Position numbers and translations under genes: made by a program
DNA from: Candidatus Omnitrophota bacterium
Lineage (GTDB): Bacteria > Omnitrophota > JACPQZ01
Assembly (NCBI GenBank): GCA_016190205.1
Contig: JACPQZ010000046.1
Coordinates: 1 to 39,885, forward strand
DNA: 39,885 bases
Reading direction: 5' to 3'
Shown here: one piece after another, positions 1 through 39,885 of the stretch
Layout of the letters: each line of letters starts with the position of its first letter
Numbering within the stretch: the stretch's first letter is position 1
Notes under the pieces: generated by a model
Database searches by the model: none
What the model was told of the DNA's origin: nothing
Seen by the model: only the letters and a program-made list of their open reading frames with translations

Positions 1-2
1 CT

Positions 3-1952
3 CTTTCCACAGCCCTCACCCGTTCCACGCATGACCGTCTGCTCCTCGCGGTACCTGCCGGTCGCGTAGGGGTCCGCATCGGACGGCCCGGGCCGGGAAG
101 GAGCCCCCGGGTGCAGGCCCTGGCCCGGGCGGGGTTCGCGGGAGGAAGCCTCATTTTTCTATACCTCCCGCTACGGTCCCTGGCCAACCCGCTCCCGGAT
201 TGGGGTGATCCAGAGACCCTGACCAGGTTGTGGGATCACGTCCGCCGGGCGCAGTACGAATCCACAGGCTCCGGCGTGGGACCGCTCGTGTTAAGTGCGG
301 ATTTCGAGTTTAGCGGATGGAAGGGTTTTTTGGCTCGGGCGCTTACGCAGGTCAAGAACGTAGCGCAGATCTTTCTGGATCGCGAATACACGTGGGCGGC
401 GGGGGTGGTAGGCCTCACGGGCGCCTGCGCCCTTTGGGTCAACATGAGAAAGTGGTTCTGGGGAACCTTGCTCGTCATAATCTGCACGGCCTACGGCTAT
501 GCCTTCAGCACAAACTTCGACATGAGCCGGGCGGGGACGGACTTCATGCCCTTTTTGCCGGGGCTTTTGATCTTCCTGATTTGGGTGGCATGGGGGTTTG
601 AGTCATTAGGCAGGGGATTCAACCTTCTGTCTGCTCGTCTGGGTCGCCGCGGCACAGCCGGGGTGAGCGCCTTGGCCGCCTTTGGCTTTGCCGCGCTCAT
701 GCTCTTTACGAATTTCCCGGCCTGCGACTTAAGCCGGCACCATTATGCGCGCTGGTTCGGGGAGGAGATTCTGAAGGCTCTCAAACCGGGGGCCCTCTTT
801 TTTGCGACCAATGACGATGCCTATTTTGTCAGCATGTATCTCATGGATGCGGAGGGCTTAAGGCCGGACGTGCGCCTGGTAGGAACGAGCCGCCTCAATC
901 AGGGTGATTACCCCGAGCAGCTGCGCGGCCAATTTCCGGATATCCAATTCCCCCCGAAGGCGGACGCGGAGCCCCTCTATCAGAAATTTGACATTCCCGG
1001 GCGCAGGAACCGTCAGAAGGGATTTAATGCGGCGCTGGGTCGCGCCATCGCCCGCGAAAACTTTGATTCAAGCCCTGTGTATTGGGACCTGGGGAGTGAA
1101 AAGATGGGGGATGAAGTCGCGCTGTTAAGGAGGGGATTTATCTATGAGCTGAAACCGCCCGAGCGCGTGACACAAGATGAGCGTGACAAGACCGAAGGCG
1201 AATCCGATCGTTATTGGGGGGAGTTCGAAAAATCAGTATTTCAGGACCCCGCCTTTCTGGCCGAGCCTCCGGCGCGCCACGCCATGGCCCTGCGCTATAA
1301 CAACTACGGGCTCGAACTCGAGCAATGGGACAAGCGCGAGAAGGCGAAGGGGCAGTACGAAAAGGCCCTCGCGCTCTATCCGGAACTGCCGCAGCCGTAC
1401 TATAACTTGGGCAATTTCTACGCGGGACAGGGCCGTGCGGAGGAGGCAAAGCGAAACTACGAATTAGCTCTAGAGTACAAGCCGGATTACGGCGCGGCGC
1501 ATTTAGGACTGGGCAATATGTATTTGGATCGGGGAGAGGTCCTCGCGGCTATTAAAGAGTACCAGTCCGCCATCCGCGCGTCACCTGCCCTGATACCGGC
1601 CTACTCCAACTTGGCCACGGTTTATGCGCGCTCCGGGCGGCTTCAGGAAGCCATACACCTCTATAAGCTCGCGTTGAGGATTGATCCCACAGCTGCCCGG
1701 ATTCATTATAATCTTGCCCTGGTGCTTGAGAAGGCCAAGGACTGGGATCATGCCGCGTTGAGTCTGGAATACGTGGTGGGAAAGATGCCGGATTCCGCCG
1801 AGGCACACGTGAAGCTCGGAGAGGCCTATGCGGCCCTGGGCCGCAGGGAAGACGCCAGAAGGGCCTGGGAAAAAGCATTGGAGATTGATCCAACCCTCGA
1901 TTCCGTCCGCGAAAAACTCGAGGAGTTTGGGGCAGGCAAAGAACCCTTTTAG
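3..1952 (+). CDS. DUF2723/TPR membrane protein, 5' end outside window
   Basis: This reading frame is open to the left edge, so the gene begins upstream. The first in-window GTG (111) is unlikely to be the true start. The segment 'YLPLRS' followed by 'NPLPDWGDP' and a 'WDHV' block is typical of DUF2723 proteins, which are multi-span membrane proteins related to glycosyl/mannosyltransferases. Hydrophobic helices follow up to about base 720, then a soluble region. From about base 1290 to 1930 there are several TPR units (for example 'PQPYYNLGNFYAGQGRAEEA' and 'AAHLGLGNMYLDRGEVLAAI'). A role in protein or envelope glycosylation is inferred from the family; the TPRs would bind partner proteins. 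The catalytic N-terminal part is not visible, so activity cannot be judged. Confidence 0.85.
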   Translation, partial: LSTALTRSTHDRLLLAVPAGRVGVRIGRPGPGRSPRVQALARAGFAGGSLIFLYLPLRSLANPLPDWGDPETLTRLWDHVRRAQYESTGSGVGPLVLSADFEFSGWKGFLARALTQVKNVAQIFLDREYTWAAGVVGLTGACALWVNMRKWFWGTLLVIICTAYGYAFSTNFDMSRAGTDFMPFLPGLLIFLIWVAWGFESLGRGFNLLSARLGRRGTAGVSALAAFGFAALMLFTNFPACDLSRHHYARWFGEEILKALKPGALFFATNDDAYFVSMYLMDAEGLRPDVRLVGTSRLNQGDYPEQLRGQFPDIQFPPKADAEPLYQKFDIPGRRNRQKGFNAALGRAIARENFDSSPVYWDLGSEKMGDEVALLRRGFIYELKPPERVTQDERDKTEGESDRYWGEFEKSVFQDPAFLAEPPARHAMALRYNNYGLELEQWDKREKAKGQYEKALALYPELPQPYYNLGNFYAGQGRAEEAKRNYELALEYKPDYGAAHLGLGNMYLDRGEVLAAIKEYQSAIRASPALIPAYSNLATVYARSGRLQEAIHLYKLALRIDPTAARIHYNLALVLEKAKDWDHAALSLEYVVGKMPDSAEAHVKLGEAYAALGRREDARRAWEKALEIDPTLDSVREKLEEFGAGKEPF

Positions 1953-1958
1953 TAGCGA

Positions 1959-1986
1959 GGGTGCATAAGTTATAATAGGTGCACCC
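1959..1986 (+). promoter_or_regulatory. Possible -10 box inside a perfect inverted repeat ahead of the PAP2 gene
   Basis: TATAAT lies at 1971-1976. It is flanked by a perfect inverted repeat, GGGTGCA at 1959-1965 and TGCACCC at 1980-1986, separated by 14 bases. The PAP2 start codon is at 1989, directly after the right arm. No good -35 is visible (TTTAGT at 1948-1953). The repeat could be an operator over the -10 or an RNA hairpin occluding the start. Confidence 0.35.
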
Positions 1987-1988
1987 AC

Positions 1989-2552
1989 ATGTGGATGGCA
2001 TTAACCGAGTTTGACACCGCGCTCTTCACCCTGCTCAATTCCAAATGGCATGCCGCCTGGCTGGATTGGGCAATGCCAAAAATAACCAATTTCTTTATCG
2101 ATGTTTATCCTTTCGTTGTACTTTGTATCATCGTCATGATTGCGGGCCGCGCCCGGGGGCTTGTAACGGGGGCCCTCATGGTCCTGGCGCTTGCGTTTTC
2201 AAACGTCGTCACCGGGAGTTGGCTGAAGCCTCTCTTCGGCCGCCCGCGGCCATTCGCGGCGCTGGAGGATGTGAGGCTCTTGATCCCGCCCCCGGCCAGC
2301 ATGTCTTTCCCATCAACGCACGCGACCATTAGTTTCGCCGTGGCGGTCGTCGTAGCGTTTAGACACCCGCGCGCTGCGGTTTGGATTTTTGGCTGGGCCG
2401 TACTCATGGCGTATACGCGGGCGTATGTGGGGGTGCATTACCCCTCGGACCTCTTGGGTGGCGCCATAGCCGGCACGCTGATCGGATGGGGTCTTGTTCT
2501 GACCGAAAAAGGCATTCGGCGTGCCGCGGTACGGACGGTCAAGGATCGGTAG
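1989..2552 (+). CDS. PAP2-family membrane phosphatase
   Basis: A 187-residue integral membrane protein with the three signature motifs of the PAP2 (type 2 phosphatidic acid phosphatase) superfamily. Motif 1 is K80-x6-R87-P88 ('KPLFGRPRP'), motif 2 is P108-S-T-H111, and motif 3 is R144-x5-H150-x3-D154. The motif histidines are the expected nucleophile and acid/base, facing the periplasm, between about five hydrophobic helices. Likely substrates are undecaprenyl pyrophosphate or another lipid phosphate; the sequence does not decide which. The start is ATG 1989, with a second in-frame ATG at 1995, and no strong ribosome binding site. The upstream TPR/DUF2723 protein may also act on lipid-linked sugars, which would fit a shared envelope role. 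Confidence 0.85.
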   Translation: MWMALTEFDTALFTLLNSKWHAAWLDWAMPKITNFFIDVYPFVVLCIIVMIAGRARGLVTGALMVLALAFSNVVTGSWLKPLFGRPRPFAALEDVRLLIPPPASMSFPSTHATISFAVAVVVAFRHPRAAVWIFGWAVLMAYTRAYVGVHYPSDLLGGAIAGTLIGWGLVLTEKGIRRAAVRTVKDR

Positions 2553-2570
2553 TATTTTGATTCAGCAATA

Positions 2571-2631
2571 AGCTATCAGCTATCAGCTATCAGCTATCAG
2601 CTAGCAGCTAGCAGCTTTCAGCTGAAAGCTG
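2571..2631. repeat. Heptanucleotide tandem repeat (AGCTATC) plus 20-base palindrome
   Basis: Copies of AGCTATC with a 7-base period run from 2571, degenerating to AGCTAGC. They end in a perfect 20-base palindrome at 2612-2631 centred on TTTCAGCTGAAA. The block lies between the PAP2 gene and pepA, 34 bases before the pepA start. Function is unknown. Four other intergenic regions in the window carry unrelated sequences with the same 7-base period. Confidence 0.85.
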
Positions 2632-2664
2632 ACGGCTGAAGGCTGAAAATCATAGAGGAGTGAC

Positions 2665-4164
2665 ATGCATATCGACATAAAAACGGGTTGCCGTTTGAGG
2701 GAGGAAACGTCAGATTGTCTCGTTGCAGGTTTTCATGAGGGAGCGGTCTTAAGCGGTGCCCTAAAGGAACTTGACGAGGCCCTGGAGCATCCCATCCGCG
2801 AGGCGATTGCCCTCGGCGATTTTAAGGGCCAGGCGGGTCAATTTTTGCTCCTTACGGCGCGGGGGCGGCTTAAGTCTAAGCGCTTGCTGGTCATTGGGTT
2901 GGGACCTCGCAAGGAGTGGAAGCTTCAGTCATTCCGCAATGCCATCGGAAGGGTGGAGTCCAAGTTGGAGGCTTATTCGATACCGCAGGCTTCTATTTGG
3001 GTGGAATCTCTCATGGGACCTCTGGCCCCCGGCGACGCAGTGGCCGCGGCGGCGGAAAGCGCGCATCTTGCCGCCTACCGATTTGATAAGTACTCCCCGG
3101 ACGATCGCTTCAAGCCGGCCCCCAAAAAACTCACCCTCCTCTTTGTCAAAAAACACCCCCTGGAGCGGCTAAAAGACGGGATCGGGAGAGGATCCGCGAT
3201 CGGCCAGGCGGTGAACGAGGCGAGGAATCTTATTTCAGAGCCCTCCTCATACTTAACGCCGGAGAGGCTTGCGCAGTATGCGCGCGGTGTCGCCAGGGCG
3301 CAGGGGATGAAGGCGGAAGTCTGGGATTTCGCGACGCTGCGCCGGAAAGGCTTTAGGACCTTGGCCGCGGTAGGGCAGGGAAGTAAAAACCCCCCTTGCT
3401 TTATCATGTTGGAATATTGCCCGGCACGACTGAAGCGCGAGGCCCCTATCGTTGTCGTGGGCAAGGGCATCACCTTTGACAGCGGCGGGATCTCCATTAA
3501 ACCGGCGGAGGGCATGGAGAAGATGAAATATGACATGTCCGGCGCGGCCGCTGTCTTGGGGACCTTGTCCGCGTGCGCCCAGCTTTCCGTCCCCCAGCGC
3601 GTGGTGGGTCTTATCCCTACAGCCGAAAATATGCCGGGCGGCGCAAGTTACAAACCGGGTGACGTCATTAAAACCTTTTCCGGAAAGACGGTTGAGGTCA
3701 ATAATACCGATGCGGAAGGGCGGCTCATCCTGGCAGATGCCTTGGCCTACGCCAAGGGTTATAAGCCGCGCTTTGTCGTGGACTTAGCGACCTTGACAGG
3801 CGCCTGCTCCATTGTGATAGGCCCCTTAGGGATGCTCGCCATGGGAAACGATGAGGGTTTAGTCAAAAAGATTCAGGCCTCGGGCGAGCGCACCGGTGAG
3901 CGGGTTTGGCCGCTTCCGCTCTGGGATGAGTATTTGGATTTTATGAAAAGCGATATCGCAGCGCTTAAAAACGCGGGCGGGAGGGAGGCGGCCTCCATCA
4001 CCGGAGGCATATTCCTCAAGCAGTTTGTAGATTATCCCTGGGTGCATTTGGACATCGCGAGCACCGCCTGGCTGGAAAAGCCGACCGCCGTGATGAAAAA
4101 GGGCGCCCGGGGCGTCGGGATCCGGCTCCTCGTCGATCTTATTTCACATCTGGAGGTCCGATGA
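2665..4164 (+). CDS. pepA: Leucyl aminopeptidase, M17 family
   Basis: A 499-residue cytosolic metallo-aminopeptidase that removes N-terminal residues from peptides. The C-terminal catalytic domain carries 'GKGITFDSGG' (metal ligands K267 and D272, followed by active-site K279), 'MKYDMSGAAAV' (metal ligand Asp) and 'NTDAEGR' at 347-353 (metal ligands D349 and E351, catalytic R353). These are the two-metal ligands and catalytic residues expected of M17 enzymes. The N-terminal ~160 residues match the family's regulatory domain in size. The start ATG is preceded by GAGGAGTGAC, a good ribosome binding site. Its stop overlaps the next start as ATGA, so it is probably cotranslated with the uracil-DNA glycosylase gene. 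Confidence 0.95.
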   Translation: MHIDIKTGCRLREETSDCLVAGFHEGAVLSGALKELDEALEHPIREAIALGDFKGQAGQFLLLTARGRLKSKRLLVIGLGPRKEWKLQSFRNAIGRVESKLEAYSIPQASIWVESLMGPLAPGDAVAAAAESAHLAAYRFDKYSPDDRFKPAPKKLTLLFVKKHPLERLKDGIGRGSAIGQAVNEARNLISEPSSYLTPERLAQYARGVARAQGMKAEVWDFATLRRKGFRTLAAVGQGSKNPPCFIMLEYCPARLKREAPIVVVGKGITFDSGGISIKPAEGMEKMKYDMSGAAAVLGTLSACAQLSVPQRVVGLIPTAENMPGGASYKPGDVIKTFSGKTVEVNNTDAEGRLILADALAYAKGYKPRFVVDLATLTGACSIVIGPLGMLAMGNDEGLVKKIQASGERTGERVWPLPLWDEYLDFMKSDIAALKNAGGREAASITGGIFLKQFVDYPWVHLDIASTAWLEKPTAVMKKGARGVGIRLLVDLISHLEVR

Positions 4165-4799
4165 GCCACCAGTTTGACCTTTTTGACGACGGGCGCAATG
4201 AAATACTCTCCTCGCCGGACTACGGGGTATTCCGTGATCGGCTGGTCTCTTCCGGGTGTATGAGGTGCCCACTCTCGGAGGGCCGGACGCACATCGTAGT
4301 GGACCGCGGGAATCCGGAGGCGCGTCTAATGTTCATCGGAGAAGGTCCGGGTGAGAATGAGGACCGCGAGGGACTTGCCTTTGTGGGCCGCGCGGGAAAG
4401 CTCATGGATGCCCTGATGGCGGAGATAGGTCTCGATACCAACCGCGACTCCTTGATTGTCAATGTGGTCAAGTGCCGGCCTCCGCAAAACCGTGCCCCGC
4501 GGGAGGAAGAGGCGGGGGAGTGTCTGCCCTATCTCAAGAAGCAGATTGAGCTTGTAAGGCCCCGGCTGATCGCCCTTTTGGGGGCCACGGCGCTTAAGTA
4601 TATCGTGCCGCGGAGGGAGGTCTCCTCCATGGAACAAGCTGTTGGAAAGATATTTAAGTGTCCAGAGTATCCCGGTGTGGATTTCATGGTTCTCTATCAC
4701 CCGGCCTACCTATTGTACGACCCGCGCAAGAAACGGGTGATGATGGAGCACCTTGAGTTATTGAAAAGCCTCCTGCTCGAGAAGGGGATTACGGCTTGA
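4161..4799 (+). CDS. Type 4 uracil-DNA glycosylase (Fe-S)
   Basis: A 212-residue family 4 uracil-DNA glycosylase, which removes uracil from DNA as the first step of base excision repair. Family motifs are present in order: C33-x2-C36; 'GEGPGENEDREGLAFVGRAG' in the uracil-binding/catalytic region; 'NVVKCRPPQNRAP'; a further Cys in 'EEAGEC'; and 'YHPAYLL' carrying the catalytic-loop His. The four cysteines (two near the N-terminus, one in KCRPP, one in GEC) suit the 4Fe-4S cluster of this family. The ATG start overlaps the pepA stop by four bases. The next gene begins at a TTG overlapping this stop (TTGA), so translation is likely coupled along the run. Confidence 0.93.
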   Translation: MSHQFDLFDDGRNEILSSPDYGVFRDRLVSSGCMRCPLSEGRTHIVVDRGNPEARLMFIGEGPGENEDREGLAFVGRAGKLMDALMAEIGLDTNRDSLIVNVVKCRPPQNRAPREEEAGECLPYLKKQIELVRPRLIALLGATALKYIVPRREVSSMEQAVGKIFKCPEYPGVDFMVLYHPAYLLYDPRKKRVMMEHLELLKSLLLEKGITA

Positions 4800-5293
4800 T
4801 ACGGTTTTTATGTGCGTGCCTTGTGGCCGCGGTCGCGTGGGGGTCTTCGGACTGTACGGCAATAGCGGAACTTCAGAGGCTTCAGGAAAGCCGTGCCGTG
4901 CAGGAGGAGAGGGAGGCCACTCATGCTGTGACGGTGGGCGGCAAGAAGAAAGAACGCCCAAAAGACTGGTATCGTTCGGAGCGATATCCCCAGCTGGCGA
5001 ATCGCGTGGGGGGCACCTCTCGCAGGCTGATGCGGGGGCTCATTAACCTCACGACTTCACCTTTTGAGTTTCCGATTACCTTCAAGAGGGTCGGGAGGGA
5101 AGAGGGATGGGGCAAGGGCGTAGGAAAGGGGATGACGCGCACCCTGGCTCGGGTGGGGACCTCTCTTTATGAGATAGCCACCTTCTGTTTCCTGTACAAT
5201 GAGGAGCCGCGCATGCAGCCGGAATTTGTCCTGGATGTAGGAGGAACCGGTCGTGAACCGATGGAACCTTCGAGACTGGAAGCCGGTACGTAA
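4796..5293 (+). CDS. Exosortase-associated protein, TIGR04073-like
   Basis: A 165-residue exported protein. A hydrophobic N-terminal segment (about residues 3-15) is followed by small residues and a Cys, so it is either cleaved or a lipoprotein. The core, 'RGLINLTTSPFEFP' followed by a Gly-rich 'GWGKGVGKGMTRTLARVG', 'YEIATF' and 'PEFV', matches my recollection of TIGR04073, a small family noted in genomes with exosortase systems. Function is unknown. The start is most likely TTG 4796, overlapping the previous stop as TTGA; no ATG lies nearby in frame. The gene overlaps the next one by 41 bases. No exosortase is seen in this window. Confidence 0.7.
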   Translation: MIRFLCACLVAAVAWGSSDCTAIAELQRLQESRAVQEEREATHAVTVGGKKKERPKDWYRSERYPQLANRVGGTSRRLMRGLINLTTSPFEFPITFKRVGREEGWGKGVGKGMTRTLARVGTSLYEIATFCFLYNEEPRMQPEFVLDVGGTGREPMEPSRLEAGT

Positions 5294-5744
5294 TTTCTTT
5301 GGGCTGGGGCTCTTGCTCTTTTCAGGATGGGCGTGGGCGCCGGCGTGTGTTCGCGCAGAGATCAATCTGATCGAGAACGACCGCAACCAGGATGGGGCGG
5401 CCGATTCCTGGGAATATTTCAACAAGGGAGAGCGCGTGCGCTGGGAACTCGACAAGAATTTCGACGGGGGGGTGGACGGCGTGATTCATTTTGAACGGCG
5501 ATTTGTTACGCTCTCTGAAGTGGACAGCGATTTCGACGGGGTGCTGGACGACCGGTTCCACTTCAAGGACGGAATGCGCGCCTTTAATGAGTATGACGTC
5601 AATCACGACGGACGCATGGATAAGTGGGAATATTTTGATGCGCGCGGGAGACTCTCGCGCACCGAGACCGATGTGGATTTTGACGGCAAGGCAGACAGCC
5701 GCACACACAGGGAGGGCGCCCCTCATCGGGATGATCTTTTATAA
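5253..5744 (+). CDS. Exported protein with EF-hand-like Asp-rich repeats
   Basis: A 163-residue protein with an N-terminal hydrophobic segment (about residues 14-30, ending 'CVRAE') that looks like a signal peptide. At least five short calcium-loop-like units follow, of the form D-x-[DN]-x-D-G-x-x-D: 'DRNQDGAADSWEYF', 'DKNFDGGVDG', 'DSDFDGVLDDRF', 'DVNHDGRMDKWEYF' and 'DVDFDGKADS'. Such loops bind Ca2+ in EF-hand-like or thrombospondin type 3-like repeats. The start is GTG 5253, preceded by GGAGGAA at about 5240-5246. It overlaps the preceding gene by 41 bases and the next by 14. No enzymatic domain is visible; a structural or adhesive periplasmic/surface role is inference. Confidence 0.75.
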   Translation: MNRWNLRDWKPVRNFFGLGLLLFSGWAWAPACVRAEINLIENDRNQDGAADSWEYFNKGERVRWELDKNFDGGVDGVIHFERRFVTLSEVDSDFDGVLDDRFHFKDGMRAFNEYDVNHDGRMDKWEYFDARGRLSRTETDVDFDGKADSRTHREGAPHRDDLL

Positions 5745-5976
5745 GCTCTCCCTGCTCGTAGAGTGGGCGATATCTGTGACGTCATTTTTTCTTGGGGTCT
5801 CGGCGGCCATCGCGCCCAACGCGGTGATCCAGCTCTACCAATGGATCATGCGCAACTTTAATTGGGACGTGCGTCCCGTAGACTTCGAGAAGGAACTTCG
5901 AAACACCCGGCTCCTGGGCCTTGTTTCCGCGCTTTTGGGATCGATCCTGGCCATCATTCTTCTGATCATCACCTAG
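5731..5976 (+). CDS. Small two-helix membrane protein, unknown function
   Basis: An 81-residue protein starting at ATG 5731. Hydrophobic segments lie at about residues 5-25 ('LLVEWAISVTSFFLGVSAAI') and 60-81 (ending 'ILLIIT'). Between them is an amphipathic stretch, 'QLYQWIMRNFNWDVRPVDFEKELRNTRLLG'. This start gives a sensible membrane protein; further 5' extension in this frame only reads the preceding gene out of frame. It overlaps the EF-hand-like gene by 14 bases and so probably belongs to the same transcript. I do not recognise a family. Confidence 0.65.
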   Translation: MIFYKLSLLVEWAISVTSFFLGVSAAIAPNAVIQLYQWIMRNFNWDVRPVDFEKELRNTRLLGLVSALLGSILAIILLIIT

Positions 5977-6027
5977 AACCCTGCCTTAAAGGTATCTGCT
6001 ATTCTAGACGACCGGGAAATAATCGAG

Positions 6028-6594
6028 TTGTGTCTCAAGCGCGACGGCCGGGCTTGGGCGCTTCTGGTGGAGAAGTACGGGAGGCTCGTCTATTGGGCTA
6101 TTTTGAGGGAACTGAAGCGGGCCGGCTGCGGGTCACAAGAGGCGGAGGACCTTTTTCAGAGCGTATGGAGCCGTATTTGGAGGGGGGGCACTCTCGCTTC
6201 TTTAAAGCGGGCGGAGGCCCTGGCGAGCTGGCTTGTTTCAGCGGCCGTGAACGAAACGCGCGTGTATTTAAGATTCGCGGCAAGGCGGGGACTGGGCAGG
6301 GAAAAGCCCTTGCAGGAGTCTCTCATAGAGGTAGAGGAAGAGGGCGCTCACAAGGCGCGGAACCCGCGGGAGGAAGCGGTCTTGCGCGAGATGAGGGGCC
6401 TAGTCATGCAGGAGTTTGACGCCCTGCCCGCGCGGGAGCGGTTGGTGGTTAAGCTCTTTTTCGAGGAGGGGGTGCGGACGGAGGAGATAGCGACCTGTCT
6501 CGGGATGCCGCGAAATACCGTGCTTTCTATGATAAGCCGAGTCCGGCAGAGGGTAAAAGACGGGCTCAAGACCAAGGGGATTCAATATGAGTGA
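6028..6594 (+). CDS. RNA polymerase sigma factor, ECF-like
   Basis: Region 2 is at the N-terminus ('AWALLVEKYGRLVYWAILRELKRAG', 'AEDLFQSVWSRIW'). Region 4 is at the C-terminus ('LPARERLVVKLFFEEGVRTEEIATCLGMPRNTVLSMISRVRQRV') with its helix-turn-helix. About 188 residues are counted from TTG 6028, the first legal start. The in-frame codons just upstream (6004-6027) encode DDREIIEL, which fits the conserved beginning of sigma region 2, so the protein probably starts near 6001. There ATT sits 8 bases after AAAGG. The next gene resembles a zinc-finger anti-sigma protein, so the pair is likely a regulated sigma/anti-sigma switch. Target promoters cannot be inferred. Confidence 0.88.
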   Translation: MCLKRDGRAWALLVEKYGRLVYWAILRELKRAGCGSQEAEDLFQSVWSRIWRGGTLASLKRAEALASWLVSAAVNETRVYLRFAARRGLGREKPLQESLIEVEEEGAHKARNPREEAVLREMRGLVMQEFDALPARERLVVKLFFEEGVRTEEIATCLGMPRNTVLSMISRVRQRVKDGLKTKGIQYE

Positions 6595-6642
6595 AGATTT
6601 CCTGCAATCAGAAGGGCATTTTCGGCATCTTATAGCTGGGGG

Positions 6643-7215
6643 GTGGTGTGCGTGGACCGGATAGATGATTTGATCCACCAAGTTCTGGCCCAAGGGCGGG
6701 AGGAGGGGTCTAAACGGGGCCCGTGCCCCACGGACGAGGAGATAGCCCTCCTGGCCAAAGGCCTGCTTCCGGATCGGGAAAGGGACGGCAGGATTGAGCA
6801 TGCCGCGCATTGTCCGGATTGCTGCGCACGTCTGGGGGCCGTCCTGGCGGCGCCTTACGATAAGATGAGCACGGGTGTGGGCCCTTCCGAAGCATTGGTC
6901 CAGAAGATGAAAGGCCTGGCCGAAGGCCGGCAGGGGGAGCCCGGACGCGCCTTAGACCTGGGCAAGGAGCGCAATTTAGGCATGTCCAGCGTGGAACCCT
7001 TGCAGAATCGCATAGGGAGCCTATTAAGAAAATTAGGCTGGCTTTGTGTGAGTCTTACCGCCCTCCTCCTTTCCTTTTTTATCTCCCGCTATTTCGTACA
7101 GTTTATTGTGCTTTCCCTCATCTTCGGGCTTAAGTGGGTTTTTGACACGGCGACCACGCGTCAGCTCATTATGATCTATGAGGCCTGGAAGGAGAGGAAA
7201 GAGAGTCACAAGTAA
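6643..7215 (+). CDS. Probable zinc-finger anti-sigma factor, membrane protein
   Basis: A 190-residue protein. The cytosolic N-terminus has the layout of a zinc-binding anti-sigma domain: 'CPTDEEIALLAKGLLP', then 'RIEHAAHCPDCC' (H-x3-C-x2-C type). Two closely spaced hydrophobic segments follow at about residues 130-165 ('GWLCVSLTALLLSFFISRYFVQFIVLSLIFGLKW', quoted only for its span), so the protein is probably anchored in the inner membrane. Its place directly after the sigma gene supports a role in holding that sigma factor. The start is uncertain among the GTG codons at 6643, 6646 and 6652. A 25-codon frame beginning at ATG 6588 overlaps the sigma stop and ends at 6665; whether it is translated is unknown. 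Confidence 0.7.
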   Translation: MVCVDRIDDLIHQVLAQGREEGSKRGPCPTDEEIALLAKGLLPDRERDGRIEHAAHCPDCCARLGAVLAAPYDKMSTGVGPSEALVQKMKGLAEGRQGEPGRALDLGKERNLGMSSVEPLQNRIGSLLRKLGWLCVSLTALLLSFFISRYFVQFIVLSLIFGLKWVFDTATTRQLIMIYEAWKERKESHK

Positions 7216-7326
7216 GCTTCCCATCCTGTTGTCCCGCCTTCAGTTTCGCCGTTAATATTTTTTTTTGAGATTTACTGCAATCAAAATGGCGTTTTTGGTT
7301 TCTATATAGGGTGAAGGAGGAACTCT

Positions 7327-7617
7327 ATGGAAACCGTGAACCAGACAGAGAACGCTTTTCATGTGGCCCGGATCTATAAGTTAAACGGAGACGGGGAGGG
7401 TCCGCTCAAGGCCTTTTGCGATCTTATCGTGGGCGATAAGGTGCTTGTGAAAGGGATTAGGGTGGTTGAGGGAAAGAACGGGTTGTTTGTGGGCATGCCG
7501 CGCAGGCAGGGGACGGACGGCAAGTGGTATGACACCGTCTTTCCTTTGAGTAAAGAAGTGCGGCGGACTCTTCAGGAAGAAGTCCTTGCCGCCTACGCGG
7601 GCGGGCCCAACAAATAA
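7327..7617 (+). CDS. spoVG: SpoVG family protein
   Basis: A 96-residue protein matching SpoVG over its whole length: 'LKAFCDLIVGDKVLVKGIRVVEGKNGLFVGMPRR' (a longer stretch is conserved) and 'YDTVFPLSKEVRRTLQEEVLAAY'. SpoVG proteins are site-specific DNA- and RNA-binding regulators, first known from sporulation and septation in Firmicutes but present in many non-sporulating bacteria. The ATG is preceded by GAAGGAGGAACTCT, a strong ribosome binding site. The 111 bases upstream are AT-rich with a T-run at about 7258-7266. The stop codon overlaps the next ATG by one base (TAATG). Confidence 0.93.
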   Translation: METVNQTENAFHVARIYKLNGDGEGPLKAFCDLIVGDKVLVKGIRVVEGKNGLFVGMPRRQGTDGKWYDTVFPLSKEVRRTLQEEVLAAYAGGPNK

Positions 7618-8018
7618 TGTTCTCCGCGGGGCAGGGTAATATGGGCGTTGACCGAAAAACCCTCGGAAAGCGGGGAGAGGACCTCGCGGCCATGTATCTC
7701 GTGGGAAGAGGCTATACGGTCATCGCTCGCAATTACTCCTGCCCCTTCGGGGAGCTGGATCTCGTGTGCCGCGACCAGGATATGATTGTGTTTGTCGAAG
7801 TAAAAACAAGGCGGACGGCTTATTTTGCCATGCCGGAAGAATCTGTGGGATGGGATAAACGCAGGCGGCTTTTGCGCTGCGGGCTTTACTACCTTAAAGC
7901 CCATGACCAGTTGGATGAACCCTGCCGCTTCGATGTTGTCTCGGTTTATGCCCGGGAGGGCCTTGCCGACGGGAGGGTGCGGGTGCTCAAGGATTGCATC
8001 TGGGAAATGGGCGGCTAG
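7617..8018 (+). CDS. YraN family (UPF0102) endonuclease-like protein
   Basis: A protein of 133 residues from ATG 7617, or 125 from ATG 7641 (MGVDRKTLGKRGED). The second start gives the more usual N-terminus for the family. Hallmarks are 'GKRGEDLAAMYLVGRGYTVI', 'NYSCPFGELDLVCRD' and 'IVFVEVKTRR', forming a PD-(D/E)XK-like core (E, D and ExK). The cellular role of UPF0102 proteins is not settled; they are treated as Holliday-junction-resolvase-like. The neighbour yifB is linked with DNA recombination, and yraN/yifB adjacency is common. Confidence 0.88.
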   Translation: MFSAGQGNMGVDRKTLGKRGEDLAAMYLVGRGYTVIARNYSCPFGELDLVCRDQDMIVFVEVKTRRTAYFAMPEESVGWDKRRRLLRCGLYYLKAHDQLDEPCRFDVVSVYAREGLADGRVRVLKDCIWEMGG

Positions 8019-8024
8019 GGACCG

Positions 8025-9560
8025 GTGCTTGCGCGTGTTCACTCGAGCGTGACTTTTGGTGTGGACGTCATCCCAGTTGCGGTGGAGGTCGAGGTAGGAG
8101 CGGGGCTTCCGGGTTTTGCCGTGGTAGGGCTTCCGGACCGCGCCGTGCGGGAAAGCCTCGTGCGTGTACGGAGCGCGTTGCGCAACTCGGGGTTCCGCTT
8201 CCCGCGAAGGAAAGTCACCGTCAATCTCGCGCCGGCAGGGATCCCCAAGGAGGGGCCGGTATTTGATCTACCTATTGCCTTAGGGATTCTGGCCGCCTCG
8301 GGCCAGCTCGAAGAAGACCTGCTCGGCAGGAGAATGGTGGTGGGGGAACTTGCCTTAAATGGCGCCGTGTGTGCCACGCGCGGGGTTTTGCCGCGCGTGA
8401 TCAAGCTGGTTAAAGAAGAGGGCTGGAGCGCCGTTGTGCCCGAGGCAAATCTGGCCGAAGCCCTTTCTGTGGAAGATGTGCCTATCCTGGGTGCGTCAAG
8501 CCTCACGGATGCGATCGCAGGGCTAAATGGAGAAAGAGATGGCGCCACGGCTATTCCTCAAGTCATGAAATCCGGCGCTCTGAAGCCGCCGGCCTTTGAC
8601 TTCCAGGATGTCCGCGGCCAGAATGAGGCCAAGCGGGGACTTCTAGTCGCGGCGGCAGGCGGGCACAATGTGCTCCTCGTAGGGCCTCCGGGAGTCGGCA
8701 AGTCCTTGCTTGCCCATTGCTTTCCCGGGATCTTAAGTCCCATGACGCGCGGGGAGATGCTGGAGACGAGCCAGATACATAGTGTGGCGGGGCTTTTAAC
8801 GGCGGGCGCTTGCCTCGTGGAAGAGCGGCCCTTCAGGGCCCCCCACCACTCTTCAAGCCCCGCGGCCTTAGTCGGAGGGGGGACCGGGATTCCCTCCCCG
8901 GGGGAGGTGAGCCTGGCCCACAATGGGGTTCTCCTTTTAGACGAACTTCCGGAATTCCGGAGGGATGTCTTGGAGTACTTAAGGCAGCCCCTCGAAGAGG
9001 GTGAGATACGCATTGCCCGCTCGCGCGGACAGTTTACCTTTCCGGCCCGCTTCATGCTCGTGGCCGCAATGAACCCTTGCCCATGCGGCTTTTACGGAAC
9101 GGATAAAGACTGCGTGTGCTCTGATCGCGAGGTCCACCGGTACCGGAACAGGATTTCGGGGCCGCTCCTCGACCGCATCGACATCCATATCGATGTCCCG
9201 CGCATCAAGGTGAGCAATATGACCGAAGGCGCCCGCGGGGAGACTTCGCGCGAACTGCGCGAGCGGGTCTGCCGCTCCCACCTTCTGCAGGCCGAACGCT
9301 ACCGGGGGCTTCATCACGGCACCCGCCTCAATGCCCATCTGGGTTTGAAGGCTGTTGAGACCTTCTGCCAGCCTGATGCCTCCGCGCTTTCTCTCCTGCG
9401 CCGGGCGATGAGCGAACTAGGTTTGAGCGCCCGGGCCTGGCACCGCATCTTAAAGGTGGCCCGTACGATAGCGGATCTGGAGGAGGAAAAAGAGATTCAT
9501 GCCCCGCACATCGCAGAGGCCATTGGCTACAGGCTCTTTGACCGCGAGCTTAAGCCTTGA
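8025..9560 (+). CDS. YifB/ComM family AAA+ ATPase (Mg chelatase-like)
   Basis: A 511-residue protein. The N-terminal Lon-protease-like fold domain carries 'SVTFGVDVIPVAVEVEV', 'GLPGFAVVGLPDRAVRES' and 'VTVNLAPAGIPKEG'. The AAA+ module follows, with Walker A 'GPPGVGKS' at 220-227, Walker B 'LLLDELPEF' and 'PCPCGFYG' before the arginine-finger region. The C-terminal part ('LSARAWHRILKVARTIADLE') is the lid characteristic of the family. ComM in naturally competent bacteria is a helicase promoting branch migration during integration of incoming DNA. A similar role here is inference, but three pilin-like genes follow shortly. The start is GTG 8025, six bases after the yraN stop. Confidence 0.93.
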   Translation: MLARVHSSVTFGVDVIPVAVEVEVGAGLPGFAVVGLPDRAVRESLVRVRSALRNSGFRFPRRKVTVNLAPAGIPKEGPVFDLPIALGILAASGQLEEDLLGRRMVVGELALNGAVCATRGVLPRVIKLVKEEGWSAVVPEANLAEALSVEDVPILGASSLTDAIAGLNGERDGATAIPQVMKSGALKPPAFDFQDVRGQNEAKRGLLVAAAGGHNVLLVGPPGVGKSLLAHCFPGILSPMTRGEMLETSQIHSVAGLLTAGACLVEERPFRAPHHSSSPAALVGGGTGIPSPGEVSLAHNGVLLLDELPEFRRDVLEYLRQPLEEGEIRIARSRGQFTFPARFMLVAAMNPCPCGFYGTDKDCVCSDREVHRYRNRISGPLLDRIDIHIDVPRIKVSNMTEGARGETSRELRERVCRSHLLQAERYRGLHHGTRLNAHLGLKAVETFCQPDASALSLLRRAMSELGLSARAWHRILKVARTIADLEEEKEIHAPHIAEAIGYRLFDRELKP

Positions 9561-9585
9561 TGGGCCCTTGGCTCTCTGCTAAAAT
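9557..9585 (+). promoter_or_regulatory. Predicted sigma70-type promoter for rmuC
   Basis: TTGATG (9557-9562) and TAAAAT (9580-9585) are separated by exactly 17 bases. The -10 matches consensus at five of six positions, the -35 at four. The predicted transcript would start about 18 bases before the rmuC ATG at 9610. Confidence 0.5.
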
Positions 9586-9609
9586 GGGCCCATTCACGAT
9601 GAGGGGTTC

Positions 9610-10773
9610 ATGGTTTATAGTTTGTTTCTTCTCGCCGGCCTTGCCCTAGGCGTCGGGCTTTATTTCCTCATAAGCCTTAAGCTCTTCCAGCGGGTTAAGG
9701 AGACGTTTGACTCACTCTCTCTAAAGGCGCTTCGGGAAAACTCCGAGCAGTACTTGACGCTGGCCCGGGAGAACTTGGCCAGAGAAACGCAGGCGGGAAG
9801 GCAGGCACTGGAAGAAAAGAAGAAGCTCATCGACCAGTCCCTCGTTCAGATGGCCCACGAGCTTGAACAAAAGCTTGAAAAGGTGCATGGAGCGGTCACT
9901 TCCTTGGAGAAGAGCGGTAGGCAGACGTTCGGGGCGCTTGACCAGCAGATTAAATCCGCGATGGAGCAGACCGGAAGGCTTCAGGAAACCACCGGCGAGC
10001 TCCGGGAGGCCCTGACGAGCACCAAGGCCCGCGGCCAGTGGGGGGAGCGCATGGCGGAGGACGTCCTGCGCCTAGCAGGTTTCATAGAGAACGTGAACTA
10101 TTATAAGGAAAAGGCGCTTGAAACAGGATCGGGCCGGCCGGACTACTGTTTCCTCCTCCCCCAGGGACTTAAGGTGAATATGGACGTCAAATTTCCGCTG
10201 GACAATTACCTGCGGTACCTTGAAGAAAAGGGAGAGCTGGCAAAGGAGCGTTTAAAAGAGCAGTTCCTCCGGGACGTAAGGAACCGTATCAAAGAGGTGA
10301 CGACGCGGGATTACATCAATCCCGATGAAAAGACTCTGGAGTTCTGCATTGTGTTTATCCCCAATGAGCAGGTCTACGGCTTCATCAATGAGTCGGACCG
10401 CTCCATTTTGGACGAGGCCCTCAAAAACCGCGTCGTCGTATGCTCTCCGCTCACGCTTTACGCGATCCTTGCCGTCATCCGCAAGGCAGTGGACAATTTC
10501 CGTTTGGGTGAGACGGCCGGCAAGATCGTAACTCTTCTTTCCTCTTTTGCTAAGCAGTGGGAGAGGTTCATCGCCTCATTTGATGCGATGGGAAAGAAAC
10601 TGGGGGAGGCCCAGGAGGAATACGACAGACTGCTTTCCACCCGTCGTAACCAGCTTGAAAAGGTCTTGAGGCGCGTGGAGGATCTTCGCCAGGAGCAGGG
10701 TATTCCAGGCGAAGTTCCCCCGGATGAGATCGTTCCCATCGAGCGCGCCGAGATCGTTGAACGGGAGTCTTAA
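9610..10773 (+). CDS. rmuC: RmuC family DNA recombination protein
   Basis: A 387-residue protein with an N-terminal membrane helix (about residues 3-22), a coiled coil (about 30-130), and the RmuC nuclease-like core: 'KARGQWGERMAEDVLRLAG', 'GRPDYCFLLPQGLKVNMDVKFPLDNY', 'FCIVFIPNEQVYGFI' and 'SPLTLYAILAVIRKAVDNFRL'. RmuC limits inversions at short inverted repeats in E. coli and is thought to be a membrane-associated nuclease. The start is ATG 9610 with GAGGGG just upstream. It has its own predicted promoter. Confidence 0.93.
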   Translation: MVYSLFLLAGLALGVGLYFLISLKLFQRVKETFDSLSLKALRENSEQYLTLARENLARETQAGRQALEEKKKLIDQSLVQMAHELEQKLEKVHGAVTSLEKSGRQTFGALDQQIKSAMEQTGRLQETTGELREALTSTKARGQWGERMAEDVLRLAGFIENVNYYKEKALETGSGRPDYCFLLPQGLKVNMDVKFPLDNYLRYLEEKGELAKERLKEQFLRDVRNRIKEVTTRDYINPDEKTLEFCIVFIPNEQVYGFINESDRSILDEALKNRVVVCSPLTLYAILAVIRKAVDNFRLGETAGKIVTLLSSFAKQWERFIASFDAMGKKLGEAQEEYDRLLSTRRNQLEKVLRRVEDLRQEQGIPGEVPPDEIVPIERAEIVERES

Positions 10774-10799
10774 CGCCCCCCAAACCCGGGCACCTTCCT

Positions 10800-10822
10800 A
10801 ACCTACTCGCATCGAATAGGTT
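10800..10822 (+). other. Stem-loop after rmuC
   Basis: AACCTA (10800-10805) pairs with TAGGTT (10817-10822), and inside it TCG pairs with CGA around a CAT loop. That gives a nine-pair hairpin with one mismatch. No U-run follows directly. It may help end the rmuC transcript or be the first element of the structured leader of the pilin genes. Confidence 0.4.
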
Positions 10823-10846
10823 CCGTCTTAAAGAAACGTGTCAGTC

Positions 10847-10931
10847 AGGTTGCATTTTGGCTTTCCATATGCGATCTTTTAATGGTGATCATTTTCACAA
10901 GGGATACGCACGCAAAGGGATGTGCGTTTTT
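10847..10931 (+). promoter_or_regulatory. Hairpin-rich leader ending in terminator-like stem before pilin operon
   Basis: Three successive stems can be drawn. AGGTTGCAT (10847-10855) pairs with ATGCGATCT (10869-10877) over nine pairs including two G-U. GTGA pairs with TCAC at 10885-10898. ACGCAC (10906-10911) pairs with GTGCGT (10922-10927) and runs into TTTTT. The last resembles an intrinsic terminator only nine bases before the proposed ATG at 10941. An attenuation or riboswitch-type control is possible. No known class fits fully. Confidence 0.35.
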
Positions 10932-10940
10932 AGGTACCGT

Positions 10941-11363
10941 ATGGCGGATAAAAGACATTTAAGAAATCTTAAAAGGCCCGGCCGGGGTGGTTTTGCCTTG
11001 GTCGAGCAGGTCATCGCGGCGATGGTGATTGCGCTCGTCTCGGGCGGCGTGATAGGGTCACTCATCGTTTCTCATGCCTCGCAAATTGATACGAGGCACC
11101 GGGTGCTCGCCATGAGCCTCGCGCGCGAGAGGATGGAATCTCTCCTCGACCGCAGCGGACCGCAGTTTTTCGACAACCTCTTAACCCAGGTCGGCACGGA
11201 ACCTGTTCTTACTCTGGATCCGGACACGAATACCACCGCCTCGCGGGCTACGGCTATAACGCCCGTGGTGGGCGTGCAATACCTGCGCGCGACGGTAACG
11301 GTAACATGGAACTATCAGGGAACGCTGCACAATGAAATGCTTGAGATGTTCGTCAGCCAATAA
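10941..11363 (+). CDS. Type IV pilin-like protein (PilV/minor pseudopilin type)
   Basis: A 140-residue protein with a class III prepilin signal. The leader MADKRHLRNLKRPGRGG is followed by F18 with the cleavage site G17/F18, Glu at mature position +5 (E22) and a hydrophobic helix 'VIAAMVIALVSGGVIGSLIV'. The start is ATG 10941, which gives a 17-residue basic leader identical in length to that of the next gene. An upstream in-frame start at 10857 would add 28 residues of no pilin character. It is a minor pilin or pseudopilin, processed by a prepilin peptidase not present here. It overlaps the following gene by 32 bases. Confidence 0.8.
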   Translation: MADKRHLRNLKRPGRGGFALVEQVIAAMVIALVSGGVIGSLIVSHASQIDTRHRVLAMSLARERMESLLDRSGPQFFDNLLTQVGTEPVLTLDPDTNTTASRATAITPVVGVQYLRATVTVTWNYQGTLHNEMLEMFVSQ

Positions 11364-11856
11364 GAGGTTTGACAGGAAGGGCCATACGCTGGTGGAAATT
11401 TTGATCGCGGTGGTCATCATGGGCCTATCGCTCGCAGCCATGCTGGCCCTTTACTTCATGGCCCAATTCTGGTGGCAGGAGGGGGCCACGCGTGTGCATC
11501 TTCAGGGCGACGCCTACCGGGCGCTGGAAAAGATTACGCGCGGCGTAGACGGCACCGGGGGCTTAAGGGAGGCGCGCTGGGTGGAGGTGCCCGATGCGCA
11601 GACTGTCAAGTATATTGACGTGGACGATATAGAAAAATCCATTTATGTGAACGGAAGCGATCTCATGTACGATCCAAACACGACCGTGGCGGATGATGAG
11701 CAGGTGCTCGTGCGCAACTTACAGGTGGCCCCCATAGGCTTTCAGGCCGCGCAGTTAACCCGGGACCAGATTAGGGTCACGCTTACCCTCGCCCAACAGA
11801 AGGGACAGAATACATTTAACGTGGAGGCTACGAGCGGTGTCAGCATTCGAAATTAA
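11332..11856 (+). CDS. Type IV pilin-like protein (PilW type)
   Basis: A 174-residue prepilin-like protein. The 17-residue leader ends in G17, followed by 'HTLVEILIAVVIMGLSLAAMLALYFMA' (the span runs slightly further), with Glu at mature +5 (E22). The remainder has no enzymatic motif and fits the globular head of a minor pilin. Order and overlap (32 bases with the gene before, 20 with the gene after) match pilV-pilW-pilX style minor pilin operons, whose products form the initiating tip of type IV pili or type II pseudopili. Assignment to PilW is by position and general form. Confidence 0.75.
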   Translation: MKCLRCSSANKRFDRKGHTLVEILIAVVIMGLSLAAMLALYFMAQFWWQEGATRVHLQGDAYRALEKITRGVDGTGGLREARWVEVPDAQTVKYIDVDDIEKSIYVNGSDLMYDPNTTVADDEQVLVRNLQVAPIGFQAAQLTRDQIRVTLTLAQQKGQNTFNVEATSGVSIRN

Positions 11857-13762
11857 AGATGGGGTACGGAAATCCCGGTTTGGTTTGAGCGAACGGGGCA
11901 TCGCCCTTCCCGTGGTGCTCGTCATGACGCTCATTCTGACCGCGGTCACGGGCGGGTTTGCGTGGCTGGTTTCCAGCAACATGCAGATGACGCGCCTTGA
12001 GCTTTACTCCAATAGGGCGTTATTCTCGGCCGAGGCAGGTCTTCATCAAGCTATGTTCCACATCAGGCAGGACTTTTTAAATGCGGCTAACAGGGACACG
12101 GCCTTTAGTGATAATGATATCAATGGGTTTACCGTTGACAGTCAAAATCCGGCGAATGTCTGGGATGGAACCCCAAATTTTGCTGTCCAGAACTGGTACG
12201 TTTTACCTCTCATCCTGCCCACGGGTGAAACCCCGTTACAGACGGGTGGAGAAGGGACTTACCAAGTTCAATTATTGAATGTCACCGGCTTTCCACGCCA
12301 GCTCTTCATTCGTTCGGCAGGAACTTATAGAGGGGAGACGCGCATCATCGTGAGCCAGATCCGCATGGTAAGTGTGTCGCCGTGGGAAAACACGGTTTAT
12401 GCGGGCGGCTCTGGAGGTACTATTAACGGAAATGCCATGATCCACGGCTCTGTCCACCTCCTGGGTCAGGATGGCGCGACGGTTCTAGATTTTGGAGGTG
12501 GCGCCGGCATTCGGAATAACTACGGGGGGATACCCGATTCATTGAGGAACCGCATCCCGGCACTTCCACAGGTCTCCGGGGAGGATACTCTTAATGCCGA
12601 GTTCCGTTTGAGAAATGGCATGGTGAAATTAGAAGGAAACGGCACGATAGGCGATGACCCTACTTTGGCGAGTAGCGCGAAAAAAGCAACCATGGATGGT
12701 GTTTATGCCAATAACAACTGGCTGGACTGGAACACTAACACTGACTTCAACGACACCGAATCTCGCGTGTTTTCCGACAACCTGACCAAGAACGGTTACG
12801 ACATGGGCAATGCCGCCCGGTTCCCGACGTTGGACGACGAGTATGAGGACCCAGTGACAGGAACAGTTTATCTGAGCGTTCCTAGTGGCGGGACAGGACA
12901 CAGAGGTTATCTGCTGGACGTTTCTGTTCATGTGCCGGGCGCCGTCATCCTGGATGATAATAATCAGAATAACGGGGGGGATGGCGCTGAAGCGATCTGG
13001 GAGCTTGTCAATGCATCGGGCGGTGATCAGATTGCTGAAGAGAATGGTTGGACACAAATGGGTATGAGCACCGACACTGCAACGGGGACAACTAAGGTTA
13101 CCTACGATGCTAACGGGGATGGGCTGGAGGATTCTTGGGTAACGTATAATTATACTCCCATCAGAAACGACCGTAAGACTAACTTCGGAGATTTCAGCAT
13201 CGTGAGCAGCCTGGGGAGTGACGACGGGGTCCGGGATGAGCTGGAGTGGGATGCGAGCAACGCGAATTTGAAGATCGGCGGCATTATCACTGCTACGGGG
13301 GGCGTCTCCGCCGATGGTGACCTAAAGAGTATCAAGCCCGATGGCCCCAACGAGCCGGGGGGCGTGAGATTTTCTGGAAATGGTACTTTCTTTGCTGCAG
13401 GGACGACAGCCGGTAACATAGCGCTGAATAGTTCCGTACTCACACATCTTGGGGGAGGAAATAATTCATTTCCAAACTTGGGTCGTATAGGCTTTATCGC
13501 TGAAAATAACATTGAGCTTGGCACAGGGGGAGGCGACGCACAACTTCATTTCACGGGCGCCTTCTATGCCCAGAATATGATTAAGAGTGCCAAGCAAAAC
13601 AACGTCGCGGGCACCTTCGTGGCACAGACATTTGACCAGACTGGTCAAGTCCCCAGCATATTCCAGGTCCCTGCCCTGGCTGGAAGTCTACCTCCCGGGA
13701 TGCCGGATCTTACCGGGGCAGTCTTGGTCCCGAGCTTTTGGCGCGAGATATTTGAAGATTAA
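11837..13762 (+). CDS. PilX-like pilus tip protein with large C-terminal domain
   Basis: A 641-residue protein. The N-terminus 'LSERGIALPVVLVMTLILTA' fits a prepilin-type segment with cleavage after G21, but mature position +5 is Val instead of Glu, as in GspK/PilX-like tip proteins. The following 'FSAEAGLHQAMFHIR' is a hallmark of PilX N-terminal-like proteins. From about residue 190 it is rich in Gly, Asn and Asp with repeated short beta-type strands ('AGGSGGTINGNAMIHGSVHLLG', abbreviated). Near the C-terminus, 'GIGFIAEN'-like and 'FTGAFYAQNMIKS' segments resemble large pilus-associated domains. The start is GTG 11837. It probably caps the pilus and adheres to surfaces (inference). Confidence 0.75.
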   Translation: MSAFEIKDGVRKSRFGLSERGIALPVVLVMTLILTAVTGGFAWLVSSNMQMTRLELYSNRALFSAEAGLHQAMFHIRQDFLNAANRDTAFSDNDINGFTVDSQNPANVWDGTPNFAVQNWYVLPLILPTGETPLQTGGEGTYQVQLLNVTGFPRQLFIRSAGTYRGETRIIVSQIRMVSVSPWENTVYAGGSGGTINGNAMIHGSVHLLGQDGATVLDFGGGAGIRNNYGGIPDSLRNRIPALPQVSGEDTLNAEFRLRNGMVKLEGNGTIGDDPTLASSAKKATMDGVYANNNWLDWNTNTDFNDTESRVFSDNLTKNGYDMGNAARFPTLDDEYEDPVTGTVYLSVPSGGTGHRGYLLDVSVHVPGAVILDDNNQNNGGDGAEAIWELVNASGGDQIAEENGWTQMGMSTDTATGTTKVTYDANGDGLEDSWVTYNYTPIRNDRKTNFGDFSIVSSLGSDDGVRDELEWDASNANLKIGGIITATGGVSADGDLKSIKPDGPNEPGGVRFSGNGTFFAAGTTAGNIALNSSVLTHLGGGNNSFPNLGRIGFIAENNIELGTGGGDAQLHFTGAFYAQNMIKSAKQNNVAGTFVAQTFDQTGQVPSIFQVPALAGSLPPGMPDLTGAVLVPSFWREIFED

Positions 13763-13790
13763 GTAAGCACCTGCCGTTTTTTGTACCTGC

Positions 13791-13819
13791 TTGCCAGAAA
13801 CCTTCCTTTACGCTACAAT
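13791..13819 (+). promoter_or_regulatory. Predicted sigma70-type promoter for the U32-like barrel gene
   Basis: TTGCCA (13791-13796), a 17-base spacer, and TACAAT (13814-13819). Each hexamer matches consensus at five of six positions. The start codon of the next gene is 38 bases downstream. The same hexamer pair with the same spacing recurs at 15048-15076. Confidence 0.65.
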
Positions 13820-13856
13820 GCCTTATGATTTTCCGACATGAGGAGGGCGATTCCTT

Positions 13857-14216
13857 ATGAAAAAGAAGGCTCGAAAGAAACCTGCCGCGTCACGGGGTAA
13901 GAAGAAGCCGGCGCCGGCGCCAAGGAAGAAGACAGTAAGGCGTGCCCGGCCCGCGAAGGCGCCCAAAAAGCCCGTCTTGCTCGGGGTCATCAGCCATTAC
14001 TTTCCCCATGTCAAGGCGGCGGTCTTTAAGGTTAAGCGGCCTTTGGCCGTGGGGGACACGATCGAGATCAAGGGCCACACGACCTCTTTCAAAGAAAAGG
14101 TCGCCTCCATGCAGATCGACCATCAGCCCATCGAGAAGGCCCGCCGCGGGCAGGAGATCGGGCTTTTGGTCAAGGGCCGGGTGAGGATTAATGACAAGGT
14201 GTACCGCGTACCCTAA
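13857..14216 (+). CDS. Stand-alone U32-peptidase-type beta-barrel protein with basic tail
   Basis: A 119-residue protein. Residues 1-42 are extremely rich in Lys, Arg, Pro and Ala, like a nucleic-acid-binding tail. Residues 43-119 ('GVISHYFPHVKAAVFKV', 'LAVGDTIEIKGHTTSFKEKV', 'SMQIDHQPIEKARRGQEIGL', 'VYRVP') match the small beta-barrel found at the C-terminus of U32 peptidases (YegQ/TrhP type), which resembles domain II of translation factors. Such free-standing copies are often annotated 'translation elongation factor-like'. Ribosome or RNA binding is inferred. The start ATG has GAGGGCGATTCCTT upstream and its own promoter. Confidence 0.75.
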   Translation: MKKKARKKPAASRGKKKPAPAPRKKTVRRARPAKAPKKPVLLGVISHYFPHVKAAVFKVKRPLAVGDTIEIKGHTTSFKEKVASMQIDHQPIEKARRGQEIGLLVKGRVRINDKVYRVP

Positions 14217-14228
14217 TTCTTTAAGGCT

Positions 14229-15038
14229 GTGCGCCTAGCCTGTACTCTCGCCGTCGTCTTTTTTCTCCTGGCATATCCCCCCTTCGTCTCTTCCCAGAAT
14301 TTTGCCCGCACCGCGAAGAGGGAGGAGACCGTCCGCGTCATCGAGCCCCCCTTAGGAAAGATAGTTGTCGGAGAGCATTTTCTTTATACCGTCCGCTGGA
14401 TGGGGATTCCCGTCGGGCATGCCTCGCTGGAAGTCAAAGAGGAGACCGAGTCGGAAGGCCATCCCGCTTACCACATTGTTGCCCAGGCCCGCTCAAATAA
14501 ATTTTTGTCGGCCTTTTATCCCTTGGAAGACACCATCCACACCTATGTCAATAGCGACGGCGCGCTTTTTAGCTGGAGATACCTTAAGAATCAGAAGGAG
14601 GGGAGGTACCGCGCCGACGAGGAAATGCTTTTCCAGCATGACGAAGGTAAAGCGCGGTACCACTCGTTCTTGAACGGTTCTACCAAATGGTTCGAGATTC
14701 CGCACGGGATACATGACCCCTTGAGCGCCTTCTATGCCTTCCGGCTCATGACGGTCGAGCCGGGCGAGCTCGTCCACTTGGACGTATGCAGCGATGAGAA
14801 AAACTGGGTGGTGGAACTTAAGGTTGGGGACACCCAGGAGGTGGAACTGCGCCGTATGGGCAGCGTTGATTGTTTTGAGGTGGAGCCCATCGCCCATTTT
14901 AAGGGGATCCTGGTAGACCGCGGCCGCGTCTGGGTGACCTTTACCGCTGATGAAAGACGCGTACCCGTTTTATTTAGGGTCGAGACTCCGTGGGGGGTCG
15001 TCACGGGCACGATCAAGAAAGCGGGGAGCTTCCCGTAA
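14229..15038 (+). CDS. DUF3108 exported protein
   Basis: A 269-residue protein with a hydrophobic N-terminal signal (about residues 3-22, 'LACTLAVVFFLLAYPPFVSS'). The body matches DUF3108: 'VGEHFLYTVRWMGIPVGHASLEV', 'HIVAQARSNKFLSAFYPLEDTIHTYV', 'DPLSAFYAFRLM' and 'VWVTFTADERRVPVLFRV' (each only part of the conserved block). DUF3108 proteins are periplasmic beta-rich proteins of unknown function. The start is GTG 14229, 12 bases after the previous stop, so the two genes may share a transcript. Confidence 0.82.
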   Translation: MRLACTLAVVFFLLAYPPFVSSQNFARTAKREETVRVIEPPLGKIVVGEHFLYTVRWMGIPVGHASLEVKEETESEGHPAYHIVAQARSNKFLSAFYPLEDTIHTYVNSDGALFSWRYLKNQKEGRYRADEEMLFQHDEGKARYHSFLNGSTKWFEIPHGIHDPLSAFYAFRLMTVEPGELVHLDVCSDEKNWVVELKVGDTQEVELRRMGSVDCFEVEPIAHFKGILVDRGRVWVTFTADERRVPVLFRVETPWGVVTGTIKKAGSFP

Positions 15039-15047
15039 AAGATCGGC

Positions 15048-15076
15048 TTGCCAACGGCTGGCCGAAAGATTACAAT
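15048..15076 (+). promoter_or_regulatory. Predicted sigma70-type promoter
   Basis: TTGCCA (15048-15053), 17 bases, TACAAT (15071-15076): the same hexamer pair and spacing as at 13791-13819. It would drive the small membrane protein at 15118 and the genes that overlap it downstream. Confidence 0.65.
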
Positions 15077-15117
15077 AGGGAATAGTTTAGGATTCAAGGA
15101 ACACAAGATAGGACAAT

Positions 15118-15273
15118 ATGTTACGATTACTGCTATCAGTTCTTATCCTGGTTTTTGTCTTCCGCTACCTCCTTCCCCGGCTTAAGGTCACGAAGATCCT
15201 CTGGCGTGAATGGAGGGCGCGTTACAACCGCGCGGAGTGGGAGAAGATCAGGCGTGAGCTTGAAAAAAAGTAG
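15118..15273 (+). CDS. 51-residue membrane-anchored protein, unknown
   Basis: ATG 15118 opens a 51-codon frame. It encodes one N-terminal membrane helix ('LLLSVLILVFVFRYLLP') followed by a very basic, Trp-containing tail ('LWREWRARYNRAEWEKIRRE') ending in Lys-Lys. It lies 42 bases after a good promoter (15048-15076) and overlaps the next gene's start by 20 bases, which supports real translation. I do not recognise a family. Confidence 0.6.
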   Translation: MLRLLLSVLILVFVFRYLLPRLKVTKILWREWRARYNRAEWEKIRRELEKK

Positions 15274-15673
15274 TTCTAAGGGCTTTGAGGATGACGGGCA
15301 CTGTTTTGCCTGCGGGAGCCTGAATCCGAGGGGACTTAAGCTTAAGTTTAAGCTTGAGTCTGACGGGTCTCTCTCAACCTCCTTCACGCCCCGCAGGATT
15401 TACCAGGGCTTTAAGGACGTGACCCATGGCGGGATCCTGGGGCTTATCTTTGATGAGATGATGGTAAACCTCCCGCTTTGCCAGGGCAAGAAGGCGGTTT
15501 CCGCCGAATATAAGGTTCGGCTCTTAAAGCCCGTACCCGTCGGTGAGCGCGTGGAGTTTAGGTCGAGGGTCCGCGAGGAAAAGGGCAGGCTCATTTATCT
15601 CGTGGCCGATGCACGCACAAGTTCAGGAACACGGGTCGCCGAGGCGGAGGGGACCTGTGTGCGGCTTAAGTAG
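15254..15673 (+). CDS. PaaI-like hotdog thioesterase
   Basis: A 139-residue protein. 'HCFACGSLNPRGLKLKF' followed by 'HGGILGLIFDEMM' is the signature of single-domain hotdog thioesterases of the PaaI/YigI type, where His-Gly-Gly and the Asp/Glu of the long helix form the acyl-CoA thioester-cleaving site. The end, 'RTSSGTRVAEAEGTCVRLK', completes the fold. The start is GTG 15254; a longer frame from 15155 would only read the overlapping small gene. The substrate is unknown. The stop overlaps the next GTG by one base. Confidence 0.82.
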   Translation: MSLKKSSSKGFEDDGHCFACGSLNPRGLKLKFKLESDGSLSTSFTPRRIYQGFKDVTHGGILGLIFDEMMVNLPLCQGKKAVSAEYKVRLLKPVPVGERVEFRSRVREEKGRLIYLVADARTSSGTRVAEAEGTCVRLK

Positions 15674-16191
15674 TGCTCGTTAGCCTTCGTCACGGCTCAG
15701 CCTGGGTTCTTACGGCATGCCTCGTTTTAGCGGCCCCAGGGTGTCTTGAGAGAAAGCCGGACTCGGCCCCTGGGGAACGCGAGGCCGTTGTCCAAAAAGT
15801 GATTGACGGCGACACGATTGAGCTTGCGGACGGGACGCGCGTGAGATATATCGGGATAGACACGCCGGAGGTACACAGGCGGGAGGGAGAAGGGTGGGTT
15901 TTGGATCCCCAGCCTTTTGCTGAAGAGGCCTGGCAGTTCAACCGCGCGCTGGTAGAGCGCCGCACGGTCAGGCTCGTGTTCGATCGCGAAAGAGAAGACG
16001 TCTATGACCGGCTCTTGGCTTACGTGTATCTAAAAGACGGTACATTCGTCAACGACGAACTTGTTGCTAGGGGCCTCGCACGCGTGCGGGTCATACCGCC
16101 CAATTCGCGGTTTGCAGATGACCTGCTGAAGTCTGAAGCCGAGGCCCGCCGGCAGGGCGCTGGGTTATGGTCAAGCGAGGGAGACGGATGA
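15673..16191 (+). CDS. Thermonuclease (SNase) family protein, probably exported lipoprotein
   Basis: A 172-residue protein with an N-terminal hydrophobic segment ending 'VLAAPGC', a plausible lipobox (Cys about residue 24). The nuclease core has 'VIDGDTIEL', 'RVRYIGIDTPE' and 'YDRLLAYVYL', which contain the equivalents of staphylococcal nuclease Asp21/Asp40, Arg35/Glu43 and Arg87. The Ca2+-dependent active site therefore looks intact. 'FVNDELVARGLARV' and the C-terminal helix complete the domain. It should cleave DNA or RNA outside the cytoplasm. The start is GTG 15673, overlapping the preceding stop. Confidence 0.88.
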   Translation: MLVSLRHGSAWVLTACLVLAAPGCLERKPDSAPGEREAVVQKVIDGDTIELADGTRVRYIGIDTPEVHRREGEGWVLDPQPFAEEAWQFNRALVERRTVRLVFDREREDVYDRLLAYVYLKDGTFVNDELVARGLARVRVIPPNSRFADDLLKSEAEARRQGAGLWSSEGDG

Positions 16192-16224
16192 TGCGCACTA
16201 GATTACAAAAAGGAGATATCTAAC

Positions 16225-16665
16225 ATGTTTCTGTTCAGAGCTCTTCTCTGCGGTATGATGCTTTTGAGTTTTCTTTCCGCGCGGCCCGCCGAGGCGGAGG
16301 ACTCCGCCGGGACCTCCAAGGCCTGGCACTCAAACATCTGGACCCGGGAGGAGGCGAAGCGCATTGTTCAAAAGGGAGATGAAGTCACCGTCACGCCCGA
16401 GGAGGGCTCCCTCTATCCCACCCTGGTGCTCAAAGTACCAACTGAAAAATCCATGGCGGCTCGTTTCTATTTCTGGCAGGGAGTGAAGTTCTACGTCGGC
16501 GGTGAGCCCCTGAAGGCCATCGATGAGCTTACCAGGGCAAGCCTCGCCGAGCCCCACCAAGAGGATATCCAAGCAGCGCTTCTTTCGGTAAAAGACGCGT
16601 ACGAGCTCGTCACGAGCGGCCAACCCCGTTCGGAGAGCGAGACTTCAGAAAAGACCGAAGACTAG
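16225..16665 (+). CDS. Exported protein of unknown function
   Basis: A 146-residue protein starting at ATG 16225 with AAAAAGGAGATATCTAAC upstream, a strong ribosome binding site. Residues 1-25 form a signal peptide ending 'ARPAEAE'. Residues 80-130 ('MAARFYFWQGVKFYVGGEPLKAIDELTRASLAE', abbreviated) look like one or two TPR-type helical hairpins; the C-terminal 15 residues are acidic and disordered. I recognise no family. The gene lies between the thermonuclease and a heptanucleotide repeat block. Confidence 0.65.
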   Translation: MFLFRALLCGMMLLSFLSARPAEAEDSAGTSKAWHSNIWTREEAKRIVQKGDEVTVTPEEGSLYPTLVLKVPTEKSMAARFYFWQGVKFYVGGEPLKAIDELTRASLAEPHQEDIQAALLSVKDAYELVTSGQPRSESETSEKTED

Positions 16666-16749
16666 AGACCCGAGACCTAAGACTAAAAACCGACGTTTTG
16701 CTTCCATTTATTCTTTCTGTCTCGAGTCTCACGTCTCATGTCTCAAGTC
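16660..16749. repeat. Two opposed heptanucleotide repeat arms
   Basis: The left arm (16660-16687) has four units beginning GAC with a 7-base period (GACTAGA, GACCCGA, GACCTAA, GACTAAA). The right arm (16719-16749) has four GTCTCnn units (GTCTCGA, GTCTCAC, GTCTCAT, GTCTCAA). The arms are roughly complementary (GAGAC opposite GTCTC) and could fold into a long imperfect hairpin. The left arm starts in the last codons of the preceding gene; the right arm ends 18 bases before the queG ATG. Confidence 0.8.
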
Positions 16750-16766
16750 CGTTTTCAACTCTCACC

Positions 16767-17825
16767 ATGCCCATCCCTTTGGAAGAGGACATCACTCAAA
16801 AGGCCCACGAGCTGGGTTTTGACCTGGTAGGCTTCACAGGTGTAGAGCCCTTGGAGCGCGAGGGCCAGCGCCTTCGCGAATGGCTTGAACGGGGCTGCCA
16901 CGGCGATATGCTTTATATGCAAAAGTCGGCGGAAAAACGCAGCGCTCCGCGCGGGCTCCTCCCGGGCGCACGAGGTATCGTTGTCGTGGGGATGAGTTAC
17001 CATGACGCGGCCGGTGAGGCTTGCTCCCATGACGCGAACGGCAGGGGACGGGTCGCGCGGTATGCCCGCGGCCGTGACTATCACAAGACGATGGGTAAAA
17101 AGCTTAAAGCGCTTACACGGTTTATCACGGACCGGGGAGGAACACAGACCCAGGCCAGATATTACGTGGATACAGGGCCTCTTTTGGAGAAGGCCCTGGG
17201 GGCAAGGGCGGGTTTGGGATTCATTGGAAAGAATACCATGCTGATTCACCCGGAATATGGTTCCTGGATACTGCTTGGAGAAATTGTTACCACACTCGAT
17301 TTTTCCGACGAGAAGCCGCCTGCCTTGCCGGACTGCGGGGCCTGCCGCTTGTGTATCGAGGCCTGCCCCACAGACGCCCTTTCTGAACCATTTCAGTTGG
17401 ATGCCCGGAGATGTATCTCTTATCTCACAATAGAAAATAGGTCTGATATACCGGCCGGCCTTAGACCGCTATTGGGTGACTGGATATTCGGCTGTGACAT
17501 CTGCCAGGAGGTATGCCCTTACAACCGTTATGCCAAACCGGCAGGCGCTGGTTTAGAAGACAAGAGGCATAGTGAGGGCCTGCGTTTGAGCGAACTGCTG
17601 AAGCTTAAGGACTCTCAGGCATTCCTGGAACTTTCTCGTGGGAGTCCTCTTAGAAGGGCAAAGCGGGAGGGACTGGTAAGGAACGCGTGCGTCGCGGCGG
17701 GTAATAGCGATGATCGTGGCAACAGGGCGTGGCTGGAAGGCGCCCTCGAGGACCCGTCGTCTATGGTAAGGAAGCATGCGGCGTGGGCGCTCGATAAGAT
17801 TGAAAGAAAAGCGGTACGGGGGTAG
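16767..17825 (+). CDS. queG: Epoxyqueuosine reductase QueG
   Basis: A 352-residue cobalamin- and Fe-S-dependent enzyme that reduces epoxyqueuosine to queuosine in tRNA, the last step of the pathway. The N-terminal domain has 'LGFDLVGFTGVEPL' and 'MLYMQKSAEKRSAPRGLLPGARGIVVVGMSY' (shortened). The ferredoxin-like cysteines are C190-x2-C193-x2-C196-x3-C200 and C243-x2-C246-x3-C250, enough for two 4Fe-4S clusters. The C-terminal part contains HEAT-like repeats ('SMVRKHAAWALDKI'). The start is ATG 16767. A TTG at 16698 would add 23 residues read through the heptanucleotide repeats and is rejected. Confidence 0.95.
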   Translation: MPIPLEEDITQKAHELGFDLVGFTGVEPLEREGQRLREWLERGCHGDMLYMQKSAEKRSAPRGLLPGARGIVVVGMSYHDAAGEACSHDANGRGRVARYARGRDYHKTMGKKLKALTRFITDRGGTQTQARYYVDTGPLLEKALGARAGLGFIGKNTMLIHPEYGSWILLGEIVTTLDFSDEKPPALPDCGACRLCIEACPTDALSEPFQLDARRCISYLTIENRSDIPAGLRPLLGDWIFGCDICQEVCPYNRYAKPAGAGLEDKRHSEGLRLSELLKLKDSQAFLELSRGSPLRRAKREGLVRNACVAAGNSDDRGNRAWLEGALEDPSSMVRKHAAWALDKIERKAVRG

Positions 17826-17902
17826 GGCAGAATTTTCTGCTCTAGCTTAGGCTAAGATGTGAAAATGTGTAAATTGCTAAAAATGACAAGGAAAGAATAG
17901 TT

Positions 17903-17932
17903 TTGTATAACGCAATTGTTTTATGGTATAAT
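17903..17932 (+). promoter_or_regulatory. Predicted promoter of the PilZ/MshEN operon
   Basis: TATAAT (17927-17932) matches consensus fully. A weak -35, TTGTAT (17903-17908), stands 18 bases upstream. The region 17826-18039 is the most AT-rich intergenic stretch of the window, with a short inverted repeat at 17827-17840 (GCAGAA/TTCTGC). The leader to the start codon at 18040 is about 100 bases. Confidence 0.5.
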
Positions 17933-18039
17933 TCTACGGTATTTAATAAACTCAATATATACATTTTAGTAGCTACTAGCGATTGTTAAGCAGTGCAAGT
18001 ATTCTTACCTGTGAAAGACGACATAAAAGGATATATGTT

Positions 18040-18468
18040 ATGAATCCGGAAGCTGGTTCCTCCCAACTTAGTTCATCAGAGCGAAGGAAATTTGTCCGCA
18101 TTGATCAACGCTGGTATGTAGTTTTTCAGCAGTTGGACAACGCCTTAAAACATGTGTATCAAAAAGAAGTTCAGGGCGAGACGCGCAGTGTGAGCATGGG
18201 CGGTGTATTGTTTCGGACGAGGGAGAAGGTGGCGGCCGGGGCGCTGCTCGAGCTGGAAGTACAGCTTCCAGGGGAAGGCGAGCCGTTAGTTGCTATCGCG
18301 CGGGTGGTGCGTGTGGCTCCGGTAAAAGATGAGTCAGGGGATGGATACGATGCGGCGCTCGAATTTATCTGGTTGTATCACAAGGATTCCGGCAGGCTAA
18401 ACGAGGCGATTTTAGACGCCCTCAAGAGGAAAAACGATGTATGGGAAATACCGGGCTGTACGGCTTAG
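18040..18468 (+). CDS. PilZ domain protein
   Basis: A 142-residue cytosolic protein. 'SERRKFVRID' near the N-terminus supplies the RxxxR c-di-GMP-binding motif. 'TRSVSMGGVLF' matches the second motif (D/N)xSxxG except that Ser replaces the first acidic or amide residue. The rest ('LLELEVQLPGEGEPLVAIARVVRV', shortened, and 'YDAALEFIWL') forms the PilZ barrel. ATG 18040 has AAAAGG nine bases upstream; a TTG at 17983 lies in the leader and is rejected. It overlaps the MshEN gene by 32 bases and probably works with it in c-di-GMP signalling. Confidence 0.85.
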   Translation: MNPEAGSSQLSSSERRKFVRIDQRWYVVFQQLDNALKHVYQKEVQGETRSVSMGGVLFRTREKVAAGALLELEVQLPGEGEPLVAIARVVRVAPVKDESGDGYDAALEFIWLYHKDSGRLNEAILDALKRKNDVWEIPGCTA

Positions 18469-20734
18469 GCTTTGTGAGATTCTAGTCAAGAACGGCTTGA
18501 TCTCGCAAGAGGGGCTCGAGCGGGCCCTGCGTGTTCAAAAGGGCGAGGGAGGCCGCATCGGAGAGATCCTGGTGCGGATGCGGATGGTGCGGGAGGAGGA
18601 CATTGCAAGCACCCTGGCCTCGCAGATGGGCATCCCCTATCTCTCACTGGAAAACATTGACGCTGACTTTAGACTGCTTAAAATCGTGCCTGCGGATTTT
18701 GCGGTTAGGGAGCAGGCATTTCCCATTTGCCTGACGGGAAATATCCTGACGGTCGCGATGTCGGACCCGTTGGATTTCAAGGCCATCGAGGACCTTGAGC
18801 GGATTACCGGATGCCGCGTGGAGCCTGTAGTGGCGATGGCAACAGCCATACGAAAGGCCATAGACGAATTCTACGAACAGTCTGAGAAAAAGAAAAGAAA
18901 CGAACAATTTATGCCTCAAGGCGATTTATTGAGAGCCCAGAAAAGGGCGGAGGGATTAAAAGATTCAGAGCTGGTTCGAGGTGCCCCCGGCATGATCTCG
19001 CCTGTCCCCGCGAATGAACTCCTGACGAAGCAAAAGGCCCTTGCCAAGGAGTTGGAGGAAAAGGAGGCTTCTCTCAAGGGAGCCCGAAAGGAAACGAGCC
19101 GGGTGAGAAGGCTTGTGGAGGCCTTGAGGAAGGCGCATGAAAAGGTAAAGGTCCTCAATTCGCATTTGGAGAACAAAGAGCAGGCGTATGGCAAGGCGCA
19201 AGAGGAGTTCTCTCATCTTGAGAAGCGCCTCAAGGAGCTCGAGGCCGAGCGCGAGCGCGTGACCCGGGAAGATGAATCCAAGCGCACGGCCCTCAATGCC
19301 CAGATCACAGAGCTTAAGACCCGGCATGACCGATTCGCCCAGGAGCTTGAGGCCAAGGAAAGGGCCCTGGCCGATGCCCGGAAGGAGACCGAAAGGCGTG
19401 CCCAGCTCGAACGGGAGCTTAAAGACACCCAGGCCCAACTCGCGAGCCAGAAGAAGACCCACGAGGGGACTCTTAGGGAATATCAGACTGCGGAGAAAAG
19501 GCTCAAGGAGCTCGAGGCCGAGCGCGAGCGCGTGACTCGGGAAGATGAATCCAAGCGCACGGCCCTCAATGCCCAGATCACAGAGCTTAAGACTCGGCAT
19601 GACCGATTCGCCCAGGAGCTTGAGGCCAAGGAAAGGGCCCTGGCCGATGCCCGGAAGGAGGCCGAAAGGCGTGCCCAGCTCGAACGGGAGCTTAAAGACA
19701 CCCAGGCCCAGCTCGCGAGCCAGAAGAAGACCCACGAGGGTACCGTCCAGGAGTACCAGATCGCAGAGAAAAGGCTCCAGGAGCTGGATACGGCGCACGC
19801 AAGGCTTAAGTCCGAAATGACAGAGAAGGAGAGGGAGACACAGACTTTGCGGGACAAGGTGTTGACCCTTCAGGGAGAAGTTGAGCTCGCCCAAAAGGCG
19901 GTCGCGGAAAAGAAGGGACAAATTGAGGACACGCAGTCGAAATTGCTCGAAGTGGATAAGGAGCAGTTGGGAGAGAGGGACCGCAGAGTGAATCTCGAAA
20001 AGCTCCTCGCGCGGCAGAACGAGGCCTTGGTGAACCTGGAGCATAAGGCCCAGCATACCTCCATGCTGTTAAAGGAGAAGGAAGTGATGCTGGAGGCAAG
20101 GACAAAGGAGGTTGAGGAACGTTCTCGCGAGTATCAGGGAAAACTGTCCCGGGCGGAGGCGGAAAGGGATCGAATGGCCCTTGAGGTTCAGCAGAAAAAC
20201 GAGTCGCTGGAGAGTTTTAAGCGGGAGGCCGATGGACTTCGCAGCGACATGGCGAAGAAAGAGAGCGAGCTCAAGGAGCTGCGGGCAAAGGCACAACTCT
20301 TCGAGCGGGATACCCAGGAGAAGGTCCTTTCTTCCCAGACACAGCTCGGCATGCTACAGGAACAACTGTCCATGCAGGAGCAGCAGGAACAGGAGCTCGC
20401 CAGGCAGGTTCAGCAATATGAAGAAGAAAAGCGCGTATGGTCCGACCGGCACCGGTATCTGGTGGAAGAGCTGGACCGTTTGCGCGAGGAAGTTGTTCCG
20501 ACGGTAGACGATGATGAGGAAGGGTCCGAATCGGAAGTCGCAGGCCGGAGCGTAGACGTTGCGGCAAGTACCCGGGTTTCTGTTGGTTCAGGTTCGGCTT
20601 CCATCGCAATTCAGAGGACCGCCTCGAGAACCATACGCCGTGAAGAAGTAAGGGAGCCCAATAACTGGCTCTTTCTAGTATTGTTGTATTCCATCTTCTA
20701 TATCGCAGGCATCCTCTATCTTATTCTAAGTTAG
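18437..20734 (+). CDS. MshEN (c-di-GMP receptor type) domain on long coiled coil with C-terminal anchor
   Basis: A 765-residue protein with three parts. Residues 11-34 and 40-63 are two 24-residue MshEN motifs separated by exactly five residues, the layout of the c-di-GMP-binding N-domain of MshE/PilB ATPases. Both keep the initial Arg and final Gln; the first has Cys for Gly at position 3, the second Arg for Gly at position 10. The rest of a GspE N-terminal domain follows to about residue 150. Residues ~195-690 are a near-continuous heptad coiled coil. The last 22 residues are a membrane helix ('NNWLFLVLLYSIFYIAGILY'). There is no ATPase domain. It may be an inner-membrane-tethered c-di-GMP effector; its partner is unknown. 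Confidence 0.85.
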   Translation: MYGKYRAVRLRLCEILVKNGLISQEGLERALRVQKGEGGRIGEILVRMRMVREEDIASTLASQMGIPYLSLENIDADFRLLKIVPADFAVREQAFPICLTGNILTVAMSDPLDFKAIEDLERITGCRVEPVVAMATAIRKAIDEFYEQSEKKKRNEQFMPQGDLLRAQKRAEGLKDSELVRGAPGMISPVPANELLTKQKALAKELEEKEASLKGARKETSRVRRLVEALRKAHEKVKVLNSHLENKEQAYGKAQEEFSHLEKRLKELEAERERVTREDESKRTALNAQITELKTRHDRFAQELEAKERALADARKETERRAQLERELKDTQAQLASQKKTHEGTLREYQTAEKRLKELEAERERVTREDESKRTALNAQITELKTRHDRFAQELEAKERALADARKEAERRAQLERELKDTQAQLASQKKTHEGTVQEYQIAEKRLQELDTAHARLKSEMTEKERETQTLRDKVLTLQGEVELAQKAVAEKKGQIEDTQSKLLEVDKEQLGERDRRVNLEKLLARQNEALVNLEHKAQHTSMLLKEKEVMLEARTKEVEERSREYQGKLSRAEAERDRMALEVQQKNESLESFKREADGLRSDMAKKESELKELRAKAQLFERDTQEKVLSSQTQLGMLQEQLSMQEQQEQELARQVQQYEEEKRVWSDRHRYLVEELDRLREEVVPTVDDDEEGSESEVAGRSVDVAASTRVSVGSGSASIAIQRTASRTIRREEVREPNNWLFLVLLYSIFYIAGILYLILS
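19229..19774 (+). repeat. 273-base tandem duplication within the coiled-coil gene
   Basis: Bases 19229-19501 are repeated at 19502-19774, exactly 91 codons. Over the first ~230 bases the copies differ at only four positions; most of the remaining differences cluster in the last 40 bases. This marks a recent in-frame duplication that lengthens the rod by a whole number of heptads (13 x 7). Confidence 0.9.
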
Positions 20735-20735
20735 T

Positions 20736-20764
20736 TTGACATCAGTCCGAGCCTCGTGTAAGCT
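20736..20764 (+). promoter_or_regulatory. Predicted promoter for the diguanylate cyclase gene
   Basis: TTGACA (20736-20741) is a perfect -35. Seventeen bases later TAAGCT (20759-20764) is a weak -10 (three of six). It lies two bases after the preceding stop codon, so the cyclase could be transcribed on its own. Confidence 0.4.
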
Positions 20765-20771
20765 ATTTCAC

Positions 20772-20906
20772 ATGAGCCGGATAGGTTATTCTTGCCTGGT
20801 CTCTTGCGCGCCCTCCCTCTGGTTTTCGGTCTCTTCCTTTGTGCCGGTTGTTGTGTATGTGTCGCGGATTTTGCGGGGCGGATGCGGGACGACGGACAAA
20901 CTATGA
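20772..20906 (+). CDS. Possible 44-residue leader peptide overlapping the cyclase start
   Basis: ATG 20772 opens a 44-codon frame encoding a hydrophobic Cys- and Val-rich peptide ('SFVPVVVYVSRI' in its middle). Its TGA stop (20904-20906) overlaps ATG 20903 of the cyclase as ATGA. Ribosome binding signals are weak. It could be a translationally coupled leader peptide or chance; the only support is the exact stop/start overlap and position just after the predicted promoter. Confidence 0.25.
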   Translation: MSRIGYSCLVSCAPSLWFSVSSFVPVVVYVSRILRGGCGTTDKL

Positions 20907-21895
20907 AACGGCCGTTAAATCAAATCCTGCAGGATGACATGGACGAGATTGTCAACCGGTGGGCCCATTTTATGAAGGGTATGAAGTCCACCAACTATGA
21001 ACTCCGGCCCCTGGCGGAGCTCAAGCGCTCCTGCCGGGAGTGTTTCGAAGGCATTAGCCACGCCTTGGCGCACAATAGTTTCGGCACGCTGCGCGATCGG
21101 GTGGAGAAGAAGGCCCGCGTGCGAAGCGCCATGGGGTTCAGGGTGTCTGAAGTCCAGAGGGCCCTCTTTGGTTTTAAGGAGGTCGCCCTTCCTTTTATCA
21201 GGCAGGAGTACCAGAACGATCTGCATCTGTGCGTCACGGCCCTGGGCGCAGTGGATGCCTGCTTAAATCAGGGCATTTATTTTTTTACGGAGGCCTTTCA
21301 AAATCAGCTGTCTCAAAAGGCCGATACCTACCTCAAGGAAATCGAGCAGTTCAACCAGAAGCTGGAGCATCTCTCTGTAACTGATGGTCTCACAGGGCTT
21401 TATAATCAGCGCTATTTTCGGGAAATGTTCAAAAATGAGCTGGCCCGCAGCCAGCGGTACACGAGGCCTCTTTCGCTGGTCCTCTTCGACATCGATGAAT
21501 TTAAGCAGTTCAACGACACCTATGGCCACTTGCAAGGCGACGAGGCGCTGGTTAGGATCGCGCGCAGTATCCGGGAGGGGGTTCGTTCGGTAGATATCGC
21601 CGCGCGCTACGGAGGCGAGGAATTTGTACTTATCCTGCCGGAAACGAACCGGGGAGGAGCCTTTGAGGTGGCTGAAAAAATCAGAACGGCCGTCTCCCAC
21701 GAGCGCTGCGCGGTCGGTGATAACGGCGAGACGGCCTCGTTTACCGTGAGTGCCGGCGTGGCCTCTACCGAGGACGGACCGCGCACGCAGGACGACCTCA
21801 TCCGTTTGGCCGACCAATGCCTCTACCGTGCCAAGAAGAGCGGAAAAAACCGCGTTTCCTTAAACCTGCCCAAGCGCCGGCGCAAATCCTCTTGA
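20903..21895 (+). CDS. Diguanylate cyclase with RsbRD-N-like sensor domain
   Basis: A 330-residue protein when started at ATG 20903. Residues 1-140 are all-helical ('IVNRWAHFMKG', 'GFRVSEVQRALFGFKEVALPF') and resemble the RsbRD N-terminal sensor domain. Residues ~160-325 form a GGDEF domain with 'DGLTGLYNQRYF', 'FDIDEFKQFNDTYGHLQGD' and the active site GGEEF at 237-241. R228-S-V-D231, five residues before it, is a product-inhibition (I-site) motif. It should make c-di-GMP from GTP in the cytosol. Earlier in-frame starts exist (GTG/ATG near 20882, TTG 20792); the latter would add a hydrophobic segment. Confidence 0.88.
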   Translation: MKRPLNQILQDDMDEIVNRWAHFMKGMKSTNYELRPLAELKRSCRECFEGISHALAHNSFGTLRDRVEKKARVRSAMGFRVSEVQRALFGFKEVALPFIRQEYQNDLHLCVTALGAVDACLNQGIYFFTEAFQNQLSQKADTYLKEIEQFNQKLEHLSVTDGLTGLYNQRYFREMFKNELARSQRYTRPLSLVLFDIDEFKQFNDTYGHLQGDEALVRIARSIREGVRSVDIAARYGGEEFVLILPETNRGGAFEVAEKIRTAVSHERCAVGDNGETASFTVSAGVASTEDGPRTQDDLIRLADQCLYRAKKSGKNRVSLNLPKRRRKSS

Positions 21896-22815
21896 AGGCC
21901 GCTGCGTTTCAAAACACCTTCTCCTGGTCAAAATCCCGCGATGAGCTTTTCCGGGAGTGCCACCGGAAGTATTATTACGACAAGTATGGATTTTGGGAAG
22001 GGTGGAGAAGGGATGCCGATCCGGAACGCCGGGAGATCTATCTCCTCAAACAAGTCAAATCGCGGCGCATGTGGATGGGTGAGAAGGTGCATGCGGCCGT
22101 GGAAAATGCTCTCAAGACCCTGATGGGAGGAGCGGAGGCCTCGCGCGAGGCGGTGATTCAGGAACTCACGGACGTGATGCGCAGGGATTTCCGGCTGTCG
22201 AGGGCGGGGGCCTACGAGGGCGATCCCAAACGGGTGACCGCGCTCTTTGAACATGTCTATGCGCTGCCCGTTTCCGATGAAGAGTGGGTCCGTCTGCACG
22301 AGACGGCGGTCCGTTCGGTGCAGGAGTTTTTTGCCTCCGATATTCTCAAGCGCGCACGGGCGGCGGGCATAGAACATTGGCTTCCGGTCGAAGAGATGCA
22401 ATCGTTTTCATTCGAGGGCATACCCGTCTACGTCAAGCTGGATTTTGCGTTCCGGGAGGGCGGCGGGATAGTCATCGTGGATTGGAAAACGGGCATGGGG
22501 GAAGATGTGGATGTGACGGTTCAACTGGGCTGCTACGCCCTTTACGCCTCCGAGCGCTGGGCGGCGAGGCCTAGGGATATCGAGGCCATAGAATACAATC
22601 TGAACACGCGTTCTATAAAAAGGGTTGAAATCGTGGAGGCGCATTTGGAATGGGCTCGTCACTACATCCGCAACAGCGTTCAGGCGATGCGCAAGATGCT
22701 GGCTGATCCCCAGGCTAATACGGCCCGGATAGAGGATTTCGAGCGGGTGAGCGACCGGACGAAATGCAAGTGGTGTAATTTTAGAAGGGTGTGCCTGCCT
22801 GATGTTACGTTTTAG
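21892..22815 (+). CDS. PD-(D/E)XK nuclease with Cas4/AddB-like Fe-S cysteines
   Basis: A 307-residue protein. 'FSWSKSRDELFRECHRKYYYDKYGFW' (shortened) gives the N-terminal helix and first Cys of Cas4/AddB-type nucleases. 'VKLDFAFREGGGIVIVDWKTG' supplies the Asp and D-x-K of the active site, and 'QLGCYALYA' matches the Q-x3-Y motif. The C-terminal C-x2-C-x5-C ('CKWCNFRRVC') completes a probable 4Fe-4S cluster with the N-terminal Cys. It is a RecB-family single-strand or end-processing nuclease, role unknown; no cas genes are nearby. The start is TTG 21892, overlapping the cyclase stop as TTGA. Confidence 0.82.
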   Translation: MKAAAFQNTFSWSKSRDELFRECHRKYYYDKYGFWEGWRRDADPERREIYLLKQVKSRRMWMGEKVHAAVENALKTLMGGAEASREAVIQELTDVMRRDFRLSRAGAYEGDPKRVTALFEHVYALPVSDEEWVRLHETAVRSVQEFFASDILKRARAAGIEHWLPVEEMQSFSFEGIPVYVKLDFAFREGGGIVIVDWKTGMGEDVDVTVQLGCYALYASERWAARPRDIEAIEYNLNTRSIKRVEIVEAHLEWARHYIRNSVQAMRKMLADPQANTARIEDFERVSDRTKCKWCNFRRVCLPDVTF

Positions 22816-22827
22816 CGAGCCGGTTTC

Positions 22828-22855
22828 GTACTGCGTACAGCGTACTGCGTACTGC
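22828..22855. repeat. Heptanucleotide tandem repeat (GTACTGC)
   Basis: Four exact-period units: GTACTGC, GTACAGC, GTACTGC, GTACTGC. It lies between the nuclease and the tldE-like gene, 16 bases before the latter's ATG. The same heptamer occurs at 28197-28224. Confidence 0.9.
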
Positions 22856-22871
22856 GCAACGAAGCATTCCT

Positions 22872-24224
22872 ATGCATAAACAAAAAATTTTTATGATCAT
22901 GGAACGTGTTCTCCAGCTCTTGGGACGCGGGGCGCAGGCGGAGGTCATGCTTCTCGCCCAGGAAGGTGCGCTCACCCGCTTTGCCGGAAACCGCATTACC
23001 CAAAATGTGGCGAGCCACACGGTGGATCTATCCATAAGAATTCAAGAGGGCGGGCGCATCGGGAGGGCCGGTACCCGGGCGGTTGACGAGGCCTCCATAA
23101 AGAATATGATCGAGAGGGCCAAGGAGTTGAGTGCCGCCTCCAGGAAAACGAGGGGCTTACTTCCTCTCGCCGGCACCCGAAAATACGGTGCACTGCCTGT
23201 GGCCCGAGGCCGCGACAGCCTTTCCACGCCTGAAGAGAGGGGAAGTGCGGTTCAGCTCATCCTGGCGAAAGCCCGCCATGTGCGTCTTGAAGCGGCCGGC
23301 ATTGTCTCAAAAGACAAGGGGATCCTCGCCCTTATGAATACGCGCGGCTTGAGGGCTCAGCATAAGTTTATGTCGGGCCGCGTGAGTATCACGATGAACC
23401 GCGGCGGGGCAAGCGGATGGGCGGAGTATTCGAATCGGACGGTCGCATTGAAGGACGCCGGCCGCACAGCGGAGCGGGCGGCAGAGAAATGCCTCAAAAG
23501 TCAAAACCCGCGCTCCGTGGATCCCGGGCCGTACACCGTTGTGCTGGAGCCGGCTTGCGTTGGAGAAATTTTTCAATTCATGGCTTGGTATGGCTTTGGG
23601 GCACTTGCCTTCCAGGAAGGGACGAGCTTTCTCACGGGTCGCATGGGAAAGCGCATTTTTTCACCTAGGGTTACCATTGAAGATAACGTCTATCATCCTT
23701 TAACTCAGGGATTTCCCTTCGATTTTGAGGGCGTTCCCCGTGAGAGGGTGAGTCTCATCGAGCGGGGCGTCGCGCGCGGGCTGGTGCATGACCGCCGCAC
23801 GGCAAGGGCGGCGCACACCCGCTCCACGGGTCATGGCTTAGCCGAACCGAATGAAGTAGGACCTCTACCCCTGAACTTGGTGATGCAGAAAGGAGGCTCG
23901 CGCCTGGAGGATATGATACGGGATACCCGCCGGGGGATCCTCGTGACCCATTTCCACTACACCAATATGATGAACCCGCGCGAGCTTGTCTTGACGGGTC
24001 TCACGCGTGACGGCACATATCTTATAGAGCGGGGGAGGATTGCCCGTCCGGTTAGAAATCTCCGTTTTACCGAGAGCATGCTAAAGGCTTTCTCGAACGT
24101 GGAAGCCGTCGGGCGCGAGCAGGTTTACACAGAGGGTTTTTTTGGAGGTGGCTATGTCGCGCCCGCGATTAAGATCCATAATTTTCAATTCACCAGTCAG
24201 GCGGAAGAGGAGAAGCCCTTGTGA
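22872..24224 (+). CDS. TldE/PmbA-like subunit of TldD/E protease
   Basis: A 450-residue protein of the TldD/PmbA family and the non-catalytic partner type: it lacks the HExxxH zinc motif. Family features include 'AEVMLLAQEGALTRFAGNRIT', 'VDLSIRIQEGGRIGRAGT' (shortened), 'GGSRLEDMIRDTRRGILVTHF', 'RGRIARPVRNLRFTESMLKA' and the C-terminal 'GGYVAPAIKIHNFQFTSQ'. TldD/E heterodimers degrade unfolded peptides, and in E. coli mature microcin B17. The start is taken at ATG 22872, though ATGs at 22893 and 22899 are possible. The stop overlaps the tldD-like GTG as GTGA, as expected for a stoichiometric pair. Confidence 0.9.
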   Translation: MHKQKIFMIMERVLQLLGRGAQAEVMLLAQEGALTRFAGNRITQNVASHTVDLSIRIQEGGRIGRAGTRAVDEASIKNMIERAKELSAASRKTRGLLPLAGTRKYGALPVARGRDSLSTPEERGSAVQLILAKARHVRLEAAGIVSKDKGILALMNTRGLRAQHKFMSGRVSITMNRGGASGWAEYSNRTVALKDAGRTAERAAEKCLKSQNPRSVDPGPYTVVLEPACVGEIFQFMAWYGFGALAFQEGTSFLTGRMGKRIFSPRVTIEDNVYHPLTQGFPFDFEGVPRERVSLIERGVARGLVHDRRTARAAHTRSTGHGLAEPNEVGPLPLNLVMQKGGSRLEDMIRDTRRGILVTHFHYTNMMNPRELVLTGLTRDGTYLIERGRIARPVRNLRFTESMLKAFSNVEAVGREQVYTEGFFGGGYVAPAIKIHNFQFTSQAEEEKPL

Positions 24225-25666
24225 AGGAGCTCATGGATGAGGCCCTAAATTCAGCCTCACGGCCGGGTGTAGATTATGCTGATATAAGGATCATCCGGAA
24301 GCGGGATCAGCAGTTCGCGGTGAAAAGCGGCCGCATCGGGTCGCTGGTGGATGACGACGACGCGGGTTTCGGGGTTCGGGTTCTCTACCGCGGGGCCTGG
24401 GGTTTTAGCGCAAGTTCGCGTCTCAAGCGGTCCGAGGTGAGGCGCGTGACAGATGAAGCCGTCCGGATCGCAAAGGTTTCAGCACGGGGGTTGCGGGCCA
24501 GGGTGAAATTGAGCAGGGAGGCTGTCGTATGTGACCGCTGGGATAGCCCGGTGCTTCAGGATCCCTTTACCGTTCCACCCGGCGAAAAGCTTAATATACT
24601 TTTTGAAATCGATCGCCTGTTGCGCAAGGATAAACACATCAAGGTGGCCGAGAGCGGGATGAGCTTCTCGCGGGAAGAGAAGTGGTTTGCGACGAGCGAG
24701 GGAACGCGCATCGTGCAGACCGTGACGCGAAGCGGGGCAGGCTATTCAGCGACGGCCGTGGGAAACGGAGACTGCCAGACGCGCTCATTTCCCAGTTCAC
24801 ATGGAGGCCAGCAGGGGACCAGCGGATTTGAACTTGTGCGGGCGCTAGGGCTCGTTGAGAATGCAGAGCGCATCCGGGATGAGGCTGTGGCGCTTCTCAA
24901 GGCCCCGCACTGCCCATCCGGGGAGCTTGACCTTATCCTGGACGGGTCACAGATCGCGCTTCAAATCCATGAATCTTGCGGCCACCCGTCGGAGCTCGAC
25001 CGGGTGCTCGGGATGGAGGCCAATTATGCCGGGACGAGCTTTCTCACCGTGGACAAGGTCAATCACTTTCGCTATGGATCCGCGATGGTGAACCTCGTAG
25101 CCGATACCACCGTTCCGGGAGGGCTTGCGACGTGCGGATATGACGATGACGGCGTTCGGGCGCAGCGGTGGCCTATTGTGGAGAGCGGGATTCTTAAAGG
25201 ATATCACACGAACCGCGAGGTCGCCTCGGCCTGGGGGGTGCGCTCCAGGGGCTGCTCGCGGGCCCAGGGGTGGGGTTTCATCCCCATGGTACGGATTACC
25301 AATCTCTCCCTCATGGCGGGGGAGGGGACCCTTGAAGATATCATCCGGGACACACGCCGTGGGCTTCTCTTTCAAACCAATAAAAGCTGGAGCATTGACT
25401 CGCGGCGGCTCAACTTTCAGTTCGGCTGTGAGATTGGCTTTGAGATAAAGAATGGCCGCCGGACCCGGCTCATCAAAAACCCCAGCTATCAAGGCGTGAC
25501 ACCCCTGTTTTGGGGTTCCTGCGACCGCATCGCGGGCCCGCAGGCGTGGCGCCTGTGGGGCGTGGGAAATTGCGGAAAAGGCCAGCCCGGGCAAACGTTC
25601 GGAATGTCCCACGGGGCCTCCCCGGCCCGGTTCCAAAAGGTGCGTGTGGGCATCCACCGCGCTTGA
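24221..25666 (+). CDS. TldD-like metalloprotease subunit
   Basis: A 481-residue catalytic partner of the upstream gene. 'IHESCGHPSELDRVLGMEA' holds the HExxxH zinc site of TldD. Further family blocks are 'YADIRIIRKRDQQFAVKSGR', 'GFGVRVLYRGAWGFSASS', 'NLVADTTVPGGLATCGYDDD', 'EGTLEDIIRDTRRGLLF' and 'FGMSHGASPARFQKVRVGI'. Start GTG 24221 overlaps the preceding stop by four bases, giving coupled synthesis. No modified-peptide precursor is evident nearby, so a general peptide-turnover role is most likely (inference). Confidence 0.93.
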   Translation: MKELMDEALNSASRPGVDYADIRIIRKRDQQFAVKSGRIGSLVDDDDAGFGVRVLYRGAWGFSASSRLKRSEVRRVTDEAVRIAKVSARGLRARVKLSREAVVCDRWDSPVLQDPFTVPPGEKLNILFEIDRLLRKDKHIKVAESGMSFSREEKWFATSEGTRIVQTVTRSGAGYSATAVGNGDCQTRSFPSSHGGQQGTSGFELVRALGLVENAERIRDEAVALLKAPHCPSGELDLILDGSQIALQIHESCGHPSELDRVLGMEANYAGTSFLTVDKVNHFRYGSAMVNLVADTTVPGGLATCGYDDDGVRAQRWPIVESGILKGYHTNREVASAWGVRSRGCSRAQGWGFIPMVRITNLSLMAGEGTLEDIIRDTRRGLLFQTNKSWSIDSRRLNFQFGCEIGFEIKNGRRTRLIKNPSYQGVTPLFWGSCDRIAGPQAWRLWGVGNCGKGQPGQTFGMSHGASPARFQKVRVGIHRA

Positions 25667-25721
25667 TCCAGATTCCCTCCTCCTGCTGATTTCACTCCCG
25701 AATTTTCCAGAAAAATAAACG

Positions 25722-25750
25722 TTGACACATGCAAGGCCGGTCGTTATAAT
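25722..25750 (+). promoter_or_regulatory. Consensus sigma70 promoter of the flavin/iron locus
   Basis: TTGACA (25722-25727), 17 bases, TATAAT (25745-25750): a perfect match to consensus in both hexamers and spacing, the only one in the window. It reads into the barrel gene at 25871 and probably on through the genes behind it. Confidence 0.85.
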
Positions 25751-25758
25751 CTTTTTAG

Positions 25759-25775
25759 TTGAGAAATGTTCTCAA
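25759..25775 (+). promoter_or_regulatory. Fur-box-like operator
   Basis: TTGAGAA, ATG, TTCTCAA form a perfect 7-3-7 inverted repeat starting nine bases after the -10, so it covers the predicted transcription start. The GAGAA-n3-TTCTC core is like many Fur-family binding sites, and a further AT-rich stretch (AATAAGTATTATT, 25774-25786) adjoins it. A Fur-family gene lies downstream in the same run. Binding is inferred. Confidence 0.6.
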
Positions 25776-25870
25776 TAAGTATTATTCGCATTAGTAGAAT
25801 GTCGCAGTTAGATTTATCCCTCAAAAAAACACTGAAAAAAAGCCCTTCACATGGGAGGTACGGCCCTGTT

Positions 25871-26779
25871 ATGACCCACATTTCCTTTTACGCAAATGAG
25901 CTGCGCTGTTGCATCGTGGTGGCACTGGCTGTTGCTGGAAGTATCGTCGTGGGGCCTGTATTCGGATGGGCGGGCAATGACGTTTACTTCGTTACCTACA
26001 ATCACCATATTGAAAAGGGTGAGACCGAGCTCATGATCATGAACGATTTCACCGAGCCGGCGGTGCGGTCGGGCGAAAACAAGCTGGGAGGCTATTTCTC
26101 CAACATGCTGGAGCTGGAATATGGCGTCACCGAGCAATTCGCAACCGAGTTCATGGTGGAGGCGTTTGAGGACACAACCAATAGCTACGGCAAGTTCACG
26201 GGATTTCGCTGGGAAAACCGCTACCGTCTGGTCAAAGACGAAAACTGGTACCTCAACCCGGTGCTCTACATGGAGTATGAGGACCTGGACCCCAAGACGC
26301 GCTTCAAGATGGAAGTGAGCGGCCGCACGGACGGCAAGGGCGAGCCGCCGGAAGAGGAGCAGCGCGAGCGCATCATGGAAACCCGGCTCATTCTCTCTCG
26401 GGACTTCGGCCCGTGGAACGTGGCCTTTAACTGGATCAATGAGACCGACGTGCGCCGCAGCGGTTTTACGGATTTTGGTTATGCCGCGGGCCTTCGCTAT
26501 TCCCTTCACAGTCATCAGCATGATCATGGGGAGTCAGAGGAAGCGGACTCCGCTGCTTCGGCCGGCCGCTGGAAGCCGGTTGCCCTGGGTCTTGAGCTTT
26601 TCGGCGGCCTGGGCAACAGCCGTGCCTTTGGCGGTGATTTTGAGGTACAGCCGCACTATCTCTCGCCGATCCTCATGTTCCATCCGTCGGAGCGTGTCAT
26701 GCTGCACATCGGGGCCGCCTTCGGGCTCAACGGCGTGAGCGACGATTTGATCCGGACAGGCGTGTCGCTGGAACTTTGA
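25871..26779 (+). CDS. Outer-membrane beta-barrel protein with His-rich loop
   Basis: A 302-residue protein: signal peptide (about residues 12-33, 'CIVVALAVAGSIVVGPVFGWA'), then alternating beta strands rich in Tyr, Trp and Glu and ending in '...IRTGVSLEL', typical of an outer-membrane barrel. A loop at residues 213-219 reads H-S-H-Q-H-D-H and is followed by an acidic stretch, a likely metal-binding loop. ATG 25871 has GGGAGGT about 11 bases upstream; frames starting earlier would read through the operator region. First gene after the Fur-box promoter; metal passage or sensing is inferred. Confidence 0.72.
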   Translation: MTHISFYANELRCCIVVALAVAGSIVVGPVFGWAGNDVYFVTYNHHIEKGETELMIMNDFTEPAVRSGENKLGGYFSNMLELEYGVTEQFATEFMVEAFEDTTNSYGKFTGFRWENRYRLVKDENWYLNPVLYMEYEDLDPKTRFKMEVSGRTDGKGEPPEEEQRERIMETRLILSRDFGPWNVAFNWINETDVRRSGFTDFGYAAGLRYSLHSHQHDHGESEEADSAASAGRWKPVALGLELFGGLGNSRAFGGDFEVQPHYLSPILMFHPSERVMLHIGAAFGLNGVSDDLIRTGVSLEL

Positions 26780-26836
26780 CAATGCGCTGGCCGCTTTGTT
26801 TCGGTTGTTGCGCTGCGAACGGCAGGAGGAAGGAGG

Positions 26837-28177
26837 ATGAAAGTGCATCGTAAAGGTAGGAAAAGTAAAATGTACCGGGTTCTGGCACTGGGTTTGGCGT
26901 GGTGGATCGGCTACGGCGGTATCGGACCTGTAGCGCAGGCGGCCACGCTGGAAGAGCTTGAGTCACAGATACAGGCTCTTCAGGTGCAGGTCCAGGAGCT
27001 CAAGCGCCAGCAGGAGATGGCGCGCATCGAGACGGGCGAGCCTGTACCCTATGAGGAGAGGGGGGTCTTACGCAACATCAAAAATCCAGCGGGTTTTGGA
27101 AATGTCACGGTGGGTGGATACGTGGACGCCGAGTTTGAGAATTTCGAAAACACGAACAGCACCTTCGACCAGGCGCGCTTCGTTCTCAACGTGGCGGCCG
27201 ATCTCCATGAGCGTCTGCGTTTCTACAGCGAGTACGAGATCGAGCACGGGGGCCCCAATGCCGCCGATGCAGGTGAAGCCAAGGTTGAGCAGGCCTGGAT
27301 CGATTACCGGATCGTGGACCCCGTCAATGTCCGGGCCGGCATCGTCCTCGTGCCCATGGGTCTTTTTAACCTGACTCATGATTCCGATATTCAGGATTTT
27401 ACGGCCCGGCCGCTCGTTGCACGCCGGGTGATTCCTTCCACTTGGATGGAGGTTGGAGCCGGGTTTAACGGGGACCTGGCGCTGGGGGAATGGATGGCGC
27501 AGGATGGACTCCTGCAGGACCTCCATATGTCCTACGAGTTCTATGCAGTGAACGGACTGGATGAAGACATCAGTGACACGGGGCTAAGAAACGCCACGGG
27601 GGCTATAGAAACGGACTTGAATAACGACAAGGCCGGAGTAGCGCGCATTGCCGTGAGCCCTTTTCTGGGGCATACGGTTGGTTTCTCCGGTTATACCGGA
27701 AGGCACGGCACTGGTGAGGACGACGATATTCTGGGTGGAGCCTTGGACTGGGACCTCAATTTCGGCCCCTTGCAGTTGCTGGGCGAATGGGTGGCATTTG
27801 ACGTCGACGGCTTCGTGGACGACGATAACTCCAGTACGACCGCCCGCGTGGCGGCCCCCGACACCCTTCAGGGACTCCTGGCCCAGGTGAATTATCACTT
27901 CTGGCCGGACTTTCTCAATCAGACCTTTCTCGGCCGGAATTTTGAAAACCCCATGCTCACCGCGAGTTTAAGCTACGGCTGGGTCCAAAACGAGGACGAT
28001 GGAGATTCGAACACCGGCGACAACGAGGAGGACCGCTACACCTTCGGGCTCAATTACCGGCCCGTCGAAAGCTGGGCGCTTAAGGTGGAATATCAGCTCA
28101 ATGATCAGGAAGGTACGGAGAGCCTGGAGCGGGGAGATAATGACGGCGTGATGGCGTCAGTGGCCATGGGATTTTAA
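26837..28177 (+). CDS. Porin with N-terminal coiled coil
   Basis: A 446-residue protein: signal peptide ending 'VAQAA', a short coiled coil (about residues 35-60, 'LEELESQIQALQVQVQELKR'), then a porin barrel ('VTVGGYVDAEFENFENTNS', 'LRFYSEYEIEHGG', 'YRIVDPVNVRAGIVLVPMG', 'WALKVEYQLNDQEG', ending 'VMASVAMGF'). It resembles carbohydrate/phosphate-selective or general porins (OprP/OprO-like arrangement). The C-terminal Phe suits BAM-dependent insertion. AGGAGG lies nine bases before ATG 26837; ATG 26870 is an alternative. The substrate is unknown, but the locus suggests a role in delivering iron or a redox carrier. Confidence 0.8.
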   Translation: MKVHRKGRKSKMYRVLALGLAWWIGYGGIGPVAQAATLEELESQIQALQVQVQELKRQQEMARIETGEPVPYEERGVLRNIKNPAGFGNVTVGGYVDAEFENFENTNSTFDQARFVLNVAADLHERLRFYSEYEIEHGGPNAADAGEAKVEQAWIDYRIVDPVNVRAGIVLVPMGLFNLTHDSDIQDFTARPLVARRVIPSTWMEVGAGFNGDLALGEWMAQDGLLQDLHMSYEFYAVNGLDEDISDTGLRNATGAIETDLNNDKAGVARIAVSPFLGHTVGFSGYTGRHGTGEDDDILGGALDWDLNFGPLQLLGEWVAFDVDGFVDDDNSSTTARVAAPDTLQGLLAQVNYHFWPDFLNQTFLGRNFENPMLTASLSYGWVQNEDDGDSNTGDNEEDRYTFGLNYRPVESWALKVEYQLNDQEGTESLERGDNDGVMASVAMGF

Positions 28178-28196
28178 ACGTGTCAGAGATCGATTC

Positions 28197-28224
28197 GTAC
28201 AGCGTACAGCGTACTGCGTACCGC
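28197..28224. repeat. Heptanucleotide tandem repeat (GTACTGC family)
   Basis: GTACAGC, GTACAGC, GTACTGC, GTACCGC, with degenerate units continuing to about 28245. It shares its unit with the block at 22828-22855, 5.4 kb away, and lies between the porin and the FMN-binding gene. Confidence 0.85.
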
Positions 28225-28253
28225 GCGCCGGGTGCTGCGCCCCGCGGCCGGAT

Positions 28254-28865
28254 ATGTTAGAATCTTTACTCGCGAAGTGGGTGAAGGGCTTTGTGCTTTT
28301 GGGTTTATCTTGGTCCTTCGTAATCACGGTGCTTCCACCGCTTACTTGGGTGCGGCCGGCTTATGCGGGGTGGGCGGTCACCCATTACTATGGACGGGAG
28401 GAGGCGCTCGCAGCGGCCCTGCCGCGCGCAACCTCTTTCCTCCCCGAGGTGAGAGTGCTCACCCCTGACGAGAAGCGCCGTATCGAGGCGAAGCTCAAGG
28501 CCCCGCTCAAGGAGACGTATTTCGAGTTTTGGGTCGGCCGGGGGGCGGGTGGGGAAACAGAAGGGTATGCCCTTGTCCTGGATGAGATCGGAAAACACCT
28601 TCCCATTACGTTTATGGTTGCGCTGAAGCCCTCGGGTGAAGTAGAGGATTGCGTGGTCATGGCATTCCGCGAGCCCCGGGGGGGAGAGGTGAGCCAGCGC
28701 AGGTTCTTAAGGCAGTTTCGGGGCAAGACCTCGGGTGATGCCATTCGTCTTCAGGACGACATCACCCATGTCACGGGCTCGACGCTCTCCTGCCGGGCCG
28801 CCTGCTTTGTCGTGCGCAAGGCCGTTGCGGCGTATGAGGTCTTGATGGCGGACCAGGCAATATGA
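28254..28865 (+). CDS. FMN-binding domain protein (covalent flavin carrier)
   Basis: A 203-residue protein with an N-terminal membrane anchor or signal (residues ~10-40) and an extracytoplasmic FMN_bind domain, as in RnfG/NqrC. The flavinylation-type motif is 'DDITHVTGSTLSCRA', where T177 is the expected FMN phosphoester site (S/T-G-A/S-T-x-S). Upstream, 'GYALVLDEIGKHLPITFMVAL' and 'FRGKTSGDAI' fit the fold. The enzyme that attaches FMN, ApbE, is encoded two genes on. The stop overlaps the next ATG as ATGA. It is a periplasmic one- or two-electron carrier. Confidence 0.85.
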   Translation: MLESLLAKWVKGFVLLGLSWSFVITVLPPLTWVRPAYAGWAVTHYYGREEALAAALPRATSFLPEVRVLTPDEKRRIEAKLKAPLKETYFEFWVGRGAGGETEGYALVLDEIGKHLPITFMVALKPSGEVEDCVVMAFREPRGGEVSQRRFLRQFRGKTSGDAIRLQDDITHVTGSTLSCRAACFVVRKAVAAYEVLMADQAI

Positions 28866-29347
28866 AGGACTATACACGCAGCGCATTGCGCTCTATCCCC
28901 CGGAGCGGGCGGCTGCTGTATGCGGCCTCTGTAGGTCTCATCCTCGTGGGGCTCGTGACCAATGTCCTCGTCGCTTTGTACCGCACCCAGCTTGACCCCC
29001 GCCGGGTAGCCATCTATTACCGGGGAGGCGAGGAGGAGTTGGTCTTTCCCAAGACGTATGCAGAGCTTCTGGAGAACAGCCATTTCCATCTCTTTATGAT
29101 GCCCGTGATTTTTCTCGTTCTGGCCCATCTCTTTCTTCTTACGCCGGTCTCGAGAAACTTAAAGCGGGGTCTGGTGCTGGTTGCGATATTGAGTTTGGGG
29201 CTGGATGTGGCGGGACCGTGGCTCATCCGCTATGTGTCGGCCGGGTTCGCAGGTTTAAAGGTTTTGACAACGCTCACACTTTCCGCGAGCCTTTTCGCGA
29301 TGGGCGCGGTGTCGGTGTATCATATGCTGCGGGTGCGCGCCTCGTGA
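28862..29347 (+). CDS. Four-helix membrane protein with His residues, possible redox partner
   Basis: A 161-residue protein with hydrophobic helices at about 20-40, 77-95, 100-120 and 130-155. Helix 2 starts with H74 and H76 and contains H89 ('HFHLFMMPVIFLVLAHLF'), spaced in a way that could bind a b-type haem or a metal. Between helices 1 and 2 is a soluble loop ('RRVAIYYRGGEEELVFPKTY'). I do not recognise a named family. Four-base overlaps with the FMN-binding gene before it and the apbE gene after it argue for a shared flavin electron-transfer complex. Haem binding is inference. Confidence 0.6.
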   Translation: MKDYTRSALRSIPRSGRLLYAASVGLILVGLVTNVLVALYRTQLDPRRVAIYYRGGEEELVFPKTYAELLENSHFHLFMMPVIFLVLAHLFLLTPVSRNLKRGLVLVAILSLGLDVAGPWLIRYVSAGFAGLKVLTTLTLSASLFAMGAVSVYHMLRVRAS

Positions 29348-30153
29348 CGTTCACCCGAAAGGCGGCGCGATATCTCATGGGCACGCTGTGCTCCATCGAG
29401 GCCGAAGGGCCGGACCGCGCGGCGGCGGGGCGCGCCATCGAGCGCGCCTTTAACCGCATAAAAGAGATCGAAAGACACATGAGCCGCTTCCGTCCCGAAA
29501 GCGAGGTAAGCCGCATCAACCGTTCGGCGGGCCGGGCTCCGGAAGCCGTCTCCGATGACGCGTTTTGTGTTATTGAGGCGGCGCTTTCTGTTTCGCGTCT
29601 TTCCGGAGGGGCCTTCGACATCACCGCAGGTTCAAGCGGGGCTAAACCCGATGGGGGTGCCGGGGCCTACTTGGACCGCGCCCGCAAGACCGTGTTTTTG
29701 GAAGAGGGCTTGCACCTGGATCTGGGCGGGATCGGCAAGGGGTATGCGGTGGATGAAGCGGTCTCTCTGCTCAAGGAAGAGGGAGTCCAGGTCGCAGTGG
29801 TGGATGCCGGGGGCAATATGTACGGGCTGGATGCCGAGGCCCGCGGCTGGTGGCGGGTGGGGATTGAACCGTGTGGGGGGCATCTGAAGCCCGTGGGCTC
29901 GTTTCCGCTTATGAACCGAGCTGTCTCTACCTCTTCAAACAGCGAAAGGCCGGGCCACCTTTTGGATCCACGGAGCGGGACGCCCTGCGACTGGGGTGGG
30001 AGCGTTACCGTGTTTGCGGAGTCAGCCCTGTGGGCGGATGCCTGTTCCACGGCCGCCTACGTGTTGGGACCGGGCGCGGGGGCGGAGTTTTTACAGCGCG
30101 CCGGAGCCTCTGATTTTGTATTCCTTCATCCCGGAGGAGCGCTTCATGGTTAA
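29344..30153 (+). CDS. apbE: FAD:protein FMN transferase ApbE
   Basis: A 269-residue ApbE enzyme, which transfers FMN from FAD onto a Thr of FMN_bind proteins. Motifs include 'RYLMGTLCSIEA', 'EIERHMSRFRPESEVSRIN', 'LHLDLGGIGKGYAVDEAVS', 'VVDAGGNMY', 'HLLDPRSGTP' and 'ALWADACSTAAYVLG' (the Mg2+/FAD site includes the ADA-x2-T segment). The start GTG 29344 overlaps the preceding stop as GTGA. It lacks the usual signal peptide or lipobox, so it may act in the cytosol or at the membrane before export; family members are usually periplasmic. Its evident substrate is the FMN-binding protein at 28254. Confidence 0.92.
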   Translation: MTFTRKAARYLMGTLCSIEAEGPDRAAAGRAIERAFNRIKEIERHMSRFRPESEVSRINRSAGRAPEAVSDDAFCVIEAALSVSRLSGGAFDITAGSSGAKPDGGAGAYLDRARKTVFLEEGLHLDLGGIGKGYAVDEAVSLLKEEGVQVAVVDAGGNMYGLDAEARGWWRVGIEPCGGHLKPVGSFPLMNRAVSTSSNSERPGHLLDPRSGTPCDWGGSVTVFAESALWADACSTAAYVLGPGAGAEFLQRAGASDFVFLHPGGALHG

Positions 30154-30583
30154 GCCTTTAGATGCGCCGGAGTCATTTCGTACACTTCTGGCGAGGAGAG
30201 ATTTGAAATTTACGTATGAGCGCAGACGCATACTGGATCTTGTCCAGCACCTCGGTCGGCATTTTGATGCCGACTCTCTTTACGCCCGCTTCAAGAGGAG
30301 GAAGGAGCGCATTGCCCGGGCGACCATCTACCGCACCCTTCCGCTTCTCCTTGAGGCGGGTGTCATCCAAAAATCCGCGGGCATGGGAAAGGGGGATTTC
30401 TTTGAAAAAACAAGTGCCCGGGGACATCACGATCACATGATCTGCGTGCATTGCGGCAAAATCATCGAGTTTTTCAATGAGCATATTGAGCGGGAGCAGA
30501 AAAGGTTGTGCCGGAAATACAAGTTCAGGCTCACGTTTCATGATCACCGGCTTTTCGGGTACTGTAAAAAATGTCAGGCATAG
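30146..30583 (+). CDS. Fur-family metal-responsive repressor
   Basis: A 145-residue DNA-binding regulator: N-terminal winged helix ('FTYERRRILDLVQHLGRHFDADSLYARF', shortened; 'RATIYRTLPLLLEAGVI'), then metal-binding dimerisation domain with H94-H95-D96-H97, C100-x2-C103 and C140-x2-C143 near the C-terminus. The two Cys pairs form the structural zinc site; the HHDH cluster contributes to the regulatory metal site. Whether it senses iron (Fur) or another metal is not certain; the ferric importer behind it favours iron. ATG 30146 has GGAGGAGC upstream and overlaps apbE by eight bases. A likely operator stands at 25759. Confidence 0.92.
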   Translation: MVKPLDAPESFRTLLARRDLKFTYERRRILDLVQHLGRHFDADSLYARFKRRKERIARATIYRTLPLLLEAGVIQKSAGMGKGDFFEKTSARGHHDHMICVHCGKIIEFFNEHIEREQKRLCRKYKFRLTFHDHRLFGYCKKCQA

Positions 30584-30592
30584 GAGGATGAT

Positions 30593-31648
30593 GTGAGAAA
30601 GGCGTTGTCAGTTGTCGGGATATGTGCGGTGGCGCTCGTGCTTGGGAGAGCGTCGCTCGCGGCCCAAGAAACCGCACAGGAGCTCGTGATCCTTTCGAGC
30701 CGGAAGGAGCCGCTGGTCAGACCCGTCATCGATCTTTTCGAAAAGGAAACAGGCATCCGCGTTATTTTAAAAACAGGGGAGTCCGCCATTTTGGGCCAGC
30801 AGATCTTGCAGGAATCTCCCGCGGCTGCAGCAGATATTTATATCGCAAAGGAGTCGGGCTCACTCGAGTATTTAAGAAGCAAGGGGGCGTTTGAACCGAT
30901 TGCCTCGACCGAGATCTTCGTGATCCCGCAGGAGTTTAGGTCGCGCGAGGGGTACTGGGTCGGCGTCTCGGGGCGGGCCCGCGCCGTGATCTATAACGAG
31001 GACCTCATCTCCTATGAAGATGTTCCCAAGACGCTCTGGGAGCTTGCCGATCCGCGCTTTAAAGGCATGATCGCGGCGGCTCATTCCGGAAATGAGTCGC
31101 TCGTGGCCTGGGTGAGCGCCCTGCGGCTCAGCTGGGGAGACGAGGAGACCGAGCGTTTCTTAACAGCGCTCAAGGAAAATGAAATAGCGCTCATCTCCGA
31201 CAGCCATACGGACGTCCGCAAGGCGGTGGGGCGCGGGGAATATGCGCTCGGGCTCATTAACCATTATTACTACCATCTTCAAAAGCATGAGCCGGATCCC
31301 GAGACGACCCATGTGGGCATCGTCTACCTGGATCAGGAGGAGGGGGAAAGGGGAGAGCTCGTGAATGTCACCGGAGCCGCCATAATCCAAGGGGCTCCTC
31401 ACCGGGAGCAGGCCAAGCGCTTCGTGGAGTTCCTGCTCTCTCCCGAGGCTCAGAAACTCTTCGCAGAAGTGAATTTTGAATACCCCCTAAGGGCCGGCGT
31501 CGAGACTCATCCCGAGGTCCTCGAGGCCATGGGCTGCGGCGGGCCCTCGGCCCTGGACTGTTTGAAAAGGATGAAGGTTCCCCTCGATGGTCTGGGGGCG
31601 GTTCTCGAGGGAACCCAAAATTTATTGGACAGAGTAGGGTGGCATTAG
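30593..31648 (+). CDS. Periplasmic ferric-iron-binding protein (FbpA/FutA-like)
   Basis: A 351-residue solute-binding protein with signal peptide (about residues 1-23, ending 'SLAAQ'). 'LVILSSRKEPLVRPVIDLFEKETGIRV' (shortened), 'WELADPRFKGMIAAAHSGNES' and 'FVEFLLSPEAQKLFAEVNFEYPL' are typical of the Fe3+ subgroup. Y225-Y226-Y227 in 'NHYYYHL' are positioned like the Tyr iron ligands of FbpA. The GTG start 30593 follows AGGAGGAT. It binds Fe3+ in the periplasm and hands it to the permease encoded next. Confidence 0.88.
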   Translation: MRKALSVVGICAVALVLGRASLAAQETAQELVILSSRKEPLVRPVIDLFEKETGIRVILKTGESAILGQQILQESPAAAADIYIAKESGSLEYLRSKGAFEPIASTEIFVIPQEFRSREGYWVGVSGRARAVIYNEDLISYEDVPKTLWELADPRFKGMIAAAHSGNESLVAWVSALRLSWGDEETERFLTALKENEIALISDSHTDVRKAVGRGEYALGLINHYYYHLQKHEPDPETTHVGIVYLDQEEGERGELVNVTGAAIIQGAPHREQAKRFVEFLLSPEAQKLFAEVNFEYPLRAGVETHPEVLEAMGCGGPSALDCLKRMKVPLDGLGAVLEGTQNLLDRVGWH

Positions 31649-31652
31649 GTTT

Positions 31653-33221
31653 TTGGGCCAGCCCATGACGAGGATATCCTGGTTCTTAAAAAGGATTCCT
31701 GCCCACTTAACCGCCTTCGTCATGGCGGTTCCTTTGCTTTTTATCTTTCTCTCGATGTGCAAAATCAGCGGTCCCCAATGGACGCGGCTGTGGCACGCGG
31801 AGCTTCCCGGTCTCATATCCAACTCATTTCTGCTCGTCCTGGTTGTGACTTTCGTTTCCCTCTTTCTGGGCTCTATCCTGGCCTGGCTCGTTGAAAAGAC
31901 GGACTTGGCGGGACGAGCATGGATGAGGCCTCTTTTGGCCGCTCCCCTTGTGATTCCGTGTTACATTGTTGCGGTGAGTTACGTTGGGTTTCTAAGCATG
32001 AATCATTGGCGCGTCTTCTATGGTTTCTGGGGCGCGGCCTCCCTGCTCGTGCTCGGGGCGTATCCTTACGTCTACCTGTTGGTCTGGGCGTCTCTGCGGC
32101 GTCTGGATCCTGCCCTAAGCGAAGCGGCTCGGTGCATGGGGGCGGGACCCCTGCGCAGGATGTTAAAGGTCGGCCTCCCTCTCCTCGCGCCCTCCTTTGT
32201 TGCGGGGGCGGTGCTCGCGGCCATTTATGTCCTCTCCGATTTTGGAGTGGTAACGCTCATGCGGTACCGCACGTTTGTAAGCGCGATTTATGGCGAAATC
32301 AGCGGGCGCTACCATTTTGAGGGGGCGGCCGGCTTGAGTTTCGTATTGATTCTTTTTACGTTTGCGTTCCTTTCCGTGCAGGACATATATGCCGGCAGGC
32401 GGTATGAGAGCCAGGGGGGTGTACGGGTCACGGCGCGGCCCGTCTCGCTGGGCGTTTTTCAAATACCGGCATTTTTGTTTGTTTGCGCGGTCCTCGGGGT
32501 GAGCCTGGTCATTCCGGTGGGCGTCCTCGTGAAGTGGTTCATAGACTCGCTCACGGCAGAGGGCGTCGCGCGGTTGTGGTCCTTCTCGCTAGGTGAGGTC
32601 TTGGGAGCGGGTCTCAAGAGCCTCCTCGTCTCCAGTTTTGCTGCGACGGCCGCGGTGATTCTGGCGCTGCCGCTCGCATACTGGACCGTGCGCGAACCCC
32701 GTTCCGGGTGGGGGAGATTGATATCCTCGCTTTCTCAATCAGGGCTTGCTCTGCCAGGGGTGCTCATTGCCCTGGGACTAGGCCTCTTTCTAGCCAAGGG
32801 CGCCCCCCAGCTTCACTTTAGCGCGGTTTCCATGGCGGCGGCATTCTTGATTCACTTTTTCGGCCAGGCCTATCAGTCGGTTGAGACAGGTCTTAAGCGC
32901 GTGTCCATCCCCTTGGAAGAGAGCGCGCGCCTTCTGGGTCTTACACCGCTGGCCGCTTTCTGGCGCGTCACCCGGCCCATCTTGCGGCCGTCTTTGGTTG
33001 CCGGATGGCTCCTCGTTTTTCTAAATTCCATGCGGGAACTTCCGTCCGCCCTCATCTTAAGGCCCGCAGGCTTTGACACGTTAACCGTCAAGGTCTGGAC
33101 GGCCGCCAGCGAGGGCTTTTACGCCCAAGCGGCGGCGCCGGCCCTTGCGCTCGTGCTGGTGTCGTCCCCGCTTTTGTGGATCGTATTTCATGAGGGTGAG
33201 GGCAGGACCCCTGCAAACTGA
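31653..33221 (+). CDS. Ferric ABC transporter permease (FbpB-like)
   Basis: A 522-residue permease with about 12 membrane helices in two homologous halves. Each half has an EAA-type loop for the ATPase: 'LSEAARCMGAGPLRRMLKVGLP' and 'LEESARLLGLTPLAAFWRVTRP' (each part of the block). This duplicated form is characteristic of FbpB/SfuB/HitB iron permeases. It starts at TTG 31653 or ATG 31665, four bases or more after the binding-protein stop. The stop overlaps the ATPase ATG by one base. Confidence 0.92.
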   Translation: MGQPMTRISWFLKRIPAHLTAFVMAVPLLFIFLSMCKISGPQWTRLWHAELPGLISNSFLLVLVVTFVSLFLGSILAWLVEKTDLAGRAWMRPLLAAPLVIPCYIVAVSYVGFLSMNHWRVFYGFWGAASLLVLGAYPYVYLLVWASLRRLDPALSEAARCMGAGPLRRMLKVGLPLLAPSFVAGAVLAAIYVLSDFGVVTLMRYRTFVSAIYGEISGRYHFEGAAGLSFVLILFTFAFLSVQDIYAGRRYESQGGVRVTARPVSLGVFQIPAFLFVCAVLGVSLVIPVGVLVKWFIDSLTAEGVARLWSFSLGEVLGAGLKSLLVSSFAATAAVILALPLAYWTVREPRSGWGRLISSLSQSGLALPGVLIALGLGLFLAKGAPQLHFSAVSMAAAFLIHFFGQAYQSVETGLKRVSIPLEESARLLGLTPLAAFWRVTRPILRPSLVAGWLLVFLNSMRELPSALILRPAGFDTLTVKVWTAASEGFYAQAAAPALALVLVSSPLLWIVFHEGEGRTPAN

Positions 33222-34282
33222 TGTTAAAGCCAAAACTCAAGCTGGACGAGGTAGTCTTTCTTTACGGGTCAAACGGCGCCCAGCCGTTCGTGCTTGGACC
33301 TCTTACATTTGAGCTGGGGGAAAGTCAAATCCTGGTGGTTTTAGGCCCAAGCGGATGCGGCAAGACGACGCTCTTGAGGCTCATCTCGGGTCTTGAGATT
33401 TCCCAGCGCGGATCGGTCTGGATCGGAGACCGTTTAGTCTCGGGCAGGAATACCCACGTCCAACCGGAGAAAAGGGGGGTGGGGATGGTCTTCCAGGAGC
33501 TGGCTCTTTTTCCCCATCTTAACGTCTCACAAAATGTCGGATTCGGTCTTGGGCGAACCGGCGCCGGAATGCGCACGGCGCGTGTTGCGGAATGCCTTGA
33601 GCTCGTGGGTCTCGGGGGATTCGAGCGCCGCTATCCCCATGAGCTTTCGGGCGGTCAGAAACAGCGCGTGGCATTGGCGCGGGCTCTTGCCCCGCAGCCG
33701 GCCCTCATTCTTTTGGATGAGCCATTCAGCAGCCTGGATGCCGATTTAAGGCGCGAGCTTGCAAGCGATATTCACCGCGTGTTGCGCGAGACGCGCTCGA
33801 CAACTATTTTAGTCACGCACGACCACGAAGAGGCCTTCAGCATGGCTGACCGGGTGGCCGTCCTTAAGGACGGCGGTCTCGTGCAATGGGGAAATCCGTT
33901 TGATGTTTATCACCTGCCCGTGAGCCGGTTTGTGGCGGAGTTTATGGGTCCGGCGGTTTTTGTAGAGGGACGGGTTGAAAAGGGGGGGATTCATTGCCGG
34001 TTCGGGAATTTCCGTAATCAGACGGATTTGCCAGAAGGCACGCCGGTCGATGTCTTGCTCCGGCCTGACGACGTGGAGCTCGAGCCGTCTGATTCAGGCG
34101 AGGCCGCTATCGTAGCGCGGAAATTCCACGGATCCGAAAACATTTACACCGTCGAGCTCTCCACGGGCGAGCGGATATTGAGCACCCAACGCTCGCACTG
34201 GGTGTATCCGGAGGGCGAGCGCGTGCACGTGCGCGCGGAGCTCGAGCACGTGGTGGTCTTCCGCCGAGAAGAGCTGTTGTGA
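33221..34282 (+). CDS. Ferric ABC transporter ATPase (FbpC-like)
   Basis: A 353-residue ATPase with Walker A 'GPSGCGKTT', Q-loop 'GMVFQELALFPHLNV', signature 'LSGGQKQRVALARALA', Walker B 'LILLDEPFSSLD' and H-loop 'LVTHDHEEAF'. Residues ~240-353 form TOBE-like regulatory folds ('VDVLLRPDDVEL', 'GERVHVRAELEHVVVF'). It powers the FbpB permease; start ATG 33221 overlaps the permease stop. As last gene of the run it closes the locus. It could serve another anion or spermidine-type substrate by homology, but the binding protein indicates iron. Confidence 0.92.
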   Translation: MLKPKLKLDEVVFLYGSNGAQPFVLGPLTFELGESQILVVLGPSGCGKTTLLRLISGLEISQRGSVWIGDRLVSGRNTHVQPEKRGVGMVFQELALFPHLNVSQNVGFGLGRTGAGMRTARVAECLELVGLGGFERRYPHELSGGQKQRVALARALAPQPALILLDEPFSSLDADLRRELASDIHRVLRETRSTTILVTHDHEEAFSMADRVAVLKDGGLVQWGNPFDVYHLPVSRFVAEFMGPAVFVEGRVEKGGIHCRFGNFRNQTDLPEGTPVDVLLRPDDVELEPSDSGEAAIVARKFHGSENIYTVELSTGERILSTQRSHWVYPEGERVHVRAELEHVVVFRREELL

Positions 34283-34321
34283 GGCGGCCTTTGCGCCCGC
34301 TGGCTGGCCGGTAGGTCGGGG

Positions 34322-34330
34322 TGGTATAAT
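34322..34330 (+). promoter_or_regulatory. Extended -10 promoter for the Rieske gene
   Basis: TATAAT (34325-34330) is preceded by TGG, giving an extended -10 (TGn-TATAAT). No -35 is recognisable at the right distance. The Rieske ATG is 28 bases downstream. Confidence 0.45.
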
Positions 34331-34357
34331 GGTCCTCCAAAAGACGGAGTGTGTATT

Positions 34358-34663
34358 ATGGGAAGCTTGATAAAGGCTTGTTCGGCTGCTGAAGTGCCGG
34401 CAGGGGAATGCCGCACCGTAGAGGTGAGCGGCCGACAGTTGGGGCTTTTTAACGTGGATGGCAAGATCTACTGCCTGGATAACACCTGTCCCCACCAGGG
34501 GGGTCCCCTGGGCGAGGGCTCCCTGGAGGGCAGTGTGGTGACCTGCCCCTGGCACGGCTGGCAATTCGATGTCACGACCGGGGTCTCTCCCGTAAATCCC
34601 GCCGCGCAAGCGGAGACGGTTGCGTGCAAGATCGAAGGCGGTTCCATCCTCGTTGAATTGTAA
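34358..34663 (+). CDS. Rieske-type 2Fe-2S ferredoxin
   Basis: A 101-residue single-domain Rieske protein: C44-P-H46 in 'CPHQGG' and C63-P-W-H66 in 'CPWHGW' are the cluster ligands, with 16 residues between the pairs as in NirD/BphF-type ferredoxins. There is no signal peptide, so it is cytosolic. It may feed an oxygenase or reductase not encoded here, or be an accessory electron carrier. Start ATG 34358 has GGAG about ten bases upstream; GTG 34349 is possible but less likely. Confidence 0.9.
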   Translation: MGSLIKACSAAEVPAGECRTVEVSGRQLGLFNVDGKIYCLDNTCPHQGGPLGEGSLEGSVVTCPWHGWQFDVTTGVSPVNPAAQAETVACKIEGGSILVEL

Positions 34664-34682
34664 ATACGTCGCTTTTTTATTC

Positions 34683-34710
34683 GCACCACGCACCACGCAC
34701 CACGCATCAC
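34683..34710. repeat. Heptanucleotide tandem repeat (GCACCAC)
   Basis: GCACCAC three times, then GCATCAC, all with 7-base period, 19 bases before the ATG of the deaminase fusion gene. Confidence 0.9.
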
Positions 34711-34729
34711 GAGCGGAGTGTATTTACTT

Positions 34730-35734
34730 ATGGTTATAGGCTTAACAGGTAAAAACGGATCAGGCAAGGGAGAAGTGGCGCAGTTTCTTAAGGAGCGGAG
34801 CTTTGATTACCTTTCCTTGTCTGATGTCTTGCGTGAGGAGCTGAAGACTTCCGGCCAGGAGGTGACCCGGGAAAACTTAATCCGCATCGGCCGGGATTTG
34901 CGCAGCCGCTACGGCGCGGGGGTGCTTGCGGAGCGTGTCCTCAAGCGTCTTGAGACGGACCGCAATTATGTCGTCGATTCCATACGCAATCCTGCCGAGG
35001 CCGATGTCCTGCGCCACCGTAAGGATTTCACCCTCGTGGAGGTGGCGGCCTCGGCCCGCGTGCGCTTTGAGCGCATGCGCGTGCGGGCGAGGGAGAGCGA
35101 TCCCATGACCTTTGGCGATTTCGTCAAGCTGGAGGAGCGGGAGGCAAAGCGGGCTGATTTTGCGGCCCAGGCCCTGGATGAGACGGCAGCCCAGGCAGAC
35201 CGGGTCTTGAAGAACGAAGGGACCCTCGAAGAATTGAGGCGCGGCGTAACGGAACTCGTGCAGGAGCTCTCCCGGATCATGCCCCGTCCTGACTGGGATG
35301 AGTATTTTATGGGGATCGCCCGGGTGGTGGCGCTTCGTTCGAACTGCATTAAGCGTAAGGTGGCGGCCGTGGTGGTCAAGGACAGGCGCGTCATCTCCAC
35401 AGGCTATAACGGCACCCCGCGCGGGGTCACCAATTGCAACGAAGGCGGCTGCCCGCGCTGTAACGAGCTTGCCGAAACGGGCAAGGGCCTGGACCAGTGC
35501 CTGTGCAATCACGCCGAGGAAAACGCCATCACGCAGTCTGCCTACCACGGGGTAGGGCTTAAGGGCTCAACGCTCTACACCACATTTGCCCCATGCCTCT
35601 TATGCACCAAAATGATCATCAACAGCGGTATCGTTGAGGTCGTCTACCAGCGTCAGTACACGATCGAAGACGTACCCTTCAAGCTCCTGCGCCAGGCAGG
35701 GGTATCCGCCCGCCAAATCGCTTCATCCCGCTAA
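34730..35734 (+). CDS. P-loop kinase-like / dCMP deaminase fusion
   Basis: A 334-residue two-domain protein. Residues 1-190 are a nucleoside-kinase-like P-loop domain with Walker A G7-x4-G12-K13 ('GLTGKNGSGKGE') and 'YVVDSIRNPAEADVLR', similar to dephospho-CoA-kinase/UPF0200-like NTPases. Residues ~195-334 are a dCMP deaminase with zinc motifs H261-A-E263 and P-C289-L-L-C292, plus 'RVISTGYNGTPRGV'. The deaminase converts dCMP to dUMP for thymidylate synthesis. The same domain order is found in the antiphage enzymes AvcD/DcdV and in fungal dCMP deaminases. ATG 34730 is chosen over GTG 34718 because Walker A then starts correctly and GGAG lies upstream. Confidence 0.85.
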   Translation: MVIGLTGKNGSGKGEVAQFLKERSFDYLSLSDVLREELKTSGQEVTRENLIRIGRDLRSRYGAGVLAERVLKRLETDRNYVVDSIRNPAEADVLRHRKDFTLVEVAASARVRFERMRVRARESDPMTFGDFVKLEEREAKRADFAAQALDETAAQADRVLKNEGTLEELRRGVTELVQELSRIMPRPDWDEYFMGIARVVALRSNCIKRKVAAVVVKDRRVISTGYNGTPRGVTNCNEGGCPRCNELAETGKGLDQCLCNHAEENAITQSAYHGVGLKGSTLYTTFAPCLLCTKMIINSGIVEVVYQRQYTIEDVPFKLLRQAGVSARQIASSR

Positions 35735-35759
35735 CCGCAGACACCCCTGTGTGTCGGAC

Positions 35760-35777
35760 CCTAATTAGGTGTAAAAT
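35760..35777 (+). promoter_or_regulatory. Palindrome next to a -10-like box before amrS
   Basis: A ten-base palindrome CCTAATTAGG (35760-35769) is followed two bases later by TAAAAT (35772-35777). No -35 is clear. It may be promoter plus operator for the gene starting at 35802. Confidence 0.3.
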
Positions 35778-35801
35778 AGCCGTAGGTCCCGAGGGGCACT
35801 C

Positions 35802-36854
35802 ATGCCTGAAGAAACCATCGGAGACGTTCTTGCAGAGCATACCAAAGAGGGGGAGCTCTACGAGAAGCTCCAAGATAAGGCCGTCCGGTGCTTTTCCTGC
35901 GGGCACCGCTGTTTTATTCGTGAGGGCCGTCCCGGGATCTGTAAGGTCCGGTTCAATGAGGGGGGCATCCTGCGCGTTCCCCACGGCTACGTCGGCGCCC
36001 TCCAGTGCGACCCCATCGAGAAAAAACCCTTCTTCCACGCCCTCCCCGGCTCTGACGCGTTAAGCTTCGGCATGCTCGGTTGCGACCTTCATTGTCTCTA
36101 TTGTCAAAATTGGTTCACCTCCCAGTCAATCCGCGACCCGTCGGCTAAAGGGGCTCCGGAATTTATTTCTGCCCAAGAGCTTGTCCAGATGGCCAAAGAG
36201 AGCGGCGCCCCTGTCGTTGCGAGCACCTACAACGAGCCTCTCATCACCAGCGAGTGGGCGGTCGAAGTATTCAAAGAGGCTAAGAAACAAGGATTAAGAA
36301 CTGCCTACATCTCCAACGGCAACGGCACGCCTGAGGTTTTAAGATATCTCAAGCCCTGGGTGGATCTCTATAAGGTAGATCTTAAGGGTTTTGACGACAA
36401 GCACTACCGCGAGCTGGGAGGCCAGCTGGACGTTGTTTTAAAAACCATCCAGTTGCTTTATGAAATGGGCTTCTGGCTTGAAATAGTGACTCTCGTCGTC
36501 CCGGGGTTTAACGATTCGGACGAGGAGCTTAAAAAAATAGCCAAATTCCTCGCGGGCGTATCGAAGTCCATTCCCTGGCATGTGACGGCCTTCCACCAGG
36601 ATTACAAAATGACAAACCGACCCAATACCCAGGTAAAGGCACTACTTCGCGCCGCAGAACTAGGCCGGTCTGAGGGTTTGGAATTTATTTATGCGGGCAA
36701 TCTGCCCGGCCAGGTGGGGGAGTGGGAAGACACCCGCTGTCCGGGCTGTCGCACGACACTGATACGCCGCATCGGGTTTGAGGTACGGGAAAACCGTCTC
36801 ATGGACGGCTCCTGTCCCCGTTGCCACCAAAAAATCCCGGGAATTTGGTCGTGA
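35802..36854 (+). CDS. amrS: AmmeMemoRadiSam system radical SAM enzyme AmrS
   Basis: A 350-residue radical SAM protein. 'FSCGHRCFIREGRPGICKVR' is the N-terminal Cys block of the family. The radical SAM cluster ligands are C94-x3-C98-x2-C101 in 'CDLHCLYCQNW'. 'STYNEPLITSEW', 'YISNGNGTPEVL' and 'WHVTAFHQDYKM' are conserved in AmrS. A C-terminal C-x2-C pair ('CPGC', 'CPRC') adds a rubredoxin-like or zinc site. The partner proteins AmmeMemo1/2 are not in the window; the exact reaction of the system is not established. RBS GAGGGGCACTC precedes the ATG. Confidence 0.9.
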   Translation: MPEETIGDVLAEHTKEGELYEKLQDKAVRCFSCGHRCFIREGRPGICKVRFNEGGILRVPHGYVGALQCDPIEKKPFFHALPGSDALSFGMLGCDLHCLYCQNWFTSQSIRDPSAKGAPEFISAQELVQMAKESGAPVVASTYNEPLITSEWAVEVFKEAKKQGLRTAYISNGNGTPEVLRYLKPWVDLYKVDLKGFDDKHYRELGGQLDVVLKTIQLLYEMGFWLEIVTLVVPGFNDSDEELKKIAKFLAGVSKSIPWHVTAFHQDYKMTNRPNTQVKALLRAAELGRSEGLEFIYAGNLPGQVGEWEDTRCPGCRTTLIRRIGFEVRENRLMDGSCPRCHQKIPGIWS

Positions 36855-37087
36855 GGCCGACTTCTGTGGATCCACTCCGCGATGCACTGCTTGATCATTA
36901 TAACTTTTATCGCGGGACAGCCATTTGCCAAATCGAGGAACTGGCGCACGCCCTCGGGGTAAAGCGGCCGGCGGTGTACCAGTGGATGAAAGGAAAGAGG
37001 AGTATCCCCGAAGCCAAAAGGGCCCTTGTGGGCCAGTGGCTTGCGGAGAAAAAGGCTGAGATAGACAAAGAGACCGAGCTATACTAA
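36851..37087 (+). CDS. Small helix-turn-helix protein (Cro/YdaS-like)
   Basis: A 78-residue protein with a helix-turn-helix: 'AICQIEELAHALGVKRPAVYQWMKGKRSIP' (shortened by reader) where 'ELAHALGVKRPAVYQWM' is the DNA-binding core, like Cro/CI or YdaS antirepressors. A basic and acidic helical tail follows. GTG 36851 overlaps the amrS stop as GTGA, so it is probably cotranslated with amrS. Target unknown; it may regulate the genes after it. Confidence 0.72.
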   Translation: MRPTSVDPLRDALLDHYNFYRGTAICQIEELAHALGVKRPAVYQWMKGKRSIPEAKRALVGQWLAEKKAEIDKETELY

Positions 37088-37090
37088 AAT
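37062..37090 (+). promoter_or_regulatory. Predicted sigma70-type promoter for the PC4-like gene
   Basis: TAGACA (37062-37067), 17 bases, TAAAAT (37085-37090), each five of six to consensus. It lies inside the end of the helix-turn-helix gene and 24 bases before GTG 37114. Confidence 0.5.
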
Positions 37091-37113
37091 GGCTTCAAAA
37101 CGGAGGACCCCTC

Positions 37114-37350
37114 GTGCAAAAAGTCGTCAAGACGATTGAAAAGAATAAGTTCCAGGAGGTCCGTGTCGGCATCAGCGAATTCAAAGGGAACGATCTTATT
37201 GATATCCGTATCTGGAACACGGTCAAGGATTCGGATGAAAAGTCCCCGACGGCGAAGGGTGTTTCTTTAAACGTGGCGCTCTATCCCGAGCTTAAGGAGG
37301 CCATTTTAGAGCTCGAAAAGGAACTCAAGAAAAATAACCTGATTACATAA
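37114..37350 (+). CDS. PC4/p15-like transcriptional coactivator protein
   Basis: A 78-residue protein that matches bacterial PC4-like proteins: 'FQEVRVGISEFKGNDLIDIRIW' (shortened), 'AKGVSLNVALYPELKEAILELE'. These form dimeric single-strand DNA-binding folds similar to eukaryotic PC4. Function in bacteria is poorly known; stabilising unwound DNA at promoters or repair sites is inferred. Start GTG 37114 has GGAGG seven bases upstream. The following adhesin frame is in the same reading frame, ten codons after this stop. Confidence 0.75.
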   Translation: MQKVVKTIEKNKFQEVRVGISEFKGNDLIDIRIWNTVKDSDEKSPTAKGVSLNVALYPELKEAILELEKELKKNNLIT

Positions 37351-37380
37351 CGTTACCCATTTGACAACAGGCACAGCCCG

Positions 37381-39885
37381 ATGAGGCGAGTCGCCGCAGC
37401 CCTTCTTGCGGCGAACCTTATCTATTCTCCCTCCTCTTTAGGGGCCCTTCCCCAGGGTTACCGCGTTGTGGAGGGGGAGGCGGTCGCGGCTGTGGAGGGC
37501 CCTCACCTCCAGTTAGTAGTTAGCGACCGCGCCGTTCTAGAATTCGACTCCTTTTCAATTGCCGGCGGCGAGTCTGTTCATTTTGTTCAACCTACCTCCC
37601 TTGCAAGCGTCTTAAGCCGCGTAACCGGCTCCTATTCCAGCGACATCTACGGCTCCCTCTTCGCCAATGGGGAGCTTGTGTTTGTCAATCCCTACGGCAT
37701 CACCTTTCACGGCGGGAGCGATGTCCAGGTAGGCTCCCTCATTGCCTCCACCTTAGACATCCAGAATGCGCTCTACCTTGCCGGCCAGTTGGAGTTCGAA
37801 CGCGTTGAGGGCCTGGACCCTGCGCGCATCGTCCAGGAAGGAGCCATCACCGCGGGAGAAGGGGGCCATATCGCCCTCCTTTCCGATTCCGTCAGCAATA
37901 GCGGCACTCTGGAGGCCTATCTGGGGAGTATCGCCTTAGGGGTAGGGGAGAAGATAGCGGTGAGCTTCGATGAGCAGGGCCTCATCAACCTCGTGATCGA
38001 CGAAAGACTTGCCAATGAGCTTTTAGGAGATGAGCTTGCGATCGCCAATGAGGGAAGCATCACGGCCAAGGGTGGAAAGGTGGTCTTGACCGCCTACCTC
38101 GTGGAGGACGTGTTTGACACCCTGGTCAACAACACGGGCCTCATAGAGGCATCGAGGGCCGAAGAAAGAGACGGCACGATCTATCTCCTCTCCAATGTGG
38201 GTATGGAAAACCGGGAGACGGGCATCCTGCGGTCCAACGTCCTTCAGGAAGAGGGGGCCACCTTTGGGACGTGGGGCACTATGGATGGAGGGATCGATGC
38301 GGACGGCCATATCGTGAAAGGAGCGGCCTTCTACAAGAACCTAGACGGCGCCCTGACCAACCTAACAGGCAGTATTGGTTCAGACCAAACGGATGCCGAT
38401 AACATTGTGGTGACTGGAAATGTAACTTTAACGGCAGACAATCTGACTTTTACGGCCGACTCGGATGGAACCGGGGATGGGGCCTTCAGCATGAATGCGT
38501 CAACACAGATCAATGGGGGCAATTTTAACCTCACAATTCTCACGGGCGCCAATGCCACTTTAAGAACTCTCACGAGTATGGATCTCCTTACACTCGGACG
38601 CACGGGTTCGAATACACCCACCTTTACCGCCAATAACTCGATCGGCCTGACGGGATTCACGTTGAATACCGGAACCGCCCTGGATTTGAATGGCCAGACC
38701 CTGACGATGACGAGCGGGGACTGGACGAATAACGGCACCTTCACAGCCAACAGCGGAACGGTGGATCTCGCCCGTACCACTGGAGGGACAAGCGGAATTA
38801 CCGGGGCCACCACTTTTTATAATCTGCTCGTCTCAAATACGGCCGGCACGTATAGCCTGGTCGACAGCATTATTGTCACCAACGACTTAACTGTGTCATC
38901 CACGAGTTCTGGCAATAGCATCGGGACCTCCACCAGCAAGACCTTGTCTTTGGGCGGTGATCTCATCCATTCCGGTTCGGCGCTCATCGATAACGACTTG
39001 CTCATTATCATGGACGGGTCTGCAGTGCAAACAATCAACGCGTCGGGGGGCGTCGCTATGGGATCACTGCAGATTTCAAACACGACGGTGGCGGTTGAAT
39101 TGGCCAGCAATGTGCATTTGGACACCAGCCTTGTGATAGACGATGGCGCTGAACTCGATGTCACGAGTGGGAATTATACCTTCCGGGTGGATGATGATTG
39201 GACCAATAACGGAACTTTTACTGCCCGGCAGGGAACGGTACAGTTCTCCAGAGATACAGGAGGTCAGTCGTCTATTACGGGGTCCAACGCCACAACGTTC
39301 TACAACCTGGAGATGAATCACACGGGAGGCACTGTGCAGTTTATCGCGAATCTCACGGTGGAAAATGACTGGACCGTGTCATCCAGCTCTTCCAGCGGTT
39401 TCTCAGCGACAGGCACCCCCACTATATCCGTGGAAGGGGACGTCACCTATTCCAGCGCGCAGAGCCTTCCTGCTGCGTTCACTACACGGATGACCGGGTC
39501 CGGCACACAAATCGTGACGACGTCTAGTACGGGTACCTTGGGTGACCTCCAGATCTCTAATACATCAGGTGAGGTTCAGTTGGGGGACGATCTTCTGGTC
39601 GCCGATGATATCACTGTCGACGCGAACACAACATTTGATCTTCTGGGATTCAGCGTGACTGGCGCTGGCGGAACGACGTTTTCGAACAGCGGCACCCTCC
39701 AGCTTCACGGAGACCAGACCTTTACGAATGCCACCCCCACGCATGCCTCCGGAAGCACGGTTGAGTACACCGACACCACGGGCAATATCGCCATCCAGGA
39801 CTGGACGTACACCTCCGCCTCTCTTAGGATTAACGGCGGGGCCACCTACACTATGTCGGCAGGGGAAGTCATTGGAGGCACCTTA
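37381..39885 (+). CDS. FHA-like two-partner-secretion adhesin, 3' end outside window
   Basis: ATG 37381 opens a frame with no stop for 835 codons to the window edge. Residues 1-22 are a signal peptide ('VAAALLAANLIYSPSS'). Residues 23-150 match the filamentous haemagglutinin N-terminal (TPS) domain: 'LPQGYRVVEGEA', 'FDSFSIAGGESVHFVQPTSLA', 'VLSRVTGSYSSDIYGSLFANG' (shortened) and N103-P-Y-G-I-T-F109. Later come long beta-helix repeats rich in Thr, Ser, Gly and Asn. One unit with 'DWTNNGTFTA' and 'TTFYNL' recurs 159 residues apart (W448 and W607). It should be exported by a TpsB-type pore, which is not in this window. No strong ribosome binding site is visible. Confidence 0.88.
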   Translation, partial: MRRVAAALLAANLIYSPSSLGALPQGYRVVEGEAVAAVEGPHLQLVVSDRAVLEFDSFSIAGGESVHFVQPTSLASVLSRVTGSYSSDIYGSLFANGELVFVNPYGITFHGGSDVQVGSLIASTLDIQNALYLAGQLEFERVEGLDPARIVQEGAITAGEGGHIALLSDSVSNSGTLEAYLGSIALGVGEKIAVSFDEQGLINLVIDERLANELLGDELAIANEGSITAKGGKVVLTAYLVEDVFDTLVNNTGLIEASRAEERDGTIYLLSNVGMENRETGILRSNVLQEEGATFGTWGTMDGGIDADGHIVKGAAFYKNLDGALTNLTGSIGSDQTDADNIVVTGNVTLTADNLTFTADSDGTGDGAFSMNASTQINGGNFNLTILTGANATLRTLTSMDLLTLGRTGSNTPTFTANNSIGLTGFTLNTGTALDLNGQTLTMTSGDWTNNGTFTANSGTVDLARTTGGTSGITGATTFYNLLVSNTAGTYSLVDSIIVTNDLTVSSTSSGNSIGTSTSKTLSLGGDLIHSGSALIDNDLLIIMDGSAVQTINASGGVAMGSLQISNTTVAVELASNVHLDTSLVIDDGAELDVTSGNYTFRVDDDWTNNGTFTARQGTVQFSRDTGGQSSITGSNATTFYNLEMNHTGGTVQFIANLTVENDWTVSSSSSSGFSATGTPTISVEGDVTYSSAQSLPAAFTTRMTGSGTQIVTTSSTGTLGDLQISNTSGEVQLGDDLLVADDITVDANTTFDLLGFSVTGAGGTTFSNSGTLQLHGDQTFTNATPTHASGSTVEYTDTTGNIAIQDWTYTSASLRINGGATYTMSAGEVIGGTL

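What the first reader, a model, noticed from the sequence alone, without database searches (positions are those of the whole stretch)
25722..34282. One locus joining covalent flavin redox proteins and a ferric ABC importer, with its own Fur-type regulator
Seen: two outer-membrane barrels, an FMN_bind protein, a His-bearing membrane protein, ApbE, a Fur-family regulator and FbpA-B-C follow one another. From the FMN_bind gene to the ATPase the genes overlap or lie within about ten bases. Known: ApbE attaches FMN to FMN_bind proteins outside the cytoplasm, and FbpABC imports Fe3+. Inference: the flavin module may reduce or mobilise iron at the cell surface or periplasm for uptake, under iron control. 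I know ApbE/FMN_bind pairs in electron-transfer loci and FbpABC loci separately. This tight combination with a regulator and barrels looks unusual.
Basis: partly seen in the sequence, partly recalled or inferred. Interest (0 to 1): 0.68.

Follow-up and report, generated by a model that had tools for sequence, protein, structure and literature searches.

The report
Iron-uptake operon with porin and flavoprotein
An uncultured Omnitrophota bacterium carries an operon in which outer-membrane pores, a protein built to carry covalently bound flavin, an iron sensor and a ferric-iron pump sit together; the same pore-plus-flavoprotein core recurs across the phylum beside different iron transporters, which points to a little-described way of taking up iron with the help of flavin chemistry.

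Summary
Nine co-directional genes run 25871-34282: two outer-membrane barrels, FMN_bind, a four-helix membrane protein (TM4), ApbE, Fur and FbpABC. From FMN_bind to the ATPase, genes overlap or lie 4-9 bases apart. They start at a perfect sigma-70 promoter whose +1 region holds a Fur-box palindrome (25760-25774). This Fur is the only one found in the assembly.

The host is Candidatus Omnitrophota. In 384 genomes of the phylum this FMN_bind subfamily forms a distinct group. In 38 of 41 loci read (40 genomes), an outer-membrane barrel gene sits in the same gene run. Fur lies within 10 kb in 13 loci (0.5 expected), FeoB in 10 (0.35), FTR1 in 4 (0.1). All ten exact TGARAANNNTTYTCA sites in 715 kb lie just upstream of such modules. 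So iron acquisition under Fur control, with flavin redox chemistry, is well supported.

The full combination is not conserved: FbpABC joins the module only here; relatives pair it with FeoAB, FTR1 or ZIP. The closest FbpABC found follows a TonB receptor-ExbBD-TonB instead. Direction of electron flow, flavinylation and TM4's cofactor are untested, and the window's ApbE has no signal peptide. I rate it a new variant of flavinylation-linked iron assimilation.

The parts
25722..25750 (+). Perfect sigma-70 type promoter TTGACA-17 bp-TATAAT of the operon
   Evidence: 12 of 12 matches
25759..25775 (.). 17-bp perfect palindrome TTGAGAA-ATG-TTCTCAA over the likely +1: Fur-box-type operator
   Evidence: only exact 6-3-6 site in the assembly; same motif upstream of the module in 9 other loci
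25871..26779 (+). Outer-membrane barrel 1 (no Pfam above cut-off; His-rich segment HSHQHDH); ORF listed from 25766
   Evidence: 71% identical to the barrel beside Fur in G112
26837..28177 (+). Porin_O_P-type outer-membrane porin with N-terminal helix; about 16 strands in a moderate-confidence model
   Evidence: E 3.6e-13; 47-54% identical over the phylum
28254..28865 (+). Exported FMN_bind protein, flavinylation-type Thr at T177
   Evidence: Thr kept in the aligned members; RnfG relatives
28862..29347 (+). Four-helix inner-membrane protein TM4; conserved E68, H74, K101, D115, W120; no known family
29344..30153 (+). ApbE-type FAD:protein FMN transferase without a visible signal peptide
   Evidence: (E 2.9e-52)
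30146..30583 (+). Fur-family regulator, the only one found in the assembly
30593..31648 (+). FbpA/FutA-type ferric-iron-binding periplasmic protein
   Evidence: best solved relatives are ferric-binding proteins, E to 2.4e-45
31653..33221 (+). FbpB-type double-domain permease
   Evidence: 50% identical to G195 FbpB
33221..34282 (+). FbpC-type ABC ATPase with TOBE_2 domain

Best explanation
This is a Fur-repressed, redox-assisted iron-acquisition operon. When iron is scarce, Fur leaves the palindrome at 25759-25775 and the operon is transcribed. The two outer-membrane barrels admit iron or small ferric complexes. The exported FMN_bind protein, flavinylated on T177 by ApbE, takes electrons from the membrane quinol pool through TM4 and reduces Fe(III), freeing it from oxides or chelates at the outer membrane or in the periplasm. 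The released iron is caught by FbpA and imported by FbpBC. The barrel + FMN_bind part is a reusable front end that in relatives feeds FeoB, FTR1 or ZIP. Shown: gene order, families, promoter and operator motif, and recurrent association with Fur and with iron transporters. Inferred: Fur binding, flavinylation, electron source, direction of electron flow, and passage of iron through the barrels.
For: Barrel gene in the gene run of this FMN_bind subfamily in 38 of 41 loci. Fur within 10 kb in 13 loci from 8 families, in several different arrangements (expected 0.5, binomial P 3e-15, 2e-8 after collapsing by family). FeoB in 10 loci (2 families), FTR1 in 4 loci of 4 families, ZIP in 2-3. Ten of ten exact TGARAANNNTTYTCA sites in 715 kb lie just upstream of the module; permuted half-site patterns gave 0-2 hits against 11. 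G112 carries the same core (FUR-barrel1-PORIN-FMN-TM4-ApbE) with ZIP where the window has FbpABC. FbpA's nearest solved relatives bind Fe(III). A published cyanobacterial model pairs porins and a respiratory-oxidase-linked reductase with the same transporters FutABC, FeoB, ZIP and FTR1 (PMC7676907). Flavinylation and iron-uptake genes are linked elsewhere (PMC8238504).
Against: FbpABC is joined to the module only in the window. FbpA binds Fe(III) by homology, so a reductase upstream needs reoxidation or an FbpA that also takes Fe(II). Many loci (for instance L057, L062, L066, L067, L071) show no iron gene nearby. TM4 matches none of the known electron-transfer families and lacks a full di-heme His set. 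ApbE in the window lacks a signal peptide. No expression or biochemical data exist.
Confidence: 0.64

Rival explanations
1. The flavin protein works in the oxidising direction or as a redox buffer: Fe(II) enters through the barrels and is oxidised to Fe(III) for capture by FbpA (or for FTR1), with electrons passed through TM4 into the membrane.
For: In the window and in FTR1 loci the downstream transporter is of a type that handles Fe(III) or needs oxidation; Omnitrophota habitats are often anoxic and rich in Fe(II) (own knowledge).
Against: Ten loci feed FeoB, a Fe(II) transporter, where oxidation would be useless; protein-bound flavins of this kind usually act as reductants of Fe(III) (own knowledge).
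Confidence: 0.14
2. Iron-sparing electron carrier: under iron limitation Fur switches on a flavin-based periplasmic electron-transfer chain that replaces haem cytochromes, and FbpABC is simply co-regulated in the same operon.
For: Fur box and Fur gene are present. PMC8238504 proposes flavinylated carriers as iron-saving substitutes. The assembly encodes a molybdopterin-type oxidoreductase operon that could use such a carrier.
Against: The most constant partner is an outer-membrane barrel and the next are iron transporters of several unrelated kinds, not terminal oxidoreductases.
Confidence: 0.12
3. Extracellular electron-transfer conduit: porin plus flavoprotein carries electrons across the outer membrane for respiration, analogous to porin-cytochrome conduits, and the iron genes are neighbours by chance.
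For: Porin and redox protein are neighbouring genes in most loci.
Against: Association with Fur, Fur boxes, FeoB and FTR1 is far above chance. A single small FMN domain with no other redox domain is a poor outer-membrane wire (inference).
Confidence: 0.07

Closest known systems
Flavinylation-associated iron-assimilation clusters (PMC8238504: PepSY-like/TonB, MsrQ-like/VIT1, P19-FTR1 with FMN_bind)
   Same: ApbE, exported FMN_bind substrate and an iron transporter in one cluster; proposed assimilatory redox role
   Different: No PepSY, MsrQ, NapH, DsbD or Nqr/Rnf membrane component. The constant partner is an outer-membrane barrel; transporters are FbpABC, FeoB, FTR1 or ZIP; Fur genes and Fur boxes are adjacent. 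The main text of that paper holds neither 'porin', 'FeoB' nor 'ABC transporter'.
Cyanobacterial reductive iron uptake (porins/TBDT, ARTO, FutABC, FeoB, ZIP, FTR1; PMC7676907)
   Same: Same logic and same set of inner-membrane transporters; porin-mediated entry
   Different: A dedicated flavoprotein encoded with the porin would replace the ARTO terminal oxidase; genes clustered with Fur
FbpABC/FutABC ferric ABC importers; closest FbpABC found is in Omnitrophota G195 (L108)
   Same: SBP, double permease and TOBE ATPase in one operon; FbpA 59%, FbpB 50%, FbpC 44% identical
   Different: In G195 the outer-membrane step is a TonB-dependent receptor with ExbB-ExbD-TonB (named from sequence); in the window the barrels and flavin module take that place
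DUF4405/FezC flavinylation- and ferrosome-associated membrane cytochromes (PMC11334425)
   Same: Small multi-helix membrane protein beside ApbE. The proteobacterial and some Omnitrophota modules have a 4-helix protein (TMB) with four His and weak hits to cytochrome b561 and DUF4405
   Different: TM4 of the window has no such hit and only one His conserved throughout the family

Membership tests
Flavinylation gene cluster (ApbE + exported FMN_bind) | FMN_bind domain with the conserved Thr and a signal peptide | tested here: met
   PF04205 over cut-off; GST motif with T177; N-terminal hydrophobic stretch ending AYA (read from sequence)
Flavinylation gene cluster (ApbE + exported FMN_bind) | ApbE in the cluster, itself extracytosolic | tested here: inconclusive
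   ApbE present (E 2.9e-52), but no signal peptide in any reading of the start
Flavinylation gene cluster (ApbE + exported FMN_bind) | Covalent FMN on the target Thr | not testable with these tools
   needs mass spectrometry
Known flavinylation-linked membrane electron-transfer classes (NapH, MsrQ, PepSY, DsbD, Nqr/Rnf, DUF4405) | Membrane protein of one of these families in the cluster | tested here: not met
   TM4 has no Pfam hit; relatives only sub-threshold unrelated hits; no significant fold match
Ferric ABC importer (FbpABC/FutABC) | SBP nearest to ferric-binding proteins, double-domain permease, TOBE ATPase | tested here: met
   (best matches are ferric-binding SBPs, E to 2.4e-45)
Ferric ABC importer (FbpABC/FutABC) | Fe(III) binding and transport | not testable with these tools
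   needs binding assay; Tyr 225-227 lie in the region of the Tyr-Tyr motif of FbpA
Fur (iron sensor) rather than Zur or PerR | Closest relatives iron-type Fur and Fur-box operator | tested here: met
   Best solved relatives are Fur; best NCBIfam hit PRK09462 ferric regulator, though below its cut-off; TGAGAAATGTTCTCA at the promoter and TGA[AG]AATNATT[CT]TCA sites in relatives
Porin-cytochrome conduit (MtrAB/Cyc2 type) | Haem c motifs CXXCH in porin or its periplasmic partner | tested here: not met
   No CXXCH in barrel 1, porin, FMN_bind or TM4 (read from the translations)

The most novel reading that the evidence does not exclude
A distinct class of reductive iron uptake in which a dedicated flavinylated protein docks at a Porin_O_P-type outer-membrane barrel and, as a Fur-controlled front end, is coupled interchangeably to FeoB, FTR1, ZIP or FbpABC in the inner membrane, with a small four-helix protein of a new family (TM4) as quinol-to-flavin link.
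Probability: 0.33. Interest if true: 0.76.

Novelty: new variant of a known kind. Interest (0 to 1): 0.6.

Why it matters
Omnitrophota are widespread, almost wholly uncultured and poorly understood. A conserved barrel-flavoprotein-Fur module beside four kinds of metal transporter would give a concrete, testable answer to how they obtain iron where no TonB receptor is encoded in the locus. It would add an outer-membrane component to the idea of flavinylated assimilatory iron reductases, and name a new membrane protein family (TM4) to test as an electron carrier. It also yields a Fur-box motif for this phylum.

Tried and rejected
Conservation of the complete window order was tested in 384 Omnitrophota genomes and not found. 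FbpA occurs in 13 of these genomes; in the 13 FbpA regions read outside the window (12 genomes) none lies beside the flavin module. A chance association of Fur, FeoB or FTR1 was rejected by counts, though FeoB is significant only marginally after collapsing to families (2 families, P 0.05). Haem-b identity of TM4 was considered and not supported; Foldseek gave only weak four-helix matches, so TM4's fold says nothing about function. FeoB of the same genome (C27) has no copy of the operator in the 12 kb read. Genome-wide, 1-2 mismatch versions of the palindrome are no commoner than a reversed control, so no wider regulon can be claimed in this genome. Two alignments were too diverse for a genome-contig scan; the third named the phylum. 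Literature searches for porin + FMN-binding + Fur, FeoB or ApbE found no description. No Rfam element in the window.

Full report
WHAT IS IN THE WINDOW. Pfam gives Porin_O_P (E 3.6e-13), FMN_bind (over its cut-off), ApbE (2.9e-52), FUR (1.3e-29), SBP families, a double BPD_transp_1 permease and ABC_tran + TOBE_2; the first barrel and the 161-aa membrane protein (TM4) have no family. Phmmer against solved structures puts the SBP among ferric-binding proteins (best E 2.4e-45), FMN_bind among RnfG proteins, ApbE among FAD:protein FMN transferases and the regulator closest to ferric uptake regulators. The operon begins with TTGACA-17-TATAAT at 25722-25750, 12 of 12. At 25759-25775, over the likely transcription start, lies a perfect palindrome TTGAGAA-ATG-TTCTCAA. 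The listed barrel-1 start (25766) lies inside it, so the real start is probably 25871.

HOST. The window is the whole of contig C35 (39,885 bp) of a 1.65-Mb metagenome-assembled genome. A genome-contig scan with FMN_bind relatives returned contigs named Candidatus Omnitrophota whose lengths equal those of G361, G057, G019, G034, G206, G131, G143 and G360, which the search tool calls same-phylum relatives. No genome of the window's own class was held among the relatives.

THE CONSERVED UNIT. A profile of nine relatives (A2) searched over 384 genomes of the phylum separates a subfamily (about 47 places, E below about 1e-22) from generic RnfG-like FMN_bind proteins. I read the surroundings of 41 loci in 40 genomes. 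An outer-membrane barrel gene (mostly the same Porin_O_P family; a DUF6662-type barrel in some) lies in the same gene run in 38 of 41; two of the three exceptions are at or near contig ends. Of these 38, 34 came from an automatic count; L042, L058, L060 and L063 were added after reading the maps. The porin is the best conserved part among the Omnitrophota members compared (47-54% identity to the window's). ApbE is present in about 25 loci, a small 4-helix protein (TM4 or TMB) in about 19. The same barrel-FMN_bind-ApbE-TMB order occurs in alpha- and betaproteobacterial plasmids.

LINK TO IRON. Fur lies within 10 kb of the FMN_bind gene in 13 of the loci, in 8 GTDB families and in several arrangements: upstream, between TM4 and FMN, or downstream. 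FeoB is within 10 kb in 10 loci (2 families) and FTR1 in 4 loci of 4 families, just upstream of the porin. ZIP is adjacent in 2-3. Under uniform placement 0.5, 0.35 and 0.1 would be expected; binomial P 3e-15, 2e-12 and 4e-6, and after collapsing to families 2e-8, 0.05 and 3e-6. Half of the genomes (20 of 40) have Fur, FeoB, FTR1 or FbpABC in this neighbourhood.

OPERATOR. All ten exact TGARAANNNTTYTCA sites in 715 kb of these loci lie within 300 bp upstream of a module gene: window, L042 (TGAGAATCATTCTCA), L049, L058 (TGAGAATGATTCTCA), L060, L074, and L075, L076, L077 and L079 (TGAAAATCATTTTCA). For the looser pattern TGANAANNNTTNTCA, 10 of 11 sites are such; permuted half-sites gave 0, 2, 0, 0 and 1. 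These are classic Fur boxes by sequence (own knowledge of the consensus). L075-L079 belong to one family and are not independent. In the window's own genome the exact site is unique, but 1-2 mismatch sites are no commoner than a reversed control, so no wider regulon is claimed.

WHAT IS SPECIAL HERE. G112 (L054) has FUR-barrel1-PORIN-lipoprotein-FMN_bind-TM4-ApbE followed by ZIP; its barrel 1 is 71% identical to the window's while the other parts are 35-43%. The window has the same core but FbpABC instead of ZIP. FbpABC adjoins the module only here. The closest FbpABC found, in G195 (FbpA 59% identical), follows a TonB-dependent receptor, ExbB, ExbD and TonB: the importer is there coupled to another outer-membrane route. 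G019 has Fur-FbpABC alone and, elsewhere, FTR1-PORIN-TM4-FMN_bind-ApbE. The window therefore looks like a fusion of two separately known blocks under one promoter.

MECHANISM. Shown: families, order, promoter, operator motif, association. Inferred: Fur represses in iron-replete cells; ApbE flavinylates T177; TM4 passes electrons from quinol to the flavin; the flavin reduces Fe(III) so that iron can leave oxides or chelates; iron reaches FbpA and is imported. The weak points are the ferric preference of FbpA, the absence of a recognised cofactor site in TM4 (in the family only H74 and a few acidic or basic residues recur; AlphaFold model mean pLDDT 69, no significant fold match), and the missing signal peptide of ApbE. 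The last is shared by many TM4/TMB-type loci, whereas ApbE of L042, L044-L047, L058 and L067-L073 has an N-terminal anchor or signal.

COMPARISON. PMC8238504 describes flavinylation clusters with VIT1, P19-FTR1 and PepSY/TonB and argues for assimilatory iron redox chemistry; its main text does not mention porins, FeoB or ABC transporters. PMC11334425 adds DUF4405 and FezC cytochromes. PMC7676907 describes cyanobacterial uptake with porins, a respiratory-oxidase-linked reductase (ARTO) and FutABC, FeoB, ZIP and FTR1: the same transporter set, here with a dedicated flavoprotein. Hence new variant of a known kind: the role is foreseen, the porin-coupled Fur-box module and its interchangeable transporters are, as far as these searches show, undescribed.

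Noticed in passing
window 29344-30153; L043, L048-L056, L063, L065, L007-L009: ApbE beside TM4/TMB usually starts directly at its catalytic domain with no signal peptide although its presumed FMN_bind target is exported; other loci have an anchored ApbE. Where flavinylation happens in these is unexplained.
   Followed up: partly
window 25871-26779 and L054 12437-13309: Barrel 1 is 71% identical between two distant Omnitrophota families while the rest of the operon is 35-43%, which suggests transfer or strong constraint; both carry a His-rich segment.
   Followed up: partly
L108 (G195:C23) 5380-13406: TonB-dependent receptor, ExbB, ExbD, TonB and FbpABC in one run in an Omnitrophota genome.
   Followed up: yes
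L109 (G000:C27) 1-6613: FeoB divergent from a Porin_O_P-like gene followed by ferredoxin-type and molybdopterin oxidoreductase subunits; the host appears capable of anaerobic respiration.
   Followed up: no
L075-L079 (GTDB family f40): FeoB is split into two adjacent ORFs (G domain and membrane part) in all five members, next to a DtxR-type repressor with FeoA domain.
   Followed up: partly
window 37381-39885: Start of a two-partner-secretion exoprotein (TPS domain) cut by the contig end, with long antisense ORFs at 38331-39164.
   Followed up: no
window 34349-34663: Rieske-type ferredoxin gene 66 bp after FbpC, possibly co-transcribed.
   Followed up: no
L044, L045, L046, L047: In family f8 the porin-ApbE-FMN_bind-TM4 module sits next to NusG_II and heptaprenyl-diphosphate synthase I/CbiQ proteins and apparent Rnf genes rather than iron genes, so the module may have other uses there.
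   Followed up: no
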